From: Actinokineospora auranticolor
GTDB taxonomy: Bacteria > Actinomycetota > Actinomycetes > Mycobacteriales > Pseudonocardiaceae
Direction: 5' to 3'
DNA length: 64,000 bases
Assembly: GCF_002934265.1 (NCBI RefSeq)
Contig: NZ_PTIX01000008.1
Coordinates: forward strand, 124,001 to 188,000
A program made the translations under genes and the position numbers. Of this stretch, positions 1-64,000 are shown one piece after another. The notes under the pieces are model-generated. The model was not told the origin of the DNA, did not search any database, and was given only the letters and a program-made list of their open reading frames with translations. How positions within the stretch are numbered: position 1 is the stretch's first letter; every line of letters begins with the position of its first letter.

Positions 1-1397
1 ACCAGGCCCGCGAGGTCGAGCACCGGCGCGTCGGGGTCGATGTCGACGGCCTCGGCCAACCAGGTGCCGGGCACGATGTCGAGGTCCGCCCCCGACCGCA
101 GCACCGAGGTCAACGGGAAGCGGCCGGGGCCGAGTCGCCGGGCGAGTGCCCGGTTGGTCAGCCGGGTGGTCAGCTCCGCCTCGTGGGCGAGCAGGTCGAG
201 CACCGGGGCGACGGCGGTGGTGAGGTCGGCGGCCAGCTCGCCCCGCAGGCTCATCTCGACGGTGCCGACCGCGGCCTCGTGCACGATGACGCGGTCGTTG
301 TAGAACCGGCTCGTCGACGCCGGGCCCGCCGTCGGCGGGACGACCGCCTGGATCTCGTCCTGGATGCCGCGCTTGCGGTCGGGGTCGGCGTCGGGGTAGT
401 CGGCGAGCAGCGCGAGGACCCGGTCCACCAGGTCCAGCACCGGTCCGTCCACCCGCGACCGGAGCCAGCGCAGCGGGTCGACCTCGGTGGCGGGCGCGGC
501 GAGGTCGTGCGTCAGCCTGCCCGCGGCGACCGCGGCCCGGAACTCGGCGACCACCCGGTCGAGGTCGAGCCCCAACCGCCGCGCCAGTTCGGCCACGGTG
601 GCCTCCCCGTCGACCGCGTCGATCAGCGCCGAGCGCGGGTCGCTGACCCGGACCGGGCGCAGCGCGGTCTTGCGGCGCGGCACCAGCCCGCCGACGCGCT
701 CGTCGTCGGCGAGGACTGCGGCCGCGATCGCGTCGTGCACCCTGGCCGCGACGTGGGCCTGCCGGGCCGGGATGGCCCGGTGCCCCGACCAGGTCCACGT
801 GGACGGACCGGGGACCTCCGGGGACACCGTGGCGTAGTTGATGGGACCGAAGAAGCTCATCGTCTCGCTCTTCGTCGCCAGCCGTTGCGCGTAGGAGGCG
901 ATTTGCCTGCGCAGCCGAGAGCCCTTCGCGCCCCGGCCGAGGTCGCGGTACACCGACGGCGACGAGCACACCACCGCGTCCCCGAACCTGGGGTCGAGCC
1001 GGATCCGGTCGATCTCGGCGTCGACCCGGTCCCGGTCGGCCTGGTTCGCGAGTTCCGCGCGTTCGGTCAGCGCCGCGAGATGCTCGGTCAGCCGGTTCCA
1101 CTCCTGCCGCCACGCCTCGTCGATCGCCTCGGACGGCGGCAGGGGGCGCAGGTTGCGCACCTTGCTCTTGAGCCCCCTCGACAGGTTTCCGACCGGGCGC
1201 AGGGTCGCGCCGTGGGCGTGGGCCGACCGCGTGACCTCCAGGATCTCCCCGAGCACCTCGGCGCACGCGTGGTGCGCGAGCCCTTCGACGAGCTGCCAGG
1301 GGAATCCCGCGCTGCGCAGGACCAGCACCGGGAGCAGGCGCCACGGCACCTCGGCCACCGACTTCGGACCGCCGGGGGTCCATGCCTGTTCGGTCAT
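1..1397 (-). CDS. LanB-type (lantibiotic dehydratase N-terminal family) protein, 3' end cut by window
   Basis: About 465 residues are visible, starting at the ATG at 1397; the C-terminus lies left of the window. Around residue 177 it has the LanB-type segment KSETMSFFGP, matching KNETTSFFGP in the gene upstream, so the two are paralogues. Family members transfer aminoacyl groups from tRNA: classical LanB glutamylates Ser/Thr of a precursor, while PEARL relatives add an amino acid to a peptide C-terminus. The start overlaps the upstream stop as ATGA (1394-1397), and AAGGA lies just before it, so translation is coupled. Because the precursor of this operon lacks core Ser/Thr/Cys, I favour the PEARL role, but that is inference. 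Whether an elimination domain follows cannot be seen. Confidence 0.85.
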   Translation of the reverse strand, partial: MTEQAWTPGGPKSVAEVPWRLLPVLVLRSAGFPWQLVEGLAHHACAEVLGEILEVTRSAHAHGATLRPVGNLSRGLKSKVRNLRPLPPSEAIDEAWRQEWNRLTEHLAALTERAELANQADRDRVDAEIDRIRLDPRFGDAVVCSSPSVYRDLGRGAKGSRLRRQIASYAQRLATKSETMSFFGPINYATVSPEVPGPSTWTWSGHRAIPARQAHVAARVHDAIAAAVLADDERVGGLVPRRKTALRPVRVSDPRSALIDAVDGEATVAELARRLGLDLDRVVAEFRAAVAAGRLTHDLAAPATEVDPLRWLRSRVDGPVLDLVDRVLALLADYPDADPDRKRGIQDEIQAVVPPTAGPASTSRFYNDRVIVHEAAVGTVEMSLRGELAADLTTAVAPVLDLLAHEAELTTRLTNRALARRLGPGRFPLTSVLRSGADLDIVPGTWLAEAVDIDPDAPVLDLAGL

Positions 1398-3784
1398 CGT
1401 GTCCTTCTCATCGCGAGCCGGAACTCCGAGGTGGTCGGCTCGCCGTCGCGGCGCAGCCACAGGCGGTCCGGGGCCGGGCGCATCTCCGCGACCGACACCG
1501 TCCCCGCCGTCGACGCCGCCACCAGCGCGACCACGGCGTCCACCGCCAGCGGGTTGTCCAGGTCGACCCCGACCGGCTTCGGTTCGTCGGCGACGTGCAC
1601 GAAGCAGAACCGGGGCACGCCATGGCGGACCCGCAGCCGCTGCACCGCCCGGACCGTGGCGTCGGTGTCCCGGACCCGGTCCATGGCCAGGTCGGCCCGG
1701 TCGAACCACCACCTGGCCCGCTGCACCAGCACGTCGCCCACCACGATCCGGGGGGCGAGGTCGCCGAAGCGCACCATCGGCAGCGACGGCGCGGGGGCGG
1801 CGAACGCCCGCAGGTGCACGTGGTCGTCCTCGCCCGCGTAGAGCACCAGGTCCCCGGTGCCCGCGCGCAGGCGCACCCGGTCGCCGTCGGCGACCACCTC
1901 CACCTCGGTCAGCGCGACGGCGCGGTCCCGCTGGTCGGTGGCGTGCGCGGTGATCTCCACGAACCGGCCGGGGAACCAGTCGGCCACCAGCCCCTTGTGC
2001 CGCCTGCGCCGGATGACGGTGGCCAGCCGGTCGGCCCCGCCCCACGGCCGCAGGTCGTCGGTGAACCCGGCCAGCAGCGTCTGCTGGTCGGGGTGGAAGA
2101 GCCCCTGGGAGCCCCAGGCGTACACGTACGGGTGCAGCTCGCCGAGCACGAGGGTGTCGACGCCGTCCGGCCCCCGTTCGAGCATGAGGTCCGGGCTGGC
2201 GAACGCGGGGGCCGCCCCGGGCGGTCCGCCGAGCGCGGCCAGCGCGGCGGGGTCGAGCACCGCCTCGTCCCCGTCGAGCGCGGCGCGGACCAGGTCGGTG
2301 TAGCGGGCCGCGAGTTCCCTGGCCGGTTCGGTGAGTGCCGCTGGCTCGCCGTGGGCGACGGCCTCGCCGACCCTGGCGATCAACTCGTCGTAGGGCATGC
2401 GGTCGACCCCGGCCGCGCGCAGGACACCGAGGCAGAACCCGTTGGCGGCGTCCCGGTTGCGCGTGCCGAAGGCCGTGGCCAGGTCGAGCACCGGGGCCAG
2501 CCCCCGCTGCCAGTGGTCGGCGACGTCGCCGCCGACCAGCACCGGCGACTGGTCCCCGGCGGCGTCGAGGGACACCACGGTGCGGTCCGCGTACATGCGC
2601 CCGCCCGCGCGCCGCGCGTCGACCTCGGTGATCTCGGTGAACCGCTGTTCCACCGCGTCGAGCGCCTTGGCCCGCTGGCGGTGGTCGGTGGCGGCGGCGA
2701 AGTCGTCGGCCAGGTCCCGCAACTCCCCGAGCACCCGGGGCCACCGGGTGTCGGGCAGCCACCGGGTGGCCCAGTCGACGAGCCAGTCCAACGGGGCCGG
2801 GGTGGTCGACGGCGGCTCCGGCCACAGCCGCACCGCGCCCACCTGGCGCAGCCGCCGCAGCGCCCCGACCACCTCCGGCACCGGCCGGTCGAGGAGGCTG
2901 GCGAGGTCGAGGACCCGGCGTTCGCCGTCGATGGCCGCGACGAGGTCGCCCTGCCACCCGGGCAGGCGCACGGCCCGGCCGTCCGGCAACCGGATCGACC
3001 CGGCCGCGCGCCCGCAGGCGGGGATCCAGCCCACCGGCAGCCGGTCGACCACCGACGGGTCGGCGCCGATGGCGGCGGCCAACTCGCACACCGCCCAGAA
3101 AGCGACCGTCGCCGACAGCGCGACCACACCGGACCCGGTCGCCGGTCCCAGCTCGATGCCCGACGCGGCCGGGTCGACCCGGCCGTGCACGAGCGGCCCG
3201 AAGAAGCTGGTGGTCTCGTTCTTCGCGCCCAACCGCTGCGCGTAGAGGTAGACCCGCCGGTAGAACGCCCGGTCCTTGGCCCGGTCACCCGGGGCGCCCG
3301 AGGTCGCGGCGAACCGGAGCACCTCGTCGTGGAACGACGGGGAGAGCTGGAGCACCGCGTCCAGCACCCGGTCGTCGGCGAGCACCGCGCGCACCCTGGC
3401 CGACCGCCCGTGCCGCTCGGCCGCGAGCACCTCGCCCAGCCGCTCCTCGGCGGCGAGGCGGTCGGCCAGGGTCCGGCGGTAGCGGGCGATCGGCTCGGCC
3501 AGCTCGGCGACGGTGAGCCCGCCGAGGTCGGCGCCCCGGCCCGCTTTCGCCCGGAGCTTGGACAACGCGCGGAGCTGGTCGCGGTCCCTGGTGCGCCCGA
3601 CCAGCTCCGCGGTGCCTGCCAGCAGGTCCGCGCGCGCCCGGTCCGCCGCCAGCAGCGGCTCCCGGTAGCGGGACAACGCCTCCGCCGTCGCCGGGTCGGC
3701 GAGCGCGGCGACCATCGACACCCCGAAACCCGCGCGGCGCAACAGGACTCCGGGGTAGAGCAGCCAGCCTGGGTGGTCGCTCAT
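1394..3784 (-). CDS. LanB-type protein without elimination domain (small LanB/PEARL-like), 796 aa
   Basis: The whole protein reads as the lantibiotic dehydratase N-terminal (tRNA-dependent aminoacyl transfer) fold, with the motif KNETTSFFGPLVHGRVDP near residue 191. Full-length LanB dehydratases are about 1000 residues and end in an elimination domain. This one is 796 aa and I see no such domain, as in split LanBs and PEARL ligases. Start is the ATG at 3784, which gives MSDHPG, 4 bp after the TPR gene stop; longer in-frame starts would run into that gene. Its stop overlaps the next LanB start. Two adjacent LanB paralogues recall PEARL pathways such as ammosamide, which use several LanB homologues (recalled, not checked). 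The amino acid and acceptor are unknown. Confidence 0.88.
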   Translation of the reverse strand: MSDHPGWLLYPGVLLRRAGFGVSMVAALADPATAEALSRYREPLLAADRARADLLAGTAELVGRTRDRDQLRALSKLRAKAGRGADLGGLTVAELAEPIARYRRTLADRLAAEERLGEVLAAERHGRSARVRAVLADDRVLDAVLQLSPSFHDEVLRFAATSGAPGDRAKDRAFYRRVYLYAQRLGAKNETTSFFGPLVHGRVDPAASGIELGPATGSGVVALSATVAFWAVCELAAAIGADPSVVDRLPVGWIPACGRAAGSIRLPDGRAVRLPGWQGDLVAAIDGERRVLDLASLLDRPVPEVVGALRRLRQVGAVRLWPEPPSTTPAPLDWLVDWATRWLPDTRWPRVLGELRDLADDFAAATDHRQRAKALDAVEQRFTEITEVDARRAGGRMYADRTVVSLDAAGDQSPVLVGGDVADHWQRGLAPVLDLATAFGTRNRDAANGFCLGVLRAAGVDRMPYDELIARVGEAVAHGEPAALTEPARELAARYTDLVRAALDGDEAVLDPAALAALGGPPGAAPAFASPDLMLERGPDGVDTLVLGELHPYVYAWGSQGLFHPDQQTLLAGFTDDLRPWGGADRLATVIRRRRHKGLVADWFPGRFVEITAHATDQRDRAVALTEVEVVADGDRVRLRAGTGDLVLYAGEDDHVHLRAFAAPAPSLPMVRFGDLAPRIVVGDVLVQRARWWFDRADLAMDRVRDTDATVRAVQRLRVRHGVPRFCFVHVADEPKPVGVDLDNPLAVDAVVALVAASTAGTVSVAEMRPAPDRLWLRRDGEPTTSEFRLAMRRTR

Positions 3785-3788
3785 GGGC

Positions 3789-5591
3789 TCAGTCCTGGAA
3801 GTTGATCTGGTCGAACGGCCGGTTGAGCTTGGTGCGCGGGACGGGCAGCAGGTCGAGCACGGCACTGCCCGCGGCGACCGCCCCGGCGAGCGCCGCGGCC
3901 CGGTCCGGGTGGGTGGTGCTCAGCGCCGCGGTCTCCGCGACCCCGGTCTCCCGCCCGGTGACCGCGCCGGTGCCCGCCAGGGCGAGCGCGATCCGGTACG
4001 GGTCGCCGACCCGCCGCGCGGCGGCCTCGGCCAGCTCGAAGTGCTCGCCCGCGACCGCGGTCGCGCCCTGGCGGGCGTGCCAGGTGCCCAGCTCCAGGCG
4101 GACCTCGCACTCGTGGAAGTCGTCGGTGAGGGCGGCGGCACCGGCCAGCGTGTTGTCGAGGTCGGCGAGCGCGCCCGCGGTGTCACCGAGCCGCAGCCGC
4201 AGCCCGCCCGCCCGGTACGAGTGGTGCTTGCCGAACCCGGCGTTGGCCGATCCGGTGGCCTGCTTGAACTTCTCCCACGTCGCCAGCGCGGAGTCGGTCT
4301 TGTCGGCCTTCTCCTGGAGCACGGAGATGTTGGAGTAGAGGTTGATCCGCAGGTGCGCCGAGCTCGCGTCGGTGAGACCGTCGAGACAGGCCAGTGCCTG
4401 CTTCTCGTGCTCGAAGGCGGCGACCAGCCTGCGTTCGGCGAACAGCGTCAGGCCGCGCAGGTTGTGCAGCCAGCCGCGTTCCCGGCGGACGCTGTCCGGC
4501 TCGCCGTCGGTGGCCCGCACCGCGGCGAACCCCTGGTCCAGCTCGGCGACGGCCTCGGCGAGGCGGAGCTTGCGCTTGGACAGGGTCAGCGCGGTGTACA
4601 GGTGGGACTGGGCGAGCAGCTCGGGCGAGAGCCCGGGGGCGTCGGCCCGCATGGCGCGGAAGTAGCCGAGCGCGGCGTCCTGGTCGCCGCGGAACCCGGC
4701 CTGGATGCCGAGCACCTTGAGCAGGAACGCGCGCAGGTCGTCGACCCCGCGCAGCACGACGGTCTCGAACTCGATGGCCTCGGCGAGGCCGTCCGCGGTC
4801 CGGGACCGGGCCAGCACCTCCGGGACGGCGGCGTCCGGCAGCCCGCGCAGCAGCCCGACCGCGGCCTTGGCGACGATCGCCATCCCCTCCCAATTGGCGG
4901 AGAAGAACGCGCACCTGGCGTAGGCCAGCGCCGCGGCGAGCCGGTCGACCCTGGCGGTGTCGGGGTCGGTCGCCACGAAGTACAGCTCGCCCTCGCGGGA
5001 CGCGGGCGGGAACGCGGTGTCCGGCAGGCCCGCGAGGTCGAACTCGAGGTCGTCGACCCCGACCGGGACACCCGCCCGGCGCAGGCAGCGGGCCCGCTCG
5101 TGCCGGTAGTCGGCGTGCGGCCCGGCCGGGATCCGGATCTTGCGCGGGTCGACCAGACCGAGTCGGGCACCCGGGGTGACACCGGCCCGCTCCACGGCGA
5201 GCATGACCCCGCGCAAGGAGGAGAGGTCGGTCCCGCCCGCGCCGCGGAGCAGGACGGGACGGTCGAGCTCGACCGACGCCGCGCACAGCGCCGTCGCCGC
5301 GACCGACAGGACGCGGTAGACCTGCTCGCTCTCCCGGTGCAGCCGCCGTTCGGACGCGGCCAGCGCGATGTCGTCCAGCACCGGGGCGTCCGGGCACTCG
5401 CCGGGGAACAGCTGGGCCCACTCGGCCCCGTGGCGGGCCGGGAGGTCACCGAAGGTCGCTCCCTCGGCGCGCAGCGCCGACAGCGCGTAGCGCAGGCCGG
5501 TGTAGGAGGCGGCCGGGCCGTAGTCGAGGTCGAGTTCGACGGCACCCGACCCGAGGGACACCCCCCGGTCGGGCTGGAGGGAGACGGTCAT
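3789..5591 (-). CDS. TPR-like helical-repeat protein of a LanB operon, 600 aa
   Basis: From about residue 290 to 560 the protein is a run of paired amphipathic helices typical of TPR solenoids, for example LAQSHLYTALTLSKRKLRLA, LHNLRGLTLFAERRLVAAFE and ATWEKFKQ. The N-terminal 280 residues match no family I recognise; they contain several Cys but no clear catalytic motif. There is no signal peptide or membrane segment, so it should be cytosolic. The ATG at 5591 overlaps the stop of the precursor peptide as ATGA (5588-5591), which sets the start and couples translation of the two. Position between the peptide and the LanB pair suggests a scaffold or leader-binding role in peptide modification. 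That role is inference; no biochemical function is assigned. Confidence 0.85.
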   Translation of the reverse strand: MTVSLQPDRGVSLGSGAVELDLDYGPAASYTGLRYALSALRAEGATFGDLPARHGAEWAQLFPGECPDAPVLDDIALAASERRLHRESEQVYRVLSVAATALCAASVELDRPVLLRGAGGTDLSSLRGVMLAVERAGVTPGARLGLVDPRKIRIPAGPHADYRHERARCLRRAGVPVGVDDLEFDLAGLPDTAFPPASREGELYFVATDPDTARVDRLAAALAYARCAFFSANWEGMAIVAKAAVGLLRGLPDAAVPEVLARSRTADGLAEAIEFETVVLRGVDDLRAFLLKVLGIQAGFRGDQDAALGYFRAMRADAPGLSPELLAQSHLYTALTLSKRKLRLAEAVAELDQGFAAVRATDGEPDSVRRERGWLHNLRGLTLFAERRLVAAFEHEKQALACLDGLTDASSAHLRINLYSNISVLQEKADKTDSALATWEKFKQATGSANAGFGKHHSYRAGGLRLRLGDTAGALADLDNTLAGAAALTDDFHECEVRLELGTWHARQGATAVAGEHFELAEAAARRVGDPYRIALALAGTGAVTGRETGVAETAALSTTHPDRAAALAGAVAAGSAVLDLLPVPRTKLNRPFDQINFQD

Positions 5592-5839
5592 CGGCGGGGG
5601 CCGATCCACGCGAGAGCAAGTGGGGCGATCTTGTTCTCGACCTCGTCGAGGTCGAAGTCGACATCGTCGAGGTCGTCCAAGTCCTCCAGTTCGGCCGCCT
5701 CGGCCGCCTCGCTGCCCGCGGGCTCGGCCGCCTGCTCCGGGGCGGTGGCCAGCACACCGAGGTCGGGGCCGGGCGCACCCCCGTCCGGCTGGTCGGCGCT
5801 GTGCTCCGGGGCCCCGGGTGAGGTCTGTTGCTCGGACAT
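5588..5839 (-). CDS. Acidic precursor/scaffold peptide with FxLD-like leader, 83 aa
   Basis: The peptide is rich in Ala, Pro, Glu and Asp, then has a strongly acidic stretch (residues 51-67) carrying FDLD at 62-65, and ends ENKIAPLALAWIGPRR. FxLD motifs mark leaders of a group of actinobacterial class I lanthipeptide-like precursors. Here, however, the last 40 residues contain no Ser, Thr or Cys, and the whole peptide has no Cys, so dehydration and lanthionine formation are excluded. A GGGAG ribosome site lies about 5 nt before the ATG at 5839. An upstream in-frame ATG exists but has no such site. It is first in the operon with the TPR protein and two LanBs. I infer a scaffold peptide for C-terminal aminoacylation (PEARL chemistry); the Trp-containing tail is the expected working end. 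Confidence 0.8.
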   Translation of the reverse strand: MSEQQTSPGAPEHSADQPDGGAPGPDLGVLATAPEQAAEPAGSEAAEAAELEDLDDLDDVDFDLDEVENKIAPLALAWIGPRR

Positions 5840-5855
5840 GACGGCTCCCGTCCGT

Positions 5856-5919
5856 GTCGGCGAAATACAAGAAGTCCACAAAGGCGCGCAGGCAATGGGG
5901 TGCAGTTGGAGAAATACAA
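5856..5919. promoter_or_regulatory. Two direct repeats upstream of the precursor peptide gene
   Basis: Copies of GTYGGMGAAATACAA lie at 5856-5870 and 5905-5919, matching at 13 of 15 bases, 49 bp apart. The distal copy is also flanked by a 5-bp inverted repeat (AGTTG 5904-5908, CAACT 5917-5921). They lie 17-80 bp before the precursor ATG, where an activator or repressor of this operon would bind. Regulator and function are unknown. Confidence 0.45.
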
Positions 5920-6053
5920 CTAATCGATGATGGGCATCCAGAAGCTCCCCTGGGTGCAGCATATGGAGCCACCTCTCGGGCCGTCAAGCAAACTGCCGCT
6001 CGGCAACCGCGAATGCCTGGGTGAGGAACTGCTCCCGAACGGCGTTATCTTTG

Positions 6054-6068
6054 GCCGATGTGATCGGC
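6054..6068. promoter_or_regulatory. Perfect 15-bp palindrome, possible operator
   Basis: GCCGATGTGATCGGC has perfect 6-bp arms around GTG. It lies about 215 bp upstream of the LanB-operon start, in AT-richer DNA. It could bind a dimeric regulator; nothing in the window identifies which. Confidence 0.35.
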
Positions 6069-6383
6069 TGCCCGAAAGGGAACCAACATTGCCCGCATCG
6101 ACCGATGATTCTCTGGTATTACGGCCATTTCATCCGGACACTCGCGCCTATTTCCGCCCAAAGTCGATCATCGGCTCAGCGGATTCCGGCGGACAGACCA
6201 AGCCGCGATCGGCCGAACCGAGTAGCGCGCCACTTGAGGCGAATCAAGCACAATCGGAACGAGCGAGCCAGGGTCGAACGTCCCGAAACGGCCCGTTGTG
6301 TGCTGGGAACCGGGTCGTGCGGCGCGCGAATCGGTCAATTGCCAGCGGTGTCAACGGCCGTGCGAAGCGGCCCTGTACGCAGG

Positions 6384-6413
6384 TCGACGAATTAAGCGAT
6401 CGACGAATTAAGC
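6384..6413. repeat. Tandem direct repeat, two 14-bp units at 16-bp spacing
   Basis: TCGACGAATTAAGC occurs at 6384-6397 and again at 6400-6413, identical and separated by 2 bp. The AT-rich unit stands out in this genome. A 16-bp period could hold two regulator subunits on nearly the same helix face, or it may be a slippage duplication. Confidence 0.6.
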
Positions 6414-6683
6414 TGCCTTGATTAAAAGGCTGGGATGTACCGAGTCGGCGGATCGTCAGAAGATTTCCATGCGCAGCCGATGGTAGACAAAAAGAAACAA
6501 CGCCCTGTTTTGCCCCGTATAGCCGGTCTCATGTGGTGCGGTTGTCGAGCAGGCGGGCGCGAGCGCGATGTGGCGGTGCGGTGAAGTCGAAATGATTATC
6601 GCGGCGCCGCCCCCGGCGTACGCGCAGGTGGAAACAACGCCGGTGTGGATCGCGACGCCCGCTCGATCAATCCGCTCGACCAA

Positions 6684-7112
6684 TCAGCGGCGGAATGGGA
6701 TGCGTTCTTGGTCCGGGCGATCGGACCCGGAGCGGTCGGCGAGCCCCTGTTCCGCCCGGATCGCCGCGGCGGCGACCACGGCCGCCGACCAGTCCAGCAG
6801 CTCCCGCTCACCGAGCCGGTCGAGCACCGCGTGCTGGATCCGCTTCCACAACCCCGCCTTGGTCCACGCGGCGAACCGGCGGTGCGCGGTCGGCACGCTG
6901 ACCCCGAACCGCGTCGGCAACTCCCGCCACCCGCACCCGCTGGTCAGCACGTACACGACGGCCGTGAACACCACCCGGTCGTTCAACCCCGCCGTCCCCC
7001 CACCCTGGGGGCGCGCGGCGAACCCCGGGACCAACGGCTCGACCAACTCCCACAACGCGTCCGGCACCAACCGCGCCGACAAGGCATCGACCACGACACC
7101 GATCACCCCCAA
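6684..7112 (-). pseudogene. IS5-family transposase remnant (N-terminal part only)
   Basis: Residues 10-120 are the recognisable N-terminal domain of IS5-type transposases, with WELVEPLVPGF, LTSGCGWRELP and the conserved DWS(A/R)AVV block near the end. After about residue 120 (near 6750) the similarity stops, the frame ends in an unrelated RIPFRR tail, and the catalytic DDE half is absent in all frames. It could be the OrfA of a two-ORF element that has lost OrfB, but either way it is not functional. I could not identify terminal inverted repeats. It sits between the LanB operon and the MFS gene and probably marks an old insertion or deletion boundary. Confidence 0.75.
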
Positions 7113-7201
7113 CCAGGATCAGCCACACGAGACGGGGGCCGGGCGGCCACACCCCGCCACGGCCCCACGCCACTTACACGGCCCCAGAGTGCGGGCGGTT
7201 G

Positions 7202-8797
7202 TCACCAACCTCCCGGACTTGCCGCCGCCTCGGCCCGTTCTGCCGCCCTGTTGGGCAGCCAGAGCGCGGTGAGCACGGAGGTCACGAGCATCACCCCGGC
7301 CCCGACCAGCGCGGCCACCGAGATGCCCGAGAGGAACGCCGCCCGCGCCGCGGCCATGAGCGGTTCGCCCGCGGCGCCCATCTCCGCCGCGGTGAGCGCG
7401 GCCAGCGGCAGCGACTGGGCGGCGGTCTCGGCCACCGCGGGGGCCACCACCGTGGTCGCGGCCAGCTCGTTCCCGAACACCGCGGCCATGATGCTGCCCA
7501 GCAGCGCGACACCGAGTCCGGCGCCGAGCTCGAACGAGGTCTCCTGGATGGCCGCGGCCCCGCCCGCGCGGGCGGGCGGGGCGCTGGTCATGATCGCCTG
7601 GGACCCGGAGGTGACCGCGACGCTGGCGCCGAACCCGACCCCGATGAAGCCGACCACGATCGCCCCGTCGACCACCCAGCCCGGCACGTCGGCGCCGATC
7701 AGCGAGAGCACGGCCAACGACACCGCGATCACCCCGAAGCAGCCGCTCAGGGTCAGGCGGGTGCCCCAGTTCCGCACCATCTTCTCGGTCAGCGGCGCGG
7801 CGACGAGGCTGGCCACGGCCATCGGCAGCAGCCACAGACCGGTCTGCAGCGTGGTGAACCCGCGCAGGATCTGGAAGTACTGCGCCAGGAAGAACAGCAG
7901 CCCGAAGAACCCGAAGAACGACAGCAGCACGGCCAGGGTCGCCGCGGTGAACCTGGGCGCGCGGAACAGCGAGAGGTCGAGCAGCGGGTGCGCCAGCTTG
8001 CCCTGCCGCCGGACGAAGACCCAGGCGAGGACCAGCCCGAGCGCCAGCGCGGGCACCGCGGTCGGCGCGCCGATCCCGTGCCCGGCGAGTTCCTTGATGC
8101 CGAAGACGACGCCGAGCACCGCGCCCATCGAGAGCACCACGCTGATCGGGTCGAAGCGCCCCGGCGACGGGTCCCGGGACTCCGGGACGTACCGCGCCGA
8201 GAGGAGCAGCGCGACGACGACCACCGGGAGCCCGACCAGGAACACCGAGCCCCACCAGAACACCCGCAGCATCGCGCCCGCGACGATCGGCCCGATCACC
8301 GAGCCGACCGCGGCCGTGGCCGACCACAGCCCGATCGCGACGCCGCGCTCCCGCGGGTCGGTGAACACCGTGCGGATGATCGACAGCGTGGCGGGCATGA
8401 TCATCGCCCCGCCGACGGCCCGCAGCACCCGGGCCGCGATGAGCACCGCGACCGAGCCCGCGAACGCGGCGACCAGCGACGCGACGCCGAACAGGGCCAG
8501 ACCGAGCAGGAAGAACCGCTTGCGCCCGAAGCGGTCGGCACCGGTGCCCGCGGTCACCAGCAACCCGGCGACGACGAGCGAGTAGCTGTCGACGATCCAC
8601 AGCAACCCGGTCGCGCCGGGGCGCAGCGACTCGGCGATCGCGGGCAGCGCCACGTTGAGGATCGTGTTGTCCATCGCCGCGAGCAGCAGACCGCTGCACA
8701 TCAACGCCAGCACCAGCCAGCGGCGGTCGGTCGCCGGTCGGGTCGCGGTCCCGCTGACCGGGTCGGCCGCGGGGGGTGGAACAGGTGCTTCGGTCAT
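7202..8797 (-). CDS. MFS multidrug exporter, DHA2 (EmrB/QacA) type, 531 aa
   Basis: A proton-driven efflux pump of the inner membrane. The length and about 14 hydrophobic segments fit the DHA2 drug:H+ antiporter family. The first helix region has the family signature ALMCSGLLLAAMDNTILNVALP, followed by the loop motif GTGADRFGRKR (motif A) and later PIVAGAML (motif C-like region). The ATG at 8797 is preferred because it follows the Pro-poor intergenic region holding the operators; upstream in-frame starts would cover the palindromes. It is transcribed divergently from a TetR gene 121 bp away, the usual arrangement for a drug-induced pump and its repressor. The substrate is unknown; export of a product of a neighbouring pathway is possible but unproven. 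Confidence 0.93.
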   Translation of the reverse strand: MTEAPVPPPAADPVSGTATRPATDRRWLVLALMCSGLLLAAMDNTILNVALPAIAESLRPGATGLLWIVDSYSLVVAGLLVTAGTGADRFGRKRFFLLGLALFGVASLVAAFAGSVAVLIAARVLRAVGGAMIMPATLSIIRTVFTDPRERGVAIGLWSATAAVGSVIGPIVAGAMLRVFWWGSVFLVGLPVVVVALLLSARYVPESRDPSPGRFDPISVVLSMGAVLGVVFGIKELAGHGIGAPTAVPALALGLVLAWVFVRRQGKLAHPLLDLSLFRAPRFTAATLAVLLSFFGFFGLLFFLAQYFQILRGFTTLQTGLWLLPMAVASLVAAPLTEKMVRNWGTRLTLSGCFGVIAVSLAVLSLIGADVPGWVVDGAIVVGFIGVGFGASVAVTSGSQAIMTSAPPARAGGAAAIQETSFELGAGLGVALLGSIMAAVFGNELAATTVVAPAVAETAAQSLPLAALTAAEMGAAGEPLMAAARAAFLSGISVAALVGAGVMLVTSVLTALWLPNRAAERAEAAASPGGW

Positions 8798-8842
8798 GAA
8801 CCAAACCTCGCCGAGAGTCGGGATGCCGTTACGGTACGAACG

Positions 8843-8860
8843 ACTGTATCGAAATACGGT
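8843..8860. promoter_or_regulatory. Palindromic operator candidate for the TetR regulator
   Basis: ACTGTATCGAAATACGGT has arms ACYGTAT / ATACRGT around a 4-bp centre, with 6 of 7 arm positions matching. It lies between the divergent MFS and TetR genes, 46 bp upstream of the MFS start, as expected for TetR autoregulation and pump repression. Confidence 0.55.
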
Positions 8861-8864
8861 TGGA

Positions 8865-8877
8865 CCGTACCGTACGG
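8865..8877. promoter_or_regulatory. Second palindrome in the MFS/TetR intergenic region
   Basis: CCGTACCGTACGG is a perfect 6-bp inverted repeat around one C. It sits just upstream of the -35 box of the TetR promoter. An outer inverted repeat, ACGGTACG at 8831-8838 and CGTACCGT at 8867-8874, overlaps it, so the region is dense in symmetric sites. Confidence 0.5.
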
Positions 8878-8881
8878 CGGG

Positions 8882-8911
8882 TTGGCTCGGGAGGGTGCGC
8901 CGTCCTAGACT
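8882..8911 (+). promoter_or_regulatory. Promoter of the TetR gene (leaderless transcript)
   Basis: TTGGCT (8882-8887) and TAGACT (8906-8911) are separated by 18 bp, matching the actinobacterial housekeeping sigma pattern. The ATG at 8919 begins 7 nt after the -10 box, so the mRNA would start at or next to the start codon. Confidence 0.65.
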
Positions 8912-8918
8912 CGTTCGG

Positions 8919-9569
8919 ATGAGCTCGGGCACGACAGCACCAGGTCCGGCGGCGGGCAGTGCCTACCCGCTGCGCAGGCGCGCGGGTGGCAAGCGGCGCG
9001 ACGAGGTGCTCGACCACGTGATCGCCGTGATCGCCGACCGGGGGTACGACCGGACCAGGTTCACCGACGTGGCCAAGGTGTCCAAGGTCGCGGTGAGCAC
9101 CCTGCAGTTCCACTTCGGTTCGCACGAGGACATGCTCATCGAGGCGCTGCACCGGTCCACCGAGCGCGAGGTCAGCGCGATGGAGGCCGTGGTCGGCCCG
9201 GACGACCCGCCCTGGCGGACCCTGACCGCCCTGGTCGACCGCGCCCTGGACCCGGAAGCCCGGGTCACCGGCCGCATGCTGCTCGAGTTCTGGCACGCCT
9301 GCGCCAGGGACCCGGAGCTGCGCGACGTCGGCGCGGTCCTGTGCGACCGCTACCGCCAGCCGTTCGTGGCCGCCATCCGCGCAGGCATCGATCGCGGCGA
9401 CTTCACCACCGACAGCGACCCCGTAGACCTCGTCACGGTCCTCAACGGCATCCTCGAAGGCCTCATCATCCCCCGCGTCCTGGACCACGACTACTACGAC
9501 CCGCCGAAGGTCCGCGCGATCGTCCTGCGCGCGCTGGCAGCCCTGCTCGGGGTACCGCCCACCACCTGA
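8919..9569 (+). CDS. TetR-family transcriptional regulator, 216 aa
   Basis: The N-terminal helix-turn-helix region (about residues 24-70) reads DEVLDHVIAVIADRGYDRTR followed by FTDVAKVSKVAVSTLQFHFG, a standard TetR DNA-binding fold in which F-H-F-G replaces the common Y-Y-H-F. The C-terminal part is an all-helical ligand-binding domain of normal length. The ATG at 8919 directly follows a well-formed promoter with no leader, which decides the start against longer in-frame options that would run through the operators. It lies divergent to the MFS exporter, so it most likely represses both genes and is released by the pump substrate or a related compound. The ligand cannot be predicted. Confidence 0.93.
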   Translation: MSSGTTAPGPAAGSAYPLRRRAGGKRRDEVLDHVIAVIADRGYDRTRFTDVAKVSKVAVSTLQFHFGSHEDMLIEALHRSTEREVSAMEAVVGPDDPPWRTLTALVDRALDPEARVTGRMLLEFWHACARDPELRDVGAVLCDRYRQPFVAAIRAGIDRGDFTTDSDPVDLVTVLNGILEGLIIPRVLDHDYYDPPKVRAIVLRALAALLGVPPTT

Positions 9570-9590
9570 CACCCCGCCTGCCCCGGGGTG
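9570..9590 (+). terminator. Hairpin after the TetR gene
   Basis: CACCCCG and CGGGGTG form a 7-bp stem with a 7-nt loop directly after the TGA. No T-run follows, so it would be a GC-rich actinobacterial-type terminator at best. Confidence 0.4.
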
Positions 9591-9601
9591 GTGATGCTGA
9601 A

Positions 9602-9666
9602 TGTCCACTGTCGACGCACTGTCGCGCGCCCGCTGTGGGGCGACGATCAAGGGACCACAGTGGACA
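9602..9666. repeat. 10-bp inverted repeat with nested stem
   Basis: TGTCCACTGT (9602-9611) and its exact complement ACAGTGGACA (9657-9666) flank a 45-bp loop. A shorter GTCGC/GCGAC pair lies inside. It lies in the convergent gap between the TetR gene and the membrane-protein gene and may act as a terminator or be the footprint of a small element. Confidence 0.5.
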
Positions 9667-9726
9667 CTCTGGCGGCTGGCGTTGGAGTCCGCCAGATGGC
9701 CTTGCTCGACCGGGCTTCCCGGCAGT

Positions 9727-10206
9727 TCACGCTCGCTGCTGAGCGCGAACGGTTCCACGGTCCGGGCTCGTCGACGCCGTGGTGCGGGGCCAGGTCCAGG
9801 CGCATCGCACGATGTAGCCGAGCAGGAGCACCTCCAGGGTGACGCCGAGGCCGTAGAAGTACGTCCAGGACTCGCCTACCAGGTTGAACGCGGCGTAGGG
9901 GACCTGTACCGAGGCGACGATGAGGTTCGTGACGCGGTTGGCCCGGGTGGGGAGGGTCATCGACAGCACGATCATGAAGATCGGGATCGCCATGAGCGCG
10001 ACGAAGGTGGTCAACAACGTCTGGCTGACGGCGAACTCCCAGACGACGCCGACCTGGATGTCGGCGATGACGCCGGGTTTGAAGAAGGCGATGATGTCCA
10101 CGTAGGCGTACAGGAACATGAAGCTCGTCCACGCCGCGGCGAGTTTGGCCCGCACCGGGATCCGCGGGTCTTCCAGGGTGGTCGTGGTGGGGTGGCGTGT
10201 GCTCAT
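9727..10206 (-). CDS. Small four-helix membrane protein of unknown function, 159 aa
   Basis: After a short polar N-terminus there are four hydrophobic stretches: about residues 24-43 (AAAWTSFMFLYAYVDIIAFF), 60-85 (a long segment ending IPIFMIVLSMTL), 92-110 (NLIVASVQVPYAAFNLVG) and 113-135 (TYFYGLGVTLEVLLLGYIV). The tail is basic and Ser/Thr-rich. It resembles small DUF-type integral membrane proteins of actinobacteria, but I cannot name the family with certainty. The ATG at 10206 has GGAG at about 5 nt. It is divergent from the histidine kinase gene, so it may be a target or partner of that two-component system; this is inference from position only. Confidence 0.8.
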   Translation of the reverse strand: MSTRHPTTTTLEDPRIPVRAKLAAAWTSFMFLYAYVDIIAFFKPGVIADIQVGVVWEFAVSQTLLTTFVALMAIPIFMIVLSMTLPTRANRVTNLIVASVQVPYAAFNLVGESWTYFYGLGVTLEVLLLGYIVRCAWTWPRTTASTSPDRGTVRAQQRA

Positions 10207-10357
10207 CGCGGGCTCCGTTGTCGTGGTGCGGATCGGTGGGTCAACGATCGCCGAGCCCGGCGGCGGGCACATCGGCGTCGAGGTCGGACCCTCCTCATCC
10301 GTGGGGAGGAAGCGGCGTCTCGTTCTTTCGGTCGGTCCCCGACGCGCCGGTGGTCTC

Positions 10358-10370
10358 TAGGCTGTGTGGG
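10358..10370 (+). promoter_or_regulatory. -10 box of the histidine kinase gene (leaderless)
   Basis: TAGGCT at 10358-10363 lies 6 nt before the GTG at 10370, a spacing that gives transcription starting at the GTG. The -35 region is poorly conserved, so an activator may be needed. Confidence 0.4.
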
Positions 10371-11512
10371 TGACCGCCAACGCCCTGAGTTCGCTGTGGA
10401 CCGAGCCCCGCGCCGTGGACGCTCCCGGGCGGGTGTCGCGCGACTGGCTGCTGGTCGGGGTGTCGATCGTGGCGGCGCTGCTCGAAGGGGTCCTCCGCGA
10501 CGACATCGCCTGGCGGCCGGTGGCGACGGCCGTGGCGGTCGGACTCGCGCCGGTGCTGCTGTGGCGGCGTACCCACCCGTTGGCCTGCGTCGTGGTGGCC
10601 TTCGGCACGGCGATGGCGTTGGGACTGGCGAGCCTGCTGGGCGGGGCGCCCACCGTGGGCCTCGACACGATGACCTACATCCTGGTGCTCGTCTACGCGC
10701 TGGTCCGCTGGGGCTCGGGGCGCGAGATCGTGATCGGGCTGGCGGTGGTGGCGGTGGCCGCGGTCATCGGTTCCGCCGCCGACCACATCGGGCCGCCCGA
10801 CGCCATCGGCGGAATCGCCGTCCTGGCGTCGGCGGCGGCGGGTGGGGCGGCGTTGCGCTACCGCGCCGAGAGTTGGCGCCGGGCGTTGGCGCAGAGCCGC
10901 GGCCAGGAGCGGGTCGGCCTCGCGCGCGAACTGCACGACATCGTCGCCCACCACGTCTCGGCGATCGCCGTGCAGGCGCAGGCGGGCCGGGCGATGGCCG
11001 GGCAGCGACCCGCGGCGGCGCTCGACGCGTTGGCGGCCATCGAGGGGGAAGCGTCGCGGACGCTCGCGGAGATGCGGGCGATGGTCCGGGTGTTGCGGGA
11101 CGGCGCGCCCGCGCAGTACGGCACCCGGGCAGGCGTCGCCGACCTGGTGTCCCTCGCCCGCCGCGCCCCGATCCCGGTCATCGACGTGGAGTTGCCCGCT
11201 GACCTGGACGAACTTCCACCCCAGGTCGACGCGGCGGTCTACCGGCTGGGGCAAGAGGCGCTGACCAACGCCCTGCGCCACGCCCGCGACGCCTCGCGTG
11301 TGGAGATCCGGGTGGTGGAGGACGCGGGAAGGCTGCGACTACGCGTGACCGACGACGGACGGATCGACCCGGCACGGTCGGTGGACCACGGCTTCGGGCT
11401 GCTGGGCATGACCGAGCGCGTGCAGCTGCTCGGCGGCACGCTGCGCGCCGGGCCCGCGCCCGACGGCGGGTGGGCGGTCGACGCCGAACTGCCGACGGGG
11501 GTCCGCCGATGA
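10370..11512 (+). CDS. NarL-type sensor histidine kinase (HisKA_3), 380 aa
   Basis: A membrane sensor kinase. The first 160 residues hold several hydrophobic segments and no large extracellular domain. The dimerisation/phosphoacceptor box ARELHDIVAHHVSAIAVQAQ places the phospho-His at residue 189. The C-terminal HATPase_c domain has the N-box (QEALTNALRHA) and glycine-rich lid (GFGLLGMTER). This is the class that pairs with LuxR-type response regulators. A GTG 6 nt upstream (10364) is an alternative start; 10370 fits the -10 box better. The stop overlaps the regulator start as ATGA (11509-11512). The signal is unknown. Confidence 0.93.
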   Translation: MTANALSSLWTEPRAVDAPGRVSRDWLLVGVSIVAALLEGVLRDDIAWRPVATAVAVGLAPVLLWRRTHPLACVVVAFGTAMALGLASLLGGAPTVGLDTMTYILVLVYALVRWGSGREIVIGLAVVAVAAVIGSAADHIGPPDAIGGIAVLASAAAGGAALRYRAESWRRALAQSRGQERVGLARELHDIVAHHVSAIAVQAQAGRAMAGQRPAAALDALAAIEGEASRTLAEMRAMVRVLRDGAPAQYGTRAGVADLVSLARRAPIPVIDVELPADLDELPPQVDAAVYRLGQEALTNALRHARDASRVEIRVVEDAGRLRLRVTDDGRIDPARSVDHGFGLLGMTERVQLLGGTLRAGPAPDGGWAVDAELPTGVRR

Positions 11513-12165
11513 CGGTGCGCGTGCTGGTGGCCGACGACCAGGACCTGGTGCGCACCGGCCTGTCGATGATCCTCGACGCGCAGCCCGACATCGAGGTCGT
11601 CGGCCAAGCCGCCGACGGCCACGCCGCCGTCGACTTGGCGCACCGGCTCCGCCCCGACGTGTGCCTGGTCGACATCCAGATGCCCGGGCTCGACGGCATC
11701 GAGGTCACCAGGCTCCTCGCGGGCCGGGGCGTCCCGGACCCGATCGCGGTGGTGGTGATCACGACGTTCGACCTCGACGAGTACGTCCACGGCGCGCTCC
11801 GGGCAGGCGCCCGGGGCTTCCTGCTCAAGGACGCCGGGCAGGCGCTGCTCGTCCAGGCCGTGCACGCCGCCGCCGTCGGCGACGCCCTGATCGCCCCCAA
11901 CGTCACCCGGCGGCTGCTGGCCACCCTCGCGGGCAGGGACCCGTCGAGCCGACGGATCCAACCGACCGAGCCGCTCACCGACCGCGAGGAGGAGGTCCTG
12001 ACGCTGGTCGCCCGCGGCCGCACGAACGCCGAGATCGCCGCCGAGCTGTACATCGGCTTGACGACCGCCAAGACCCACGTCGCCAGCCTGCTGAGCAAAC
12101 TCGGCGCCCGGAACAGGGTCGAGATCGCGATGTGGGCGTACGACACCGGCCGGGCGGGGGACTGA
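11509..12165 (+). CDS. LuxR/NarL-family response regulator, 218 aa
   Basis: The receiver domain has the acidic pair D9-D10 and the phosphoacceptor D55 in VCLVDIQMPGLDG, with the conserved T in VVVITTFD and K in GFLLKDAG. The C-terminal LuxR-type helix-turn-helix begins LTDREEEVLTLVARGRTNAE and continues to the TAKTHVASLLSKLGARNR recognition region. It is translationally coupled to the histidine kinase and is its evident partner. NarL-type regulators bind inverted-repeat sites as dimers. Its targets are not identifiable here, though the adjacent divergent membrane-protein gene is a candidate. Confidence 0.95.
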   Translation: MTVRVLVADDQDLVRTGLSMILDAQPDIEVVGQAADGHAAVDLAHRLRPDVCLVDIQMPGLDGIEVTRLLAGRGVPDPIAVVVITTFDLDEYVHGALRAGARGFLLKDAGQALLVQAVHAAAVGDALIAPNVTRRLLATLAGRDPSSRRIQPTEPLTDREEEVLTLVARGRTNAEIAAELYIGLTTAKTHVASLLSKLGARNRVEIAMWAYDTGRAGD

Positions 12166-12290
12166 GCGGAGGGTTCCCGCCCGGGTGGCGGCGGTCCGCG
12201 CTCGGTGGACCAGTCGACGCACCTGACGTCGGTTGGCCGGTGGCGCCGCTCAAGCGCCGATGCCCTGTGGCACCAGTGCTTTCGCTGCGG

Positions 12291-12560
12291 CTATCGCGCG
12301 TTTCGTTGAAGCAGTGCGGTTCCGGTCCCGGTGAGCAGGACCGGGGCGTGGGTGTCGTGGTGGTCGCCGGACTCGATGACCGCCACACCACGGCGGAGCA
12401 GAGCGCGGACGACCTCCGTCTGCCTGCACGTGAGTTCCACGCCCGCTCGGCGGAACCCGAGTCGGTTGTGGAACACGACAGACTCGTCCGCTATGTCGAC
12501 CAGGGCCGCCAGCAGCGCACCCTCGGTGGACTCCTGGTAGCACGCGGTGCTCATCGTCAT
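12291..12560 (-). CDS. Small hypothetical protein, 89 aa
   Basis: I do not recognise the family. The frame has consistently high third-position GC and a soluble, folded-looking composition (STACYQESTEGALLAALVDI near the N-terminus, then a basic middle and HDTHAPVLLTG near the end). The ATG at 12560 has GAGGA about 9 nt upstream; a second ATG at 12554 is further from that site. It stands alone on the minus strand between the response regulator and the STAND gene. A gene is more likely than a chance frame, but it has no functional clue. Confidence 0.6.
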   Translation of the reverse strand: MTMSTACYQESTEGALLAALVDIADESVVFHNRLGFRRAGVELTCRQTEVVRALLRRGVAVIESGDHHDTHAPVLLTGTGTALLQRNAR

Positions 12561-12777
12561 ACCCAGATCCTCGAACGGCCGCGCGCACCCCGCTCGGTCA
12601 GCACCCACTCGGCTCCCGCTTCGCACCCGACCCGCACCCAATTCGCTGTCCGTACTGCGATTCCGCCGATTCCGCTCCTGGTCGGCGGTGAACGCGAACG
12701 GTTCTCGCGCGGCGGGGAGCCCGGCGCCGAGTCGGCCGCCGACGTGGCGACGGTGCTCGCCGCGCGCCTGTCCCGGT

Positions 12778-12783
12778 TACCAT
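12778..12783 (+). promoter_or_regulatory. -10 box of the STAND NTPase gene (leaderless)
   Basis: TACCAT ends 6 nt before the ATG at 12790, leaving no room for a ribosome site, so the transcript is probably leaderless. The -35 element is weak. Confidence 0.4.
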
Positions 12784-12789
12784 GATCGG

Positions 12790-15654
12790 ATGGCGGACCA
12801 GCCCGATGTCGTCAACCTGGCCTTCGGTGCCCGGTCGGTCATCCAGATCGGCCACGTCGGCACACGTCCGAGGTTGGTGTGGTCGGAGGACGTCGCCGAT
12901 GTCGTCGAACGTTCCGATGTCGGTGGCCGGTTGCTCGGCGCGGTGGCGGAGTCGGGCGTTGTCGTGTTGTCCGGCCCCGGCGGAGTCGGCAAGACCACCT
13001 TGGCCCGCTGGGCTTGTGCGCGTCTCGCCGAGGAGTTCCCCGACGGCGTCCACTGGTTCCGGCTGAGTTCCACCACCACGCGCGCCGACTTGGTCGAACT
13101 CCTCCGTGACCTGGTGACCCTGCTGGTCGGCAACACCCACCTCACCACCCTCGACGGCGCCATGGCCGCGTTTGCCACCGCCCTCGGCGACCGGCGGATG
13201 CTCCTGGTCATCGACGGCGTTTGGCGTCGATCGGACCTTGAACCGTTTCTCTCCGGCGGCCGCAACTGCGTTCGGCTGGTGACCACCCGGTTGACCGGAG
13301 TCATTCGCGGGGTCGAACTGCCCGTTGGGCCGATGACCGTTCCCGAAGCGGTGAACCTGTTGTGCCGTGACTTCCCGGACACCGGCGAACCCCGCGCCCT
13401 GGTCGACCGAGTCGGCCGCTGGCCACTCGCGTTGTCCATGCTCAACGGCGCCCTCCTCAGCGCCGCGCGCCGCCGAGCGCCGTTGGACCGCGTAGTCCAC
13501 GACCTCGACTCCGCTTTGGCCCGCGACGGTGTCGCCTTCCTCGACGCCTTGGGAGACCGGGGGACCGGCATCGCCGCCACGTTGCGCCTGAGCCTGGATG
13601 AGTTGGTCGCCACGTCCCCGCACGGCGTGGATTCCCTCCACCGCTACCTCAGCCTCGCCGCGTTCCCCGCCCGCGTTCCCGTTCCACCGGAGCTACTGGA
13701 ACTCCTGTGGGGCCTGGACCCTGTCACCGCAGCGTCCGAATGCGACAGGTTCAACCGCCACTCCCTCCTCGCCGACACCCATCTCCACGACGTTGTCCAT
13801 GACTACCTGCGTCGCGCCCACTCCGCCGAGGTCCGCACGGCCAGCCGACGCCTCCTCGACGCCACCCGTCCGGCCGACGGCTGGCACAACGCCTCGACCG
13901 TCCTACGCGGACAACTGGTTCACCATCTGCTCGCCGCAGGGTTGACCGCGGAACTCGCCGACCTGTGCACCGACCTGCGCTACCTCGCTCGTCGCATCGC
14001 CGAGGACGGCCCCCACGCAGCCGAGGCGGATGTCGCCGCCTGTCCCGACCGCGACGAGGACCTGCTGGCGTTCTTGCGTTCCCACGGCCATCTCCTGGAC
14101 TCCGACCCCGCCCTCACCCTGTACGCGCACCTCTTCGACCGGGCCGTGCTGTACCACGTGGACGAAGCGTTGCCCGTGTGGTCGCTGCGACCACACGAAT
14201 CCCCGCTCGTCCGCAGGGATCCGGTGGCGCGGACCCTCGCGGGGCACCGAGGGCAGGTCTCCTCGGTCGAGTGGCGGGACGTGATCAGCGCGGTCGGCGG
14301 GGACGACGGAAAGTTCCGCACCTGGGATCCCCACACCGGTCGCCCGCTCTCGGTAACGCCGGTATCCGAGAACTGGGTTCTGCGGGCCGCGCTCAGCCCG
14401 GACAACCGGCTGCTCGCTCAGGTCGTCCACATCGAGAACAGCCTTGACTGCCTACGGGTGGAGGTGGTCGACCTCGGGGACGGTTCGGTGACCCACGTGG
14501 CCACTCTCCGCTGGATCGATCCCGGCATCATGGCGGGCACGGACGTGCGGTGGCGGCCCGACTCGGATGTCCTGGCGGTCGCGGGCGGCGGCGAACTCCG
14601 GCTGTGGCGACCGGGACGTGGGGTGGCCCGGGTCGTGGACGGCATGTTCCGCTCGGCGAGTTGGGGACCACGCGGCCAACTCGCGGGCATCACCTATTAC
14701 AAAGAGCTTGCCATATGGCGGGATCCCACCACTGAGATCGAGCCGCACTACATCAATCTGCCGCATGCCGACGAGGATGGGCCCGCCGTGGTGGCATGGA
14801 GTCCGGATGGTGGAAGGCTCGCCTGTGCGTCGACCTACAAGGTGGTGGTCATCGACCTCCAGGACAGGAAGCTCAACCATGCCTGGGGAACGGCCGTCTG
14901 GTACGCGGGTCCGGTCGCTGCCATCGCCTGGCGGCCGGACAGCAAGGTGTTCGGTGTGGCCATCAATACCTCCGCTTGTGGGGGAGCGGTGCTGATCTGG
15001 GACGCGACGACGCTCGACTGCGTCGCGGTCAACGGTGCCCGCGGTGCCGCGGTCCTCGACCTCGCCTGGTCGCCGGATGGCACGGCCCTGGCGTTCGCGG
15101 CGTCGGACTCGGCGGTCCGCGTAGAAGCGGAACCCCTGCGAAGCGCACACTACGTGCCGTTCTTTGACTTCTTCGGGCTGGATAAGGAAATCAATGACGG
15201 TATGGCCGCAGCCGCCCCGGAACTGGTGAGTCACCACCAAGATAGATTCGTCATCGCCACGACCCCGGACGGTCACACCGTCGAGGTTGACGAGAGCGGC
15301 CGGTACCACTACGTCATGAACAGCACCCAGGCCTGTAGTGACTTCGGTATCGCGCGCAACGCCGCCGTTCGCGTCTTCGGCGAATCCGACATCGTCCTGC
15401 GGTTGCGCGCCGGTGACACCGTCCTGCGCGAGGTCACCGTGCGCAAACCACGTCGTCTCGCCCTGAACCCCAACCGAACCGTACTGGTCACCACTACGGA
15501 GGACGGCCGCATCGCCGCTTACGACACCCGTTCCCTGACACCGCTGTGTTCGTTGCGGATCGATGACGAGGTGCTCGCTTGCTGGTTCGACGCCGACCTG
15601 GTCGTGCGCGGCTTCGCGGACAAGTACCGGTTCCGGGTGCCGGAAGAGCAGTGA
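12790..15654 (+). CDS. STAND NTPase: NB-ARC domain with C-terminal WD40-like repeats, 954 aa
   Basis: An Apaf-1-like signalling ATPase. A short N-terminus (about 50 aa) contains GARSVIQIGHVG, similar to the short linker that precedes NB-ARC in many actinobacterial STAND proteins. The P-loop GPGGVGKTT is near residue 65, the Walker B-like MLLVIDGVW near 140, and the GxP-type GRWPLALSML near 215. From about residue 470 beta-propeller repeats follow, with SPD/RPD and WD-type strand ends (EWRDVI, FRTWDP, WRPDSD, WSPDG, LIWD). No N-terminal effector domain (TIR, protease, nuclease) is present, so an effector, if any, is a separate protein. Such proteins act as ligand-gated switches; the ligand is unknown. 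The start directly follows a -10 box. Confidence 0.9.
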   Translation: MADQPDVVNLAFGARSVIQIGHVGTRPRLVWSEDVADVVERSDVGGRLLGAVAESGVVVLSGPGGVGKTTLARWACARLAEEFPDGVHWFRLSSTTTRADLVELLRDLVTLLVGNTHLTTLDGAMAAFATALGDRRMLLVIDGVWRRSDLEPFLSGGRNCVRLVTTRLTGVIRGVELPVGPMTVPEAVNLLCRDFPDTGEPRALVDRVGRWPLALSMLNGALLSAARRRAPLDRVVHDLDSALARDGVAFLDALGDRGTGIAATLRLSLDELVATSPHGVDSLHRYLSLAAFPARVPVPPELLELLWGLDPVTAASECDRFNRHSLLADTHLHDVVHDYLRRAHSAEVRTASRRLLDATRPADGWHNASTVLRGQLVHHLLAAGLTAELADLCTDLRYLARRIAEDGPHAAEADVAACPDRDEDLLAFLRSHGHLLDSDPALTLYAHLFDRAVLYHVDEALPVWSLRPHESPLVRRDPVARTLAGHRGQVSSVEWRDVISAVGGDDGKFRTWDPHTGRPLSVTPVSENWVLRAALSPDNRLLAQVVHIENSLDCLRVEVVDLGDGSVTHVATLRWIDPGIMAGTDVRWRPDSDVLAVAGGGELRLWRPGRGVARVVDGMFRSASWGPRGQLAGITYYKELAIWRDPTTEIEPHYINLPHADEDGPAVVAWSPDGGRLACASTYKVVVIDLQDRKLNHAWGTAVWYAGPVAAIAWRPDSKVFGVAINTSACGGAVLIWDATTLDCVAVNGARGAAVLDLAWSPDGTALAFAASDSAVRVEAEPLRSAHYVPFFDFFGLDKEINDGMAAAAPELVSHHQDRFVIATTPDGHTVEVDESGRYHYVMNSTQACSDFGIARNAAVRVFGESDIVLRLRAGDTVLREVTVRKPRRLALNPNRTVLVTTTEDGRIAAYDTRSLTPLCSLRIDDEVLACWFDADLVVRGFADKYRFRVPEEQ

Positions 15655-15742
15655 TCGCGGCCTGGTCGAGGCGCGGCTCGGTCTTGGCGACGCAGGCGGA
15701 ACGCGGCGGCGGACAGGGACACGGCCAGGTGGGACCACCGAA

Positions 15743-15772
15743 CGCCGCCGGGTCGAAATCGGCCCGGCGGCG
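15743..15772. terminator. Strong bidirectional hairpin between convergent genes
   Basis: CGCCGCCGGG (15743-15752) and its exact complement CCCGGCGGCG (15763-15772) form a perfect 10-bp GC stem with a 10-nt loop. It lies 89 bp after the STAND stop and 15 bp after the stop of the PKS operon on the other strand, so it can terminate both. Confidence 0.7.
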
Positions 15773-15786
15773 CGGGATCCACGTGG

Positions 15787-18700
15787 TTAGCGGAGTGCCG
15801 CGAGGCGGTCGGCGATGTGGGTCGCGGCGCCTTCCAGGAGGGTGTCGGCGATGGCCTCCACCGTGCGGGCCTGCCACGGGTCCAGGGACGTGCCCTCGAC
15901 CACCTGGTTGAACGCGCCCATCGCGGGTCCGCAGTGCACCAGGAAGTCCACTCGGGAACGGGTGTCGCCCGCCAGGGCCGACCGGAGGCCGCGGTCGAAG
16001 TAGCCCCGGAAGAGCTTCGCCAGGTCGGCCTTCCCGTCCCCGGTGGGGGTCGGGGCGTCCACCCCGCCCAGGTACTTGGTGAGCACCTGGGCGCGGGTGT
16101 CGCTGTCCAATTCGGACAGGGCGCCGTGCCTGCGCCACAGTTCGTGCAGGCGGGATGCCCTGGCCGGGAAGAACAGTCCGCGCTTGAGGTAGCGGGCGCG
16201 GGCGCCCAGTTCGAACAGGGGGCCCCACGGGGCTGTCTCGATGTCGTACTCGTGGGCTTGGTGCAGGAGGTCCTTCACGGCGGGGCTGGTGGCCGCCTCC
16301 ACCGAGCACTGGTTGACCGAGCCGGTGAGGATGAAGTCCGCGCCGAGCAGGAACGCCGCCGCTGCCGCCGCCGGGCTGCCGATGCCGCCCGCGCAGCCGA
16401 TGTGGACGTGGTGGCCGGACGGGGTGGTCGAGCGGTCCCGCAGCCCGCGGACCGCGGGCAGGAGGGTGAGCAGGTCCGCGTTGGCGGTGACCCAGCCACC
16501 GTCGGCCTCCACGCAGAGGTCGTCGGCCACGGGCCTGGTCGCGGCGGCCGCGGCTTCCGCCTCGGTGACCGCGCCGTCGGCGACCAGGCGGCGGACCAGG
16601 TGCTCGGGCGGGGGCGCCAGGAACTCGGCCGCGATGTCGGTGCGGGCCACCTTGGCCAGGATCCGGCCGCCCTTGAGGCGGAACTTGACCAGGGCCGGGG
16701 TGAGCACCGGGAAACCCGAGGCCTCGACCAGGTCCACGCCGTGCCGGAGCAGGACGTCGACCAGGCCGAGTTCCTCCTCCGGGGCGCCGTGGCGGTAGAG
16801 GACGTTCGCGCCGAACGCGCCGGAGAGGCCGAGGTCGCCGACCAGGCCGCGCACCTCGTGCTCGACCTCCGCCGGTGCCAGTCCGCCGGTGCCGAGGAAA
16901 CCGAGCAGGCCCGCCTTGGCCAGGGAACCCAGCATCTCCCGGCCGGAGACCCCGCCGTAGAGGGAACCCGCCAGGTAGGCCCGGCGCAGGCCGTACCGCT
17001 CGCGGAAGGTGCGGGCGCCGAGCGAGTCCGCGTCCGGCGCGGCAGGCACGGCAGGTACCGCGGCAGCGGGAGCGGTGGCGGCGGGAACAGCGGTGGCGGG
17101 GAGGGCAGGGGCGGCCAGCGGGTCGGCGGCCGCCCTGATCTTGGCGACCAGCTTGGTCAGCACCTGCCCCGGTCCTAACTCGACGAACTCGAACTCGCCC
17201 AGGCCCATCAGCGAGCGGACCGTCTCGGTCCAGCGCACCGGGGCGGCGATCTGGGCGGTCAGGGTCTTGGCCACCTCGCCGGGCCGGTACGGCTTGGCGT
17301 CGATGTTGGCCAGGACCGGGATCACCGGGTCCGCCAGCGGGAAGCCCGCCAGGAACGGGGCGAACTCCTCGGCGGTGCCGCGCATGTGGCGGGAGTGGAA
17401 GGGGGCGCTCACGTGCAGGCGGACCGCGCGGGCGCCCGCGGCCTCGAACGCCGCGCAGGCGCGGCCGATCTCCTCGTCCGGGCCGGAGAGGACGAACTGG
17501 TCGGGCGCGTTGTGGTTGGCCAGGTCCAGGCCGGTGAGGCCCGCTTCGGCCAGCACGCGGGTGATCGTGGGCTCGTCGGTGCCGACGACGGCCGCCATCG
17601 AGCCGCCGCCCGCCGCCGCCATCAGCGCGCCGCGCCGGTGGACGAGGCGCAGACCGGTTTCGAAGTCGAACACGCCCGCGGCGAACAGGGCCACGTACTC
17701 GCCGAGGCTGTGGCCGACCAGGTAGTCCGGCGGCGTGGGGTCCGCGGCTCGGCGGTCCAGCCAGGTCAGCGCGCTCACCACGTACAGGGCGGGCTGGGTG
17801 AACTCGGTCCTGGCCAGCTCGCGGCGCGGGTCGTCGACGCACAGCTCGCGGATCGAGTAGCCGAGCACGCGGTCGGCGGTGGCGGTGTGCTCGGGGTAGC
17901 GCTCGAACAACTCCGCGCCCATGCCCCGCCGCTGCGAGCCCTGACCTGGGAATCCGTAGACCTTCACGACGTGCGCCTTCCTCGCGGGGGCTGGGGGGAC
18001 GGGGGCCGGGTCGGCCGCGGCGTCGCGCGCGCGGTCCACCACCCCGGGGTCGTGCCCGAACGGGCTGAACAGGGGCATCGACCAGGAACGGGAACCCGAC
18101 CGCGGGGTGTTGCGGGCGAAGTTGTGCAGGGTGCCCCCCGGGCCGAGGTCCAGGTACAGGAACTCGCCCCGGTCGGCCAGCGCGGCCATCGCCGCGCCGA
18201 ACTCGATGGGGGCGCGGACCACGCGGGCGAAGTGGTCGGCGGTCGGCCGGTCCACCACCGAGCCGTCCACACAGGACACCCAGGGCACCTGGGCCGGGGC
18301 GAAGCGCACGGCCCGCAGCGCGTCGCGGTTCTCCCGCAGCACACCGTCCATCAGCCGCGAGTGGTAGCCGTGCTCCACCGGCACCCGTTGGTGCAGCACG
18401 TCCGCGGCGCGCAGTTGCGCCTCCGCGCGGCCGATCGCCTCGGTGGTGCCCGCGACGACGAAGTGCCCGGGGTAGTTGCGGGCGGCCACCTCGCAGTCGG
18501 CCAGGGCGGGGGCCAGGTCGTGCGCCTCGGGTCCGGCCAGCACCGCCAGCATCCCGCCCGGCGGTGCCGAGCGCAGGCAGCGGGCCTGGTCGACCAGCAG
18601 CCGCAGGCAGTCCGCGGCGCTCAGGCAGCCCGCCACGACCGCGGCCGCGTACTCGCCGAGGCTGCTGCCCAGCAGGTACGCGGGGCGCACCCCGGCCGCC

Positions 18701-18975
18701 CGCAGCATCTCCGCCGCCGCCAGCTCGACCATCACGATGGCCGGGTGGGTCAGCCGCGTGTCGGTGAACAGCTCGTCCCGCCGCTTGCCCGGGTCGAACA
18801 CCGCGGCCAGCACCGACTCGCCGAGTTCGGCCCGCACCGTGGCGTCGTGCCGGTCCAGCGCCGCCCGGAACACCGCGTTCGAGTCGTAGAGGTCCCGGCC
18901 CATCCGGTAGTACTGCGACCCCTGCCCGGAGAACATGAAGACGACGGGCAGCCGCTCCCGCTGCGCCGGGGTCAC
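15787..18975 (-). CDS. Trans-acting AT-AT-ER protein of a trans-AT PKS, 1062 aa
   Basis: Supplies acyl units in trans to AT-less PKS modules. Domain 1 (residues 10-300) is an acyltransferase fold with FSGQGSQ and nucleophile S105 in GSSLGE, but the conserved Arg that holds the malonyl carboxylate is replaced (VDQARCL instead of HRRGALM). This suggests an acyl hydrolase that clears stalled chains. Domain 2 (about 325-600) has FPGQGSQ, GHSLGEY near 421, HRRGALM and APFHSRHM, and is the malonyl-CoA transferase. Domain 3 (about 640-1062) is an FMN-dependent PfaD-type enoyl reductase with the HIGCAGGIGSP loop near 860. The GTG at 18975 overlaps the upstream stop as GTGA. It is the last gene of the operon. 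The visible modules need no enoyl reduction, so the ER target is elsewhere or absent. Confidence 0.95.
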   Translation of the reverse strand: MTPAQRERLPVVFMFSGQGSQYYRMGRDLYDSNAVFRAALDRHDATVRAELGESVLAAVFDPGKRRDELFTDTRLTHPAIVMVELAAAEMLRAAGVRPAYLLGSSLGEYAAAVVAGCLSAADCLRLLVDQARCLRSAPPGGMLAVLAGPEAHDLAPALADCEVAARNYPGHFVVAGTTEAIGRAEAQLRAADVLHQRVPVEHGYHSRLMDGVLRENRDALRAVRFAPAQVPWVSCVDGSVVDRPTADHFARVVRAPIEFGAAMAALADRGEFLYLDLGPGGTLHNFARNTPRSGSRSWSMPLFSPFGHDPGVVDRARDAAADPAPVPPAPARKAHVVKVYGFPGQGSQRRGMGAELFERYPEHTATADRVLGYSIRELCVDDPRRELARTEFTQPALYVVSALTWLDRRAADPTPPDYLVGHSLGEYVALFAAGVFDFETGLRLVHRRGALMAAAGGGSMAAVVGTDEPTITRVLAEAGLTGLDLANHNAPDQFVLSGPDEEIGRACAAFEAAGARAVRLHVSAPFHSRHMRGTAEEFAPFLAGFPLADPVIPVLANIDAKPYRPGEVAKTLTAQIAAPVRWTETVRSLMGLGEFEFVELGPGQVLTKLVAKIRAAADPLAAPALPATAVPAATAPAAAVPAVPAAPDADSLGARTFRERYGLRRAYLAGSLYGGVSGREMLGSLAKAGLLGFLGTGGLAPAEVEHEVRGLVGDLGLSGAFGANVLYRHGAPEEELGLVDVLLRHGVDLVEASGFPVLTPALVKFRLKGGRILAKVARTDIAAEFLAPPPEHLVRRLVADGAVTEAEAAAAATRPVADDLCVEADGGWVTANADLLTLLPAVRGLRDRSTTPSGHHVHIGCAGGIGSPAAAAAAFLLGADFILTGSVNQCSVEAATSPAVKDLLHQAHEYDIETAPWGPLFELGARARYLKRGLFFPARASRLHELWRRHGALSELDSDTRAQVLTKYLGGVDAPTPTGDGKADLAKLFRGYFDRGLRSALAGDTRSRVDFLVHCGPAMGAFNQVVEGTSLDPWQARTVEAIADTLLEGAATHIADRLAALR

Positions 18976-21900
18976 CGGTACGCGTCCCAGAACATGCCGC
19001 CTGCCGGGACCTCCACCGGGGCCGGGGCGGGGGTGACCGGCTCGTCCCAGAAGAGGCCCTGCGATTCGGGGGCAGCCGAGCCGCGGATGACCACCCGGCG
19101 GTCGAACCGCGGTTCGGGCAGCGGCGCGCGGCCGGTGTGGCCCGCCGGGGCCGGGGCGAGCAGGACGTGGGCGTTGGTGCCGCCGTCGGCGAAGCAGTTC
19201 AGCGCGGCGACCCCGGCCTCGCGCGGCCACGCCGCTGCCCGCCGCGGGAAGTACAGCGGCGAGGCGTCCAGGTCGTAGTGCGCGAGCGGCTGCTGCCCGG
19301 AGCGGAACGGCACCTGCTCGCCGTGGCTGAGCATCAACACCACCTTGATGAACGCGGCGATGCCCTCGGCGGCGAGCGGGTGGCCGATGTTCGGCTTCAC
19401 CGAGCCCAGCGCCACCGGCTGCGCGGACCCGGTCCGGTAGACCGATTCCACCGCCTTGAGCTCCAGCAGGTCGGTGATCACCGAGCCGGAACCGTTGGCC
19501 TCCACCCAGCCGACGTCGGCCGCGGCGTGCCCGCTGCGCGCCAGCGCCCGCAGCATGACGTCCTTCTGCGCCTGGAGGTTCGGCGTGGCCGGGCCCGCGG
19601 TGCGGCCGTCGTTGTTGATCGCGATGCCGGACAGCACCGCCAGCACCCGGTCGCCGTCGGCGCGGGCCCGCTCCAGCGGCTTGAGCACCACCACGCCGAC
19701 GCCCTCGCCGAGCACCAGACCCGCCGCGCGGCTGTCGAACACGTGGAACTCCGCACCCGGGTTGAGCAGGCCGCGCTTGCCGAACACCCGGTGGGCGCGG
19801 TCGTCGGCGAGCAGGCTCACCCCGCCGACCACCGCCGCCTCCAGGTCACCCGCGCGCAGCGCCTGGACGGCCATGTCCATCGCCACCAGCGCCGAGGAGC
19901 ACGCGGTGTCGACCACCACGCTCGGGCCGCGGAAGTCGAAGAACTGGGACACGTTGGCGGACAGGTAGTTCTGCCCGGTCACCACGACCGGGTTGCGGGA
20001 GCGGTCGAGCCGGTCCGCGTCGGCGGTGTGGGTGTTGCGGCCACCGACGTAGACGCCGACCTCGCGGCCCTTGAGGTCCTCGGGCCGGTACCCGGCGTCG
20101 TGCACCGCCCGGCTGACCTCCTCCAGCAGCAGCAGCGCCTGCGGGTCCATCGCCACCACGTCGGACTCGTCGAGCAGGAAGGCCTCCGGGTCGAACCGGA
20201 GCACCTCGTCGAGCAGCCCGGCGTGGAAGTCCACCGGCCTGCCGAACCGCGCGGCCGGGACCGGTCGCAGCGCGGTGTCCCCGCCGCGCAGGAGCCGCCA
20301 GTAGTCGGCCGCGGACGGTGCCTGCGGGAACCGGCAGGACAGACCGACGACCGCGATCTCGGTGCTCCGCCGGACCTCGGAGACCACCGCCGGGGTCACC
20401 GGGGCGGTGACCGGGCTGGGCGCGGCGGTCGGGCTGGGCGCAGCGGTGTCGGTGCCGAACTCGGCCCCCAACCGCTCCGGGAACTCCGCGGCGAGGTAGC
20501 TCGCGAACCCGTCCGTGGTCGGGTGCTCCAGCAGCGCCGACGGGTCGACCGACACGTCGAGCCGCTTGGCCACCGTCTGCACCAGCTGCGACACCATGAT
20601 CGAGTCCAGCCCGTAGTCGTGCACCGGCACGTCCCCGGCCAGCTTGGCCCGGTCGAACCGCAGTTCGGTGGCCAGTTGGTCCAGCAGCCACGAGGACACC
20701 GCGGCCACCGCGGCACCCGTCGCCACCGGTGCCTGGACCCGCGCGGCCGGTGCGGCCGGTGCGGGTGCGGTCGGGGTGTGCGGGTGGCGGTGGGTCAGCC
20801 GCTCCGGGTGCCAGTCGGCACCGGGCCGGACCACCGCGGGCAGCACCACCCGGGCACCGGAGGCCAGCGCCCGCTCCAGCAGCGCCAGGCCCTGCCGGTC
20901 GGACAGCGCGGCCAGCCCCGAGGCCAGGTAGGCGGCACTGCGCGCCTCGCCCATGCCGGTGTCGCGCCAGCTCGGCCACTGCACGCTGACGATCGGCAGC
21001 CCGTGCGGGCGCGCCTCCGCCACGGCGTCGAGGTAGCCGTTGGCCATCGCGTAGTCGCTCTGCCCCACGGCCAGCTGCGGGATGGCCGCGGCGACCGAGG
21101 AGTACACGACGAACAGGCTCAGCGGCTCGTCGCGGAAGCAGTCGACGAGGGCGTCCACGCCGAACACCTTGGGGCCGAGCACCCGGCCGATCGCGTCGGC
21201 GGGCTTGCGGACGAACGCGGGGTTCTCGAAGTCGGTCGTGCCCGCGCTGTGCACCACACCGCCGACCGGGCCCAGCCGCCGCTTGACCTCGGCCAGCGCC
21301 TTGGCCACCTGCTCGCGCTCCTCCAGCGCGACGGCCAGCACCTCCACCTGCACGCCTTGGTCGGCCAGCTGCGCCAACGGCCGCAGCTTGCGGCCCAGCG
21401 CGGTGTCCTCGGCGATGTGCGCCGCCCACCGCTCGCGCGGGGGCAGCTCCTCGCGGCCGGCCAGCACCAGCTTGCGGACGCCGTGCTCGGCGACGAAGTG
21501 CCGGGCGGTCAGCAGCCCGATGCCGCGCGTGCCGCCGGTCACCCAGAGCACGTGGTCGGCCGGGAACCGCACCGGGTTACCGGCGCTCGCGGTCAGTTCG
21601 CGCAGTTCGGCGGTGTGCCTGGCACCGTCCCGATAGGACACTTCGGCGGGGTCGCCGTCGGCGCGCAGCTCCTCGACCACGATCAGGCACAGCTCGTCGT
21701 CGCCCGCGCCGCCCACGGCCACGTGCCGCGACCGGAGCTGCCGGTACTCGCTCTGCAACATCCGGTACAGGCCCGTGCGGGCGGCTCCGCCGAGCGAGCC
21801 GTCGCGGGAGACCAGCAGTGCGGTCGCCTCCCGGCGGCCCAGGTCGACCAGTCGTTGCAGCCAGGCGACCCAGGTCGGCAGCAGGGCGTGGGACCGCTCG

Positions 21901-24900
21901 CCGCAGCCCGCGAGGTCGACCACCGCGTCGTAGGCGTCCCACCGGGTGTCCGCGGCGGCCAGGTCGGCCTCAAGCCTGCCCGGGTCGAGCACCTCGGCGC
22001 CGGGCAGCGCGGCGGCCACCCTCGCGGCGAGCGCCTCGGTGCCGGGCGCGGCGAGCACGGCGGTGCGGGTCGGGGCGGCGCCGCGGCCGGTGATCGGCGC
22101 GGGCACCCAGTGCCGGGTCAGCAGCGCCCCGGCGTCCTCGGCCACCGGTGCGGCGCCCAGCGCGGCCAGCTCGGCGTCCGCGGCGGGCAGCCAGACCCGG
22201 TCGCCGCCGAACGGGTAGCCGGGCAGCGCGGTGCGGGCGGGCCGGGTCGGGTGCAGCGCCGACCAGTCCACCCGCTGCCCGGCCAGCCAGGCCGCGGCGA
22301 ACGCGTCCGGGTCGGCGGCGGGGGCCTCGCCCGGCGCGGGCCTGCGCGGGTCCACCACGCCGGTCCGGGTCCGCGCGCCGGTGGTCCCGGCGGCGAACCG
22401 GTCCAGCTCCGCGACCAGCTCGGGCAGCGCGTCGAACCGGACCGCCAGCCGGTGCGCCATCGCCTCGCGGCCGGATTGCAGCGTCCACGCCACCTCGGCC
22501 GGGGCCGGGTCGGCGCCGCGCAGGTGGTCGGCCAGCCTGCGGGCCTGGGCCACCAGCCGGTCGGCGTCGCGGGCGGACAGCACCGCCACCTGCGGCCCGG
22601 CCGGGGCCGGGGCGGCAGGCCCGGCGGTGAACTCCTGGAGGATCACGTGGGCGTTGGTGCCACCCGCGCCGAACGAGCTGACGCCCGCCGTGCGCGGTCG
22701 CGCGGCACCGCCCGCGCCCACCCGCGACGGCCACGGGGCCAGCTCCCGCTGCACCTCGAACGGGGTGGCGTCGAAATCGATGTTCGGGTTCAGCCGGTCG
22801 GCGTGCAGGGACGGGGCCAGCTCGCCGTGGCGCAGTTGCAGCAGCACCTTGGTCACCGCCGCGATGCCCGCCGCGGACTCGGCGTGCCCGATGTTCGACT
22901 TCACCGAGCCGATCGGCAGCCGCTCGGGGTTGTCCCCGCCGAACGCGCGCAGCATGCCGTTGACCTCCACCGGGTCGCCCAGCGCGGTGCCGGTGCCGTG
23001 CGCCTCCAGGTAGTCCAGGTCGGTCGGGCGCAGCCCGGCCCGGTCCAGCGCGGTGCGCACCAGGTCGCCCTGGGCCTCGGGGTTGGGCACGCTGTAGCCC
23101 GCCCCGGCGCCGCCGTGGTTGACCGCGGTCGCCTTGACCACCGCCAGCACCCGGTCGCCGTCGGCCAGCGCCCGGTCCAGCCGCTTGAGCAGCACCGCGC
23201 CGGAGCCCTCGGCGGGCACGTAGCCGGTGCCGCCCTCGCCGAAGCTGCGGCAGCGGCCGTCGGCGGCCAGGAAGCCGCGCTGCGCCAGCTGCAGGAACTT
23301 CACCGGGTGGCTGGAGATGTTGACCCCGCCCGCGACGGCCACCTCGCAGTCGCCGTTGCCGATCGCCAGGCACGCCTGGTGGATGGTGACCAGCGCCGAG
23401 GAGCACATCGTGTCCAGCGCGACGCTGGGGCCGGTGAAGTTGTAGAAGTAGGACACCCGGTTGGCCACCGAGGCGTAGGAGGAGGAGGTGGCGAAACCCT
23501 TGCCCGCCAACGCGTCCTGCACCCCGTAGAGCTGGTAGTGGCCGTACATCATCCCGACGAACACGCCGGTCCGGCTGCCGCGCAACCGCTCGCGGGTGTA
23601 GCCGGCGTCCTCCAGCAGGTGCCACACCGTCTCCAGGAACACCCGCTCCTGCGGGTCGGTGTGCTCGGCCTCGATCTGCGACATCCGGAAGAACAGCGGG
23701 TCGAACCGGTCCGCGCCGCGCACGAAACCGCCCCACTTGCCGTAGGTCTTGCCGGTGGCGGTCCGGTCCGGGTCGTGGAACACGGCGTGGTCCCAGCGCT
23801 CGCCGGGGATCTCCTCGACGCTGTCCACGCCCGCGCGCAGGTTGCGCCAGAACTCGTCCACGTCGTCGGCGCCGGGGTAGCGGCCCGCCACGCCGATGAT
23901 CGCGATGTCGGCCCGTTCGGCCACCGGTTCGACCTGGGCGCTCACCTCGACCACCGGTGTGGCCGCGGGGAGCGCGACCTGGGCGGGTTCGGTCGCGGTG
24001 GGTTCCGCGCCGGGCGCGGTGGCGAAGGCGGCCGGGTGCGCGGCGGCCAAGTGGTCGGCCAGGGCGCGCACGCTGACGTACTCGAACAGCAGCGTCTTCG
24101 ACAGCGGCCCCAGGTGCTCCTCCAGCCGCCGCGCCACGCTCATGGTGATCAGCGAGTCGACGCCGTAGTGCTCGAACGGCTCGGTCACGACGATCTCCGG
24201 CGCGGGCAGTTTCAGCTCCTCGGCGAGGATCCGCAGCACCAGTTCCTCCGCGGCGGGCGGGTTGTCCGCGGGCGCCGGGGCAGCGAGCGGCCGGTCGGCG
24301 GGACCGCCGGTCAGCGCGGCGAGCACCTTCTCCGGCTCGCCCGGGGTCAGCAGCAGCGCCGGGGCGGTGGTGCCCAGCGCCCGGTCGAGCGCGGCCAGGC
24401 CCTGGGCCGTGCGCACCGGCCGCATCCCCAGCACCCGGCCCATGTACTCGATCGCGGGCTCGTCGACGCGCATCGCCCCGTCCGCCCACACCGGCCAGGC
24501 GGCGGCCAGCGTGCGGCCCCGGCGGGCACCGAGGGCGCGCAGGCGCTCCCGGCGGTCGGCGAAGTGGTCGAGGAAGGCGTTGGCGAACGCGTAGTCGGTC
24601 TGGCCCGCGTTGCCGAAGGCCGCGGCGGCCGAGGAGAACGCCACGAAGTAGTCCAGCGGCTCGTCCCTGGTCGCCTCGTCGAGCAGCGCGGCGCCGCGCA
24701 CCTTGGCGGCCAGCACGGCGTCGGCGGCGGCCCGGTCCTTGCCCGCGAGCAGCCCGTCGCGCAGCACCCCGGCCGCGTGCACGACTCCGCGCACCGGCCC
24801 GAACACCAGCCGGGCCTCGTCGAGCAGCGCCCGCACCCCGGCCGGGTCGGACACGTCGGCGAGCACGACCCGAGCGCCGATCGCCGCCGCCCGCTCCCGC

Positions 24901-27900
24901 GCCCGGGTACCCGGTTCGGTGCGCGCGGCCAGCACCAGTCCGCCCGAGGTGGCCCCGGCGGCCCGGCGCGCGCCCGCCACGTGCTCGGCGATCAGCAGAC
25001 CCAGCGCACCGGTGCCACCGGTGATCACGTGCGCGCCCGCCCCGGTGAACACCGGCTCGCCCACCTCCGGCAGCACCACCCGGCGCCACGACCGGCGGGA
25101 CCGGCCCGCCCCGTCCACGCGGACCTCGACATCGTCGGAGATCCGCAGGTCGGCGAGCACGGCGGTGGTGAAGTCGACCTCGGCGGCCACCGCCAGCACC
25201 CCGGCGTCGATGGCGGGGTGCTCCTGGCGCACCGACCGCAGGAAGGCGGCCATCGCCGGGTGCGCCGGGGAAGTGGCGGGCTCGCGGTGGGCGAAGCGGT
25301 AGTGCAGGGCACCCCCGCGCTCCCGCTGCCACGCCCGGAAGAAGTCCGCCGCGGCGTGGAAGGCGCCCGCCACGGCCTCGGTGGCGTCGGGGGACTCGCC
25401 TGCCAGGTGCAGGACGTGCGCCGTGGCGCCGGTCAGCCCGCGCACCGCCGCCGTGGCGTCGAACCGGTCGTCGACCGCGATCCGCCGCGCGTCGACACCC
25501 TCCGCGGCCAGCGCCGCCACCGCCGCGTGGCCGTGCGCGCCCGCGTCCAGCACCAGCACCGGACCGGTCAGCTCGCGGTCGGCGGTTCCGGCGGGCTCCC
25601 AGGTCGGCTCGAACGCGGACACCACGTCGGCGCCCCGCCGCGGCACCGCCCGCAGGGTGAACCCCTCGACCGCTACCAGCACCTCCCCGTCGGCGTCGAG
25701 CAGCCGCACGTCGAAGCGCAGCACCCCGGTCGGGGTGGCGCCCGCGGCGGGCAGCGCGTGGGCGTACACCTCGGCGGGCAGCGCGCCGAACACCCGCACC
25801 GACCCGAGGGAGAACGGCAGGTACGGCACCGGGGACGCCGGGTCGCCCGCGCCGGGCGCCAGCCTGCCCGCGGCCTGGAGCGCGGCGTCGAGCAGGGACG
25901 GGTGCAGCACGTACGCGCCCGCGTCGGCGCGGCGCGCCTCGGGCAGCCGGAGCGCGGCGAGCACCTCGCCCTCGCCCAGCGCCAGCTCGTGGATCGCCCG
26001 GAAGCTGGGGCCGTAGTCGAACCCGAGCCGGTCGAACGCGGCGTAGCACTCCCGCGCGCCGGACACCTCCGGGCACCGGGCCCGCACGGCGGCGAGGTCG
26101 ACCCGAGCGGGCCGATCGGCGGGATCGGTGCCGAAGGTGCCGCTCGCGTGCACGGCCTCGCCCGCCACCTCGAACGACGACCCGCGCACCGTGACCCGCA
26201 ACGGCGGCCCACCCGCCCGGACCGGGGCGGCCCAGGTCAGGTCGTGCACCCGGCGGACCGGGGCGCCGGTGGCCAGCTCACCGGCCAGCCGCGCCATCTC
26301 CAGGTACGCCACCCCGGCCAGCACCGGCGCACCGCCCACGACGTGCTCGCCGAGGAAGAACTCCGCACCGGTCAACGCCTTGGTGAAGGTGTGGGTGTCC
26401 CCGGTGGTCTCCAGCGAGTCCAGCAGGGTCGGGTGCAGCGGTCGTGGGCGCACGGGATCGACCCAGTGCCGGGTCCGGGCGAACGGGTAGGTCGGCAGGT
26501 GCACCCGGCGGCGCCGGGCCCCCGCGTGCAGCACCCGCCAGTCGACCTCGGCGCCGGACAGCCACGCCGTCACCGCGGCGGCAGGGTCTGCCGTCGCGGT
26601 GACGGACCCGGCGTCCCGATCGTGGTCGACCCGCGCGGTGCGCACCGCGGACGGGCGACCCGCCAGGTGCTCCACCAGCTCGGCGCGCAGGTCGGCGGCG
26701 TGGGCGCTGACCACGGCGAGCCGGTGCGCCATCGGCTCCCGGCCCACCTGCAACGTGAACGCCAGGTCGGCGGCCGACACCCGGTGCTCGCCGAGGTGGT
26801 CGGCCAGCCGGGCGGCGGCGGCCCGCAGCGCGTCGGCGTCGCGGGCGGAGAGCACGAACGCCTGCTCGGCCCCGGTGCCCCGCCCCTGCTCGGACGACAT
26901 GTCCGGTCCCTCCATCAGGTATTCCTCCAGCACCACGTGCGCGTTCGCCCCGCCGAAGCCGAACGAGCTGACCCCACCGCGGCGCGGCAGCTCCGCCCCG
27001 GCGGCGTCGGTGCGCCGGGGCCACGCCCGCGCGGTCGCGGCCACCTCGAACGGCCCGCCCGCCAGGTCCAGGTACGGGTTCCGCTCGCGGAAGTGCAGGC
27101 TGGCCGGGATGGTGCCCTCGCGCAGCGCCAGCACCACCTTGAACAGCCCGGCCACCCCCGCGGCGGCCTCCAGGTGGCCGATGTTGGTCTTCACCGAGCC
27201 GAGCACCGGACCGGCGGCGGGCGCCGGGGCGTCGCCGCGCAGCCTGCGGAACGCGCCGCTGAGGCCCTCGGTCTCGATCGGGTCGCCGAGCGCGGTGCCG
27301 GTGCCGTGCGCCTCGATGTAGCCCACGGTGTCCAGCGGCACGTCCGCCGCCCGGTAGGCCTCGACCAGCAGGTCGGCCTGGGCGTCCGGGTTGGGCGCGG
27401 TCAGCGAGGTGGTCCGGCCGCCGTGGTTGACCGCCACCGCGCGGATCACCGCGTGCGGGGCGTCGCCGTCGAGCACCGCCGCGTCGGCGGGCTTGAGCAC
27501 GACCACCCCGGCGCCCTCGCCGCGCACGTACCCGTCGGCGCGGCTGTCGAAGGCCTTGCAGCGCCCGTCCGGGCTGAGCATCTCGCCCTGGCTGAGCGCC
27601 TCGAACACCGAGGGCGACAGCATCAGGCTGACCCCGCCCGCGATGGCCAGGTCGCAGGTGCCGTCGCGCAGCGCCGCGCACGCCTGGTGCACCGCGGTCA
27701 GCGCGCCGGAGCAGGCGGTGTCCACCGCGATCGACGGGCCGCGCAGGTCCAGCAGGTAGGACACCCGGTTCGGGATGATCGACAGCGCCGCGCCGGTGAG
27801 CGTGTGCCCCTCGTTGCCGCGGCCTGCCGCGCGCTGCACGTCCAGGTAGTCGGAGTTGGTCGCGGACAGGAACACCCCGACCCGCTTGCCCGCCAGGTCC

Positions 27901-30900
27901 GAAGGCCGGTGGCCCGCGTCCTCGACGGCCGCCCAGACGACCTCGAGCACCAGCCGCTGCTGCGGGTCCATCAGCTCGGCCTCGCGCGGGCTGATGCCGA
28001 AGAACGCCGCGTCGAAGCGGTCCACGTCCGGTGCGAAACCGCCCCAGCGCGACCGGGAGCGGGGCTGCTCGCGCCAGTCCCAGCGCTCCGCCGGGATCTC
28101 ACCGACCAGGTCGTCGCCCGCGAGGAGGTGGTCCCAGAACTCGCGCAGGTCCGTGGACCCGGGCAGCCGACCGGCCATGCCGATGATCGCCACCCGGTCC
28201 CCGCGGCCCCGCTGCTCGCCCCGGACCCGCTCCGGCGCGGCAGCGGCGGCTGCGTCCATTGTGGATTCGGCGCCGAAGTGCGGGGCCAGGTCGGCGGCGT
28301 GGTTCTCCCACAGGTGCTCGGCGATCGAGAGCAGGGTGCCGCGCCGGTAGAACAGCGTGGGGTAGACCTCGATGCCGTAGGCCCCGCGCAATTCGGCGGC
28401 GAGTGCGGTGAAACCGACCGAGTTCATGCCCACCTCGCCCAGTGGCGTGCGGGCGCCGACCTCGGTGGCGGGCACCTCGGCCAGCCGGGACACGACCTGG
28501 GCCAGCGCCGCCACCAGCGCGCCGACCCGCCCGTCGCGGATCGCCGTCCGGGTGGGTCCCGCGACCGGATCGCCCGCGCCGAACCGCGCGCGCAGGTCCG
28601 GTAGCGGCAGCGCGGCCAGCGTCGAGCGGTCCACCTTGCCGTTGAGCGTGTGCGGGAAACCGGTCACCCGGACCAGGGTGTCGGGGACCATGTGCTCGGG
28701 CAGCCAGGTCGCCAGGTGCTCCTTCGCCGGGTCCGCGGCGCCTTCGGCCAGGGTGTAGCAGGCGAGCAGCGTGTGGTTGGCCGGGCCGTGCGAGCGGGCG
28801 ACGACCACGGCGTCCTCGACCCCGGCCACCCGGCGCAGCGCGACCTCGACCTCCTCCAGTTCCACCCGGAACCCGCGCACCTTGACCTGCGAGTCGAGCC
28901 TGCCCAGGTATTCGATGCGGCCGTCGTCGAGCCCGCGCACCAGGTCGCCGGTGCGGTACATGCGCCCACCGGCGAACGGATCGGCCAGGAACCGCGCCGC
29001 GGTCAGCTCCGGGCGGCCGAGGTAGCCGTCGGCCACGCCGTGCCCGCCGATGTGCAGCTCACCGGGGACGCCGGTCGGCACCGGCCTGCCCGCCCGGTCG
29101 AGCACGTACAGCCGGGTGTTCGCGATCGGCTCGCCGATGGTGACCCGGTCACCCGCGCGCAGGTGGCACGCCGTCGACCAGATCGTCGTCTCGGTGGGGC
29201 CGTACAGGTTCCACACCGCGCGGTTGCCCGCGACGAGCGCCCGCGCGGTCTCCGGCGGCAGCGCCTCGCCGCCGCACAGCACGGTCAGGTGGGCACCGCC
29301 GGTCCAGCCCGCGGCCAGCAGCATGCGCCACGTGGCGGGGGTGGCCTGCACGACGGTGGCGCCGCGGCCCTCGACGGCCTCGCGCAGCCGCACACCGTCC
29401 CTGGCCGCCTCGCTGCCCAGCACGTCCACCGTGCCACCGGTGATCAGCGGCAGGTACAGCTCCAGGCCGGAGATGTCGAAGCAGACCGTGGTCAGCGCCA
29501 GCAGGGTGTCCCCGGGGCCGAAACCGGGCCGGTCCGCCATCGAGGTCAGGAAGTTGACCAGCGCCCGGTGCGGCACGGCCACGCCCTTGGGGCGGCCCGT
29601 GGAGCCCGAGGTGTAGATGACGTACGCGGTGTCCGCAGGCCCGGCCGGGCCGGGGGAGACGGCGGCGGGCGGGTTCTCGCCGGTGTCGACGACCACGCGC
29701 GCGACGCCGAGGTCGCCGGGGACGGTGGAATGGGTCAGCACCAGGTGCAGACCGGCGTCCTCGGCCATGTAGGCCAGCCGCTGCGCCGGGTAGGCCGGGT
29801 CGAGCGGCACGTACGTGCCACCCGCGGCCTGCACGGCCAACAGCGCCACCGGCAGGTCCTGGTCGCGGGGGAGCAGCACGCCGACCGTGCGGCCCCGGCC
29901 GACACCGGCCGCGGTGAGCCGGGCGGCCAGTGCGGTGACCCGGTCGGCCAGCTCGGCGTAGGTCAGCTCGGTGTCGCCGTGGCGCACGGCCACCGCGCCC
30001 GGCCGGGTCCGGGCCTGGCGCATGACCAGCTCCCAGACCTGGGTGTCCGCCGGGTAGTCCACCGCGGCGGGCGCGGACAGCCGCGCGCGCTCGGTGGCGG
30101 TCAGCAGGTCCAGCTCGCCGACGGTGCTGTCCGGGGTGGCCACGGCGGCGGCGAGCAGGGCGGTGAAGTGCGCTCCCATGCGCTCTGCCGTGGCCTGGTC
30201 GAACAGGTCCGGGTCGTACTTGAACGTCCACCGGCAGCCCTCAGCCTGCTCGACGACCTCGAGGGTCAGGTCGAACTCGCCCTCTTGGTGCACGCCCTCC
30301 ACCGGGCCGAGCACCACGCCGTCGCCGGTGCCGGTGCGCCCGCCGCGGGTCCAGTTCTGGAAGTAGAACGCGACGGTGAACGGCACCGCCGGGGCGCTCG
30401 GATCGAGGCGCTTGAGCTCGTCGGCGAGCGTCAGCAGCGGGTAGGCGCTGTGCTCCAGCGCCCCGAGCACCGTGCGGTGCACCCGCTTGAGCAGGGCACG
30501 GAACGCCTCGTCGCCGCGCACCTGCTCGGCGAGCACGACCATGTTCATGAAGTAGCCGAGCACGTCGTCGTACCCGGTGGCCGGGCGACCGGTGGTCGGC
30601 GTGCCCACGGCCAGCTCGGTCTGCTCGGTGTAGCGGTGCAGCAGCGCGAAGTACGCGGTCAGCAGCACCCCGAACAGCGAGGTCTGCTCGGCGGTGGCCA
30701 GCGCCCTGGCCCGATCGGCGACCCCGGCCGGGATGTGCCCGTCCACGCTGGCTCCCCGGAACGCGCGCACCGGCGGGCGCGGGCGGTCCAGCGGCAGCGC
30801 GGTCGCGGTTTGCCTGCCGCTCAGCCGCCGCACCCAGTACTCGCGCAGCCGCAGGCCCTCCGCGCTGTCGAGCAGGTCCCGCTGCCAGGCCGCGAAGTCG

Positions 30901-33900
30901 CCGTAGGTGCGAGCAGGTCGTGCCGCGGGCAACGCCTCGCCCGCGCGCACCGCGCGGTAGCCGCGGTCCAGTTCGCCCAGCAGCAGTGCGATCGACACAC
31001 CGTCGAAGACGATGTGGTGGAAGTTCAGCAGCAGCGCGTGGCGCCCGTCGCCCAGGGTGTACAGGGTCGCGCGCAGCAGCGGCCCGGCCGCGAGGTCGAA
31101 CGGGCGGCGCACCTCCACGCGCATCCGGTCGCGCAGGTCGTCATCGCCGATCGAGGTCAGGAACACCTGCTGGAACGGCAGTTCCGGCTCGGCGGCGACC
31201 CGCACCAGCGGGCCGCCGTCCCCGTCGTCCACGGTGGCGCGCAGCTCGGCGTGCCGGTCGAGCAGGTCCTGCAGGACCACCCGCAGCGCGAGCACGTCCA
31301 GGTCCCGGTCCACCCACAGCGCCAGCGGCAGGTTGTACGCGTGGTTGCCGGGCGCGATCTGCTCGATCACCCACAGCGCCCGCTGGCCCTGCGACAGCGC
31401 GTGCGTCGACTCCACCAGCTCCCGGCGCGGCCGCAGCACCCGCGCGGCGACAGCGCCTGCGGCGGACGTGCCCACGGCGGACGTGCCCGCGATCGGCGCG
31501 GCCCCGGCGGGAGTGCCCGGCAGGTCCGCCGGAGTGTCCGGTTGGTCCGCCGGGGCAGCCGGCGCGCCGGCGCCCGCGAGCCAGGTCGCGAGCAGGTGCT
31601 CGGTCAGCTCGCCCAGGGTGGGCCGCTCGAAGAAGTCGCCGAGCGGGATCGTCACCCCGAAGGCCCCGTCCACCTCGGACACGATCTTCATGCCGCTGAG
31701 CGAGTCGAACCCGTAGTCGGCCAGCGGCCGGTCGGGGTCGATCCGCTCGTCCAGCTTGAGCACCCGCTCCACCAGCTCGCGCAGCCGGTCGGCGACCCCG
31801 TCCCCGGCGGGCGCGGCGGACCGCTCGGCCCGCGCGGGGGCGGTCGGGCCGGTCGGGGCGGCGTGGCGCACCACGCCGTCGCTCTCGGCGGCCAGCACGG
31901 TTTGGGCCAGCGCCTCGTCCACGCCGCCCGGGGTGCGCACGGGGGAGTAGCCCTCCTCCAGCAGCACCCGGGTCCAACTGGCCACCGAGGCCAGCGGCGA
32001 GTCCGGCAGCCGCAGCTCGCCGTCGTCGAAGGCCCACCAGCCCTCCAGCACGCCGCCGCCGATGGTCAGCAGCGGGCGCACCGCGGTCAGCTCGTTGAGC
32101 ACCAGCCAGCCGCCGGGCCGCAGCAGCGCCTTGGCCTTGCGCAGGGTGGCCCGCAGGTCGCTGGTGGCGTGCACGACGTTGGTGGCCAGCACCACGTCCG
32201 CGGTGCCCGGCTCGAAGCCCTGCTCGGCGAGGCCGCGTTCTAGGTTGAGCACCTGGTAGTCGGTGAACGGGTAGTCGGCGGCGAACCGCTCGCGCCCGAA
32301 CTCCAGGAAGCGCGGTGAGATGTCGGTGAAGGTGTAGCCGACGCGGTGCGCGTGCTCGGCGAGCACCGGCAGCACGCACTCGGTCGTGGCCCCGGTACCC
32401 GCGCCCAGCTCCACCAGCCGCACCAGCCGGTCCGCGGGGAGCTGCGGCAGCCGCACGTCCAGGAAGCGCCGCACGGTCGCGCGGACGCGCTGGTTGAACA
32501 GGTCGGTGAGCGGGTTGCCCTTGTAGAAGTTCGCCACCAGGGCCATCGACGACCCGGGGAACATGATCTCGGTGGCGCCCACCTCGCCGCGCAGGATCCG
32601 CGGGTAGGCGGCCAGGAAGAGGCGGTTGAGCGTGGTGGTCGGCTCGATGTCGGGGTAGGCGGTGGCGAGGCGGTCGAACTCGGCCTCCCACGCCGCGCCC
32701 AGTGCCGCGTGGTCCACCCCGTCGACGGCGGCCGTAGTGGTCACCCGGTCCCCCTCGCGGGTCAGGAAACCACCGCCCACCAGGATGTTCAGCAGCGCGC
32801 TGTGCAGCGGGGCGAACCGGTCCACGATGCCCAGCGCGCGGCGCAGCCGCTCGACGTCGTGCCGCTCGCCCGCGCGGGTGAACGCCCCGAGCCGCTGGTA
32901 GGCGCCGAGCAGCACCGGCACGGCGACCGCTTCCAGCTCCTCGTACCCGGCGAGCACCCTGGCCGCGCCCGGGTCGACGTCGTCGGCGGTGTCCCCGGCC
33001 GCGATGGCGGCGGCCAGCGCCGCCGGGTGCCCGCCGCCGAGCAGCTCGCCGTCCAGCGCGGGGTCGTGGCCCATGGCGTCGAGGGCGTGCCGGTCGGCGC
33101 GGATCGGCATGGCCTGCGCCAGCCCGCTGCCCAGGACCCGCTCCACGGCCGCGATGCCCTCGGCCGCGCTGAACGGGCTGATCCCCAGGCCCGCGAAGAT
33201 GTCGGAGAGCCCGGCCACCGCGCCGGAGCCGACCTGGCCCCAGTACCCCTGGTTCACCACGGTGACCGGGTAGCCCGCGCGCTCCCGCAGGAACAGGGCG
33301 TAGGCGTCCTCCGTGGCGGAGGCGCAGATGTAGGCGCCGTTGGCCGCGAAGCTGCCGAAGGACCCGGCGGAGGAGAAGAAGGACAGGAAGTCCAGCGGCT
33401 CGTCGGCCAGGACCGCGGCCAGCGCGGTGGCACCCTCGACCTTGACCCGCGTGGCCCCGGTGAAGGTGGCCTCGTCGAGGGCGGCGAGGGTGTGGTTGTC
33501 GAACACCATCGCCGCGTGGATGACGCCGTGCAGACCGCCGAACCGGCGGTGCGCCTCGGCCACGGCGGCGGCCAGGTCGTCGTGGGCGCAGGCGTCGCCG
33601 CGCACGTGGGCGACGTCGCCGCCGAGCGCGCGGATCCGCTCGGCAGTGGCCTCGTGCTCGGCGCTCAGCTCGCCGCGGCTGAACCACACGACCCGGGCGT
33701 GGTACGCGCGGGCCAGGTGCGTGCTCAGCTCTTGGGCGATGCCGCCGGTGCCGCCGACCACCAGGTAGACGCCGCGGTCGCGGAACACCGGGGCGGTCTC
33801 GGGCAGCTCGACCCGGCCCAGGCCGCGGCGGTGGCGGACGCCGCCGCGCACGGCGGTGCAGTGGCCGTCGAGTGGCTCGGCCAGCACGGCCCCGGCGGCG

Positions 33901-36536
33901 GCGCGGCGCCCGGCGTCGGTGGCCAGCTCGGCGGAGTCGAGGTCGACGCAGGCCACCCGCAGTCCCGGGCGCTCCTTCGGCGCGACTTGGAGCAGGCCGT
34001 GCATCCCCGCGGCGAACGGGTTGGCCACCCCCGTCCCGGCGACGTCGACGACATCGCTGGTGACGACGACGACGCGGCTGACCGGCGTGCGCAGCAGGTG
34101 GAACAGCGACAGCGACGAGTCGCGCACGTGCTCGGCGACCTCGCGGTCCCCGACACCCGTCTCGACCCGGGCGCCCAGGCCGCCCAGGTGCACGACGAGG
34201 TCCGCGCCCGAGGCGCGGGCCGGCCAGTCCGGCCGGTCCAGGCCCACCAGCTCCGCCTGACCGAGCCGGTCGGCGAGGGCCTGGCCGAACGCGGTCGAGG
34301 CCGCGGTCACCAGGACGACGGCGCGTCCGCTGTGGACAGCGGGGGTGGCCGGGCGGGCGGGCACCCACAGCGGCCGGTACACCTCGGGGATCTCGACCCG
34401 TGCCGCGTCGGCGGTCTTCGCCGGGGCGGTGGTCGGCAGGGCCGGGATCCAGTAGCGCTTGCGGGCGAACGGGTAGGTCGGCAGCTCCACCCGCTCGGCG
34501 CCCGCGGCCCCCACGCCCGCCCAGTCCACGTCGACTCCGGTGACCCACAGGGCGCCGATCGAGGCGAGGTCGTGCCGCTCGACGGCGGTGTCGAGCGCGG
34601 CGGCCTCCTCGGCGGCGGTGCGCTGGCGGCGGCGGGCCGCGCGGGCGGTGCGCACCCGGTCGCCCGCCGTCCCCTCGGCGTACGCGGCGAACAGGTCGGC
34701 GGCCTCGGCCACCGTCTCGGCGGTGAACGCCAGGCGGAACTCGTGGGCGGTGCGACCGGTCTGGAGCGTGTGCGCCACGTCCGCCAGGCGCGGGGCACCC
34801 GGGGTCGGATCGGCGGGCAGCGTCGCGGCGACGGCCTCGGCGATGGCGGCGAGCGTGTGCGCGGCGGCCGCGGCGGCGGGCGGTGGGGCGCCCAGCGCGT
34901 CGGCCAGAAGTCCGGTCAGGCGGACCCGCTCGGCCACCCCGAACCCGTACTCGGCCAGGTCGGTACCCAGGTCCAACGCGTCGACGGGCACTCCGGCGGT
35001 CTCCGCCGCCACCCGCAGGCACAGCCGCTGGGCCTCGGCGAGCGATCCGCCGCCCCCCGGCGCCGGTGCGCCGCGCCGCAGGTGCGCGGCCAGGTCGCGG
35101 GCGTACTCGCGCAGCCGGTCCTCGGCCTTCGCCGACAGCACCAGCAGTTGCGCACCGGCGGGTACCGCCCCGGGCTCGCGAGCGGGCACGTGGTCCTCGA
35201 CGACCACGCAGGCGTTCGCGCCGCCGCCACCGAAGGAGCTGACGATCGCGCGCAGCGGCTGCCCGTCGACCGGGACCCACGGTTCGGCGGCCTGCTGCAC
35301 CCGGAACCGGGTGGTGTCGAAGTCGATCTCCGGGTTGAGCCGGTCGGAGTGCAGGGAGGCGACCAGGCTGCGGTGGCGCAGTTGCAGCAGCACCTTGGTC
35401 AGGCCCGCGATGCCCGCCGCCGATTCCAGGTGACCGATGTTGGACTTGACCGAGCCGACCGACACCACCGGTCGCTCCGCCCGCTCGGCCGGGGTGACCC
35501 GCCCGCCGAACGCCTCGACCAGACCGGAGATCTCGATCGGGTCGCCCAGCGGTGTCCCGGTGCCGTGCGCCTCGACGCAACCGATGGTGTCGGCCTCGAC
35601 CCCGGCCTTGCGCAGCGCCGCGCGGATCACCGCGGCCTGCGCGGCGGAGCTGGGCACGGTGTAGCCGCCGGTCTTGCCCCCGGAGTTGATCGCCGACCCG
35701 CGGATCACCCCGAGGATCCGGTCCCGGTCGGCCACGGCCGCGGCCAGCGGCTTGAGCAACACCGCGCCGACACCCTCGCCGTCGACGAACCCGTCCGCGC
35801 CCGCGCCGAAGCTGCGCAGCTCGTCCCCGCGCGAGATCATCCCGCGCCGGGCCAGCAGGCCCAGGTGCTTGGGGTGCAGGATCAGGTTGACCCCACCGGC
35901 GATCGCAGCGGCGCACTCGCCCGCGGCCAGGCTCTGGCAGGCCAGGTGGATCGCGGTCAGCGAGGCCGAGCAGGCGGTGTCGACCGCCAGGCTCGGCCCG
36001 GTGAAGTCGAACGTGTAGGACACCCGGTTGGCGATCGACCAGGCGTCGGAGTGCGCGTCGGTGGCCACGCCCAGCGCGGTGGCCTCGCCGCCCATCCACT
36101 CGTAGTCGCTGTTCATCACCCCGACGAACACCCCGACCGGCCCGGCCGCCGCCAGCCGCGCCGCCGGGTACCCCGCGTCCTGCAGGGTGGCCGCCGCGGT
36201 GTGCAGGAACAGCCGCTCTTGCGGGTCCATCGCCTCGGCGTCGGCCGGGGAGATGCCGAAGTACAGCGGGTCGAACTTGTCGACGTCGTCGAGGAAGCCC
36301 GCCCACTTGCTGTAGGCGCCCGCCGGGTCGAAGTGCGCGTCGGCGTCCCACCGGTCGGCGGGCACCTCCCGCACGCAGTGCCTGCCCGCGAGCAGGTTGT
36401 CCCACAGCTGCCGGACCGACCCGGCCAGCGGGTAGCGGCCCGCGACGCCGACGATCGCCACGCCCCCGGTCGCGGGGGCCGGGGTGGTGGCGCTGCCTGC
36501 CAGCAGGCTCAGCAGAAGCTTGCGCTTGTCGTCCAC
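18972..36536 (-). CDS. Trans-AT PKS/NRPS: KS-KR-cMT-ACP / C-A(Gly)-T / KS-DH-KR-ACP / KS-KR-ACP / KS0, 5854 aa
   Basis: Domains in order (approximate key residues): KS (25-450), a degenerate ACP insert (500-600), KR (NADPH motif GGTGGIA near 929), C-methyltransferase (ELGAGTGATTE near 1379), ACP (YGFDSL 1609), condensation domain (HHIVFDG 1842), adenylation domain (A3 motif near 2305; code DILQLGLIW, exact for glycine), T (GMNSV 2703), KS (DTACSGA 2940), DH (HVVGGAPVLAG 3400), KR (3840), ACP (4125), KS (DTMCSSA 4377), KR (5002), ACP (5307), and a terminal KS (5545) whose HGTGT is NGSGS. No AT is present. The first module should give a 3-hydroxy-2,2-dimethyl acyl unit, amide-linked to glycine, then extended by an alkene and a hydroxy ketide. 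There is no thioesterase. GTG start with GAGGAG about 12 nt upstream. Confidence 0.96.
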   Translation of the reverse strand: MDDKRKLLLSLLAGSATTPAPATGGVAIVGVAGRYPLAGSVRQLWDNLLAGRHCVREVPADRWDADAHFDPAGAYSKWAGFLDDVDKFDPLYFGISPADAEAMDPQERLFLHTAAATLQDAGYPAARLAAAGPVGVFVGVMNSDYEWMGGEATALGVATDAHSDAWSIANRVSYTFDFTGPSLAVDTACSASLTAIHLACQSLAAGECAAAIAGGVNLILHPKHLGLLARRGMISRGDELRSFGAGADGFVDGEGVGAVLLKPLAAAVADRDRILGVIRGSAINSGGKTGGYTVPSSAAQAAVIRAALRKAGVEADTIGCVEAHGTGTPLGDPIEISGLVEAFGGRVTPAERAERPVVSVGSVKSNIGHLESAAGIAGLTKVLLQLRHRSLVASLHSDRLNPEIDFDTTRFRVQQAAEPWVPVDGQPLRAIVSSFGGGGANACVVVEDHVPAREPGAVPAGAQLLVLSAKAEDRLREYARDLAAHLRRGAPAPGGGGSLAEAQRLCLRVAAETAGVPVDALDLGTDLAEYGFGVAERVRLTGLLADALGAPPPAAAAAAHTLAAIAEAVAATLPADPTPGAPRLADVAHTLQTGRTAHEFRLAFTAETVAEAADLFAAYAEGTAGDRVRTARAARRRQRTAAEEAAALDTAVERHDLASIGALWVTGVDVDWAGVGAAGAERVELPTYPFARKRYWIPALPTTAPAKTADAARVEIPEVYRPLWVPARPATPAVHSGRAVVLVTAASTAFGQALADRLGQAELVGLDRPDWPARASGADLVVHLGGLGARVETGVGDREVAEHVRDSSLSLFHLLRTPVSRVVVVTSDVVDVAGTGVANPFAAGMHGLLQVAPKERPGLRVACVDLDSAELATDAGRRAAAGAVLAEPLDGHCTAVRGGVRHRRGLGRVELPETAPVFRDRGVYLVVGGTGGIAQELSTHLARAYHARVVWFSRGELSAEHEATAERIRALGGDVAHVRGDACAHDDLAAAVAEAHRRFGGLHGVIHAAMVFDNHTLAALDEATFTGATRVKVEGATALAAVLADEPLDFLSFFSSAGSFGSFAANGAYICASATEDAYALFLRERAGYPVTVVNQGYWGQVGSGAVAGLSDIFAGLGISPFSAAEGIAAVERVLGSGLAQAMPIRADRHALDAMGHDPALDGELLGGGHPAALAAAIAAGDTADDVDPGAARVLAGYEELEAVAVPVLLGAYQRLGAFTRAGERHDVERLRRALGIVDRFAPLHSALLNILVGGGFLTREGDRVTTTAAVDGVDHAALGAAWEAEFDRLATAYPDIEPTTTLNRLFLAAYPRILRGEVGATEIMFPGSSMALVANFYKGNPLTDLFNQRVRATVRRFLDVRLPQLPADRLVRLVELGAGTGATTECVLPVLAEHAHRVGYTFTDISPRFLEFGRERFAADYPFTDYQVLNLERGLAEQGFEPGTADVVLATNVVHATSDLRATLRKAKALLRPGGWLVLNELTAVRPLLTIGGGVLEGWWAFDDGELRLPDSPLASVASWTRVLLEEGYSPVRTPGGVDEALAQTVLAAESDGVVRHAAPTGPTAPARAERSAAPAGDGVADRLRELVERVLKLDERIDPDRPLADYGFDSLSGMKIVSEVDGAFGVTIPLGDFFERPTLGELTEHLLATWLAGAGAPAAPADQPDTPADLPGTPAGAAPIAGTSAVGTSAAGAVAARVLRPRRELVESTHALSQGQRALWVIEQIAPGNHAYNLPLALWVDRDLDVLALRVVLQDLLDRHAELRATVDDGDGGPLVRVAAEPELPFQQVFLTSIGDDDLRDRMRVEVRRPFDLAAGPLLRATLYTLGDGRHALLLNFHHIVFDGVSIALLLGELDRGYRAVRAGEALPAARPARTYGDFAAWQRDLLDSAEGLRLREYWVRRLSGRQTATALPLDRPRPPVRAFRGASVDGHIPAGVADRARALATAEQTSLFGVLLTAYFALLHRYTEQTELAVGTPTTGRPATGYDDVLGYFMNMVVLAEQVRGDEAFRALLKRVHRTVLGALEHSAYPLLTLADELKRLDPSAPAVPFTVAFYFQNWTRGGRTGTGDGVVLGPVEGVHQEGEFDLTLEVVEQAEGCRWTFKYDPDLFDQATAERMGAHFTALLAAAVATPDSTVGELDLLTATERARLSAPAAVDYPADTQVWELVMRQARTRPGAVAVRHGDTELTYAELADRVTALAARLTAAGVGRGRTVGVLLPRDQDLPVALLAVQAAGGTYVPLDPAYPAQRLAYMAEDAGLHLVLTHSTVPGDLGVARVVVDTGENPPAAVSPGPAGPADTAYVIYTSGSTGRPKGVAVPHRALVNFLTSMADRPGFGPGDTLLALTTVCFDISGLELYLPLITGGTVDVLGSEAARDGVRLREAVEGRGATVVQATPATWRMLLAAGWTGGAHLTVLCGGEALPPETARALVAGNRAVWNLYGPTETTIWSTACHLRAGDRVTIGEPIANTRLYVLDRAGRPVPTGVPGELHIGGHGVADGYLGRPELTAARFLADPFAGGRMYRTGDLVRGLDDGRIEYLGRLDSQVKVRGFRVELEEVEVALRRVAGVEDAVVVARSHGPANHTLLACYTLAEGAADPAKEHLATWLPEHMVPDTLVRVTGFPHTLNGKVDRSTLAALPLPDLRARFGAGDPVAGPTRTAIRDGRVGALVAALAQVVSRLAEVPATEVGARTPLGEVGMNSVGFTALAAELRGAYGIEVYPTLFYRRGTLLSIAEHLWENHAADLAPHFGAESTMDAAAAAAPERVRGEQRGRGDRVAIIGMAGRLPGSTDLREFWDHLLAGDDLVGEIPAERWDWREQPRSRSRWGGFAPDVDRFDAAFFGISPREAELMDPQQRLVLEVVWAAVEDAGHRPSDLAGKRVGVFLSATNSDYLDVQRAAGRGNEGHTLTGAALSIIPNRVSYLLDLRGPSIAVDTACSGALTAVHQACAALRDGTCDLAIAGGVSLMLSPSVFEALSQGEMLSPDGRCKAFDSRADGYVRGEGAGVVVLKPADAAVLDGDAPHAVIRAVAVNHGGRTTSLTAPNPDAQADLLVEAYRAADVPLDTVGYIEAHGTGTALGDPIETEGLSGAFRRLRGDAPAPAAGPVLGSVKTNIGHLEAAAGVAGLFKVVLALREGTIPASLHFRERNPYLDLAGGPFEVAATARAWPRRTDAAGAELPRRGGVSSFGFGGANAHVVLEEYLMEGPDMSSEQGRGTGAEQAFVLSARDADALRAAAARLADHLGEHRVSAADLAFTLQVGREPMAHRLAVVSAHAADLRAELVEHLAGRPSAVRTARVDHDRDAGSVTATADPAAAVTAWLSGAEVDWRVLHAGARRRRVHLPTYPFARTRHWVDPVRPRPLHPTLLDSLETTGDTHTFTKALTGAEFFLGEHVVGGAPVLAGVAYLEMARLAGELATGAPVRRVHDLTWAAPVRAGGPPLRVTVRGSSFEVAGEAVHASGTFGTDPADRPARVDLAAVRARCPEVSGARECYAAFDRLGFDYGPSFRAIHELALGEGEVLAALRLPEARRADAGAYVLHPSLLDAALQAAGRLAPGAGDPASPVPYLPFSLGSVRVFGALPAEVYAHALPAAGATPTGVLRFDVRLLDADGEVLVAVEGFTLRAVPRRGADVVSAFEPTWEPAGTADRELTGPVLVLDAGAHGHAAVAALAAEGVDARRIAVDDRFDATAAVRGLTGATAHVLHLAGESPDATEAVAGAFHAAADFFRAWQRERGGALHYRFAHREPATSPAHPAMAAFLRSVRQEHPAIDAGVLAVAAEVDFTTAVLADLRISDDVEVRVDGAGRSRRSWRRVVLPEVGEPVFTGAGAHVITGGTGALGLLIAEHVAGARRAAGATSGGLVLAARTEPGTRARERAAAIGARVVLADVSDPAGVRALLDEARLVFGPVRGVVHAAGVLRDGLLAGKDRAAADAVLAAKVRGAALLDEATRDEPLDYFVAFSSAAAAFGNAGQTDYAFANAFLDHFADRRERLRALGARRGRTLAAAWPVWADGAMRVDEPAIEYMGRVLGMRPVRTAQGLAALDRALGTTAPALLLTPGEPEKVLAALTGGPADRPLAAPAPADNPPAAEELVLRILAEELKLPAPEIVVTEPFEHYGVDSLITMSVARRLEEHLGPLSKTLLFEYVSVRALADHLAAAHPAAFATAPGAEPTATEPAQVALPAATPVVEVSAQVEPVAERADIAIIGVAGRYPGADDVDEFWRNLRAGVDSVEEIPGERWDHAVFHDPDRTATGKTYGKWGGFVRGADRFDPLFFRMSQIEAEHTDPQERVFLETVWHLLEDAGYTRERLRGSRTGVFVGMMYGHYQLYGVQDALAGKGFATSSSYASVANRVSYFYNFTGPSVALDTMCSSALVTIHQACLAIGNGDCEVAVAGGVNISSHPVKFLQLAQRGFLAADGRCRSFGEGGTGYVPAEGSGAVLLKRLDRALADGDRVLAVVKATAVNHGGAGAGYSVPNPEAQGDLVRTALDRAGLRPTDLDYLEAHGTGTALGDPVEVNGMLRAFGGDNPERLPIGSVKSNIGHAESAAGIAAVTKVLLQLRHGELAPSLHADRLNPNIDFDATPFEVQRELAPWPSRVGAGGAARPRTAGVSSFGAGGTNAHVILQEFTAGPAAPAPAGPQVAVLSARDADRLVAQARRLADHLRGADPAPAEVAWTLQSGREAMAHRLAVRFDALPELVAELDRFAAGTTGARTRTGVVDPRRPAPGEAPAADPDAFAAAWLAGQRVDWSALHPTRPARTALPGYPFGGDRVWLPAADAELAALGAAPVAEDAGALLTRHWVPAPITGRGAAPTRTAVLAAPGTEALAARVAAALPGAEVLDPGRLEADLAAADTRWDAYDAVVDLAGCGERSHALLPTWVAWLQRLVDLGRREATALLVSRDGSLGGAARTGLYRMLQSEYRQLRSRHVAVGGAGDDELCLIVVEELRADGDPAEVSYRDGARHTAELRELTASAGNPVRFPADHVLWVTGGTRGIGLLTARHFVAEHGVRKLVLAGREELPPRERWAAHIAEDTALGRKLRPLAQLADQGVQVEVLAVALEEREQVAKALAEVKRRLGPVGGVVHSAGTTDFENPAFVRKPADAIGRVLGPKVFGVDALVDCFRDEPLSLFVVYSSVAAAIPQLAVGQSDYAMANGYLDAVAEARPHGLPIVSVQWPSWRDTGMGEARSAAYLASGLAALSDRQGLALLERALASGARVVLPAVVRPGADWHPERLTHRHPHTPTAPAPAAPAARVQAPVATGAAVAAVSSWLLDQLATELRFDRAKLAGDVPVHDYGLDSIMVSQLVQTVAKRLDVSVDPSALLEHPTTDGFASYLAAEFPERLGAEFGTDTAAPSPTAAPSPVTAPVTPAVVSEVRRSTEIAVVGLSCRFPQAPSAADYWRLLRGGDTALRPVPAARFGRPVDFHAGLLDEVLRFDPEAFLLDESDVVAMDPQALLLLEEVSRAVHDAGYRPEDLKGREVGVYVGGRNTHTADADRLDRSRNPVVVTGQNYLSANVSQFFDFRGPSVVVDTACSSALVAMDMAVQALRAGDLEAAVVGGVSLLADDRAHRVFGKRGLLNPGAEFHVFDSRAAGLVLGEGVGVVVLKPLERARADGDRVLAVLSGIAINNDGRTAGPATPNLQAQKDVMLRALARSGHAAADVGWVEANGSGSVITDLLELKAVESVYRTGSAQPVALGSVKPNIGHPLAAEGIAAFIKVVLMLSHGEQVPFRSGQQPLAHYDLDASPLYFPRRAAAWPREAGVAALNCFADGGTNAHVLLAPAPAGHTGRAPLPEPRFDRRVVIRGSAAPESQGLFWDEPVTPAPAPVEVPAGGMFWDAYR
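19150..20360 (-). other. Condensation-incompetent C-terminal KS0 domain
   Basis: The cysteine motif DTACSSAL and the last NIGHP histidine are intact, but the HGTGT histidine is replaced (EANGSGS near 19495). Loss of this His marks non-elongating KS domains that only pass the chain on. After it the protein ends in a 60-residue tail with GLFWDEP and GMFWDAYR, with no ACP. In trans-AT systems KS-KR-ACP plus KS0-DH-ACP forms a dehydrating bimodule, so the DH-ACP half should be on another protein. Confidence 0.85.
34805..35050 (-). other. Degenerate carrier-protein insert in the first KS linker of the giant PKS
   Basis: About 85 residues interrupt the usual post-KS linker. They align by eye with an ACP (LGTDLAEYGFGVAERVRL, then TLAAIAEAVAATL), but the phosphopantetheine site GFDS reads GFGV, so Ser and the preceding Asp are both lost. 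It cannot carry a chain. Confidence 0.55.
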
Positions 36537-36606
36537 GGTTGTCGCTGTCTCCTCGAGCGGATCCGTCGGGCAGTGCGGTGGGCGGTGCTGGTCGCCGCGG
36601 TCGGGG

Positions 36607-39228
36607 TCAGCCGCGCAGCGCGGCGGCGCGCTGCGCGCGGAGGGAGGTGCGGCCCGCCGCGGCGGCGGTGGCGGCCGGGGCGGCGGCCAGGCCCAGCAGC
36701 TCGGCGAGGTTGTCCACGAACGCGCGGATGGTGGGGAACTCCACGAACGCGGTGGCGGGGACCTCGACGTCCAGCTGCTCGCTGAGCTTGGCCACCACCT
36801 CGATCAGCACCAGCGAGTCCAGGCCCAGGTCGAACAGGTTGGTGTCCAGTCCGGCCAGGTGCCTGCCGCCGAGCACCCCGCCGATCTCGTCGACCAGGTG
36901 GTCGGTGACCAGCAGCAGACTCGCCGTGGGGTCGGCCGGGTCGAACCGGTCGACCAGCCGCTCGCGCACCCGGGGCGCCGCGGACTCCTGGGCGCCCGGG
37001 TCGATCCAGTGCCGCCGCCGGTCGAACTGGTGGGTCGGCAGCGGGACCCGGCGCGGCACGCCCGCGTCGATCGCCTCGGTGTCGTCGCCGCGCAGGGCGG
37101 CGAAGTCCAGGTCCGCGCCGCGCACCCACTCGGCCGCGGCCAGCCCCAGCAGGTGCCCCAGGTCGGCGGCGGTCCCGTCGGCCGGGGCCAGGTGCAGCGC
37201 GTGCCCGCCGATGCCCGCGAGCGCGCCGTCCACGGCGGTCAGCTCGCCGGTGCCGGTCCAGGCCGCGGCGGTGGCGGCCTCGTCGTCGGTCAGCCAGCGG
37301 CCGGTCCCGGCCGAGAACACCGGCAGCACCGGCGCGGCGAACCCCGCCGGTGTGGTGCCCGCGGCCAGGGCGAGCGCGTCGGCGGGGGCCAGCGCGCCGG
37401 TCAGCGCGGCGGCCACGGCCAGCCCGGGGCCGCTCGCGGCGTACCCGGTGGGCTCGACCCCCCACGCCAGCAGGGTGCGCACCAGGGCGTACTCGTGCGC
37501 GAACGCCGCGCGCGGGCCGCCGGAGGACAGCAGCAGCTCGGCCGCCCCGCCGGACCCGGCCAGCTCGTCGACCGCCGACCGGTACTGCGGCACCGACTTG
37601 TACAGCTCCGCGGTGCTGGCGGGCGCGGTGCCGGTCAGCACCGGCACCGGGGCGCTCGGCTCGTGCTCGACCGACCCGCGCACCAGCCGCTCCTCGTCGC
37701 CCAGCGCCAAGGCCATGGCCGCGTCCCGCACGCCCTCGGCGACCAGCGCCACCCGGTGCCGCCTGCCGAGGCGGCCCAGTCCCAGGGACTGCGCGACCGC
37801 GCCCAGGTCGAGGTCGCGGTGCTGCCTGAGGTGGCGGGCCAGCGCGGTGGTCGCCCGGTGCAGGCCGTCCTCGGTGCGCCCGGAGAGCACCAGCAGTTCG
37901 CGGTCACGGGCCTGCGGGGCGGTGCTCCGCGTCGGGGGCTCCTGCAGGACCACGTGCGCGTTGGTGCCGCCGATGCCGAACGAGCTGACACCGGCCAGCC
38001 GCGGGCCGTCGGACGCCCACTCGCGGGTCTCGGTGTTGACCGCGAAGGGGCTCGCGGCGAAGTCGATGTCCGGGTTCGGTTCGGTGAAGTGCAGGCTGGG
38101 CACCAGGGTCCGGTGCTCCAGCAGGAGCGCGGTCTTGATCAACCCGGCCATGCCCGCCGCGGTGTCCAGGTGGCCGATGTTGGTCTTGACCGAACCCAGC
38201 GCGCAGTAGCCGGTGCGGTCGGTGCTCCGGCGGAACGCCTCGGTCAGCGCGGCCACCTCGATCGGGTCGCCGAGCGGAGTCCCGGTGCCGTGCGCCTCGA
38301 CGTAGCCGATCCGGTCGGCGCTGACCCCGGCGACCTCGTGCGCGTCGGCGATCACCTGGGCCTGCCCGCCGACGCTGGGCGCGGTGTAGCCGGTCTTGCC
38401 CGCCCCGTCGTTGTTCACCGCGGTGCCCTTGACCACCGCGTGGATCCAGTCCCCGTCGGCCAGCGCGTCGGCGAGCCGCTTGAGGACCACCGCGCCCGCG
38501 CCGCTGCCGATGACCGTGCCCCTGGCCCGCGCGTCGAAGGCCCGGCAGTGCCCGTCCGGGGAGAAGATCATCCCGTCCTGGTACTGGTACCCCTGCCGCG
38601 CGTGGCCCAGGTGCACCGCGCCGACCAGCGCGGTGTCGCACTCGCCGCCGAGCAGGCCGAGGCACGCGGTGTGCAGCGCCACCAACGAGGTCGAGCAGGC
38701 GGTGTTGATGTTCAGGCTCGGCCCGCGCAGGTTGAGCTTGTAGGACAGCCGGGTGGCCAGGAAGTCCTTGTCGTTGGCCAGCATCAGCCGGTACTGGTCC
38801 ACCGACGACGCGCCCGCGTAGCGGGCGGCCAGGTTGTGCAGCAGGTAGGTGTTCATGCCCGCGCCCGCGTACACCCCGATGTTGCCCTCGGTGCGCTCCG
38901 GGTCCACACCCGCGCGCTCCAGCGCGGTCAGCGCGCACTCCAGGAAGACGCGGTGCTGCGGGTCGAGGATCTCCGCCTCCTCCGGGGTGAACCCGAACAG
39001 CTCGGCGTCGAACAGCTCGACGTCGGCGATGGTCTGCCCGGCCTTGACGTAGCGCGGGTCGGCGAGCCGCGCGGCGGGCACGCCCGCGGCCAGCAGTTCC
39101 TCGTCGGTGAACCGGGTGAGCGTCTCGCGGCCCTCGCGCAGCACCTCCCAGAACCGGTCGGTGGAGTCGGCGCCGGGGAACCGGCAGGCCATGCCGATGA
39201 TCGCGATGTCGGAATCGGAGGTGGTCAC
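36607..39228 (-). CDS. Minimal trans-AT PKS module KS-AT*-ACP, 873 aa
   Basis: The KS (residues 1-430) has TACSTSL near 178, VEAHGTGT and TNIGHLD, all catalytic residues present. Its NDKDFLATRLSYKLNLRGPS block is typical of KS domains that accept aminoacyl chains from NRPS modules. Residues 520-700 resemble an acyltransferase that has lost GHSxG (AASGPGLA instead). The ACP (LGLDSLVLIEVV, near 805) is intact. There is no KR, DH or ER, so it should add one malonyl unit and leave a beta-ketone. That is the step needed between N-formylglycine and an oxazole, and the adjacent genes encode the loading NRPS and the presumed cyclodehydratase. GTG start with AAGGA about 6 nt upstream. Confidence 0.95.
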   Translation of the reverse strand: MTTSDSDIAIIGMACRFPGADSTDRFWEVLREGRETLTRFTDEELLAAGVPAARLADPRYVKAGQTIADVELFDAELFGFTPEEAEILDPQHRVFLECALTALERAGVDPERTEGNIGVYAGAGMNTYLLHNLAARYAGASSVDQYRLMLANDKDFLATRLSYKLNLRGPSLNINTACSTSLVALHTACLGLLGGECDTALVGAVHLGHARQGYQYQDGMIFSPDGHCRAFDARARGTVIGSGAGAVVLKRLADALADGDWIHAVVKGTAVNNDGAGKTGYTAPSVGGQAQVIADAHEVAGVSADRIGYVEAHGTGTPLGDPIEVAALTEAFRRSTDRTGYCALGSVKTNIGHLDTAAGMAGLIKTALLLEHRTLVPSLHFTEPNPDIDFAASPFAVNTETREWASDGPRLAGVSSFGIGGTNAHVVLQEPPTRSTAPQARDRELLVLSGRTEDGLHRATTALARHLRQHRDLDLGAVAQSLGLGRLGRRHRVALVAEGVRDAAMALALGDEERLVRGSVEHEPSAPVPVLTGTAPASTAELYKSVPQYRSAVDELAGSGGAAELLLSSGGPRAAFAHEYALVRTLLAWGVEPTGYAASGPGLAVAAALTGALAPADALALAAGTTPAGFAAPVLPVFSAGTGRWLTDDEAATAAAWTGTGELTAVDGALAGIGGHALHLAPADGTAADLGHLLGLAAAEWVRGADLDFAALRGDDTEAIDAGVPRRVPLPTHQFDRRRHWIDPGAQESAAPRVRERLVDRFDPADPTASLLLVTDHLVDEIGGVLGGRHLAGLDTNLFDLGLDSLVLIEVVAKLSEQLDVEVPATAFVEFPTIRAFVDNLAELLGLAAAPAATAAAAGRTSLRAQRAAALRG
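37100..37650 (-). other. Degenerate AT remnant in the KS-ACP module
   Basis: After the KS the protein keeps the AT-like order HEYALVRTLLAWGVEPTGY, the former active-site strand AASGPGLAVAAALTG and the following helix, but the nucleophile elbow GHSxGE is gone. It is a relict of an in-line AT. Confidence 0.6.
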
Positions 39229-39248
39229 GAGGAGTCCTTTCGCGGTGC

Positions 39249-40385
39249 TCAGCTGAGGCGGATGCCGAGGTCGGCTGCGGTCTGGCGCATGTCGAGGAAG
39301 CTCTTGGCCACGAACCGGGCGGCGTCCTCCGTGGCGTCCATCCGCTGGAACAGCTCCACCAGGGTCTTCTCATGCGCGTCCGGGTCGCCCTCCCCGGCGG
39401 CGATGGCCAGCACCACCTCGCCCATCCGCGCCTCCACGTCGGCCAGGTCGAGCGAGCGCGGGAACTTGATGGAGAAGGTGTTGCGGTCGTAGTCGGCGTT
39501 GCGCTTGACCGACCGCACGTGCGATGCGGCGTTGAGCTTGTAGAACATGCAGTCCCAGTTCTTGAAGGAGTACAGGTTCAGCAGCGGGAACAGCGTGCAG
39601 TGCGTCTCCAGCGGGGAGGACTGGTAGAGGCCCTTGGCGCGCAGCTCCTCGACGATCCGGTCCGGGTCGTACTCGTGGCGCATCGCGATGAACGGGAACA
39701 CGATCTTGGGCAGGTTCTCGTCGTCGTCGAACAGCAGCTCTTCGAGCTGCCCGCCGAACAGCGTGTCGGTCAACCGCTCGCCGAAGGTCCGGTAGAAGTC
39801 GCGCACGACCTCGCGGACGTTGGACTGCATCGTCAGGATCTGCTGCGGGTCGGCGCACAGCGCGATGTAGGGGATCTTCTCCCGGTAGGCCATCAGGATC
39901 GCGCGCAGCACGAAGAAGGTGCGGCAGGACACGCACGGCAGCTTCTCGTCGAGGTACTTGCCCGGCTTCACCGGCGCGGGCCGGTTGAACACCTCGCGCA
40001 TCATCAGCTTGATGTTGTCGTCGTCGGCGTCGAGGACGAACGTGGCCGGGATCTTCGCCTTGGCCAGCTCGATGTTGCGCGCCGCGTGCTCGCTCTCGAA
40101 CGGCACGTCGAAGGTGAAGGCGAGCACCCGCTTGCCGTACTCGTTGGCGAACTTGTCCAGCATGTAGGTGCTGTCCTTGCCGCCGGAGTACATGAACAGG
40201 CAGTCGTAGTCGGTGCCGGTGGCGGGCGGCGCCTGCTGGAACTCGACGAACACGTCGCTGGTGTAGCGGTAGTTCACCAGCAGGTCCGAGGCGAAGTCCA
40301 GGTTGCAGAGGTTGCACACCTGCTGCTCGTCGAGCACCACTCCGGGGTGACCTGCCTTCAACGAGCAGACCTGGCAACTGGACAC
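39249..40385 (-). CDS. PP-loop (N-type) ATP pyrophosphatase, presumed oxazole cyclodehydratase, 378 aa
   Basis: The PP-loop SGGKDST starts at S67, and Cys pairs C4/C7, C24/C27 and C151/C154 look metal-binding. The fold resembles adenine-nucleotide alpha-hydrolases, including sugar amidotransferases and tRNA thiolases. ATP pyrophosphatases of this type are encoded in the conglobatin, oxazolomycin and inthomycin clusters, where they are proposed to cyclise an N-formylglycyl beta-keto chain to an oxazole. Its place between the formyltransferase-Gly NRPS and the KS-ACP module fits that role exactly. Sulfur or ammonia transfer are alternatives. I chose the GTG at 40385 because AGGAG lies about 6 nt upstream and the product begins at the CxxC; an ATG at 40445 overlapping the upstream stop would add 20 residues. 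Confidence 0.9.
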   Translation of the reverse strand: MSSCQVCSLKAGHPGVVLDEQQVCNLCNLDFASDLLVNYRYTSDVFVEFQQAPPATGTDYDCLFMYSGGKDSTYMLDKFANEYGKRVLAFTFDVPFESEHAARNIELAKAKIPATFVLDADDDNIKLMMREVFNRPAPVKPGKYLDEKLPCVSCRTFFVLRAILMAYREKIPYIALCADPQQILTMQSNVREVVRDFYRTFGERLTDTLFGGQLEELLFDDDENLPKIVFPFIAMRHEYDPDRIVEELRAKGLYQSSPLETHCTLFPLLNLYSFKNWDCMFYKLNAASHVRSVKRNADYDRNTFSIKFPRSLDLADVEARMGEVVLAIAAGEGDPDAHEKTLVELFQRMDATEDAARFVAKSFLDMRQTAADLGIRLS

Positions 40386-40390
40386 GGGAT
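40386..40390 (-). promoter_or_regulatory. Spacer and strong ribosome site deciding the pyrophosphatase start
   Basis: On the minus strand the sequence reads CCAGGAGATCCC then GTG (40385). A full AGGAG at ideal distance supports the GTG rather than the ATG at 40445. Confidence 0.6.
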
Positions 40391-40441
40391 CTCCTGGCTG
40401 TGGTGGGCGTCGGTGTTCGGGGGGCCGGGTTCCGGGTCCGG

Positions 40442-43400
40442 TCATGCGCGGCCCTGCCGCCTGCCGCGCCGCTGGGCCAGCGCGGCGGTGTCACGGGTCC
40501 GCGGCTTGCGGGCGGGGTGCGCTTCGCCCGCGCGCGCCGCGGTGGCGGCGGCCGGGGCGGGTTCGGTGCCCGCGAGGTGCCGGGCCATCGCCCGGACGCT
40601 GGGGTGGCCGAACATGTCCAGTCGGGTGATCGGCCTGCCCAGCCGCTCGCGCAGCACCGCCGCGGCCGAGGTCAGCTTGAGCGAGTCGCCGCCCAGGTCG
40701 AAGAAGGTGTCCTCGGTGCCCACCTGCGCCAGGCCGAGCACCTCGCACCACACCTCGGCTATCCGCCGCTCCAGGTCGGTGCGCGCGACCACCCCGCCCG
40801 CACCGCCCGCGATCCGTGCCGGGCCGGGGGCGGGCAGCGCCTTGCGGTCGACCTTGCCGTTGGGGGTCAGCGGCAGCGCGGACAGCGCCACCACCGCCGC
40901 CGGGACCATGTACCGGGGCAGCCGGTCGCGCAGGGCCGCACGCAGTTCCGCCGGTGCGGCCGCTTCCGCCGCCGCGGCGACGTAGCCGATGAGCTGCCGA
41001 TCCCCCGGGCGGTCCTCGCGGACCACGGCCACCGCCGCGCGGACACCGGGCAGCGCGAGCAGCGCGGCCTCGACCTCGCCGAGCTCGATCCGGTAGCCGT
41101 TGAGCTTGATCTGCCCGTCGATGCGCTCCAGGTACTCCAGCCGCCCATCGGGCAGGTGGCGCACCAGGTCCCCGGTGCGGTAGGCGCGGCCGGTGCCCGA
41201 CGGCGCGGCCACGAAGCGCGCCGCGGTCAGCTCCGGCCTGCCCAGGTAGCCCTCGGCCACCCCGTCGCCGGAGATGTGCAGTTCACCGGGGATGCCCGGG
41301 GGCACGGGCTCGCCGCGCTCGTCGAGCACGTGGCAGCGGGTGTTGCCGATCGGACGGCCAATGGTCACCGGCGCGCCCGGCCGCACACGGTCCACCGTGG
41401 ACCAGATGGTCGTCTCGGTCGGCCCGTAGACGTTGTGCAGCTCGCCGACTCGACCGACGAGGGCCTGGGCCAGCGCGGCGGGCAGCGGCTCGCCGCCGCA
41501 CAGCGCCCGCAGGCCCGGATCACCCGCCCACCCGGCGGTGAGCAGCATCTGCCAGGTGGTCGGCGTGGCCTGCACGACCGTGGGCTTGGCCCGCTCGATC
41601 CGCTCGCGCAGCGCGAAACCGTCCGCGCCGACCTCGGTGGGCAGCACCTCGACCACCCCGCCGCGCACCAGCGGCAGGTACAGCTCCAGCCCGGCGATGT
41701 CGAAGCACACCGTGGTCAGCGCCAGCAGCGAGTCCCGCGACCCGAAACCGGGGCGGCGGGCCATCGTCCACAGGAAGTTCACCAGTGCCCGGTGGCCCAC
41801 CCGCACACCCTTGGGCGTCCCGGTGGACCCCGAGGTGTAGATGACGTAGGCGGTGGCGTCCGGGTCGGAGTTGTCCAGCGGCGCGACCGACCCGGCCCGG
41901 GGGGCGGCGGCCACCGGGACCGGGGTCACCGGGAAGTCCGCCAGGCCCGCGCCGAGCCGGTCGTCGGTGAGCACCAGCCGGGCACCGGAGTCCGCGAGCA
42001 TGTGGCCGATGCGGGCGGGCGGGTAGATCGGGTCGATCGGCACGTAGGCGGCGCCGGACTTGAGCACCGCCAGCAGGGCCACGACCAGGTCGGCCGAGCG
42101 CTCCAGGAACACCCCGACCAGCTGCCCCGGACCCGCGCCCAGCTCGACCAGCCGGGTGGCCACCTCGTCGGCGGCCGCGTCCACCTCGCCGTAGTCCAGC
42201 TCGCGGCCCGCGAAGCGCAGGGCGGGCGCGGCGGGGGCGGCGCAGGCGATGTCGGACACCAAGCGGCTCACCGTCTGCCCGCGCGGGTAGTCCTCGTCGG
42301 TGTCGTTCCAGGTGCGCTCGACCAGTTCGCGGTCCTCGGCGGAGAGCAGCGGCACCCGGCCGAGCGCTCCGCCACCGGCCGCGGCGGCGACGAAGCGGGC
42401 GTAGTGCGCGGTCAGCCAGTCCACTTGCCCGCCGGACAACTCGTGTCCACTGTGGAACGACACGGCGCCGTCGTCGGTGATCCGCACCGCCAGCGCGCGG
42501 CTGTCGTCGGACTCGCCGCCCAGGTCGGACAACCGCACCACCACCGGCAGGCTCGTGCGGGCCGCCCCGGTCAGCTCTGGGTGGCGCAGCCGCAGGTCGC
42601 GCCGGTAGGGGGTGCGAGCGCGCAGGGCGGTCACCGCCGCCCCGACCTCCTCGGCGAGCTCGGGCAGTGCGCGGTCGAGCAGGCCCGCGGGCAGCCGCAG
42701 CGGCACCTCGGCGGCCAGCACACCCCGGGCGCTCGGCTGCCCGGTGGACACGGCCACGTCCCGCTCGCCGGTGCGGCCCAGCCGGGCCAGGAACGCCAGC
42801 ACGGCGGCCAGCGCGGTGCGGTCGGCGGGCCCCGGCAGCCCGTCGGGCAGCGGCACCGGGGTACGGGTGGGCGCGGTCTCGCGCAGCTCGCCGAACCGGG
42901 GCGGCAGCACCGGTTCCAGGTCGCGCAGCACCCGCAACCACCGGGCCTCGGCCCGGTACCCGGCCCGGCTCGCACCGGTCAGCTCCTCGACCTCGGCGTC
43001 GGAGGGCGCCGGCAGCGCGGCGCCGACCTCGGCCGGGTCCAGCGGCTCGCCGTCGAGGTGGACCAGGTCGACCAGCCGCACGTCGCGGTCCCCGGTGGCC
43101 ACCGTGATGCCGCCCGCGTCCCGGCCGACGACCGTGCCCGGCTCGGCGGTCGCGGCCCGGTCGAGCACCTCGACCCCGCGCACCGCGGCCAGCGCGCCGT
43201 GGCCCAGCGCCACCAGCGCGCAGCCGAAGTCGTTGCGGCGCCTGCCGAACGCGGTCGCCCGGACCAGCGCGTCCAACTCCTCGGCGGGTCTGCGCCAGTC
43301 GACCAGGCCCGCGCGCGGCGGGCCGTCGTAGCGGCCGTGGTAGGTGCGCAGCGCCAGGTCCTGCGGGGTGCGGGTGGCGGTGCCTGCCGCGAGCTCGTCG

Positions 43401-43915
43401 ACCAGCTCGCCGAAGGTCTCCACGCCCGCGTCGAAGCAGAGCACGTCCAGGTCGCGGACGGTGGCGGTGGGCGCCAGCGGGAAAGTGCGCTGCTTGAGCA
43501 GGTCGCCGGTGTCGGCCTCGCGGGTCATCACGTGCCAGGTGACGCCGTGCCGCTCCTCGCCCTCCAGGATCGCCCAGCTCGTGGCGAACACGCCCGCGTG
43601 CCGGGGCAGCGGCCCGTCGTGGAAGTTGACCGGTGCCCGGCTCGGCAGCGCCAGCACCTCGTCGGGCAGCATCCGCAGGTTGGCGATGCTGAACAGGTAC
43701 TCGAACTCCAGCCCGGCCAACCGCCGCGCCAGGTCATCGCCGAACGGCACTGCGTTGAGGCCCTGTTCGCGGGCCCAGTCCAGCAGCCCCTGGGTCGGTG
43801 AGACCAGCGCGTCGACGCGGTGGCCGCGCTCGAGCAGCAGCCGGGTGCACTCGACGAGCAGCGCTTCCTCGCCGATCACCACGCAGCCGAACGGGTTCGG
43901 GGACTGGGCGCTCAC
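40442..43915 (-). CDS. Loading NRPS: formyltransferase-C*-A(Gly)-T, 1157 aa
   Basis: Residues 1-310 are a formyltransferase of the methionyl-tRNA formyltransferase type, with catalytic N97 and H99 in NFHDGPLP and D135 in ADTGD. About 330-470 is the C-terminal half of a condensation domain with no HHxxxDG, so it cannot condense. The adenylation domain (about 490-1000; A3 motif near 694) has code residues DILQLGVIW, the glycine code with one change. The T domain (LGGDSL) is near 1079. The expected product is N-formylglycyl-S-T, the starter of 5-oxazolyl polyketides. An N-formyl cap only makes sense at chain start, so this protein initiates although its gene lies mid-operon. The GTG at 43915 overlaps the upstream stop (GTGA), with GGGAGG 6 nt before it. 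Confidence 0.93.
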   Translation of the reverse strand: MSAQSPNPFGCVVIGEEALLVECTRLLLERGHRVDALVSPTQGLLDWAREQGLNAVPFGDDLARRLAGLEFEYLFSIANLRMLPDEVLALPSRAPVNFHDGPLPRHAGVFATSWAILEGEERHGVTWHVMTREADTGDLLKQRTFPLAPTATVRDLDVLCFDAGVETFGELVDELAAGTATRTPQDLALRTYHGRYDGPPRAGLVDWRRPAEELDALVRATAFGRRRNDFGCALVALGHGALAAVRGVEVLDRAATAEPGTVVGRDAGGITVATGDRDVRLVDLVHLDGEPLDPAEVGAALPAPSDAEVEELTGASRAGYRAEARWLRVLRDLEPVLPPRFGELRETAPTRTPVPLPDGLPGPADRTALAAVLAFLARLGRTGERDVAVSTGQPSARGVLAAEVPLRLPAGLLDRALPELAEEVGAAVTALRARTPYRRDLRLRHPELTGAARTSLPVVVRLSDLGGESDDSRALAVRITDDGAVSFHSGHELSGGQVDWLTAHYARFVAAAAGGGALGRVPLLSAEDRELVERTWNDTDEDYPRGQTVSRLVSDIACAAPAAPALRFAGRELDYGEVDAAADEVATRLVELGAGPGQLVGVFLERSADLVVALLAVLKSGAAYVPIDPIYPPARIGHMLADSGARLVLTDDRLGAGLADFPVTPVPVAAAPRAGSVAPLDNSDPDATAYVIYTSGSTGTPKGVRVGHRALVNFLWTMARRPGFGSRDSLLALTTVCFDIAGLELYLPLVRGGVVEVLPTEVGADGFALRERIERAKPTVVQATPTTWQMLLTAGWAGDPGLRALCGGEPLPAALAQALVGRVGELHNVYGPTETTIWSTVDRVRPGAPVTIGRPIGNTRCHVLDERGEPVPPGIPGELHISGDGVAEGYLGRPELTAARFVAAPSGTGRAYRTGDLVRHLPDGRLEYLERIDGQIKLNGYRIELGEVEAALLALPGVRAAVAVVREDRPGDRQLIGYVAAAAEAAAPAELRAALRDRLPRYMVPAAVVALSALPLTPNGKVDRKALPAPGPARIAGGAGGVVARTDLERRIAEVWCEVLGLAQVGTEDTFFDLGGDSLKLTSAAAVLRERLGRPITRLDMFGHPSVRAMARHLAGTEPAPAAATAARAGEAHPARKPRTRDTAALAQRRGRRQGRA

Positions 43916-46900
43916 CGCCCGCCTCCCTCGGAGTCGTGGCCGGACAGCAGCTCGGCGAGCAGCGCGTCCACCGCCTCGTCGGACATGGATTCGACCAGCG
44001 CCACGGCGTCCGGTGCCCCGGCCGCCTGCTCCACCGGCCCGCTGACCTGGTCGGCGGGCCCCGGCGGCGGTGTCGGGGCCGGGGTGGGTGCCCGGCCCGC
44101 GGGGGCCGGGGCGGCACCGCCCAGGTGCTCGGCCAGTCCGCGGATGGTGATCCGCTCGAACAGCAGCGTTGCGGGCTGCGGCCCGTAGACCGCCTCCAGC
44201 GCCCGGGTCAGCTCGATGGTCACCAGCGAGTCGACCCCGTAGTGCTCGAAGGTCAGGTCCGGGTCCAGGTCGTCGGCCGCCATCTCCAGCACCCGGGCGA
44301 ACACCCCGGTCACCTCCGCCAGGGCGTCCGTCCGCGCCTGACCCGCCGGTCCGACCGCCACCGGCTCGGCCACCGGTGCCCGCTCGGCGGGGACGGTGAC
44401 CTCGGCCGGGGCCGCGGTCAGCGGGACGACACCGTCGCTCACCGCGGCGATGACGCTCTGGAACGCCGGGCCGACCCCGGTGGTCGGCGCCGCGGCGCTC
44501 AGCCCGCGGAAGCCCGCCGCCGCCAGCACGTCCCGCCACTGCCGTTCGGTGGCCAGCGGCGACCCGGGCAGCCGCTGCTCGGGGTCGGTGAACAGCCACC
44601 AACCCGCCGTCAGCCCGAACACCAGCGCGGGCTGGTGCTGCGGTCGGGTTCCCTCGACGGCCAGGAACACCCCGCCCGCGCGCAGCAGCCGCTTGGCCCT
44701 GGCCACCGTCCGGCTCAGGTCCGGGGTCGCGTGGAAGACGTTGGTGCCGAGGACGACGTCGTACCCACTGTCCTCAGTGGACTCGATGTCGAGCACCTCG
44801 AACCGGGCGAACGGGTGCGCGGCGCCGAACCGGGCCCGGCCCTTGCGCACCAGGGTGGGGGACAGGTCGGTGAACACGTACTCCACCGAGTCGCCCAGCG
44901 GCGCGAGGGCGGCCAGCACACCGGCGCTGGTGCCGCCGGTGCCCGCGCCGACCTCCAGCACCCGCACCCGGGCACCCCCGGCCGCGCGGGCCCGCACCTG
45001 CTCGACGACCAGCCGGGCCACCTCGGCGTTGCACCGGTCGGTCACGGGGTCGCCCCGGTAGACCGCCGCCACCCGGTCCGGCGAGCCACCGGGGAAGAGC
45101 ACCTCCATGGCGTTGGCCCGCCCGGCGAGCACGTCCGGCAGCACCGCCAGGCAGTCGCGCAGCAGTTCGGCCAGCGGGGCCACCGAGGGCCGCCCCGCCA
45201 CCAGCGCCGCGAGCGCCCGGAGCGTCTCCGCCTCCGGTTCGACCGCCCGGTCCGCGCCGCGCACCCGGTCGCCGTCGGCCACCAGGTACCCGGCGCCGAC
45301 CAGGACGTCGAGCTGCGCGCGGAACAGGGGCGCGTGCTCGGTCACCACCCCGAGGCGGGCCGCCAGCTCCGCGCGGCTCGCCCAGGTGCCGGGATGGGCG
45401 AACAGGCCCGCCCGGTCCAGCGCCGCCGCCAGCAGCCGCTGGGCCAGTTCCTCGCCCTCGGCCACCGCGCGCTGGTGCGCCGCCAGCTCCGGGTCCGGAG
45501 CGGGCCCCCCGGGCAGCACCTGCGGCGGTACGGCCACCGCGCCGGGCGTCACCACTAGCGCCCCGTCGGCGGGGATCCCCAGGGTGTCGAGGATGCGCTG
45601 GTCGGCGTCCAGCCCCAGCACCTGCGGGAGATCCGCGGCCAGCACGCGCTCCACCACGTCCATGCCGCGCTCGGCGGTCAGCGGCCGGACACCGGCGGCG
45701 GTGAGCCTGCGCAGAACCTCTTCCCGCGCCGGGTCGCCGCCCGCGTGCCAGTAGCCCAGGTTCAGCACCCGCACCGGGAACGGCAGGGTGCGGGCCGCGT
45801 GGTGGGCGTAGGCGTCGGCGAACGCGCAGCCGGCGGCGTACCCCGCCTGACCGTGGTTGCCGTCGAACACCACGCCCGAGGAGTAGAGCAGCGCGAAGTC
45901 CAGCGGCTCGTCGCGGACCGCGGCCAGCACGGCCGTGGTCGAGTCGACCTTGGTGTCCGCCGCGGCGCGCAGCTCCGCCTCCGGCAACTCGCGGATGACC
46001 CGGTTCACCAGCACCATCGCCGCGTGCACCACGCCGTTGAGACCGCCGAACTCGCGCTTGGCGGTGGCCACCGCCCCCGCCACCGCGACCGGGTCGGTCG
46101 CGTCGAGGGACAGGTGGCGCACCCGCCCGCCCGCCCGCTCCAGCTCGGCGACGAACGCGCGCCCGGTGTCGTCGAGCGGGGAGCGGCCGACCACGACGAG
46201 GTTGGCGCCGTAGGTGGCGGCCAGGTGGCGGCAGGTGTCCCGGCCGACCGTGCCCAAGCCGCCGACCACCAGGTAGGTCCCACCCCGGCGGAACCGGGTC
46301 CGCGCCGGGGGCAGCTCCGCGCGGCGCAGCACCCGCACCCGGCGCACCCCGCCGCGCAGCGACACCGGCGAGGTCCGGGCCCCGAACGGTTCGGTGGCCA
46401 CCCGGGCGGCCACCGAGGCCGCCTCGGCCGACCGGACGTCCACGAGGGACACCCGCAGGTTGGTGAACTCCTTGGCCGCCACCATCGCCACCCCGGCCAG
46501 ACCCGCCGACCACGGCCGGGACTCGTCCCCGGCTTCCAGCGGGTGCGCGTCGGTGGTGACGACCTTCAGCCGCAGCGGCCGGTCGAGCGCCCCGCGCCGG
46601 TCCAGCGCGCGCAGCAGCCGGTAGAGGGCGACCACGCCGCGCTCGGTGGCCGGTCCGGCGGCGGTCTCCGCGTCGGCGGCGAGGAAGTACACCAGGTCGG
46701 TGCCCGCCGCGTCGCGCAGCGCGCGGTCCAGTTCCGCCTCGCCCAGCCCGCCGAGGCCGACGGGCAGCCGCGAGATCCGGGCGCCCCGGTGGGCCTGGAC
46801 GATCCCGGCCGCCAACTCCGAGTCGAGCCCGGTGCCGACCAGCAGCACGTGGTCGGCGGGCTCCGCCGCGCCTGCGGCGGGCTCGCGCTCCCAGCGGGGG

Positions 46901-49900
46901 ATGTAGCCCACCGCGGTGGCGGGCTTGGATTCGCGGTAGGCCAGGCCGGTGAACCGGACCCGGACCGCGCCCGACTCGTCCGTCAGGGTCACGTCGCAGC
47001 GGTCCGGGCCGGTCTCCCGCACGTGCGACCAGCCGGTGTCCGGCACCGGGCCGAACACGTCCACCCGGTCCACCGCGAACGGCAGCATCGGGCGGGCGCC
47101 CTCGCCGCGGCGGCGGACCAGCAGCGCGGCGACGGTGTGCAGCGCGGCGTCGAGGACACCGGGGTGCAGGGGGTGCGCGGCGCCGCCGTCGGGGCCGGTG
47201 CCGATCCGGCCGAGCACCTCGTCCTCGCCCGTCCACACCCGCGACACCCGGCGGAAGAACGGCCCGTAGGGCAGGCCTTGGCCGCTGAGCAGGCGGTAGA
47301 ACGCCTCGTGCTCCGGGCCCGCGGTGAGCGCGGCCCGCAGCGCGGCGACGTCCACCGTGCCGGGCTCGCCGGTCGCGGGCAGGAGTCGGCCGGTCGAGCG
47401 GACCGCCTCGTCTTCCCCGACGACCTGGTAGCGGTCGCCGTCGAACCGGACGCCGACCCGCTCACCGCTGCCGGTCACCACCACCGGGACGACCCACCGC
47501 ACGTCGGCGAACGCCTGGCCGACCAGCCCGCCGCGGGCTCGGGCGACCAGGTCCAGGTGCCCGACGCCGGGCAGGATCGCCCGGCCGCCGACCACGTGGT
47601 CGGCCACCACCGGGTCGGTCGCGGCGAGCACGTGCTGCCACGGACCGGGGGGTTCTGGGGTGACCTGGGTGGGCCGGGTGTCGGTGTCGAGCCAGTGGCG
47701 GACGCGGGCGAAGGGGTAGGTGGGCAGCGGCACCCGGCGCCTGCGGCGCGGGCGCAGCCGGTCCAGCACCGCCCAGTCCACCGCCACCCCGGACACCCAC
47801 AGCCTGCCCAGCAGGTCGTCCTGGCCCGCCCGCACCTGCGCGGTCAGGAACTCCTCGCCGCCCGCACCCGCGGTGAACAGGTCGGCCAGCTCCGGGTTCT
47901 GCCGGACCCGACCGCGATGCAGCCACTGCCCGCCCTCGCCGCCGCCGATGGCGGACAGCTTCGCGGCGGCGTCGGCCAGGTCGGTGGCCACGAACGCCAG
48001 GCGCTCGGCCATCGGCTCCCGGCCGACCCGCAGCGTGTGCGCGACGTCGGTCAGCCGCAGCCCGTCCGCGGTGGCCAGGGCCGCGCCGAGGCGGGCGGCG
48101 TACTCGCGCAGCCGGGGCTCGTCGCGGGCGGAGAGGACCACCAGTTCCGGACCGTCCACACCGTCCGGGGCCGCGGCGGCGGGCCGGTACTCCTCCAGGA
48201 CCACGTGGGCGTTCGTGCCACCCGCGCCGAAGGAGCTGACCGCCGCGCGGCGGGGGAGCGGGGTGCCGTCGGCGGCTGCCCGCGGCACCCACGGGGCCGT
48301 CTCCCGCTGCACGGCGAACGGCGAGCGGGTGAAGTCGATGATCGGGTTCAGCTCGTCGGCGTGCAGGGTGGGGAGCAGTGTGGCGTTGCGCAGTTGCAGC
48401 ACGGCCTTGGTCAGCCCGGCGATGCCCGCCGCGCCCTCCAGGTGCCCGATGGCCGACTTGACCGAGCCCAGCGCGCAGAACCCGGTGTCGGCGGTGTGCC
48501 TGCCGTACACACCGGCCAGCGCCGTGTGCTCGATCGGGTCGCCGAGCGCGGTGCCGGTGCCGTGCGCCTCCAGGCAGCCGATGCTGCGCGCGTCGACGCC
48601 CGCCGCGGCCAGCGCCTGCTCGACGAGCGCCTGCTGGGCCTGCGGGTTGGGCACGGTGTAGCCGCTGGTGCGACCGCCGTGGTTGACCGCGGTGGCGCGG
48701 ATGACGGCGTGCACGGTGTCGCCGTCGCGCTCGGCCTCGGAGAGGCGCTTGAGCAGGACCGCGCCGACGCCCTCGCCGGGCACGTACCCGTCGCCGCCCG
48801 CGCCGAACGCCCGGCACTTGCCGTCGGTGGACAGCATGGTCTTGTGGCTCAGGTGCACGTACTTGTCCGGGTGCACCGCGACGTTGACCCCGCCCGCGAT
48901 GGCGTAGGCGCACTCGCCGCGGCGGATGCTCTCGCACGCCTGGTGCACCGCGACCAGCGACGCCGAGCAGGCGGTGTCGACCACGACGCTCGGGCCGCGG
49001 AAGTCGCAGAAGAACGACACCTGGTTGGCGATCGAGGACCGGTTGGCCAGCACGACCTGGTGGTTGCCGCGCGCGGACTCGGTGGCCGCCAGCACCGCGT
49101 AGTCGTCCCACATCACGCCGACGAACACGCCGACGTCGTGGCCCTGCCCGCCGAACGCAGGCGCCGGGAGCCGCGACGGCGGGTAGCCCGCGTCCTCCAG
49201 CGCCGACCAGGCGGTCTCCAGGAACAGCCGCTCCTGCGGGTCCATCGTGCGCGCCTGCGCGGGTGCGATCTGGAAGAACAGCGAGTCGAAGGAGTCCACG
49301 TCGGACAGGAACCCGCCCCACCGGCCGTAGCTGCGGCCGGGGGTCCGCGGGTCGGCGGCGTAGAGCGCTTCGGCGTCCCACCGGTCGGCGGGCACCGTGC
49401 TCACGCAGTCGAGGCCCTGGGCCAGGTTCGCCCAGAACTCGCCGAGGTCGGCCGCCCGCGGGTACCGGCCGCTGATCCCGATCACCGCGATCGGCTCGTC
49501 GGCCTCCGGGCGGGGCCGCACCGGGTCCGCCACCACGGTGGCCGGACGGGCCGCCGAGGGCTGGGCGGTCGACGGCTGGGGGGCCGCCGGCTGGGCGGCC
49601 GTGTCGGCCCGCGCCCGCGGGAAGAGCGCGGCCACGGCGTCGGCGTGCTCGGCCAGCACGTGGTCGGCCAACTCGTCGACCGTGCGGCACTCGAAGAAGA
49701 CCGTGCCGCGCAGGCCGGGGAAGTCCTTGCCCAGCAGCGAGGTGGTCTCCATCATGAGCACCGAGTCCAACCCGTACCCGTCCAGCGCGACTCGGCTGTC
49801 CAGCGTGCCCGACGGCAGCTTGAGCACCCCGGACAGCGCGCCGCGCAGGTGCGCCACCAGCCGCTCCCGCTGCGCACCGTCCGCCGTGGTGTCTGCGGCC

Positions 49901-52900
49901 GCCGCGATCGGGGCGGTGGGCTGGGCGGTGGTCGGGGCCTGCCCGGTCAGCGCCGCGTCGAGCACGGCCGGGTCGCCCCAGGCGGGCACCAGCCACGGGG
50001 TGTCGGCGCGCATCGCCAGGTCGTAGCAGGCCATGCCCTGCTCGGCGGTCAGCGCGGCCAGGTGGCTGTGCCGGGTGTACGCGGCCAGTTCGGCCGCGCT
50101 GACCAGCCCGTCGACCCCGCCGACCGACCACAGCGGCCAGGCCAGCGACAGCCCGCGGCCCGGCCGCGACCAGGTCTCGCGCAGCTCGGTGTAGCGGTCG
50201 GCGAACCGGTTGGCGGTCGCGTAGCTCACCGCGCCGAAGTCGCCGACCAGTGAGGACAGCGAGGAGAACACCACGAACGCGTCGAGGTCGTCCTCGGCGG
50301 TCAGCCGGTCGAGCGCGACCAGACCGCGGGTCTTGGCGGCGAGCACCCCGGCGAACCGGGCCCGGTCGCCGTCGGCGCGCCCGTCATCGGCCACGCCCGC
50401 CAGGTGGAAGACCGCGTTGAGCGACCCGAACCGCGCCCGCGCGGCGGCCAGCGCGGCCCCGAGCGAGTCGGCGTCGGTCACGTCCGCGCGCAGCGCCAGC
50501 ACCTCGGTGCCCAGCTCCCGCTGCCACGCGGCGGCGCCCGCGTCCGGCTCGGACCGGTTGATGAGCACCAACCTGGCCCGGTGGGTGCGCACCAGGTGCT
50601 CGGCCAGCACCCGGCCGATGGCCCCCCGCCCGCCGGTGACCACGCAGACCGCGCCGTCGCGCACCGGCGACCCGGCACCGGCGAGGTCGGTCACGGGCCG
50701 CAGCCCCCGCACCTCGCGGCCGGTCGCCGTGCGCCGGACCTCCACACCGGCGATCCGGTCCGCGGCGGCCAGCTCGGCGGTGATCGCCGCGGCGACCTCG
50801 GCCACCGGCGCCGCGGGCAGCTCCAGCACGAGCAGCTCGAACCTGGGCGCCACCGCGGCGGTCGACTTGGCGAAACCGGCCAGCGCCGCCCACTCCGGGC
50901 GGTCCGCCCCGTGCGCGGCCACCACGCGCACCCGCCCGGCCAGCCGGCCGGTGCTGGTCGCGTGCAGCACGTCCGACATCGCGAGGGAGACGCGCTCCAC
51001 GGCATCCGGGTCGAACCCGCCGACCAGGCCGTCGACGAACGCGACGTCCACGTCGTCCGCGCCGAGCCCGACGAGCACGCCCGCGAGCCCGTCGCCCAGC
51101 TCGGCGGTGACCACCCGCGAGCGGGTGCCGGAGAGCGCGGGCACCAGGCCGGGCAGGTCACCGACCACCACCAGGGGCACCGCCGACGGGGCGGGCTCAG
51201 CCGCGGCGGCGGCCCGCCAGACCGGGGCGTAGAGCAGCGCCCGGCCGGGGTCGGCCGCCGCGTCGGCGACGGGGGCCCTCGGGTCGCGGCCCGCGAAGTC
51301 GCGCAGCACCGCCAGCACCGAGCCGCGCTCGTCGGTGATCGTCACGTCGAACCGGCGGACCCCGGCGGTCTCGCCGACCAAGCGGGCGTGCGCGAGGCAG
51401 GTGCTGGGCAGCGGGGCCAGCAGTTCCAGCGACCCCAGGCTGAACGGCACCGCCAATTCACCGGCTCGGGGGGCGGTGGTCCGGTCGACCCAGTGGCAGG
51501 CGCGCAGGGCGCCGTCGAGCAGCGCGGGCGGCAGGTCGATCCCGGTCCGCGCACCGCTGAGCCGGACCAGCGCCTCGCCAGGACCGGTGCAGATCTCGTC
51601 GACCACCTGGAACGACGGGCCGTAGGCGAACCCGGCGGCGGCGTAGTCGGCGTAGGTCGCCGCCCGGTCGCGCAGCGGGGTCAGCCGCTGCTCGATCCGC
51701 GCCGGGTCCAGCACCAGCGGGCCGGAGTCCGCAGCGACGGCGACACCGCGGGCGTGCACGACCCGCTCCGCCGCACCGCCGACCGGCGAGCTGTGGACCT
51801 CGAAGGCGAGGCTGTCGCCCTGCGGGCGGAAGGACACGAACAGGTCCAGTCCGTCCTCGGTGGGCTCGACCGCCCGGCCCCACACGACCTCGCGCAGGGC
51901 GTGGCGGGTGCCCGGGTCGAGCAGCCCGGCGGCGACGCGGACGAACTCCAGCGTCGCCGCGCCCGCGAGCACCGGCCTGCCGTCGATGACGTGGTCGCGC
52001 AGCAGCGGGTCGGCCGCGGTGAGGGTCTTGCGCAGCCGTAGTTCGGTCACCGTGGACTCGTTGGCGTCGACCAGCGGGTGCAGCGCGGGGGCCGCGGCCA
52101 CCGGGTCGGCCTTGAACGGGATCCAGTAGCTCTCGTCGGCGAACGGGTACAGCGGCGCGGCCACCCGGCGGCCGGTGGTCACCGCCCGCCAGTCGACGTC
52201 GCCGCCACCGAGCCAGTGCCGGGCCCGCTCGGCCAGGTCGCCGCCGCCCGCTACGTCCGGCAGCGGGCCGCCCTCGGCGAAGCGCGACAGCGCGGCGTGG
52301 ATGTCCGCGCCGTTGTCGGCCAGCACGGCCAGCCGGGCGCCCATGGCCTCGCGGCCGACCCGGGTGGTGTGCGCGAGGTCGGCCAGCGGCACGTGCTCGG
52401 TGCTCAGGAAGCGGGCGGCCGCGGCGGCGTAGGCGCGCAGCCGGTCGTCGTCGCGCGCCGACAGCAGGAACAGCACCGGCTCGTCGGTCCGCTGCCGGGC
52501 GGCGGGCAGGTCGTGCCCCGGCTCCGGGGTCGGCGACTCGGCCAGCACCAGGTGCGCGTTGGCGCCGCCCGCGCCGAAGGAGCTGAGCCCGGCCAGGCGC
52601 GGACCCCTGGCCGCCCACTCGGCCGCGGTCTGCTGCACGCGGAACGGCGAACGGGTGAAGTCGATGTTCGGGTTGGTCGTGGCCGAGTGCAGCGACGGGA
52701 CCAGGGTGCGGTGTCGGAACTGCAGCAGCACCTTGGTCAGCCCGGCGATGCCCGCCGCTGACTCCAGGTGGCCGATGTTGGACTTGACCGAACCGATCGG
52801 CCAGTGGCCCGGCTCGGCGGAGGCGGACCGGTAGGCGGCGGTCAGGCCGGTCAACTCGATCGGGTCGCCCAGCGCGGTGCCCGTGCCGTGCGCCTCGACG

Positions 52901-55900
52901 TAGGAGATGTCGGTGGGGCCGACCCCGGCCTCGGCCAGCGCCGAGGTGATCACCCGCTGCTGGGCGCGCGTGCTGGGCACGGTGTAGCCGTTGGTCTTGG
53001 CGCCGTGGTTGACGGCGCTGCCCAGGATGACGCCGTGCACCCGGTCGCCGTCGGCCAGCGCGGCGGCCAGCGGCTTGAGCAGCACCGCGCCGACGCCCTC
53101 GCCCGGCACGTACCCGTCGCCGCCCTCGCCGAACGCCCGGCAGCGGCCGTCGGAGGACAGGAACCGGCCCTGGGACAGGAACGCGTACTTGTACGGGTGC
53201 ACCGAGACGTTGACGCCACCGGCGATCGCCAGGTCGGTCTCACCGCGGCGCAGGCTCTGGCAGGCCAGGTGGATCGCGGTCAGCGAGGACGAGCACATGG
53301 TGTCCAGCGCGATCGACGGCCCGGACAGGTCCAGCGCGTAGGACACCCGGTTGGCGATGGTGGCGAAGGACGAGCCCGTCAGCGGCCCGCCGTCGCCGAG
53401 GACGTCGGCGGCACCGTGGAACTGGTACTCGCCGTACATCACGCCCGCGTACACCCCGACCTGGCGGCCGGACAGGTCCGCGCGCCGGTAGCCCGCGTCC
53501 TCCAGCGCGTGCCAGGAGGTGAGCAGGAAGAGCCGCTCCTGCGGGTCCATCACCTCGGCCTGGCGCGGGGAGATGCCGAAGAACAGCGGGTCGAACCGGT
53601 CGACGTGGCGCAGGAACCCGCCCCAGCGGGTGTGCGCGCGGCCGGGGGTGGCCGGGTCCGGGTCGTACCAGCGGGTGTGGTCCCACCGGTCGGCCGGGAT
53701 GTCGGTGACGCAGTCGCGGCCCGCGAGCAGGTTGGCCCAGAACTCGTCGAGGTCGTCGGCCCGCGGGTAGCGGCCCGCCACGCCGATCACCGCGATGGCG
53801 CCCTCGGTGGACCGATCGGCCCCGGTCTCCGGGGCGCCCGGGCGGGTGCGGGTGGTGGTGCGGGCGGGCCGGGACGTGGCGGGCGCCTGCTCGGCCGGGG
53901 TGCCGACCAGCTCGGCCGCGTGCTGCTCGGCGAAGTGGTCGGCCAGTTCGCCGAGGGTGGCGTACTCGAAGAACAGGGTCTTGGACAGGCCGGTGAACCG
54001 CTTGTCCAGCTCCCGGTTCAGCTTGGTGATCATCAGCGAGTCGATGCCGTAGCGCTCGAACGGCGCCTCCTCGGCGATCTCCGCCGGGTCCAGCCGGGTC
54101 TGCCCGGCCACCAGCCCGCGCAACATCCCCAGCGCCGTCGCCCGCGCTGACCCGCCGTCCGCGGCGTCCGCAGCGAACTCGGCGGGCTCGGTGCCCGTGG
54201 TGCTCCCGGTGGGGACCGCGACCGGCGCGGCCAGCGCCGCGGTGATCCGGGGCAGGTCGCCGTAGGCGGCCACGACCGCGCCCGGGACGCCGAGCACCCG
54301 GCCGAGCAGCGCCAGCCCGGCCGCGGTCGGCAGCACGCCGAACCCGGTCGCCGCGGCCACCTCCGCGGCGGCCTCGGCGGTCTGCGCCATGCCGCCCCCG
54401 GCCCACATCGGCCAGGCCACGGCGGTGATCCCGCGCTGCTCGGCCACTGCCTCCAGGTAGGCGTTCGCCGTGGCGTAGTCGGCCTGGCCCGCGCTGCCGA
54501 AGTGCGCGGCGATGGAGGAGAAGGCGACGAGGAAGTCCAGTTCGTCGTCGGCCGTGGCGGCGGTGAGCGCCCGCAGCCCGTCGACCTTGGGGGCCAGCAC
54601 GGCGGCGAAGTCCTCGTCGGACTTGCCGAGCGTGAACGCGTCCCGCAGCACACCGGCGGCGTGCACCGCCCCGGTGATGGCCCCGAACTCGGCCCGAACC
54701 CCGTCCAGCACGGCGGCCACCGCCGCCGAGTCGGCCACGTCCGCACGACGGTAGGCGAGCCGCCCGTCCAGACCCTCTGGCCGCGCGGACCGGCCGACCA
54801 GCACGACGTGCGCGTCGGGGGCCTGCGCCAGCAGCCACGCCGCCACGACCCGGCCGAGCCCACCGGCCCCACCGGTGATCACGTACACCCCGCCCGCGCG
54901 GACGCGGACGGCCGCGGTCTCGGGGCCGACGGCCTCGAACGCGGGCACGGCGCGACCGGCCGCGCCGTAGCGGACCTCGACGTCGGTCCCCGGCCCGGCC
55001 AGCTCCTCGGCGAGCACCGACGGCGCCACCCCGTCGAGCCCCACGACCTGCACGGCCAGCAGCGGGTTCTCCGCCCGCACGGACCGCGCCAGGCCTGCCA
55101 GCGCCCGCCGCCGCGGCAGCGCCTCGCCGGAGTGCCGGTGCGCGAACAGCACCCGCACCGGGCTCGTCGGCCGCAGCCCCAGCAGCCGCCGCACGATCCG
55201 CAGCGCCTGCGCGGGCTCCGCCTCGTCGACCACCACGGCCGCGGGCAGCGCCTCGATCTCCGCGTCGAACCCGATCGCCCGCGCGCCCAGCGCCGAAGCC
55301 ACCTCGGTGTCCGAGGACACCACGAGTGCCTCCGGCGCTCGACCGGCGGCGGTCAGCGGCGCCGGGGTCCAGCCGCGCACCAGCAGCGCCGAGCACGCCG
55401 ACTCGCGCAGCACCCGCACCGCCAGGTCCCGCATCCTGGCCAGCACGTGCCCGGCGCAGTCCAGCACGGTCACCGACGCGTGCGCGGCCCGCTCGCCGAG
55501 CTGTCCCAGCGCCACGTGCACCCGGCAGGGACCGGTCACGGCCCCGTGCACGGTCAGCTCGCCCAGCGCGATCGGCAGGAACCCGGTCGCCGCCTCGCCG
55601 TAGTGGTGGGCCAGCAGCACCACCAGCGCGTGCAGGGCGCCGTCGAGCAGGGCCGGGTTCAGCAGCGCCCCGTCCAGCTCCGCCCCCTCGGGCAGCGCCA
55701 GGTGCGCCAGCGCCTCGGACCCGCCCAGCGCGACCTCGGTCAGCGCGCGCATCCGCAGCCCGTAGTCGAGCCCGCGCGCGCCGAGCAGCGCGTAGCAGTC
55801 GTCGTGGCCGAGGCTGTCGGTGCACCGTGCGGCCACTGCGGCGAGGTCCATCGGGCCTGGCCGCTCCGGGGCGGCGGGGCGCAGTTCACCGGTCGTGTGC

Positions 55901-58353
55901 ACCGCGTCGCCCGCCACGACCTCGAAGCCCACCGCGTCCCCGTCGCGCCACAGCGACACCAAGGCCGTCCGCGGACCATCCGCGTAGGACAGCAGTTGCT
56001 CGAATGCCACCCCGCCCAGCGCGACCGGGCCGCCCAGCGACAGCTCGCCCGCCGCCCGCGCCATTTCCAGGTAGCCCACCGCGGGCATCACCGGCGCGCT
56101 GTCGACCCGGTGGTCGGCCAGGTAGAACTCCGACCCGGACCGGGTGCCGCGGAAGGCCAGGGTGTCCAGCGTGGAGATGTTCTCGTCGAGCATCGGGTGC
56201 GGGCCCGCGGCCACCGCCCGCCGCTCGTCCACCGGGCCGGTCATCCAGCACCGGCGGCCCTCGAACGGGTAGGTCGGCAGCGGCACCCGGCCGCGCTCCT
56301 CGTCGGCGTAGTACGCCGCCCAGTCGACCTCGGCGCCCGCGGCCCAGGCCAGCGCCAGCCCCGCCCACGGCCCGTCCGCCACGCCGATCGCCTGCCCGCG
56401 CACCGCGTCGCCCGCCGCGCGGACGGCGATCCGGGAGCCGGTGGCGGCGGTCGGCGGCTCCGTGCCCAGGTCCGCGACCGCCGCGGCCAGCGGCAGCACC
56501 CCGGCGACGCAGGCGGCGACCCGCGCGGCCACGCCGTCGCCGTGCGCGGCCACCGGCCGCACACCCCAGTGCCGCCACAGCCTGCCCAGCGCGTACTGCA
56601 ACGCGAACACCTGGCCGCGCGTGCCCTGCCCGTCCGCCCCGGCGGCCAGCGCCGCGGCGTGGTGCTCGGCGAACACCGGCTCGGCGGCGCTCCACCCGGC
56701 GGCCAGCTCGGCGGCTCCGGAGACCTGCTCGGTGAAGGTGAACGACACCTCACCCGCCGCCTGGTGCGCAGGCGCGGCGGCCGCGCGCAGCGCCGCGGCC
56801 AGCGCGGTCCGGTCGGTGCCGGACACCGCGATCCGGAACTCGTGCGCCCGCCTGCCCACGGCCAGCGTGTAGGCCGCGTCCGGCAGCGGGGTCGTCGCGT
56901 CCGCGGCCAGGTGCTCGGCCAGCTCGCCCGCGGCGGTGGCCAGCGCGGTCGGCGTCCGGGCGGACACCACCAGCACCTGCGTCTCCCGGGAGCCGCCGCG
57001 CACGGCGGCCGGGGGCGCCTCCTGCAGGACCGCGTGCGCGTTGGTGCCGCCGATGCCGAACGAGCTGACCCCGGCGCGCAGCGGTCCGGCACCGGTCCAC
57101 GGGCGGGTCTCGGTGCTCACCGCGAACGGGCTCGCGGCGAAGTCGATGGCCGGGTTGGGGGTGTGGAAGTTGACGGTCGGCACCAGCGACCGGTTCTTCA
57201 GCATCAGCACGGTCTTGATCACGCCCGCCACCCCGGCGGCGGCGTCGAGGTGGCCGATGTTGGACTTGACCGAGCCGATCGCGCAGAACCCGGTGTCCGC
57301 GGTGGCCACGCGGAACGCCCTGGTCAGCGCGGAGACCTCCACCGGGTCACCGAGCCGGGTGGCGGTGCCGTGCGCCTCGACGTGGCCGATGGTGCGCGGG
57401 TCCACACCGGACACGGCGTGCGCCTCCCGGATCACCGCGGCCTGTCCGGCGGCGCCCGGGGCGGCGAAGCTGACCTTGCCGGAGCCGTCGTTGTTGGTGG
57501 CCGTGCCCTTGATGACCGCGTGCACGGTGTCGCGGTCGGCGATGGCCTCGCGCAGCCGCTTGAGCACCAGCACACCGACACCGTTGCCCAGCACGGTGCC
57601 GCTGGCCCCTGCGTCGAAGGTGCGCGCGTACCCGTCCTCGGACAGGATCGCGCCCTCCTCGAAGAGGTATCCCTTGTCCTGCGGCAGCTTGACGGTGACC
57701 CCGCCCGCCAGCGCCATGTCGCACTCGCCGTTGACCAGGCCCTGGCAGGCCAGGTGGATGGCCACCAGGGAGGTCGAGCACGCGGTCTGCACCGTGTAGC
57801 TGGGCCCGCGCAGGTCGAGCTTGTAGGACAGCCGCGTGGCCAGGAAGTCCTTGTCGTTGCCGACCATGACCGCGAAGTGGTCGGACGTGGCGGTCTGGTC
57901 GACGTTGGGCAGCACCTGCTGCTGCAGGTAGGTGTTGATCGCCGCGCCCGCGTAGACGCTGATCAGCCCGTCGAAGCGGGCCGGGTCGTAGCCCGCGTGC
58001 TCCAGCGCGGCGTGCCCGGTGGTGAGCAGCACCCGGTGCTGCGGGTCGGTGAACTCCGCCTCGGCGGGGGTGAACTCGAAGTACCCGGTGTCGAACAGGT
58101 CGGCGCCCGGGATCACCCCGTGCGCGCGCACGTAGGCCGGGTCGTCCAGCAGCCGCGCGGGCACCCCGGCGGCGGCGAGCTCGTCCCGGCTGAACTGGGT
58201 GGTGCCCACCCGGCCCTCGCGCAGCAGGTCCCAGAACGCGTCGAGACCACCGGCGCCCGGGAACGCCCCGGCCATGCCGACGATCGCGATGTCCGTGTCC
58301 GCCACGGAGCCGGTGCCCGCGTCGGGCACCGGCTGCTCGCCCGTGTTGCTCAC
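43912..58353 (-). CDS. Trans-AT PKS, three modules: KS-DH-KR-ACP / KS-DH-KR-ACP / KS-DH-KR-cMT-ACP, 4813 aa
   Basis: Module 1: KS (TACSTSL 193), AT remnant (530-690), DH (HRVDSAPVMP 748), KR (GGAGGLG 1160), ACP (YGIDSL 1438). Module 2: KS (DTMCSSS 1685), DH (HVIDGRPVLA 2122), KR (GGRGAIG 2575), ACP (YGLDSV 2861). Module 3: KS (DTACSAS 3128), DH (HVVGGRAILP 3586), KR (GGLGTVG 4030), C-methyltransferase (EVGAGTGGTSAG 4468), ACP (YGVDSL 4706). The C-terminus MSDEAVDALLAELL looks like a docking helix. The product should be a conjugated triene with a methyl on the last alkene. The first KS is of the aminoacyl-accepting type. GTG at 58353, with the AGGAG of its ribosome site overlapping the TAG of the upstream NRPS 14 bp away. 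Confidence 0.95.
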   Translation of the reverse strand: MSNTGEQPVPDAGTGSVADTDIAIVGMAGAFPGAGGLDAFWDLLREGRVGTTQFSRDELAAAGVPARLLDDPAYVRAHGVIPGADLFDTGYFEFTPAEAEFTDPQHRVLLTTGHAALEHAGYDPARFDGLISVYAGAAINTYLQQQVLPNVDQTATSDHFAVMVGNDKDFLATRLSYKLDLRGPSYTVQTACSTSLVAIHLACQGLVNGECDMALAGGVTVKLPQDKGYLFEEGAILSEDGYARTFDAGASGTVLGNGVGVLVLKRLREAIADRDTVHAVIKGTATNNDGSGKVSFAAPGAAGQAAVIREAHAVSGVDPRTIGHVEAHGTATRLGDPVEVSALTRAFRVATADTGFCAIGSVKSNIGHLDAAAGVAGVIKTVLMLKNRSLVPTVNFHTPNPAIDFAASPFAVSTETRPWTGAGPLRAGVSSFGIGGTNAHAVLQEAPPAAVRGGSRETQVLVVSARTPTALATAAGELAEHLAADATTPLPDAAYTLAVGRRAHEFRIAVSGTDRTALAAALRAAAAPAHQAAGEVSFTFTEQVSGAAELAAGWSAAEPVFAEHHAAALAAGADGQGTRGQVFALQYALGRLWRHWGVRPVAAHGDGVAARVAACVAGVLPLAAAVADLGTEPPTAATGSRIAVRAAGDAVRGQAIGVADGPWAGLALAWAAGAEVDWAAYYADEERGRVPLPTYPFEGRRCWMTGPVDERRAVAAGPHPMLDENISTLDTLAFRGTRSGSEFYLADHRVDSAPVMPAVGYLEMARAAGELSLGGPVALGGVAFEQLLSYADGPRTALVSLWRDGDAVGFEVVAGDAVHTTGELRPAAPERPGPMDLAAVAARCTDSLGHDDCYALLGARGLDYGLRMRALTEVALGGSEALAHLALPEGAELDGALLNPALLDGALHALVVLLAHHYGEAATGFLPIALGELTVHGAVTGPCRVHVALGQLGERAAHASVTVLDCAGHVLARMRDLAVRVLRESACSALLVRGWTPAPLTAAGRAPEALVVSSDTEVASALGARAIGFDAEIEALPAAVVVDEAEPAQALRIVRRLLGLRPTSPVRVLFAHRHSGEALPRRRALAGLARSVRAENPLLAVQVVGLDGVAPSVLAEELAGPGTDVEVRYGAAGRAVPAFEAVGPETAAVRVRAGGVYVITGGAGGLGRVVAAWLLAQAPDAHVVLVGRSARPEGLDGRLAYRRADVADSAAVAAVLDGVRAEFGAITGAVHAAGVLRDAFTLGKSDEDFAAVLAPKVDGLRALTAATADDELDFLVAFSSIAAHFGSAGQADYATANAYLEAVAEQRGITAVAWPMWAGGGMAQTAEAAAEVAAATGFGVLPTAAGLALLGRVLGVPGAVVAAYGDLPRITAALAAPVAVPTGSTTGTEPAEFAADAADGGSARATALGMLRGLVAGQTRLDPAEIAEEAPFERYGIDSLMITKLNRELDKRFTGLSKTLFFEYATLGELADHFAEQHAAELVGTPAEQAPATSRPARTTTRTRPGAPETGADRSTEGAIAVIGVAGRYPRADDLDEFWANLLAGRDCVTDIPADRWDHTRWYDPDPATPGRAHTRWGGFLRHVDRFDPLFFGISPRQAEVMDPQERLFLLTSWHALEDAGYRRADLSGRQVGVYAGVMYGEYQFHGAADVLGDGGPLTGSSFATIANRVSYALDLSGPSIALDTMCSSSLTAIHLACQSLRRGETDLAIAGGVNVSVHPYKYAFLSQGRFLSSDGRCRAFGEGGDGYVPGEGVGAVLLKPLAAALADGDRVHGVILGSAVNHGAKTNGYTVPSTRAQQRVITSALAEAGVGPTDISYVEAHGTGTALGDPIELTGLTAAYRSASAEPGHWPIGSVKSNIGHLESAAGIAGLTKVLLQFRHRTLVPSLHSATTNPNIDFTRSPFRVQQTAAEWAARGPRLAGLSSFGAGGANAHLVLAESPTPEPGHDLPAARQRTDEPVLFLLSARDDDRLRAYAAAAARFLSTEHVPLADLAHTTRVGREAMGARLAVLADNGADIHAALSRFAEGGPLPDVAGGGDLAERARHWLGGGDVDWRAVTTGRRVAAPLYPFADESYWIPFKADPVAAAPALHPLVDANESTVTELRLRKTLTAADPLLRDHVIDGRPVLAGAATLEFVRVAAGLLDPGTRHALREVVWGRAVEPTEDGLDLFVSFRPQGDSLAFEVHSSPVGGAAERVVHARGVAVAADSGPLVLDPARIEQRLTPLRDRAATYADYAAAGFAYGPSFQVVDEICTGPGEALVRLSGARTGIDLPPALLDGALRACHWVDRTTAPRAGELAVPFSLGSLELLAPLPSTCLAHARLVGETAGVRRFDVTITDERGSVLAVLRDFAGRDPRAPVADAAADPGRALLYAPVWRAAAAAEPAPSAVPLVVVGDLPGLVPALSGTRSRVVTAELGDGLAGVLVGLGADDVDVAFVDGLVGGFDPDAVERVSLAMSDVLHATSTGRLAGRVRVVAAHGADRPEWAALAGFAKSTAAVAPRFELLVLELPAAPVAEVAAAITAELAAADRIAGVEVRRTATGREVRGLRPVTDLAGAGSPVRDGAVCVVTGGRGAIGRVLAEHLVRTHRARLVLINRSEPDAGAAAWQRELGTEVLALRADVTDADSLGAALAAARARFGSLNAVFHLAGVADDGRADGDRARFAGVLAAKTRGLVALDRLTAEDDLDAFVVFSSLSSLVGDFGAVSYATANRFADRYTELRETWSRPGRGLSLAWPLWSVGGVDGLVSAAELAAYTRHSHLAALTAEQGMACYDLAMRADTPWLVPAWGDPAVLDAALTGQAPTTAQPTAPIAAAADTTADGAQRERLVAHLRGALSGVLKLPSGTLDSRVALDGYGLDSVLMMETTSLLGKDFPGLRGTVFFECRTVDELADHVLAEHADAVAALFPRARADTAAQPAAPQPSTAQPSAARPATVVADPVRPRPEADEPIAVIGISGRYPRAADLGEFWANLAQGLDCVSTVPADRWDAEALYAADPRTPGRSYGRWGGFLSDVDSFDSLFFQIAPAQARTMDPQERLFLETAWSALEDAGYPPSRLPAPAFGGQGHDVGVFVGVMWDDYAVLAATESARGNHQVVLANRSSIANQVSFFCDFRGPSVVVDTACSASLVAVHQACESIRRGECAYAIAGGVNVAVHPDKYVHLSHKTMLSTDGKCRAFGAGGDGYVPGEGVGAVLLKRLSEAERDGDTVHAVIRATAVNHGGRTSGYTVPNPQAQQALVEQALAAAGVDARSIGCLEAHGTGTALGDPIEHTALAGVYGRHTADTGFCALGSVKSAIGHLEGAAGIAGLTKAVLQLRNATLLPTLHADELNPIIDFTRSPFAVQRETAPWVPRAAADGTPLPRRAAVSSFGAGGTNAHVVLEEYRPAAAAPDGVDGPELVVLSARDEPRLREYAARLGAALATADGLRLTDVAHTLRVGREPMAERLAFVATDLADAAAKLSAIGGGEGGQWLHRGRVRQNPELADLFTAGAGGEEFLTAQVRAGQDDLLGRLWVSGVAVDWAVLDRLRPRRRRRVPLPTYPFARVRHWLDTDTRPTQVTPEPPGPWQHVLAATDPVVADHVVGGRAILPGVGHLDLVARARGGLVGQAFADVRWVVPVVVTGSGERVGVRFDGDRYQVVGEDEAVRSTGRLLPATGEPGTVDVAALRAALTAGPEHEAFYRLLSGQGLPYGPFFRRVSRVWTGEDEVLGRIGTGPDGGAAHPLHPGVLDAALHTVAALLVRRRGEGARPMLPFAVDRVDVFGPVPDTGWSHVRETGPDRCDVTLTDESGAVRVRFTGLAYRESKPATAVGYIPRWEREPAAGAAEPADHVLLVGTGLDSELAAGIVQAHRGARISRLPVGLGGLGEAELDRALRDAAGTDLVYFLAADAETAAGPATERGVVALYRLLRALDRRGALDRPLRLKVVTTDAHPLEAGDESRPWSAGLAGVAMVAAKEFTNLRVSLVDVRSAEAASVAARVATEPFGARTSPVSLRGGVRRVRVLRRAELPPARTRFRRGGTYLVVGGLGTVGRDTCRHLAATYGANLVVVGRSPLDDTGRAFVAELERAGGRVRHLSLDATDPVAVAGAVATAKREFGGLNGVVHAAMVLVNRVIRELPEAELRAAADTKVDSTTAVLAAVRDEPLDFALLYSSGVVFDGNHGQAGYAAGCAFADAYAHHAARTLPFPVRVLNLGYWHAGGDPAREEVLRRLTAAGVRPLTAERGMDVVERVLAADLPQVLGLDADQRILDTLGIPADGALVVTPGAVAVPPQVLPGGPAPDPELAAHQRAVAEGEELAQRLLAAALDRAGLFAHPGTWASRAELAARLGVVTEHAPLFRAQLDVLVGAGYLVADGDRVRGADRAVEPEAETLRALAALVAGRPSVAPLAELLRDCLAVLPDVLAGRANAMEVLFPGGSPDRVAAVYRGDPVTDRCNAEVARLVVEQVRARAAGGARVRVLEVGAGTGGTSAGVLAALAPLGDSVEYVFTDLSPTLVRKGRARFGAAHPFARFEVLDIESTEDSGYDVVLGTNVFHATPDLSRTVARAKRLLRAGGVFLAVEGTRPQHQPALVFGLTAGWWLFTDPEQRLPGSPLATERQWRDVLAAAGFRGLSAAAPTTGVGPAFQSVIAAVSDGVVPLTAAPAEVTVPAERAPVAEPVAVGPAGQARTDALAEVTGVFARVLEMAADDLDPDLTFEHYGVDSLVTIELTRALEAVYGPQPATLLFERITIRGLAEHLGGAAPAPAGRAPTPAPTPPPGPADQVSGPVEQAAGAPDAVALVESMSDEAVDALLAELLSGHDSEGGGR
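56300..56755 (-). other. Degenerate AT remnant after the first KS of the triene PKS
   Basis: The segment keeps the AT layout (VSFTFTEQVSGAAELAAGWS, then FALQYALGRLWRHWGVRPVA), but the nucleophile elbow GHSxGE reads AHGDGVAA, with no Ser. It is catalytically dead, as expected where malonyl units come from the trans-acting AT-AT-ER protein. Confidence 0.65.
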
Positions 58354-58367
58354 TGCGCTGATCTCTC

Positions 58368-61300
58368 CTAGTTCTGGGCCTTGGCGTCCTGACCGGGGGC
58401 GTCCTGACCGGTGTGCTGACCGGTGTCCTGATCCGCCGCGCGCCCGGCCGCGGCCCGCAGTCCGGCGAGGTCGGTGTCCGGAGCGGTGACCAGCGCGGCC
58501 AGCAGCCGCTCGAAGCACCGGACCAGGCGCAGCGCGGTACCGCGGGCGAACACGTCGGTGCTGTACTCCAGGTAGCCGCCCAACCCGGCCGGGGACTCCT
58601 GGACGACCAGGTTGAGCTCGTACTTGGTGCTGCCCGGGTCCGAGCGCAGCAGCCGCACGGCGAGGTCGCCGTCGGCGGCGGCGCCGTCGCCCGCCTGCGG
58701 AGCGGGCAGCAGGTTGAACATCACCTGGAACACCGGCGGGTGCGCCGGGTCCGGGGTGCCGACCAGGTCCTCGACCAGGTCGGCGAAGGGCAGGTCCCGG
58801 TGTTCCTGGGCGTCGGCCAGGCTGTGCCGGGCCTGGTCGAGCAGCTTGGTGAACGGCCGGTCGGCGGCCACGTCGAGGCGCACCGCGAGCAGGTTCGTGA
58901 AGTAGCCGACCACCCGGTCCCACGGCCCGTCCGGGCGGTTGGCCACCGCCGAGCCGATGACGAGTTCCCGGTCGTCCGCGCAACCGCCGAGCAGGGCGCC
59001 GAACGCGGCCAGCAGGGTCATGTACAGCGTGGCGCCGTGCTCGCGGCCCAGGGTGCGCAGCGCGTCGACCAGCGCGGCCGGGACGCCGAACGCCACGGTG
59101 GCGCCCTGGCCGGTGCGCACCGGCGGGCGCGGGTAGTCCGTGCGCAGGGTCGCCGCGGGCGCCAGGCCGCGGAGCTGCCCGCGCCAGTACTGCCGCTGCC
59201 GGTCCAGTTCCGCCGGGGTGGTGGTGGCCCGCTGCGCGCGGGCGTGGTCGGTGTGGTCGACGGTCAGCGCCGGCAGTTCCGGCCGCTCGCCCCGGCTCAG
59301 CGCCCGGTAGAGCACCAGCAGTTCGCCCAGCACGATGTTGACCGACCAACCGTCGAACACACCCCACGGCCGGGTCAGCACCGCGACGTGCTCGGTGTCG
59401 GACCTGGCCAGCAGGTGAACGCGCAGCACGAGGGTGTCCTCGGGGTGGAACGGGCGGCGGCGCTCGGCGGCCAGCCACTCGGCCACCGCCGCGTCGTCGG
59501 CGACCGCCAGCACCGGCACGGGCACCTCGCCGACCGGGTTGACCCGCTGGACCAGCTCGCCGCCGCGCTCGGGGTAGCTGGTGCGCAGCACCGGGTGCCG
59601 CTCGACCAGCGCCCGCACGGCGGCGGCGAAGGCCGCCCGGTCCAGCTCGCCGTCGACGGCGAAGGCCAACTGCACGTTCTCGTGCGCGCTGCCCAGGTGC
59701 GCGGGCCAGGTCCGGAACCACAGGTCCCGCTGCTGCAACGACAGCGGCGCGGTCTCGCCCGCCACGGGCTCCACGTCGACCACGGACCCGGTGGGCTCCG
59801 CGGATTCGGCGGATTCGACGGAGTCGACCGCGCGCTCGGCGGCGGGCTCGCGGTCCAACGAGCGTTGCACCGCGTCCGCGAGGTCGGCGACCGTGGCGCC
59901 GCTGAGCACCAGCGCCAGCGGTAGGTGCCCACCCAGCTCGTTGCGCACGCGCAGGGTCAGCCGGGTCGCCAGCAGCGAGTGCCCGCCCAGGTCCAGGAAC
60001 CGGTCCCGCAGCCCGACCCGGCCGACCTCCAGCACCTCGGCCACCAGCCCGCACACCGCCCGCTGGACGCGGGTCTCGGGAGCCCGGTACTCCGCGCCCG
60101 CGAGGTCCTCGTCGGCCGGGGCGGGCAGCGCCCGCTTGTCGACCTTGCCGTTCGGGGTCACCGGCAGCTCGTCGAGCACCACGAACACGCTCGGCACCAT
60201 GTACTCGGGCAGCCGCCCACCCAGGTGCGCGCGCAGCACCCCGGTCAGCTCGTGCTTGCCGTTGTCGGTGGTGCCACCGGCCCACTGCGCGCTCGGCGCC
60301 ACGTAGGCGATGAGCGAACAGGCCGCTCCCGTGCCCCTGGGCACGACGACGGCGGTGCGCACGGCGGCGTGCTCGTGCAGCACGTTGGTGATCTCGCCCG
60401 GCTCCACCCGGAACCCGCGCACCTTGAGCTGGTCGTCGACCCGGCCCAGGTGCTCGATGAGCCCGTCGTGCCGCCACTTGACCAGGTCGCCGGTGCGGTA
60501 CATGCGGGCGCCTGGGGTGAACGGGTTGGCCACGAACCGCTCGGCGGTCAGCTCCGGGCGGTTGAGGAACCCGCGCGCCACCTGCCCGCCCGCGATGTAG
60601 AGCTCACCGGCCACCCCGGTCGGCACCGGCCGCAGGGCGGCGTCGAGCACGTAGGCCTGGGTGTTGTGCACCGGGGCGCCGATCGGCACCCGCACCGCGC
60701 CCGGCTCCGGGGTGTACCAGCACCCCAGCGCCGCGCCGACCTCGGTCGGGCCGCAGATGTTGGACAGCGGCACGTCCGGGAACGCGGCGGTGAACCGCTC
60801 GGCCAGCTCCGCGGGCAGCGCCTCGCCGGTGGCCTCCAGCCGCTTGAGCGCCCGGCAGTCCCGCACCCCGGGCTCGGCCAGGAACACGGCCAGCATGGAG
60901 GGCACGAAGTCGACGTCGGTGACCCGCTCGTCGCGCATGACCTCGACCAGGTAGCCGGGGTCGCGCTGGCCGCCGGGCCGGGCGATGACGACCGCGCCGC
61001 CGACCTGCAGCGGCCAGAACAGCTCCTTGATCGAGACGTCGAAGCTGATCGAGGTCTTGAACAGGACCCGCTCGCCGTCGGTCATCCGGTAGAACGTCTG
61101 GTCCCAGTGCAGCCAGTTCATGCCGGCCCGGTGGGTGATCGCCACGCCCTTGGGCTTGCCGGTCGTGCCCGAGGTGTAGAGCACGTAGGCCAGGTGGTCC
61201 GGGTGCGCGGCCACGCCGGGGTCGGTGTCGGGTTCGGCGGCGGTGTCCGGCAGGTCGGTCAGCACCAGCAGCGGCTTGCCGTCCTCGACCATCCGGGCCA

Positions 61301-64000
61301 CCCGGTCGTCGGGCAGCTCGATGTCCACCGGCAGGTAGGCCGCGCCGGACTTGAGCACGCCGTAGATGGCCGTCATCAGCTCGAACGACCGCGGCATCCG
61401 CACCGCGACCAGCGCGTCCGGGCCCGCCCCGCGCGCGATCAGCCAGTGCGCCAGCCGGTTGGCGTCGGCGTTGAGCTCGGCGTAGGTGCGGGTCTCGCCC
61501 TCGAACACCAGCGCCGTGCGGTCCGGGGTGCGGGCCACCTGCGCCTCGAACGCCGCGGCCAGGGTCGGCGCGGGCAGCTCCAGGTCGGTGTCGTTCCACT
61601 CGTGCAGCAGCCTGCGCAGCTCGTCGGCGGGCAGCACGCCCACCGCGGCCGCCGGGGTGGTGGTGCCGTCGGCGTCGGCCAGCGCGGTGGCGATGCCCGA
61701 CAGCGCGGTCTCCACGTAGCCCGCGAGGGTCTCGCAGGCCACCGAGGTGTCCACCTGCAGGTCCAGCGACAGCTCGGTGCCGAAGTCGTCCAGCGACACC
61801 GACACCGGGTAGTTGATGCCGTCCGCCGCGGCCACGAACCGCACCCCGCCGTCGGTGGTGCCGATCGCCCCGGCCGCGCCGCGGCCGGGCTCGAAGTGGC
61901 GGAAGTTGCACACCGAGGTGAACAGCGGCGCGTCGCCGTCGAGCCCGCTGCTGCGCTGGGCCAGGCCGAGCGGGCTCTGCTCGCGCGCCACCAGTTCGCG
62001 CAGCGCGGTGTCCACGGCGGACACCAGTTCGGCGACCGTGCGGCGGGACAGGTCCACCCGCACCGGCAGGGTGTTGATGAAGTTGCCCAGCATCCGCTCC
62101 ACGCCCGGCACGCCCTGCAGGCGCCCGGAGAGCACCGTGCCGAACACGACGTCGAGCCTGCCGCTGGTGGCCGCGACCACCCTGGCCCACGCGGCGTGGA
62201 ACAGCGCGGCGGGGGTGATCCGGAGCCGCCTGGCCTGCGTCCGCACCCGGTCGGTCAGCTCGGCGGGCAGGGCGCGGCGGAGCTGGTGCACGCCGCGCGT
62301 GCCGCCGCGCGCGTCGGTCAGCCCGAACGGCGTGGTGGGCTCGGTGACGTCGCCCAGGGTGGCGCGGAAGTACGCGGCGACCGCCGCCTCGTCGAGGTGG
62401 TGGCGGGTGTGCGCGACGAAGTCCCGGTACGGCGGCGGCTCGGGCAGCAGCTCGGCGCGGCCCGCCATGTGCACGGCCAGCTCGCCCATCGTCAGCCGCA
62501 GCGACGTGGCGTCCTCGATCAGGTGGTGCGCGTCGAGCAGCAGGTAGCGGCGTTCGGACCCGGTGTCGACGGCGGTGGTCAACCGCAGCAGCGGCGCCCG
62601 GTCCAGCGGCAGGTCCGACGGCTCGCGCAGCAGCGCCCGCGCCCCGTCCTCGCCGTCCACCTCGACCCGGCGCACCGGCAGCTCCACCCGGCGGTGGACC
62701 ACCTGCACCGGCGTGGACAGCCCGGTGGTCAGCACGGCGGTGCGCATCACGTCGTGGCGGGCGATCACGGCGCGCAGCGCGTCGGCGAACCGCAGCGCGG
62801 CGGCCTCGTCGTCGGCGGCGTAGAGGGTCCGCACCCGGTACGGGTCGTGCTCCGGGTCGAGCAGGTGGTGGAAGAGGATCCCCTCCTGCGTCGACACCAG
62901 CGGGTAGATGTCCTGCACGTTGTCGGCGCCGCCGTCGACGGTGGCCACCACGGCGTCGATGTCGGCCTGCGTCAGCGCCACCAGGGGCAGCAGGTCCGGG
63001 GTGATCGGCGCGCCCGCCTCGACGCGGTTCGGCGGGACCTCGTAGTCACCGTGGTCCCCGCCCGCGTCGCCGGAGTCGATCGCCGCGGCCAGCGCGGCCA
63101 GCGTCGGCGCGCTGAACACCGCGCGCACCGACACCCGGCGGCCCGCGGCGCGCAGCCGGGCCACCAGCACGGTGATCAGCAGCGAGTGGCCGCTGAGGGC
63201 GAAGAAGTTGTCCTCGGCGCTGATCCGCGCCGCGTCGAAGCCGAGCAGCTCCGCCCACAGGTCGGCCAGCAGCCGTTCGGTGTCGGTGCGCGGGGCGACG
63301 TGGACGCGCTCGGCGAAGTCCTCGAGGTCCGGGGCGGGCAGCGCCCGGCGGTCCAGCTTGCCGTGCGCGGTCACCGGCAGCGCGTCGAGCACGACGATCG
63401 CGCCCGGCACCATGTACTCGGGCAGGCCGCTCCTGAGGTGCGCCAGCAGCGCGACCCGGTCCAGCCCGTCCCCGGCGGGCACCGCGTAGGCCACCAGCCG
63501 GTGGTTGCCCGGCTGGTCCTCGCGCACCACCACGGCGGCGGCGCCGACCTCGGGGCGCTCGGTGAGCCGGTGCTCGACCTCGCCCAGCTCGATCCGGAAC
63601 CCGCGCAGCTTCACCTGGTCGTCGACCCGGCCCAGGTACTCCAGGGTGCCGTCGGGCAGCCACCGGGCCAGGTCGCCGGTGCGGTACAGGCGCGCGCCGG
63701 GCTCGTCGTCGAACGGGTTGGGCACGAACCGGTCGCGGGTCAGCTCCGGCTCGTGCAGGTAGCCGCGGGCCAGGCCGTCGCCCGCGATGTGGAGCTGCCC
63801 CACGCACCCGATGCCCTGCGGCCGCTGGGCGTCGTCGAGGACGTAGAGCTGGATGTTCTGGATCGGGCGGCCGATCGGCACCAGCTGGGGCGCGGGGTCG
63901 GCGGGTACCGCCCAGTGGCTGACGTCGACGGCGGCCTCGGTGGGCCCGTAGAGGTTGTGCAGCGGGGCGGTGTGGCGGGCGTAGTGGCGCGCGCACAGCT
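58368..64000 (-). CDS. NRPS, A-T-C-A-T-C*, 5' end outside window
   Basis: About 1877 residues are visible. First, the end of an adenylation domain with NLYGPTEAAVDVSHW; its three readable code residues (L, V, D) agree with serine-type domains. T1 (LSGHSL, near 63185) follows, then C1 with an intact HHLIEDA (near 62525) and the ILFHHLL N-terminus seen in dual condensation/epimerisation domains. The second A domain (YTSGTTGKPKG near 61170) has the unusual code DVKDETIAA, which I cannot match to a substrate. T2 (LGGHSL, near 59978) and a terminal C-like domain follow, where HHxxxDG is replaced by RPWGVFDG (near 59350). The Gln/Asp/Gly-rich tail ends at TAG 58368-58370. It is co-transcribed with the triene PKS, but its place in the pathway is unclear. 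Confidence 0.93.
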   Translation of the reverse strand, partial: LCARHYARHTAPLHNLYGPTEAAVDVSHWAVPADPAPQLVPIGRPIQNIQLYVLDDAQRPQGIGCVGQLHIAGDGLARGYLHEPELTRDRFVPNPFDDEPGARLYRTGDLARWLPDGTLEYLGRVDDQVKLRGFRIELGEVEHRLTERPEVGAAAVVVREDQPGNHRLVAYAVPAGDGLDRVALLAHLRSGLPEYMVPGAIVVLDALPVTAHGKLDRRALPAPDLEDFAERVHVAPRTDTERLLADLWAELLGFDAARISAEDNFFALSGHSLLITVLVARLRAAGRRVSVRAVFSAPTLAALAAAIDSGDAGGDHGDYEVPPNRVEAGAPITPDLLPLVALTQADIDAVVATVDGGADNVQDIYPLVSTQEGILFHHLLDPEHDPYRVRTLYAADDEAAALRFADALRAVIARHDVMRTAVLTTGLSTPVQVVHRRVELPVRRVEVDGEDGARALLREPSDLPLDRAPLLRLTTAVDTGSERRYLLLDAHHLIEDATSLRLTMGELAVHMAGRAELLPEPPPYRDFVAHTRHHLDEAAVAAYFRATLGDVTEPTTPFGLTDARGGTRGVHQLRRALPAELTDRVRTQARRLRITPAALFHAAWARVVAATSGRLDVVFGTVLSGRLQGVPGVERMLGNFINTLPVRVDLSRRTVAELVSAVDTALRELVAREQSPLGLAQRSSGLDGDAPLFTSVCNFRHFEPGRGAAGAIGTTDGGVRFVAAADGINYPVSVSLDDFGTELSLDLQVDTSVACETLAGYVETALSGIATALADADGTTTPAAAVGVLPADELRRLLHEWNDTDLELPAPTLAAAFEAQVARTPDRTALVFEGETRTYAELNADANRLAHWLIARGAGPDALVAVRMPRSFELMTAIYGVLKSGAAYLPVDIELPDDRVARMVEDGKPLLVLTDLPDTAAEPDTDPGVAAHPDHLAYVLYTSGTTGKPKGVAITHRAGMNWLHWDQTFYRMTDGERVLFKTSISFDVSIKELFWPLQVGGAVVIARPGGQRDPGYLVEVMRDERVTDVDFVPSMLAVFLAEPGVRDCRALKRLEATGEALPAELAERFTAAFPDVPLSNICGPTEVGAALGCWYTPEPGAVRVPIGAPVHNTQAYVLDAALRPVPTGVAGELYIAGGQVARGFLNRPELTAERFVANPFTPGARMYRTGDLVKWRHDGLIEHLGRVDDQLKVRGFRVEPGEITNVLHEHAAVRTAVVVPRGTGAACSLIAYVAPSAQWAGGTTDNGKHELTGVLRAHLGGRLPEYMVPSVFVVLDELPVTPNGKVDKRALPAPADEDLAGAEYRAPETRVQRAVCGLVAEVLEVGRVGLRDRFLDLGGHSLLATRLTLRVRNELGGHLPLALVLSGATVADLADAVQRSLDREPAAERAVDSVESAESAEPTGSVVDVEPVAGETAPLSLQQRDLWFRTWPAHLGSAHENVQLAFAVDGELDRAAFAAAVRALVERHPVLRTSYPERGGELVQRVNPVGEVPVPVLAVADDAAVAEWLAAERRRPFHPEDTLVLRVHLLARSDTEHVAVLTRPWGVFDGWSVNIVLGELLVLYRALSRGERPELPALTVDHTDHARAQRATTTPAELDRQRQYWRGQLRGLAPAATLRTDYPRPPVRTGQGATVAFGVPAALVDALRTLGREHGATLYMTLLAAFGALLGGCADDRELVIGSAVANRPDGPWDRVVGYFTNLLAVRLDVAADRPFTKLLDQARHSLADAQEHRDLPFADLVEDLVGTPDPAHPPVFQVMFNLLPAPQAGDGAAADGDLAVRLLRSDPGSTKYELNLVVQESPAGLGGYLEYSTDVFARGTALRLVRCFERLLAALVTAPDTDLAGLRAAAGRAADQDTGQHTGQDAPGQDAKAQN

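Follow-up and report, generated by a model that had tools for sequence, protein, structure and literature searches.

Actinokineospora auranticolor encodes an 83-aa peptide that is very probably a reusable scaffold for the tRNA-dependent building of a lymphostin-family alkaloid, and the surrounding locus is in all likelihood a lymphostin-type (lym-type) pearlin cluster producing lymphostin or a near relative. The window, i.e. the whole stretch of 64,000 nucleotides that was analyzed, corresponds to positions 124001-188000 of contig C8, and the cluster continues to its left (Table 1), where the earlier note had recommended looking and where further LanB-like proteins (PEARLs), TldD/TldE, a glycine oxidase, an M20 peptidase, a methyltransferase and an NRPS-PKS are encoded. 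That note had proposed, from the window, a PEARL scaffold of the ammosamide kind in place of a lanthipeptide precursor, a reading borne out by the peptide family NF033737, four PEARL clades, colinearity with Salinispora and a contig devoid of the LanB elimination domain PF14028. Gene content, gene order, family membership and motifs were observed directly; from homology we infer every reaction, the amino acid of each PEARL and the exact product, and from gene order, residue spacing and family names the orthology to Amm, Bha and reference lym proteins. This kind of pathway is already known, and no NF033737 peptide was found in the sampled relatives of the host genome. With 80 relatives searched, and likewise with a class-wide draw of 394 genomes, two samples that overlap, the family matched the host genome alone (0 of 79 and 0 of 393 others, respectively).

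Table 1. Features of the cluster and its border in the window and on contig C8.
Feature	Window	Contig C8	Strand	Basis
MFS transporter, possible exporter, cluster membership uncertain	7202..8932		-	PF07690; two of seven stretches compared have a similar MFS gene
Scaffold (precursor) peptide, AmmA/BhaA type, 83 aa	5588..5839		-	NF033737, 55.9 bits, residues 52-77
Conserved recognition segment, codons 52-77, ending in PLALA (expected growing end Ala77)	5609..5686	129609-129686	-	NF033737 match; alignment A4
Variable cap WIGPRR, codons 78-83	5591..5608		-	Computed from ORF coordinates; variability among precursors
Probable AmmC1/BhaC1-type FMN-dependent Trp trihydroxylase with TPR domain, 600 aa	3789..5591	127789-129591	-	Position, identity, residue spacing, TPR matches
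PEARL P4, 796 aa	1394..3784	125394-127784	-	PF04738 in genome profile search; orthologue clade 100/100
PEARL P3, 757 aa in total (N-terminal part in window, continuing left to C8:123124)	1..1397	123124-125397	-	Genome profile search, position, clade
Amm10-like protein		121754-123127	-	
PEARL P2		119532-121757	-	PF04738 in genome profile search; orthologue clade
TldD		118351-119535	-	PF19289
TldE-like		117303-118358	-	Position; 40-42% identity to the counterparts in Salinispora and MJM8645; no Pfam match
Glycine-oxidase-like		116240-117325	-	Pfam/NCBIfam
Glyoxalase-like, PF13468		115554-116243	-	Pfam
M20 peptidase		114316 (or start about 100 bases inside)-115599	+	PF01546, TIGR01891
PEARL P1		111914-114286	-	PF04738 in genome profile search and hmmscan; orthologue clade
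Methyltransferase		111078-111917	-	Pfam/NCBIfam
NRPS-PKS		104219-111058	-	Pfam domains
SsuE-like FMN reductase		103646-104209	-	SsuE model 175.2 vs cut-off 164.05

The peptide matches NF033737 (Amm_Lyn_leader, 'ammosamide/lymphostin RiPP family protein') well above the cut-off of 30 bits (E-value 3.2e-15). This is its sole NCBIfam match at E<=1, a threshold at which no FxLD lanthipeptide family model was reported; of the acidic, FxLD-like leader described earlier, the acidity holds and the FxLD likeness is a resemblance only. As also described earlier, the peptide contains no Cys, and its six Ser/Thr residues lie at positions 2, 6, 7, 14, 32 and 43, leaving residues 44-83 free of both. Its start was placed at ATG 5839, which is preceded by GGGAG and was for that reason preferred to an in-frame ATG at 5962 that would give 124 aa, and its stop codon overlaps the start codon of the 600-aa gene in the sequence ATGA. 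An alignment with precursors of PEARL pathways, as had been suggested (A4, n=12), comprised the A. auranticolor peptide, those of nine relatives and two sequences taken from PMC9850906, AmmA*-Trp and BhaA-Ala-Trp; all 12 match NF033737 and share an identical PLALA. The amm cluster of Streptomyces sp. CNR-698 likewise encodes a scaffold peptide with DLDEVE[SN]KIAPLALA (PMC9850906), and the bha precursor of Alkalihalobacillus (Bacillus) halodurans C-125 contains EEIEDKVAPLAL and has the same NF033737 match. Unlike the A. auranticolor peptide, BhaA is capless and lacks the last Ala, which is added by a PEARL (PMC11962472).

One conserved-pattern scan of the genome_contigs collection returned 57 stretches, nine of which encode a precursor relative (five Salinispora, three Streptomyces and one Actinomadura); these are at least nine loci, as the single peptide pattern would miss AmmA-like ESK forms, and the starts of the other precursors and PEARLs were our choice. 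All 14 genes from the peptide to the NRPS-PKS occur in the same order in each of Salinispora oceanensis, S. vitiensis and Streptomyces MJM8645, with 40-74% identity for the 13 enzymes and, for the peptide, 65-79% within its matched portion. Three further Salinispora show the first six genes within 10-kb flanks, LS1784 is represented by two short contig pieces only, and TldD is present in the genomes of all nine relatives. The Salinispora loci were taken as lym because lym has been reported in nine Salinispora species (PMC8609351). Apart from sequence divergence, the A. auranticolor cluster differs from them in its cap and in its FMN reductase, which may lie outside the cluster since it sits at the far end and fits the ordinary SsuE model above cut-off; a weakly similar reductase is found beside the precursor in four of five relatives and after the glyoxalase gene in the other. 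Actinomadura craniellae (L020, L025, L026) has 12 of the 14 genes, but M20 and P1 lie across the peptide gene from the rest and no match to the methyltransferase or NRPS-PKS was found in 53 kb; its core possibly leads to a different pyrroloquinoline product. Streptomyces xanthophaeus (L019 with L027, L028) is more distant, with 37-41% identity in the seven enzymes matched and, in 53 kb at 1e-5, no match to the Amm10-like, TldE, glyoxalase, M20, methyltransferase and NRPS-PKS queries; this diverged cluster contains three further PEARL-like ORFs, giving seven, and a Trp-less precursor. The structure prediction for the Amm10-like protein (S. oceanensis copy) was poor (pLDDT 62.9), and a PDB search found no match at E<=0.001.

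The residues after PLALA are WIGPRR in A. auranticolor, SNEAIQWRR in Salinispora L012, L013 and L016, SNEAILWRR in L014, TSEAIQWRR in L015, TTEPSRW in two Streptomyces (L017, L018) and WAEASR in Actinomadura (L020), whereas the S. xanthophaeus precursor stops exactly at PLALA and encodes no Trp. Because these residues vary between precursors, WIGPRR looks like a disposable cap. Among the nine capped precursors, seven end in Arg and two in Trp, and every cap holds both residues. The Trp-adding PEARL of the bha pathway acts on a peptide with a PLALA end (PMC11962472), and BhaC1 is described as showing little to no modification of a Trp that is followed by another residue (PMC9850906), which argues that the cap should leave before the cycle and that the growing end is to be read as Ala77 and not Arg83. 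We expect Ala77 of PLALA to be the growing end, with WIGPRR removed first. The earlier proposal that the tail is the growing end was in this respect half right. A tentative idea, to which we give well under even weight, is that in many precursors of the family a disposable, fast-changing cap bars the PEARLs until a protease bares PLALA, and that TldD/TldE may remove the cap and thereby start the cycle, because Amm12/13 prefers a C-terminal Arg (PMC12424672) and the nine caps mostly end in Arg and all hold Trp and Arg. The comparison points to PLALA as the working end, with variable residues after it, and is thereby relevant to the initial priming of a reusable scaffold. Cap removal strictly in whole dipeptides was considered and rejected, as it fits the six-residue caps (A. 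auranticolor, Actinomadura) and not those of nine (five Salinispora) or seven residues (two Streptomyces); the rejection does not extend to other modes of cutting.

Alternatively, the encoded Trp78 could itself be the modified residue after trimming of IGPRR. It directly follows PLALA in the A. auranticolor and Actinomadura precursors, and the loss of five residues would create the same end as addition by a PEARL. We consider this unlikely, since Trp is the seventh residue after PLALA in five Salinispora and two Streptomyces precursors and is not encoded in S. xanthophaeus, the ammosamide peptide is functional after its encoded Trp is mutated or deleted according to a review (PMC9505594), and a reused scaffold would need Trp from elsewhere in later rounds. 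Trimming to Trp78 is compatible with the preferred reading, addition of Trp to Ala77 by a PEARL, and could serve the first round.

The 600-aa protein is very probably, judged from its sequence, an FMN-dependent Trp trihydroxylase of the AmmC1/BhaC1 type and not a mere adaptor, a role that the earlier note, which listed a TPR-like protein, had not recognized. Two Salinispora and two Streptomyces encode proteins of 64-66% identity at the equivalent position, and TPR matches span residues 188-577 of its structure model (pLDDT 85.9). K339, N421 and K588 are identical in 10 of 10 sequences, with a spacing (82/167) close to that of the Lys/Asn/Lys at the substrate end of AmmC1 (K350, N432 and K602; PMC9850906) of 82/170, as judged by spacing alone. 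When the invariant Lys and Asn were placed at random in 20,000 trials, such a trio arose in 2.7% of them, and the spacing therefore supports, but does not prove, an AmmC1-type role. A PDB sequence search returned nothing useful, and no match was found in PHROGs. An adaptor function, with Trp oxidized by another enzyme, would be compatible with a lymphostin pathway and has a model in AmmC2, the TPR protein of the amm cluster described without assigned chemistry (PMC12424672), but is quite unlikely, since no other TPR-type protein was found in the cluster and this one lies in the place expected of AmmC1 and has the AmmC1-like spacing. A 41% relative of the TPR enzyme is encoded on a plasmid of Kitasatospora sp. 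NBC_00039 (L033), in an operon with three genes named lantibiotic dehydratase, similar-sized hypothetical proteins, an oxidoreductase and two TldD-type genes.

The NRPS-PKS contains Pfam matches to AMP-binding, two PP-binding, ketosynthase (KS), acyltransferase (AT), NAD_binding_4 and GNAT domains, and the carrier serines, the KS motifs DTACS and EAHGTGT and the AT motif GHSIGE are present. Lymphostin carries an acetyl group. The AT xAFHS motif is TAFHS in A. auranticolor and HAFHS in the three other proteins compared, and xAFHS is usually malonyl-specific; the reductase motif is TGVTG in A. auranticolor and TGATG in the three others. For A5, A8 and the second KS histidine, the patterns used had no match in any of the four proteins and were uninformative. 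Full-length identity to the NRPS-PKS of two Salinispora and MJM8645 is 52.7-54.1%, that of the methyltransferase to its counterparts is 58-60%, and both genes occupy the same place in all three loci. LymB is described as a methyltransferase acting on an aldehyde intermediate to yield lymphostin's methyl vinyl ether (PMC10127204), a role that fits the combination of an NRPS-PKS with reductase and a stand-alone methyltransferase. The four PEARLs, probable TPR flavoenzyme, glycine oxidase, TldD/E and M20 dipeptidase are shared with the amm cluster (PMC12424672, PMC9850906), and because these core genes, described for ammosamide (PMC12424672), are common to both pathways, the product could be ammosamide-type or another pyrroloiminoquinone, as the Actinomadura craniellae core, with no match to either additional gene in 53 kb, would also allow. 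For A. auranticolor this is very unlikely, as the NRPS-PKS and LymB-like methyltransferase are both present and placed as in Salinispora and MJM8645 and, unlike in the amm cluster, no halogenase, asparagine synthase or amidotransferase was found among the cluster genes scanned (leftward to C8:103646). Lymphostin or a near relative is the preferred product.

The genome profile search placed PF04738 on four C8 ORFs, although P3 and P4 pass the cut-off only with neighbouring matches added; against this, hmmscan reported it for P1 only and not for P4, P2 or the P3 fragment. Two LanB-family proteins, as counted earlier, do stand beside the peptide, but the cluster total is four, with two wholly left of the window. 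The four share 23-30% identity among themselves, 36-61% with their positional counterparts and 54-58% with those of Salinispora by tblastn. A tree of 27 sequences from A. auranticolor and five of the nine relatives (all but L013-L015 and LS1784; the P3 of S. xanthophaeus lacks its N-terminus) resolves four clades, each 100/100 and each with one A. auranticolor member. The residues D532, E787 and R789 (P4 numbering) are invariant in all 27 sequences, with at most two gaps allowed, and are spaced similarly (a comparison of spacing only) to the ATP-site residues Asp542, Glu801 and Arg803 of TglB (PMC11117183). If the amm genes lie in the order that their names and numbers in PMC12424672 imply, gene order suggests AmmB1 (Leu), AmmB2 (Trp), AmmB3 (Gly) and AmmB4 (Arg) as the respective counterparts of P4, P3, P2 and P1. 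Assigning the Arg-specific PEARL by a clade-specific acidic residue was tried and set aside: P1 has Asp532 in six of six sequences, compared to His in P2, Ala/Thr in P3 and Tyr in P4, and six other acidic columns are P1-specific. The Asp532 column looks like a selectivity position from the alignment; for AmmB4, the published residue is Glu581 (PMC12424672). A PDB sequence search with P4 returned nothing useful. The amino acid choice of PEARLs is still hard to predict, and a lym-type cluster at a useful distance from those of Salinispora helps to separate conserved from variable positions.

Although the LanB-like proteins resemble PF04738 and the genome holds PF04738 and PF14028 matches together on contig C25, a split-LanB lanthipeptide or thiopeptide pathway, in which these proteins would glutamylate Ser/Thr of some peptide and a partner would eliminate the glutamate, is extremely unlikely given a peptide without Cys and without Ser/Thr in its last 40 residues, a single PF14028 match in the genome that is on C25 and not on C8, no space for another precursor between the operon genes and a gene order identical to that of the Salinispora loci. 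The earlier note had named a second Ser/Thr/Cys-rich precursor in the operon and LanB glutamylation/elimination activity on a nearby peptide as observations that would speak against a PEARL scaffold; the operon genes overlap or sit within about 130 bases of each other, which leaves no room for such a precursor between them, and no elimination domain lies near the peptide. The C-terminal Ser/Thr and Cys of class I lanthipeptides are absent from the peptide, as is the elimination domain from the contig. On contig C25, at about 81057-84322, the PF04738 and PF14028 matches lie close together in different open frames and represent a LanB, perhaps split; a true lanthipeptide or thiopeptide pathway may therefore exist there.

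The analogous enzymes of the ammosamide and bha pathways have been proven elsewhere (PMC12424672, PMC11117183, PMC9850906, PMC11962472), and by this analogy the PEARL scaffold pathway in A. auranticolor would begin with removal of the encoded cap, leaving ...KIAPLALA. A PEARL, perhaps P3 by gene order, would join Trp from Trp-tRNA to Ala77, and the TPR flavoenzyme would grip the acidic leader and convert the indole of this Trp to a hydroxyquinone by trihydroxylation. Amino groups would then be placed on the ring from aminoacyl-tRNAs by two PEARLs together with the glycine oxidase, while a flavin reductase would set the redox state. The fourth PEARL is expected to append a further C-terminal residue (Arg in the case of ammosamide), which makes the peptide competent for release of a dipeptide by TldD/TldE. 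From this dipeptide the M20 dipeptidase would free the modified Trp, closing to a pyrroloquinoline acid, with the scaffold being reused. The NRPS-PKS (A-PCP-KS-AT-ACP-reductase-GNAT) would load this acid, add one malonyl unit and release the product reductively. Methyl vinyl ether formation by the LymB-like methyltransferase, possibly along with acetylation of an amine by the GNAT domain, would give lymphostin or a near relative.

PMC12424672 describes lymphostin and ammosamide-ester clusters as lacking amm15 (PF13468) and amm16. A gene with 59-65% identity to the A. auranticolor PF13468 gene lies directly after the glycine oxidase gene in S. oceanensis, S. vitiensis, MJM8645 and Actinomadura, and Pfam confirmed PF13468 in all three scanned (S. 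oceanensis, MJM8645 and Actinomadura; e.g. L021:6400-7065, with equivalents in L023 and L025). The lym-type loci hold a glyoxalase-like gene of a family treated as absent there by that source, and this gene is a candidate ortholog of Amm15.

On the other side of the peptide gene, an IS4/5-type transposase domain (DUF4096) is encoded at 6684-7112 (-), between the upstream region of the peptide and the MFS transporter gene. Further into the window, 15787-63881 (-) contains very large PKS/NRPS genes, including three ketosynthase stretches with no acyltransferase listed at 18972-29993 (-) and, at 15787-19230 (-), two acyltransferase stretches, for which the fabD model exceeds its cut-off, together with a PfaD-like match of 401.7 bits (below the cut-off of 449.25). 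The region has the look of a trans-AT polyketide cluster adjacent to the lym-type cluster.
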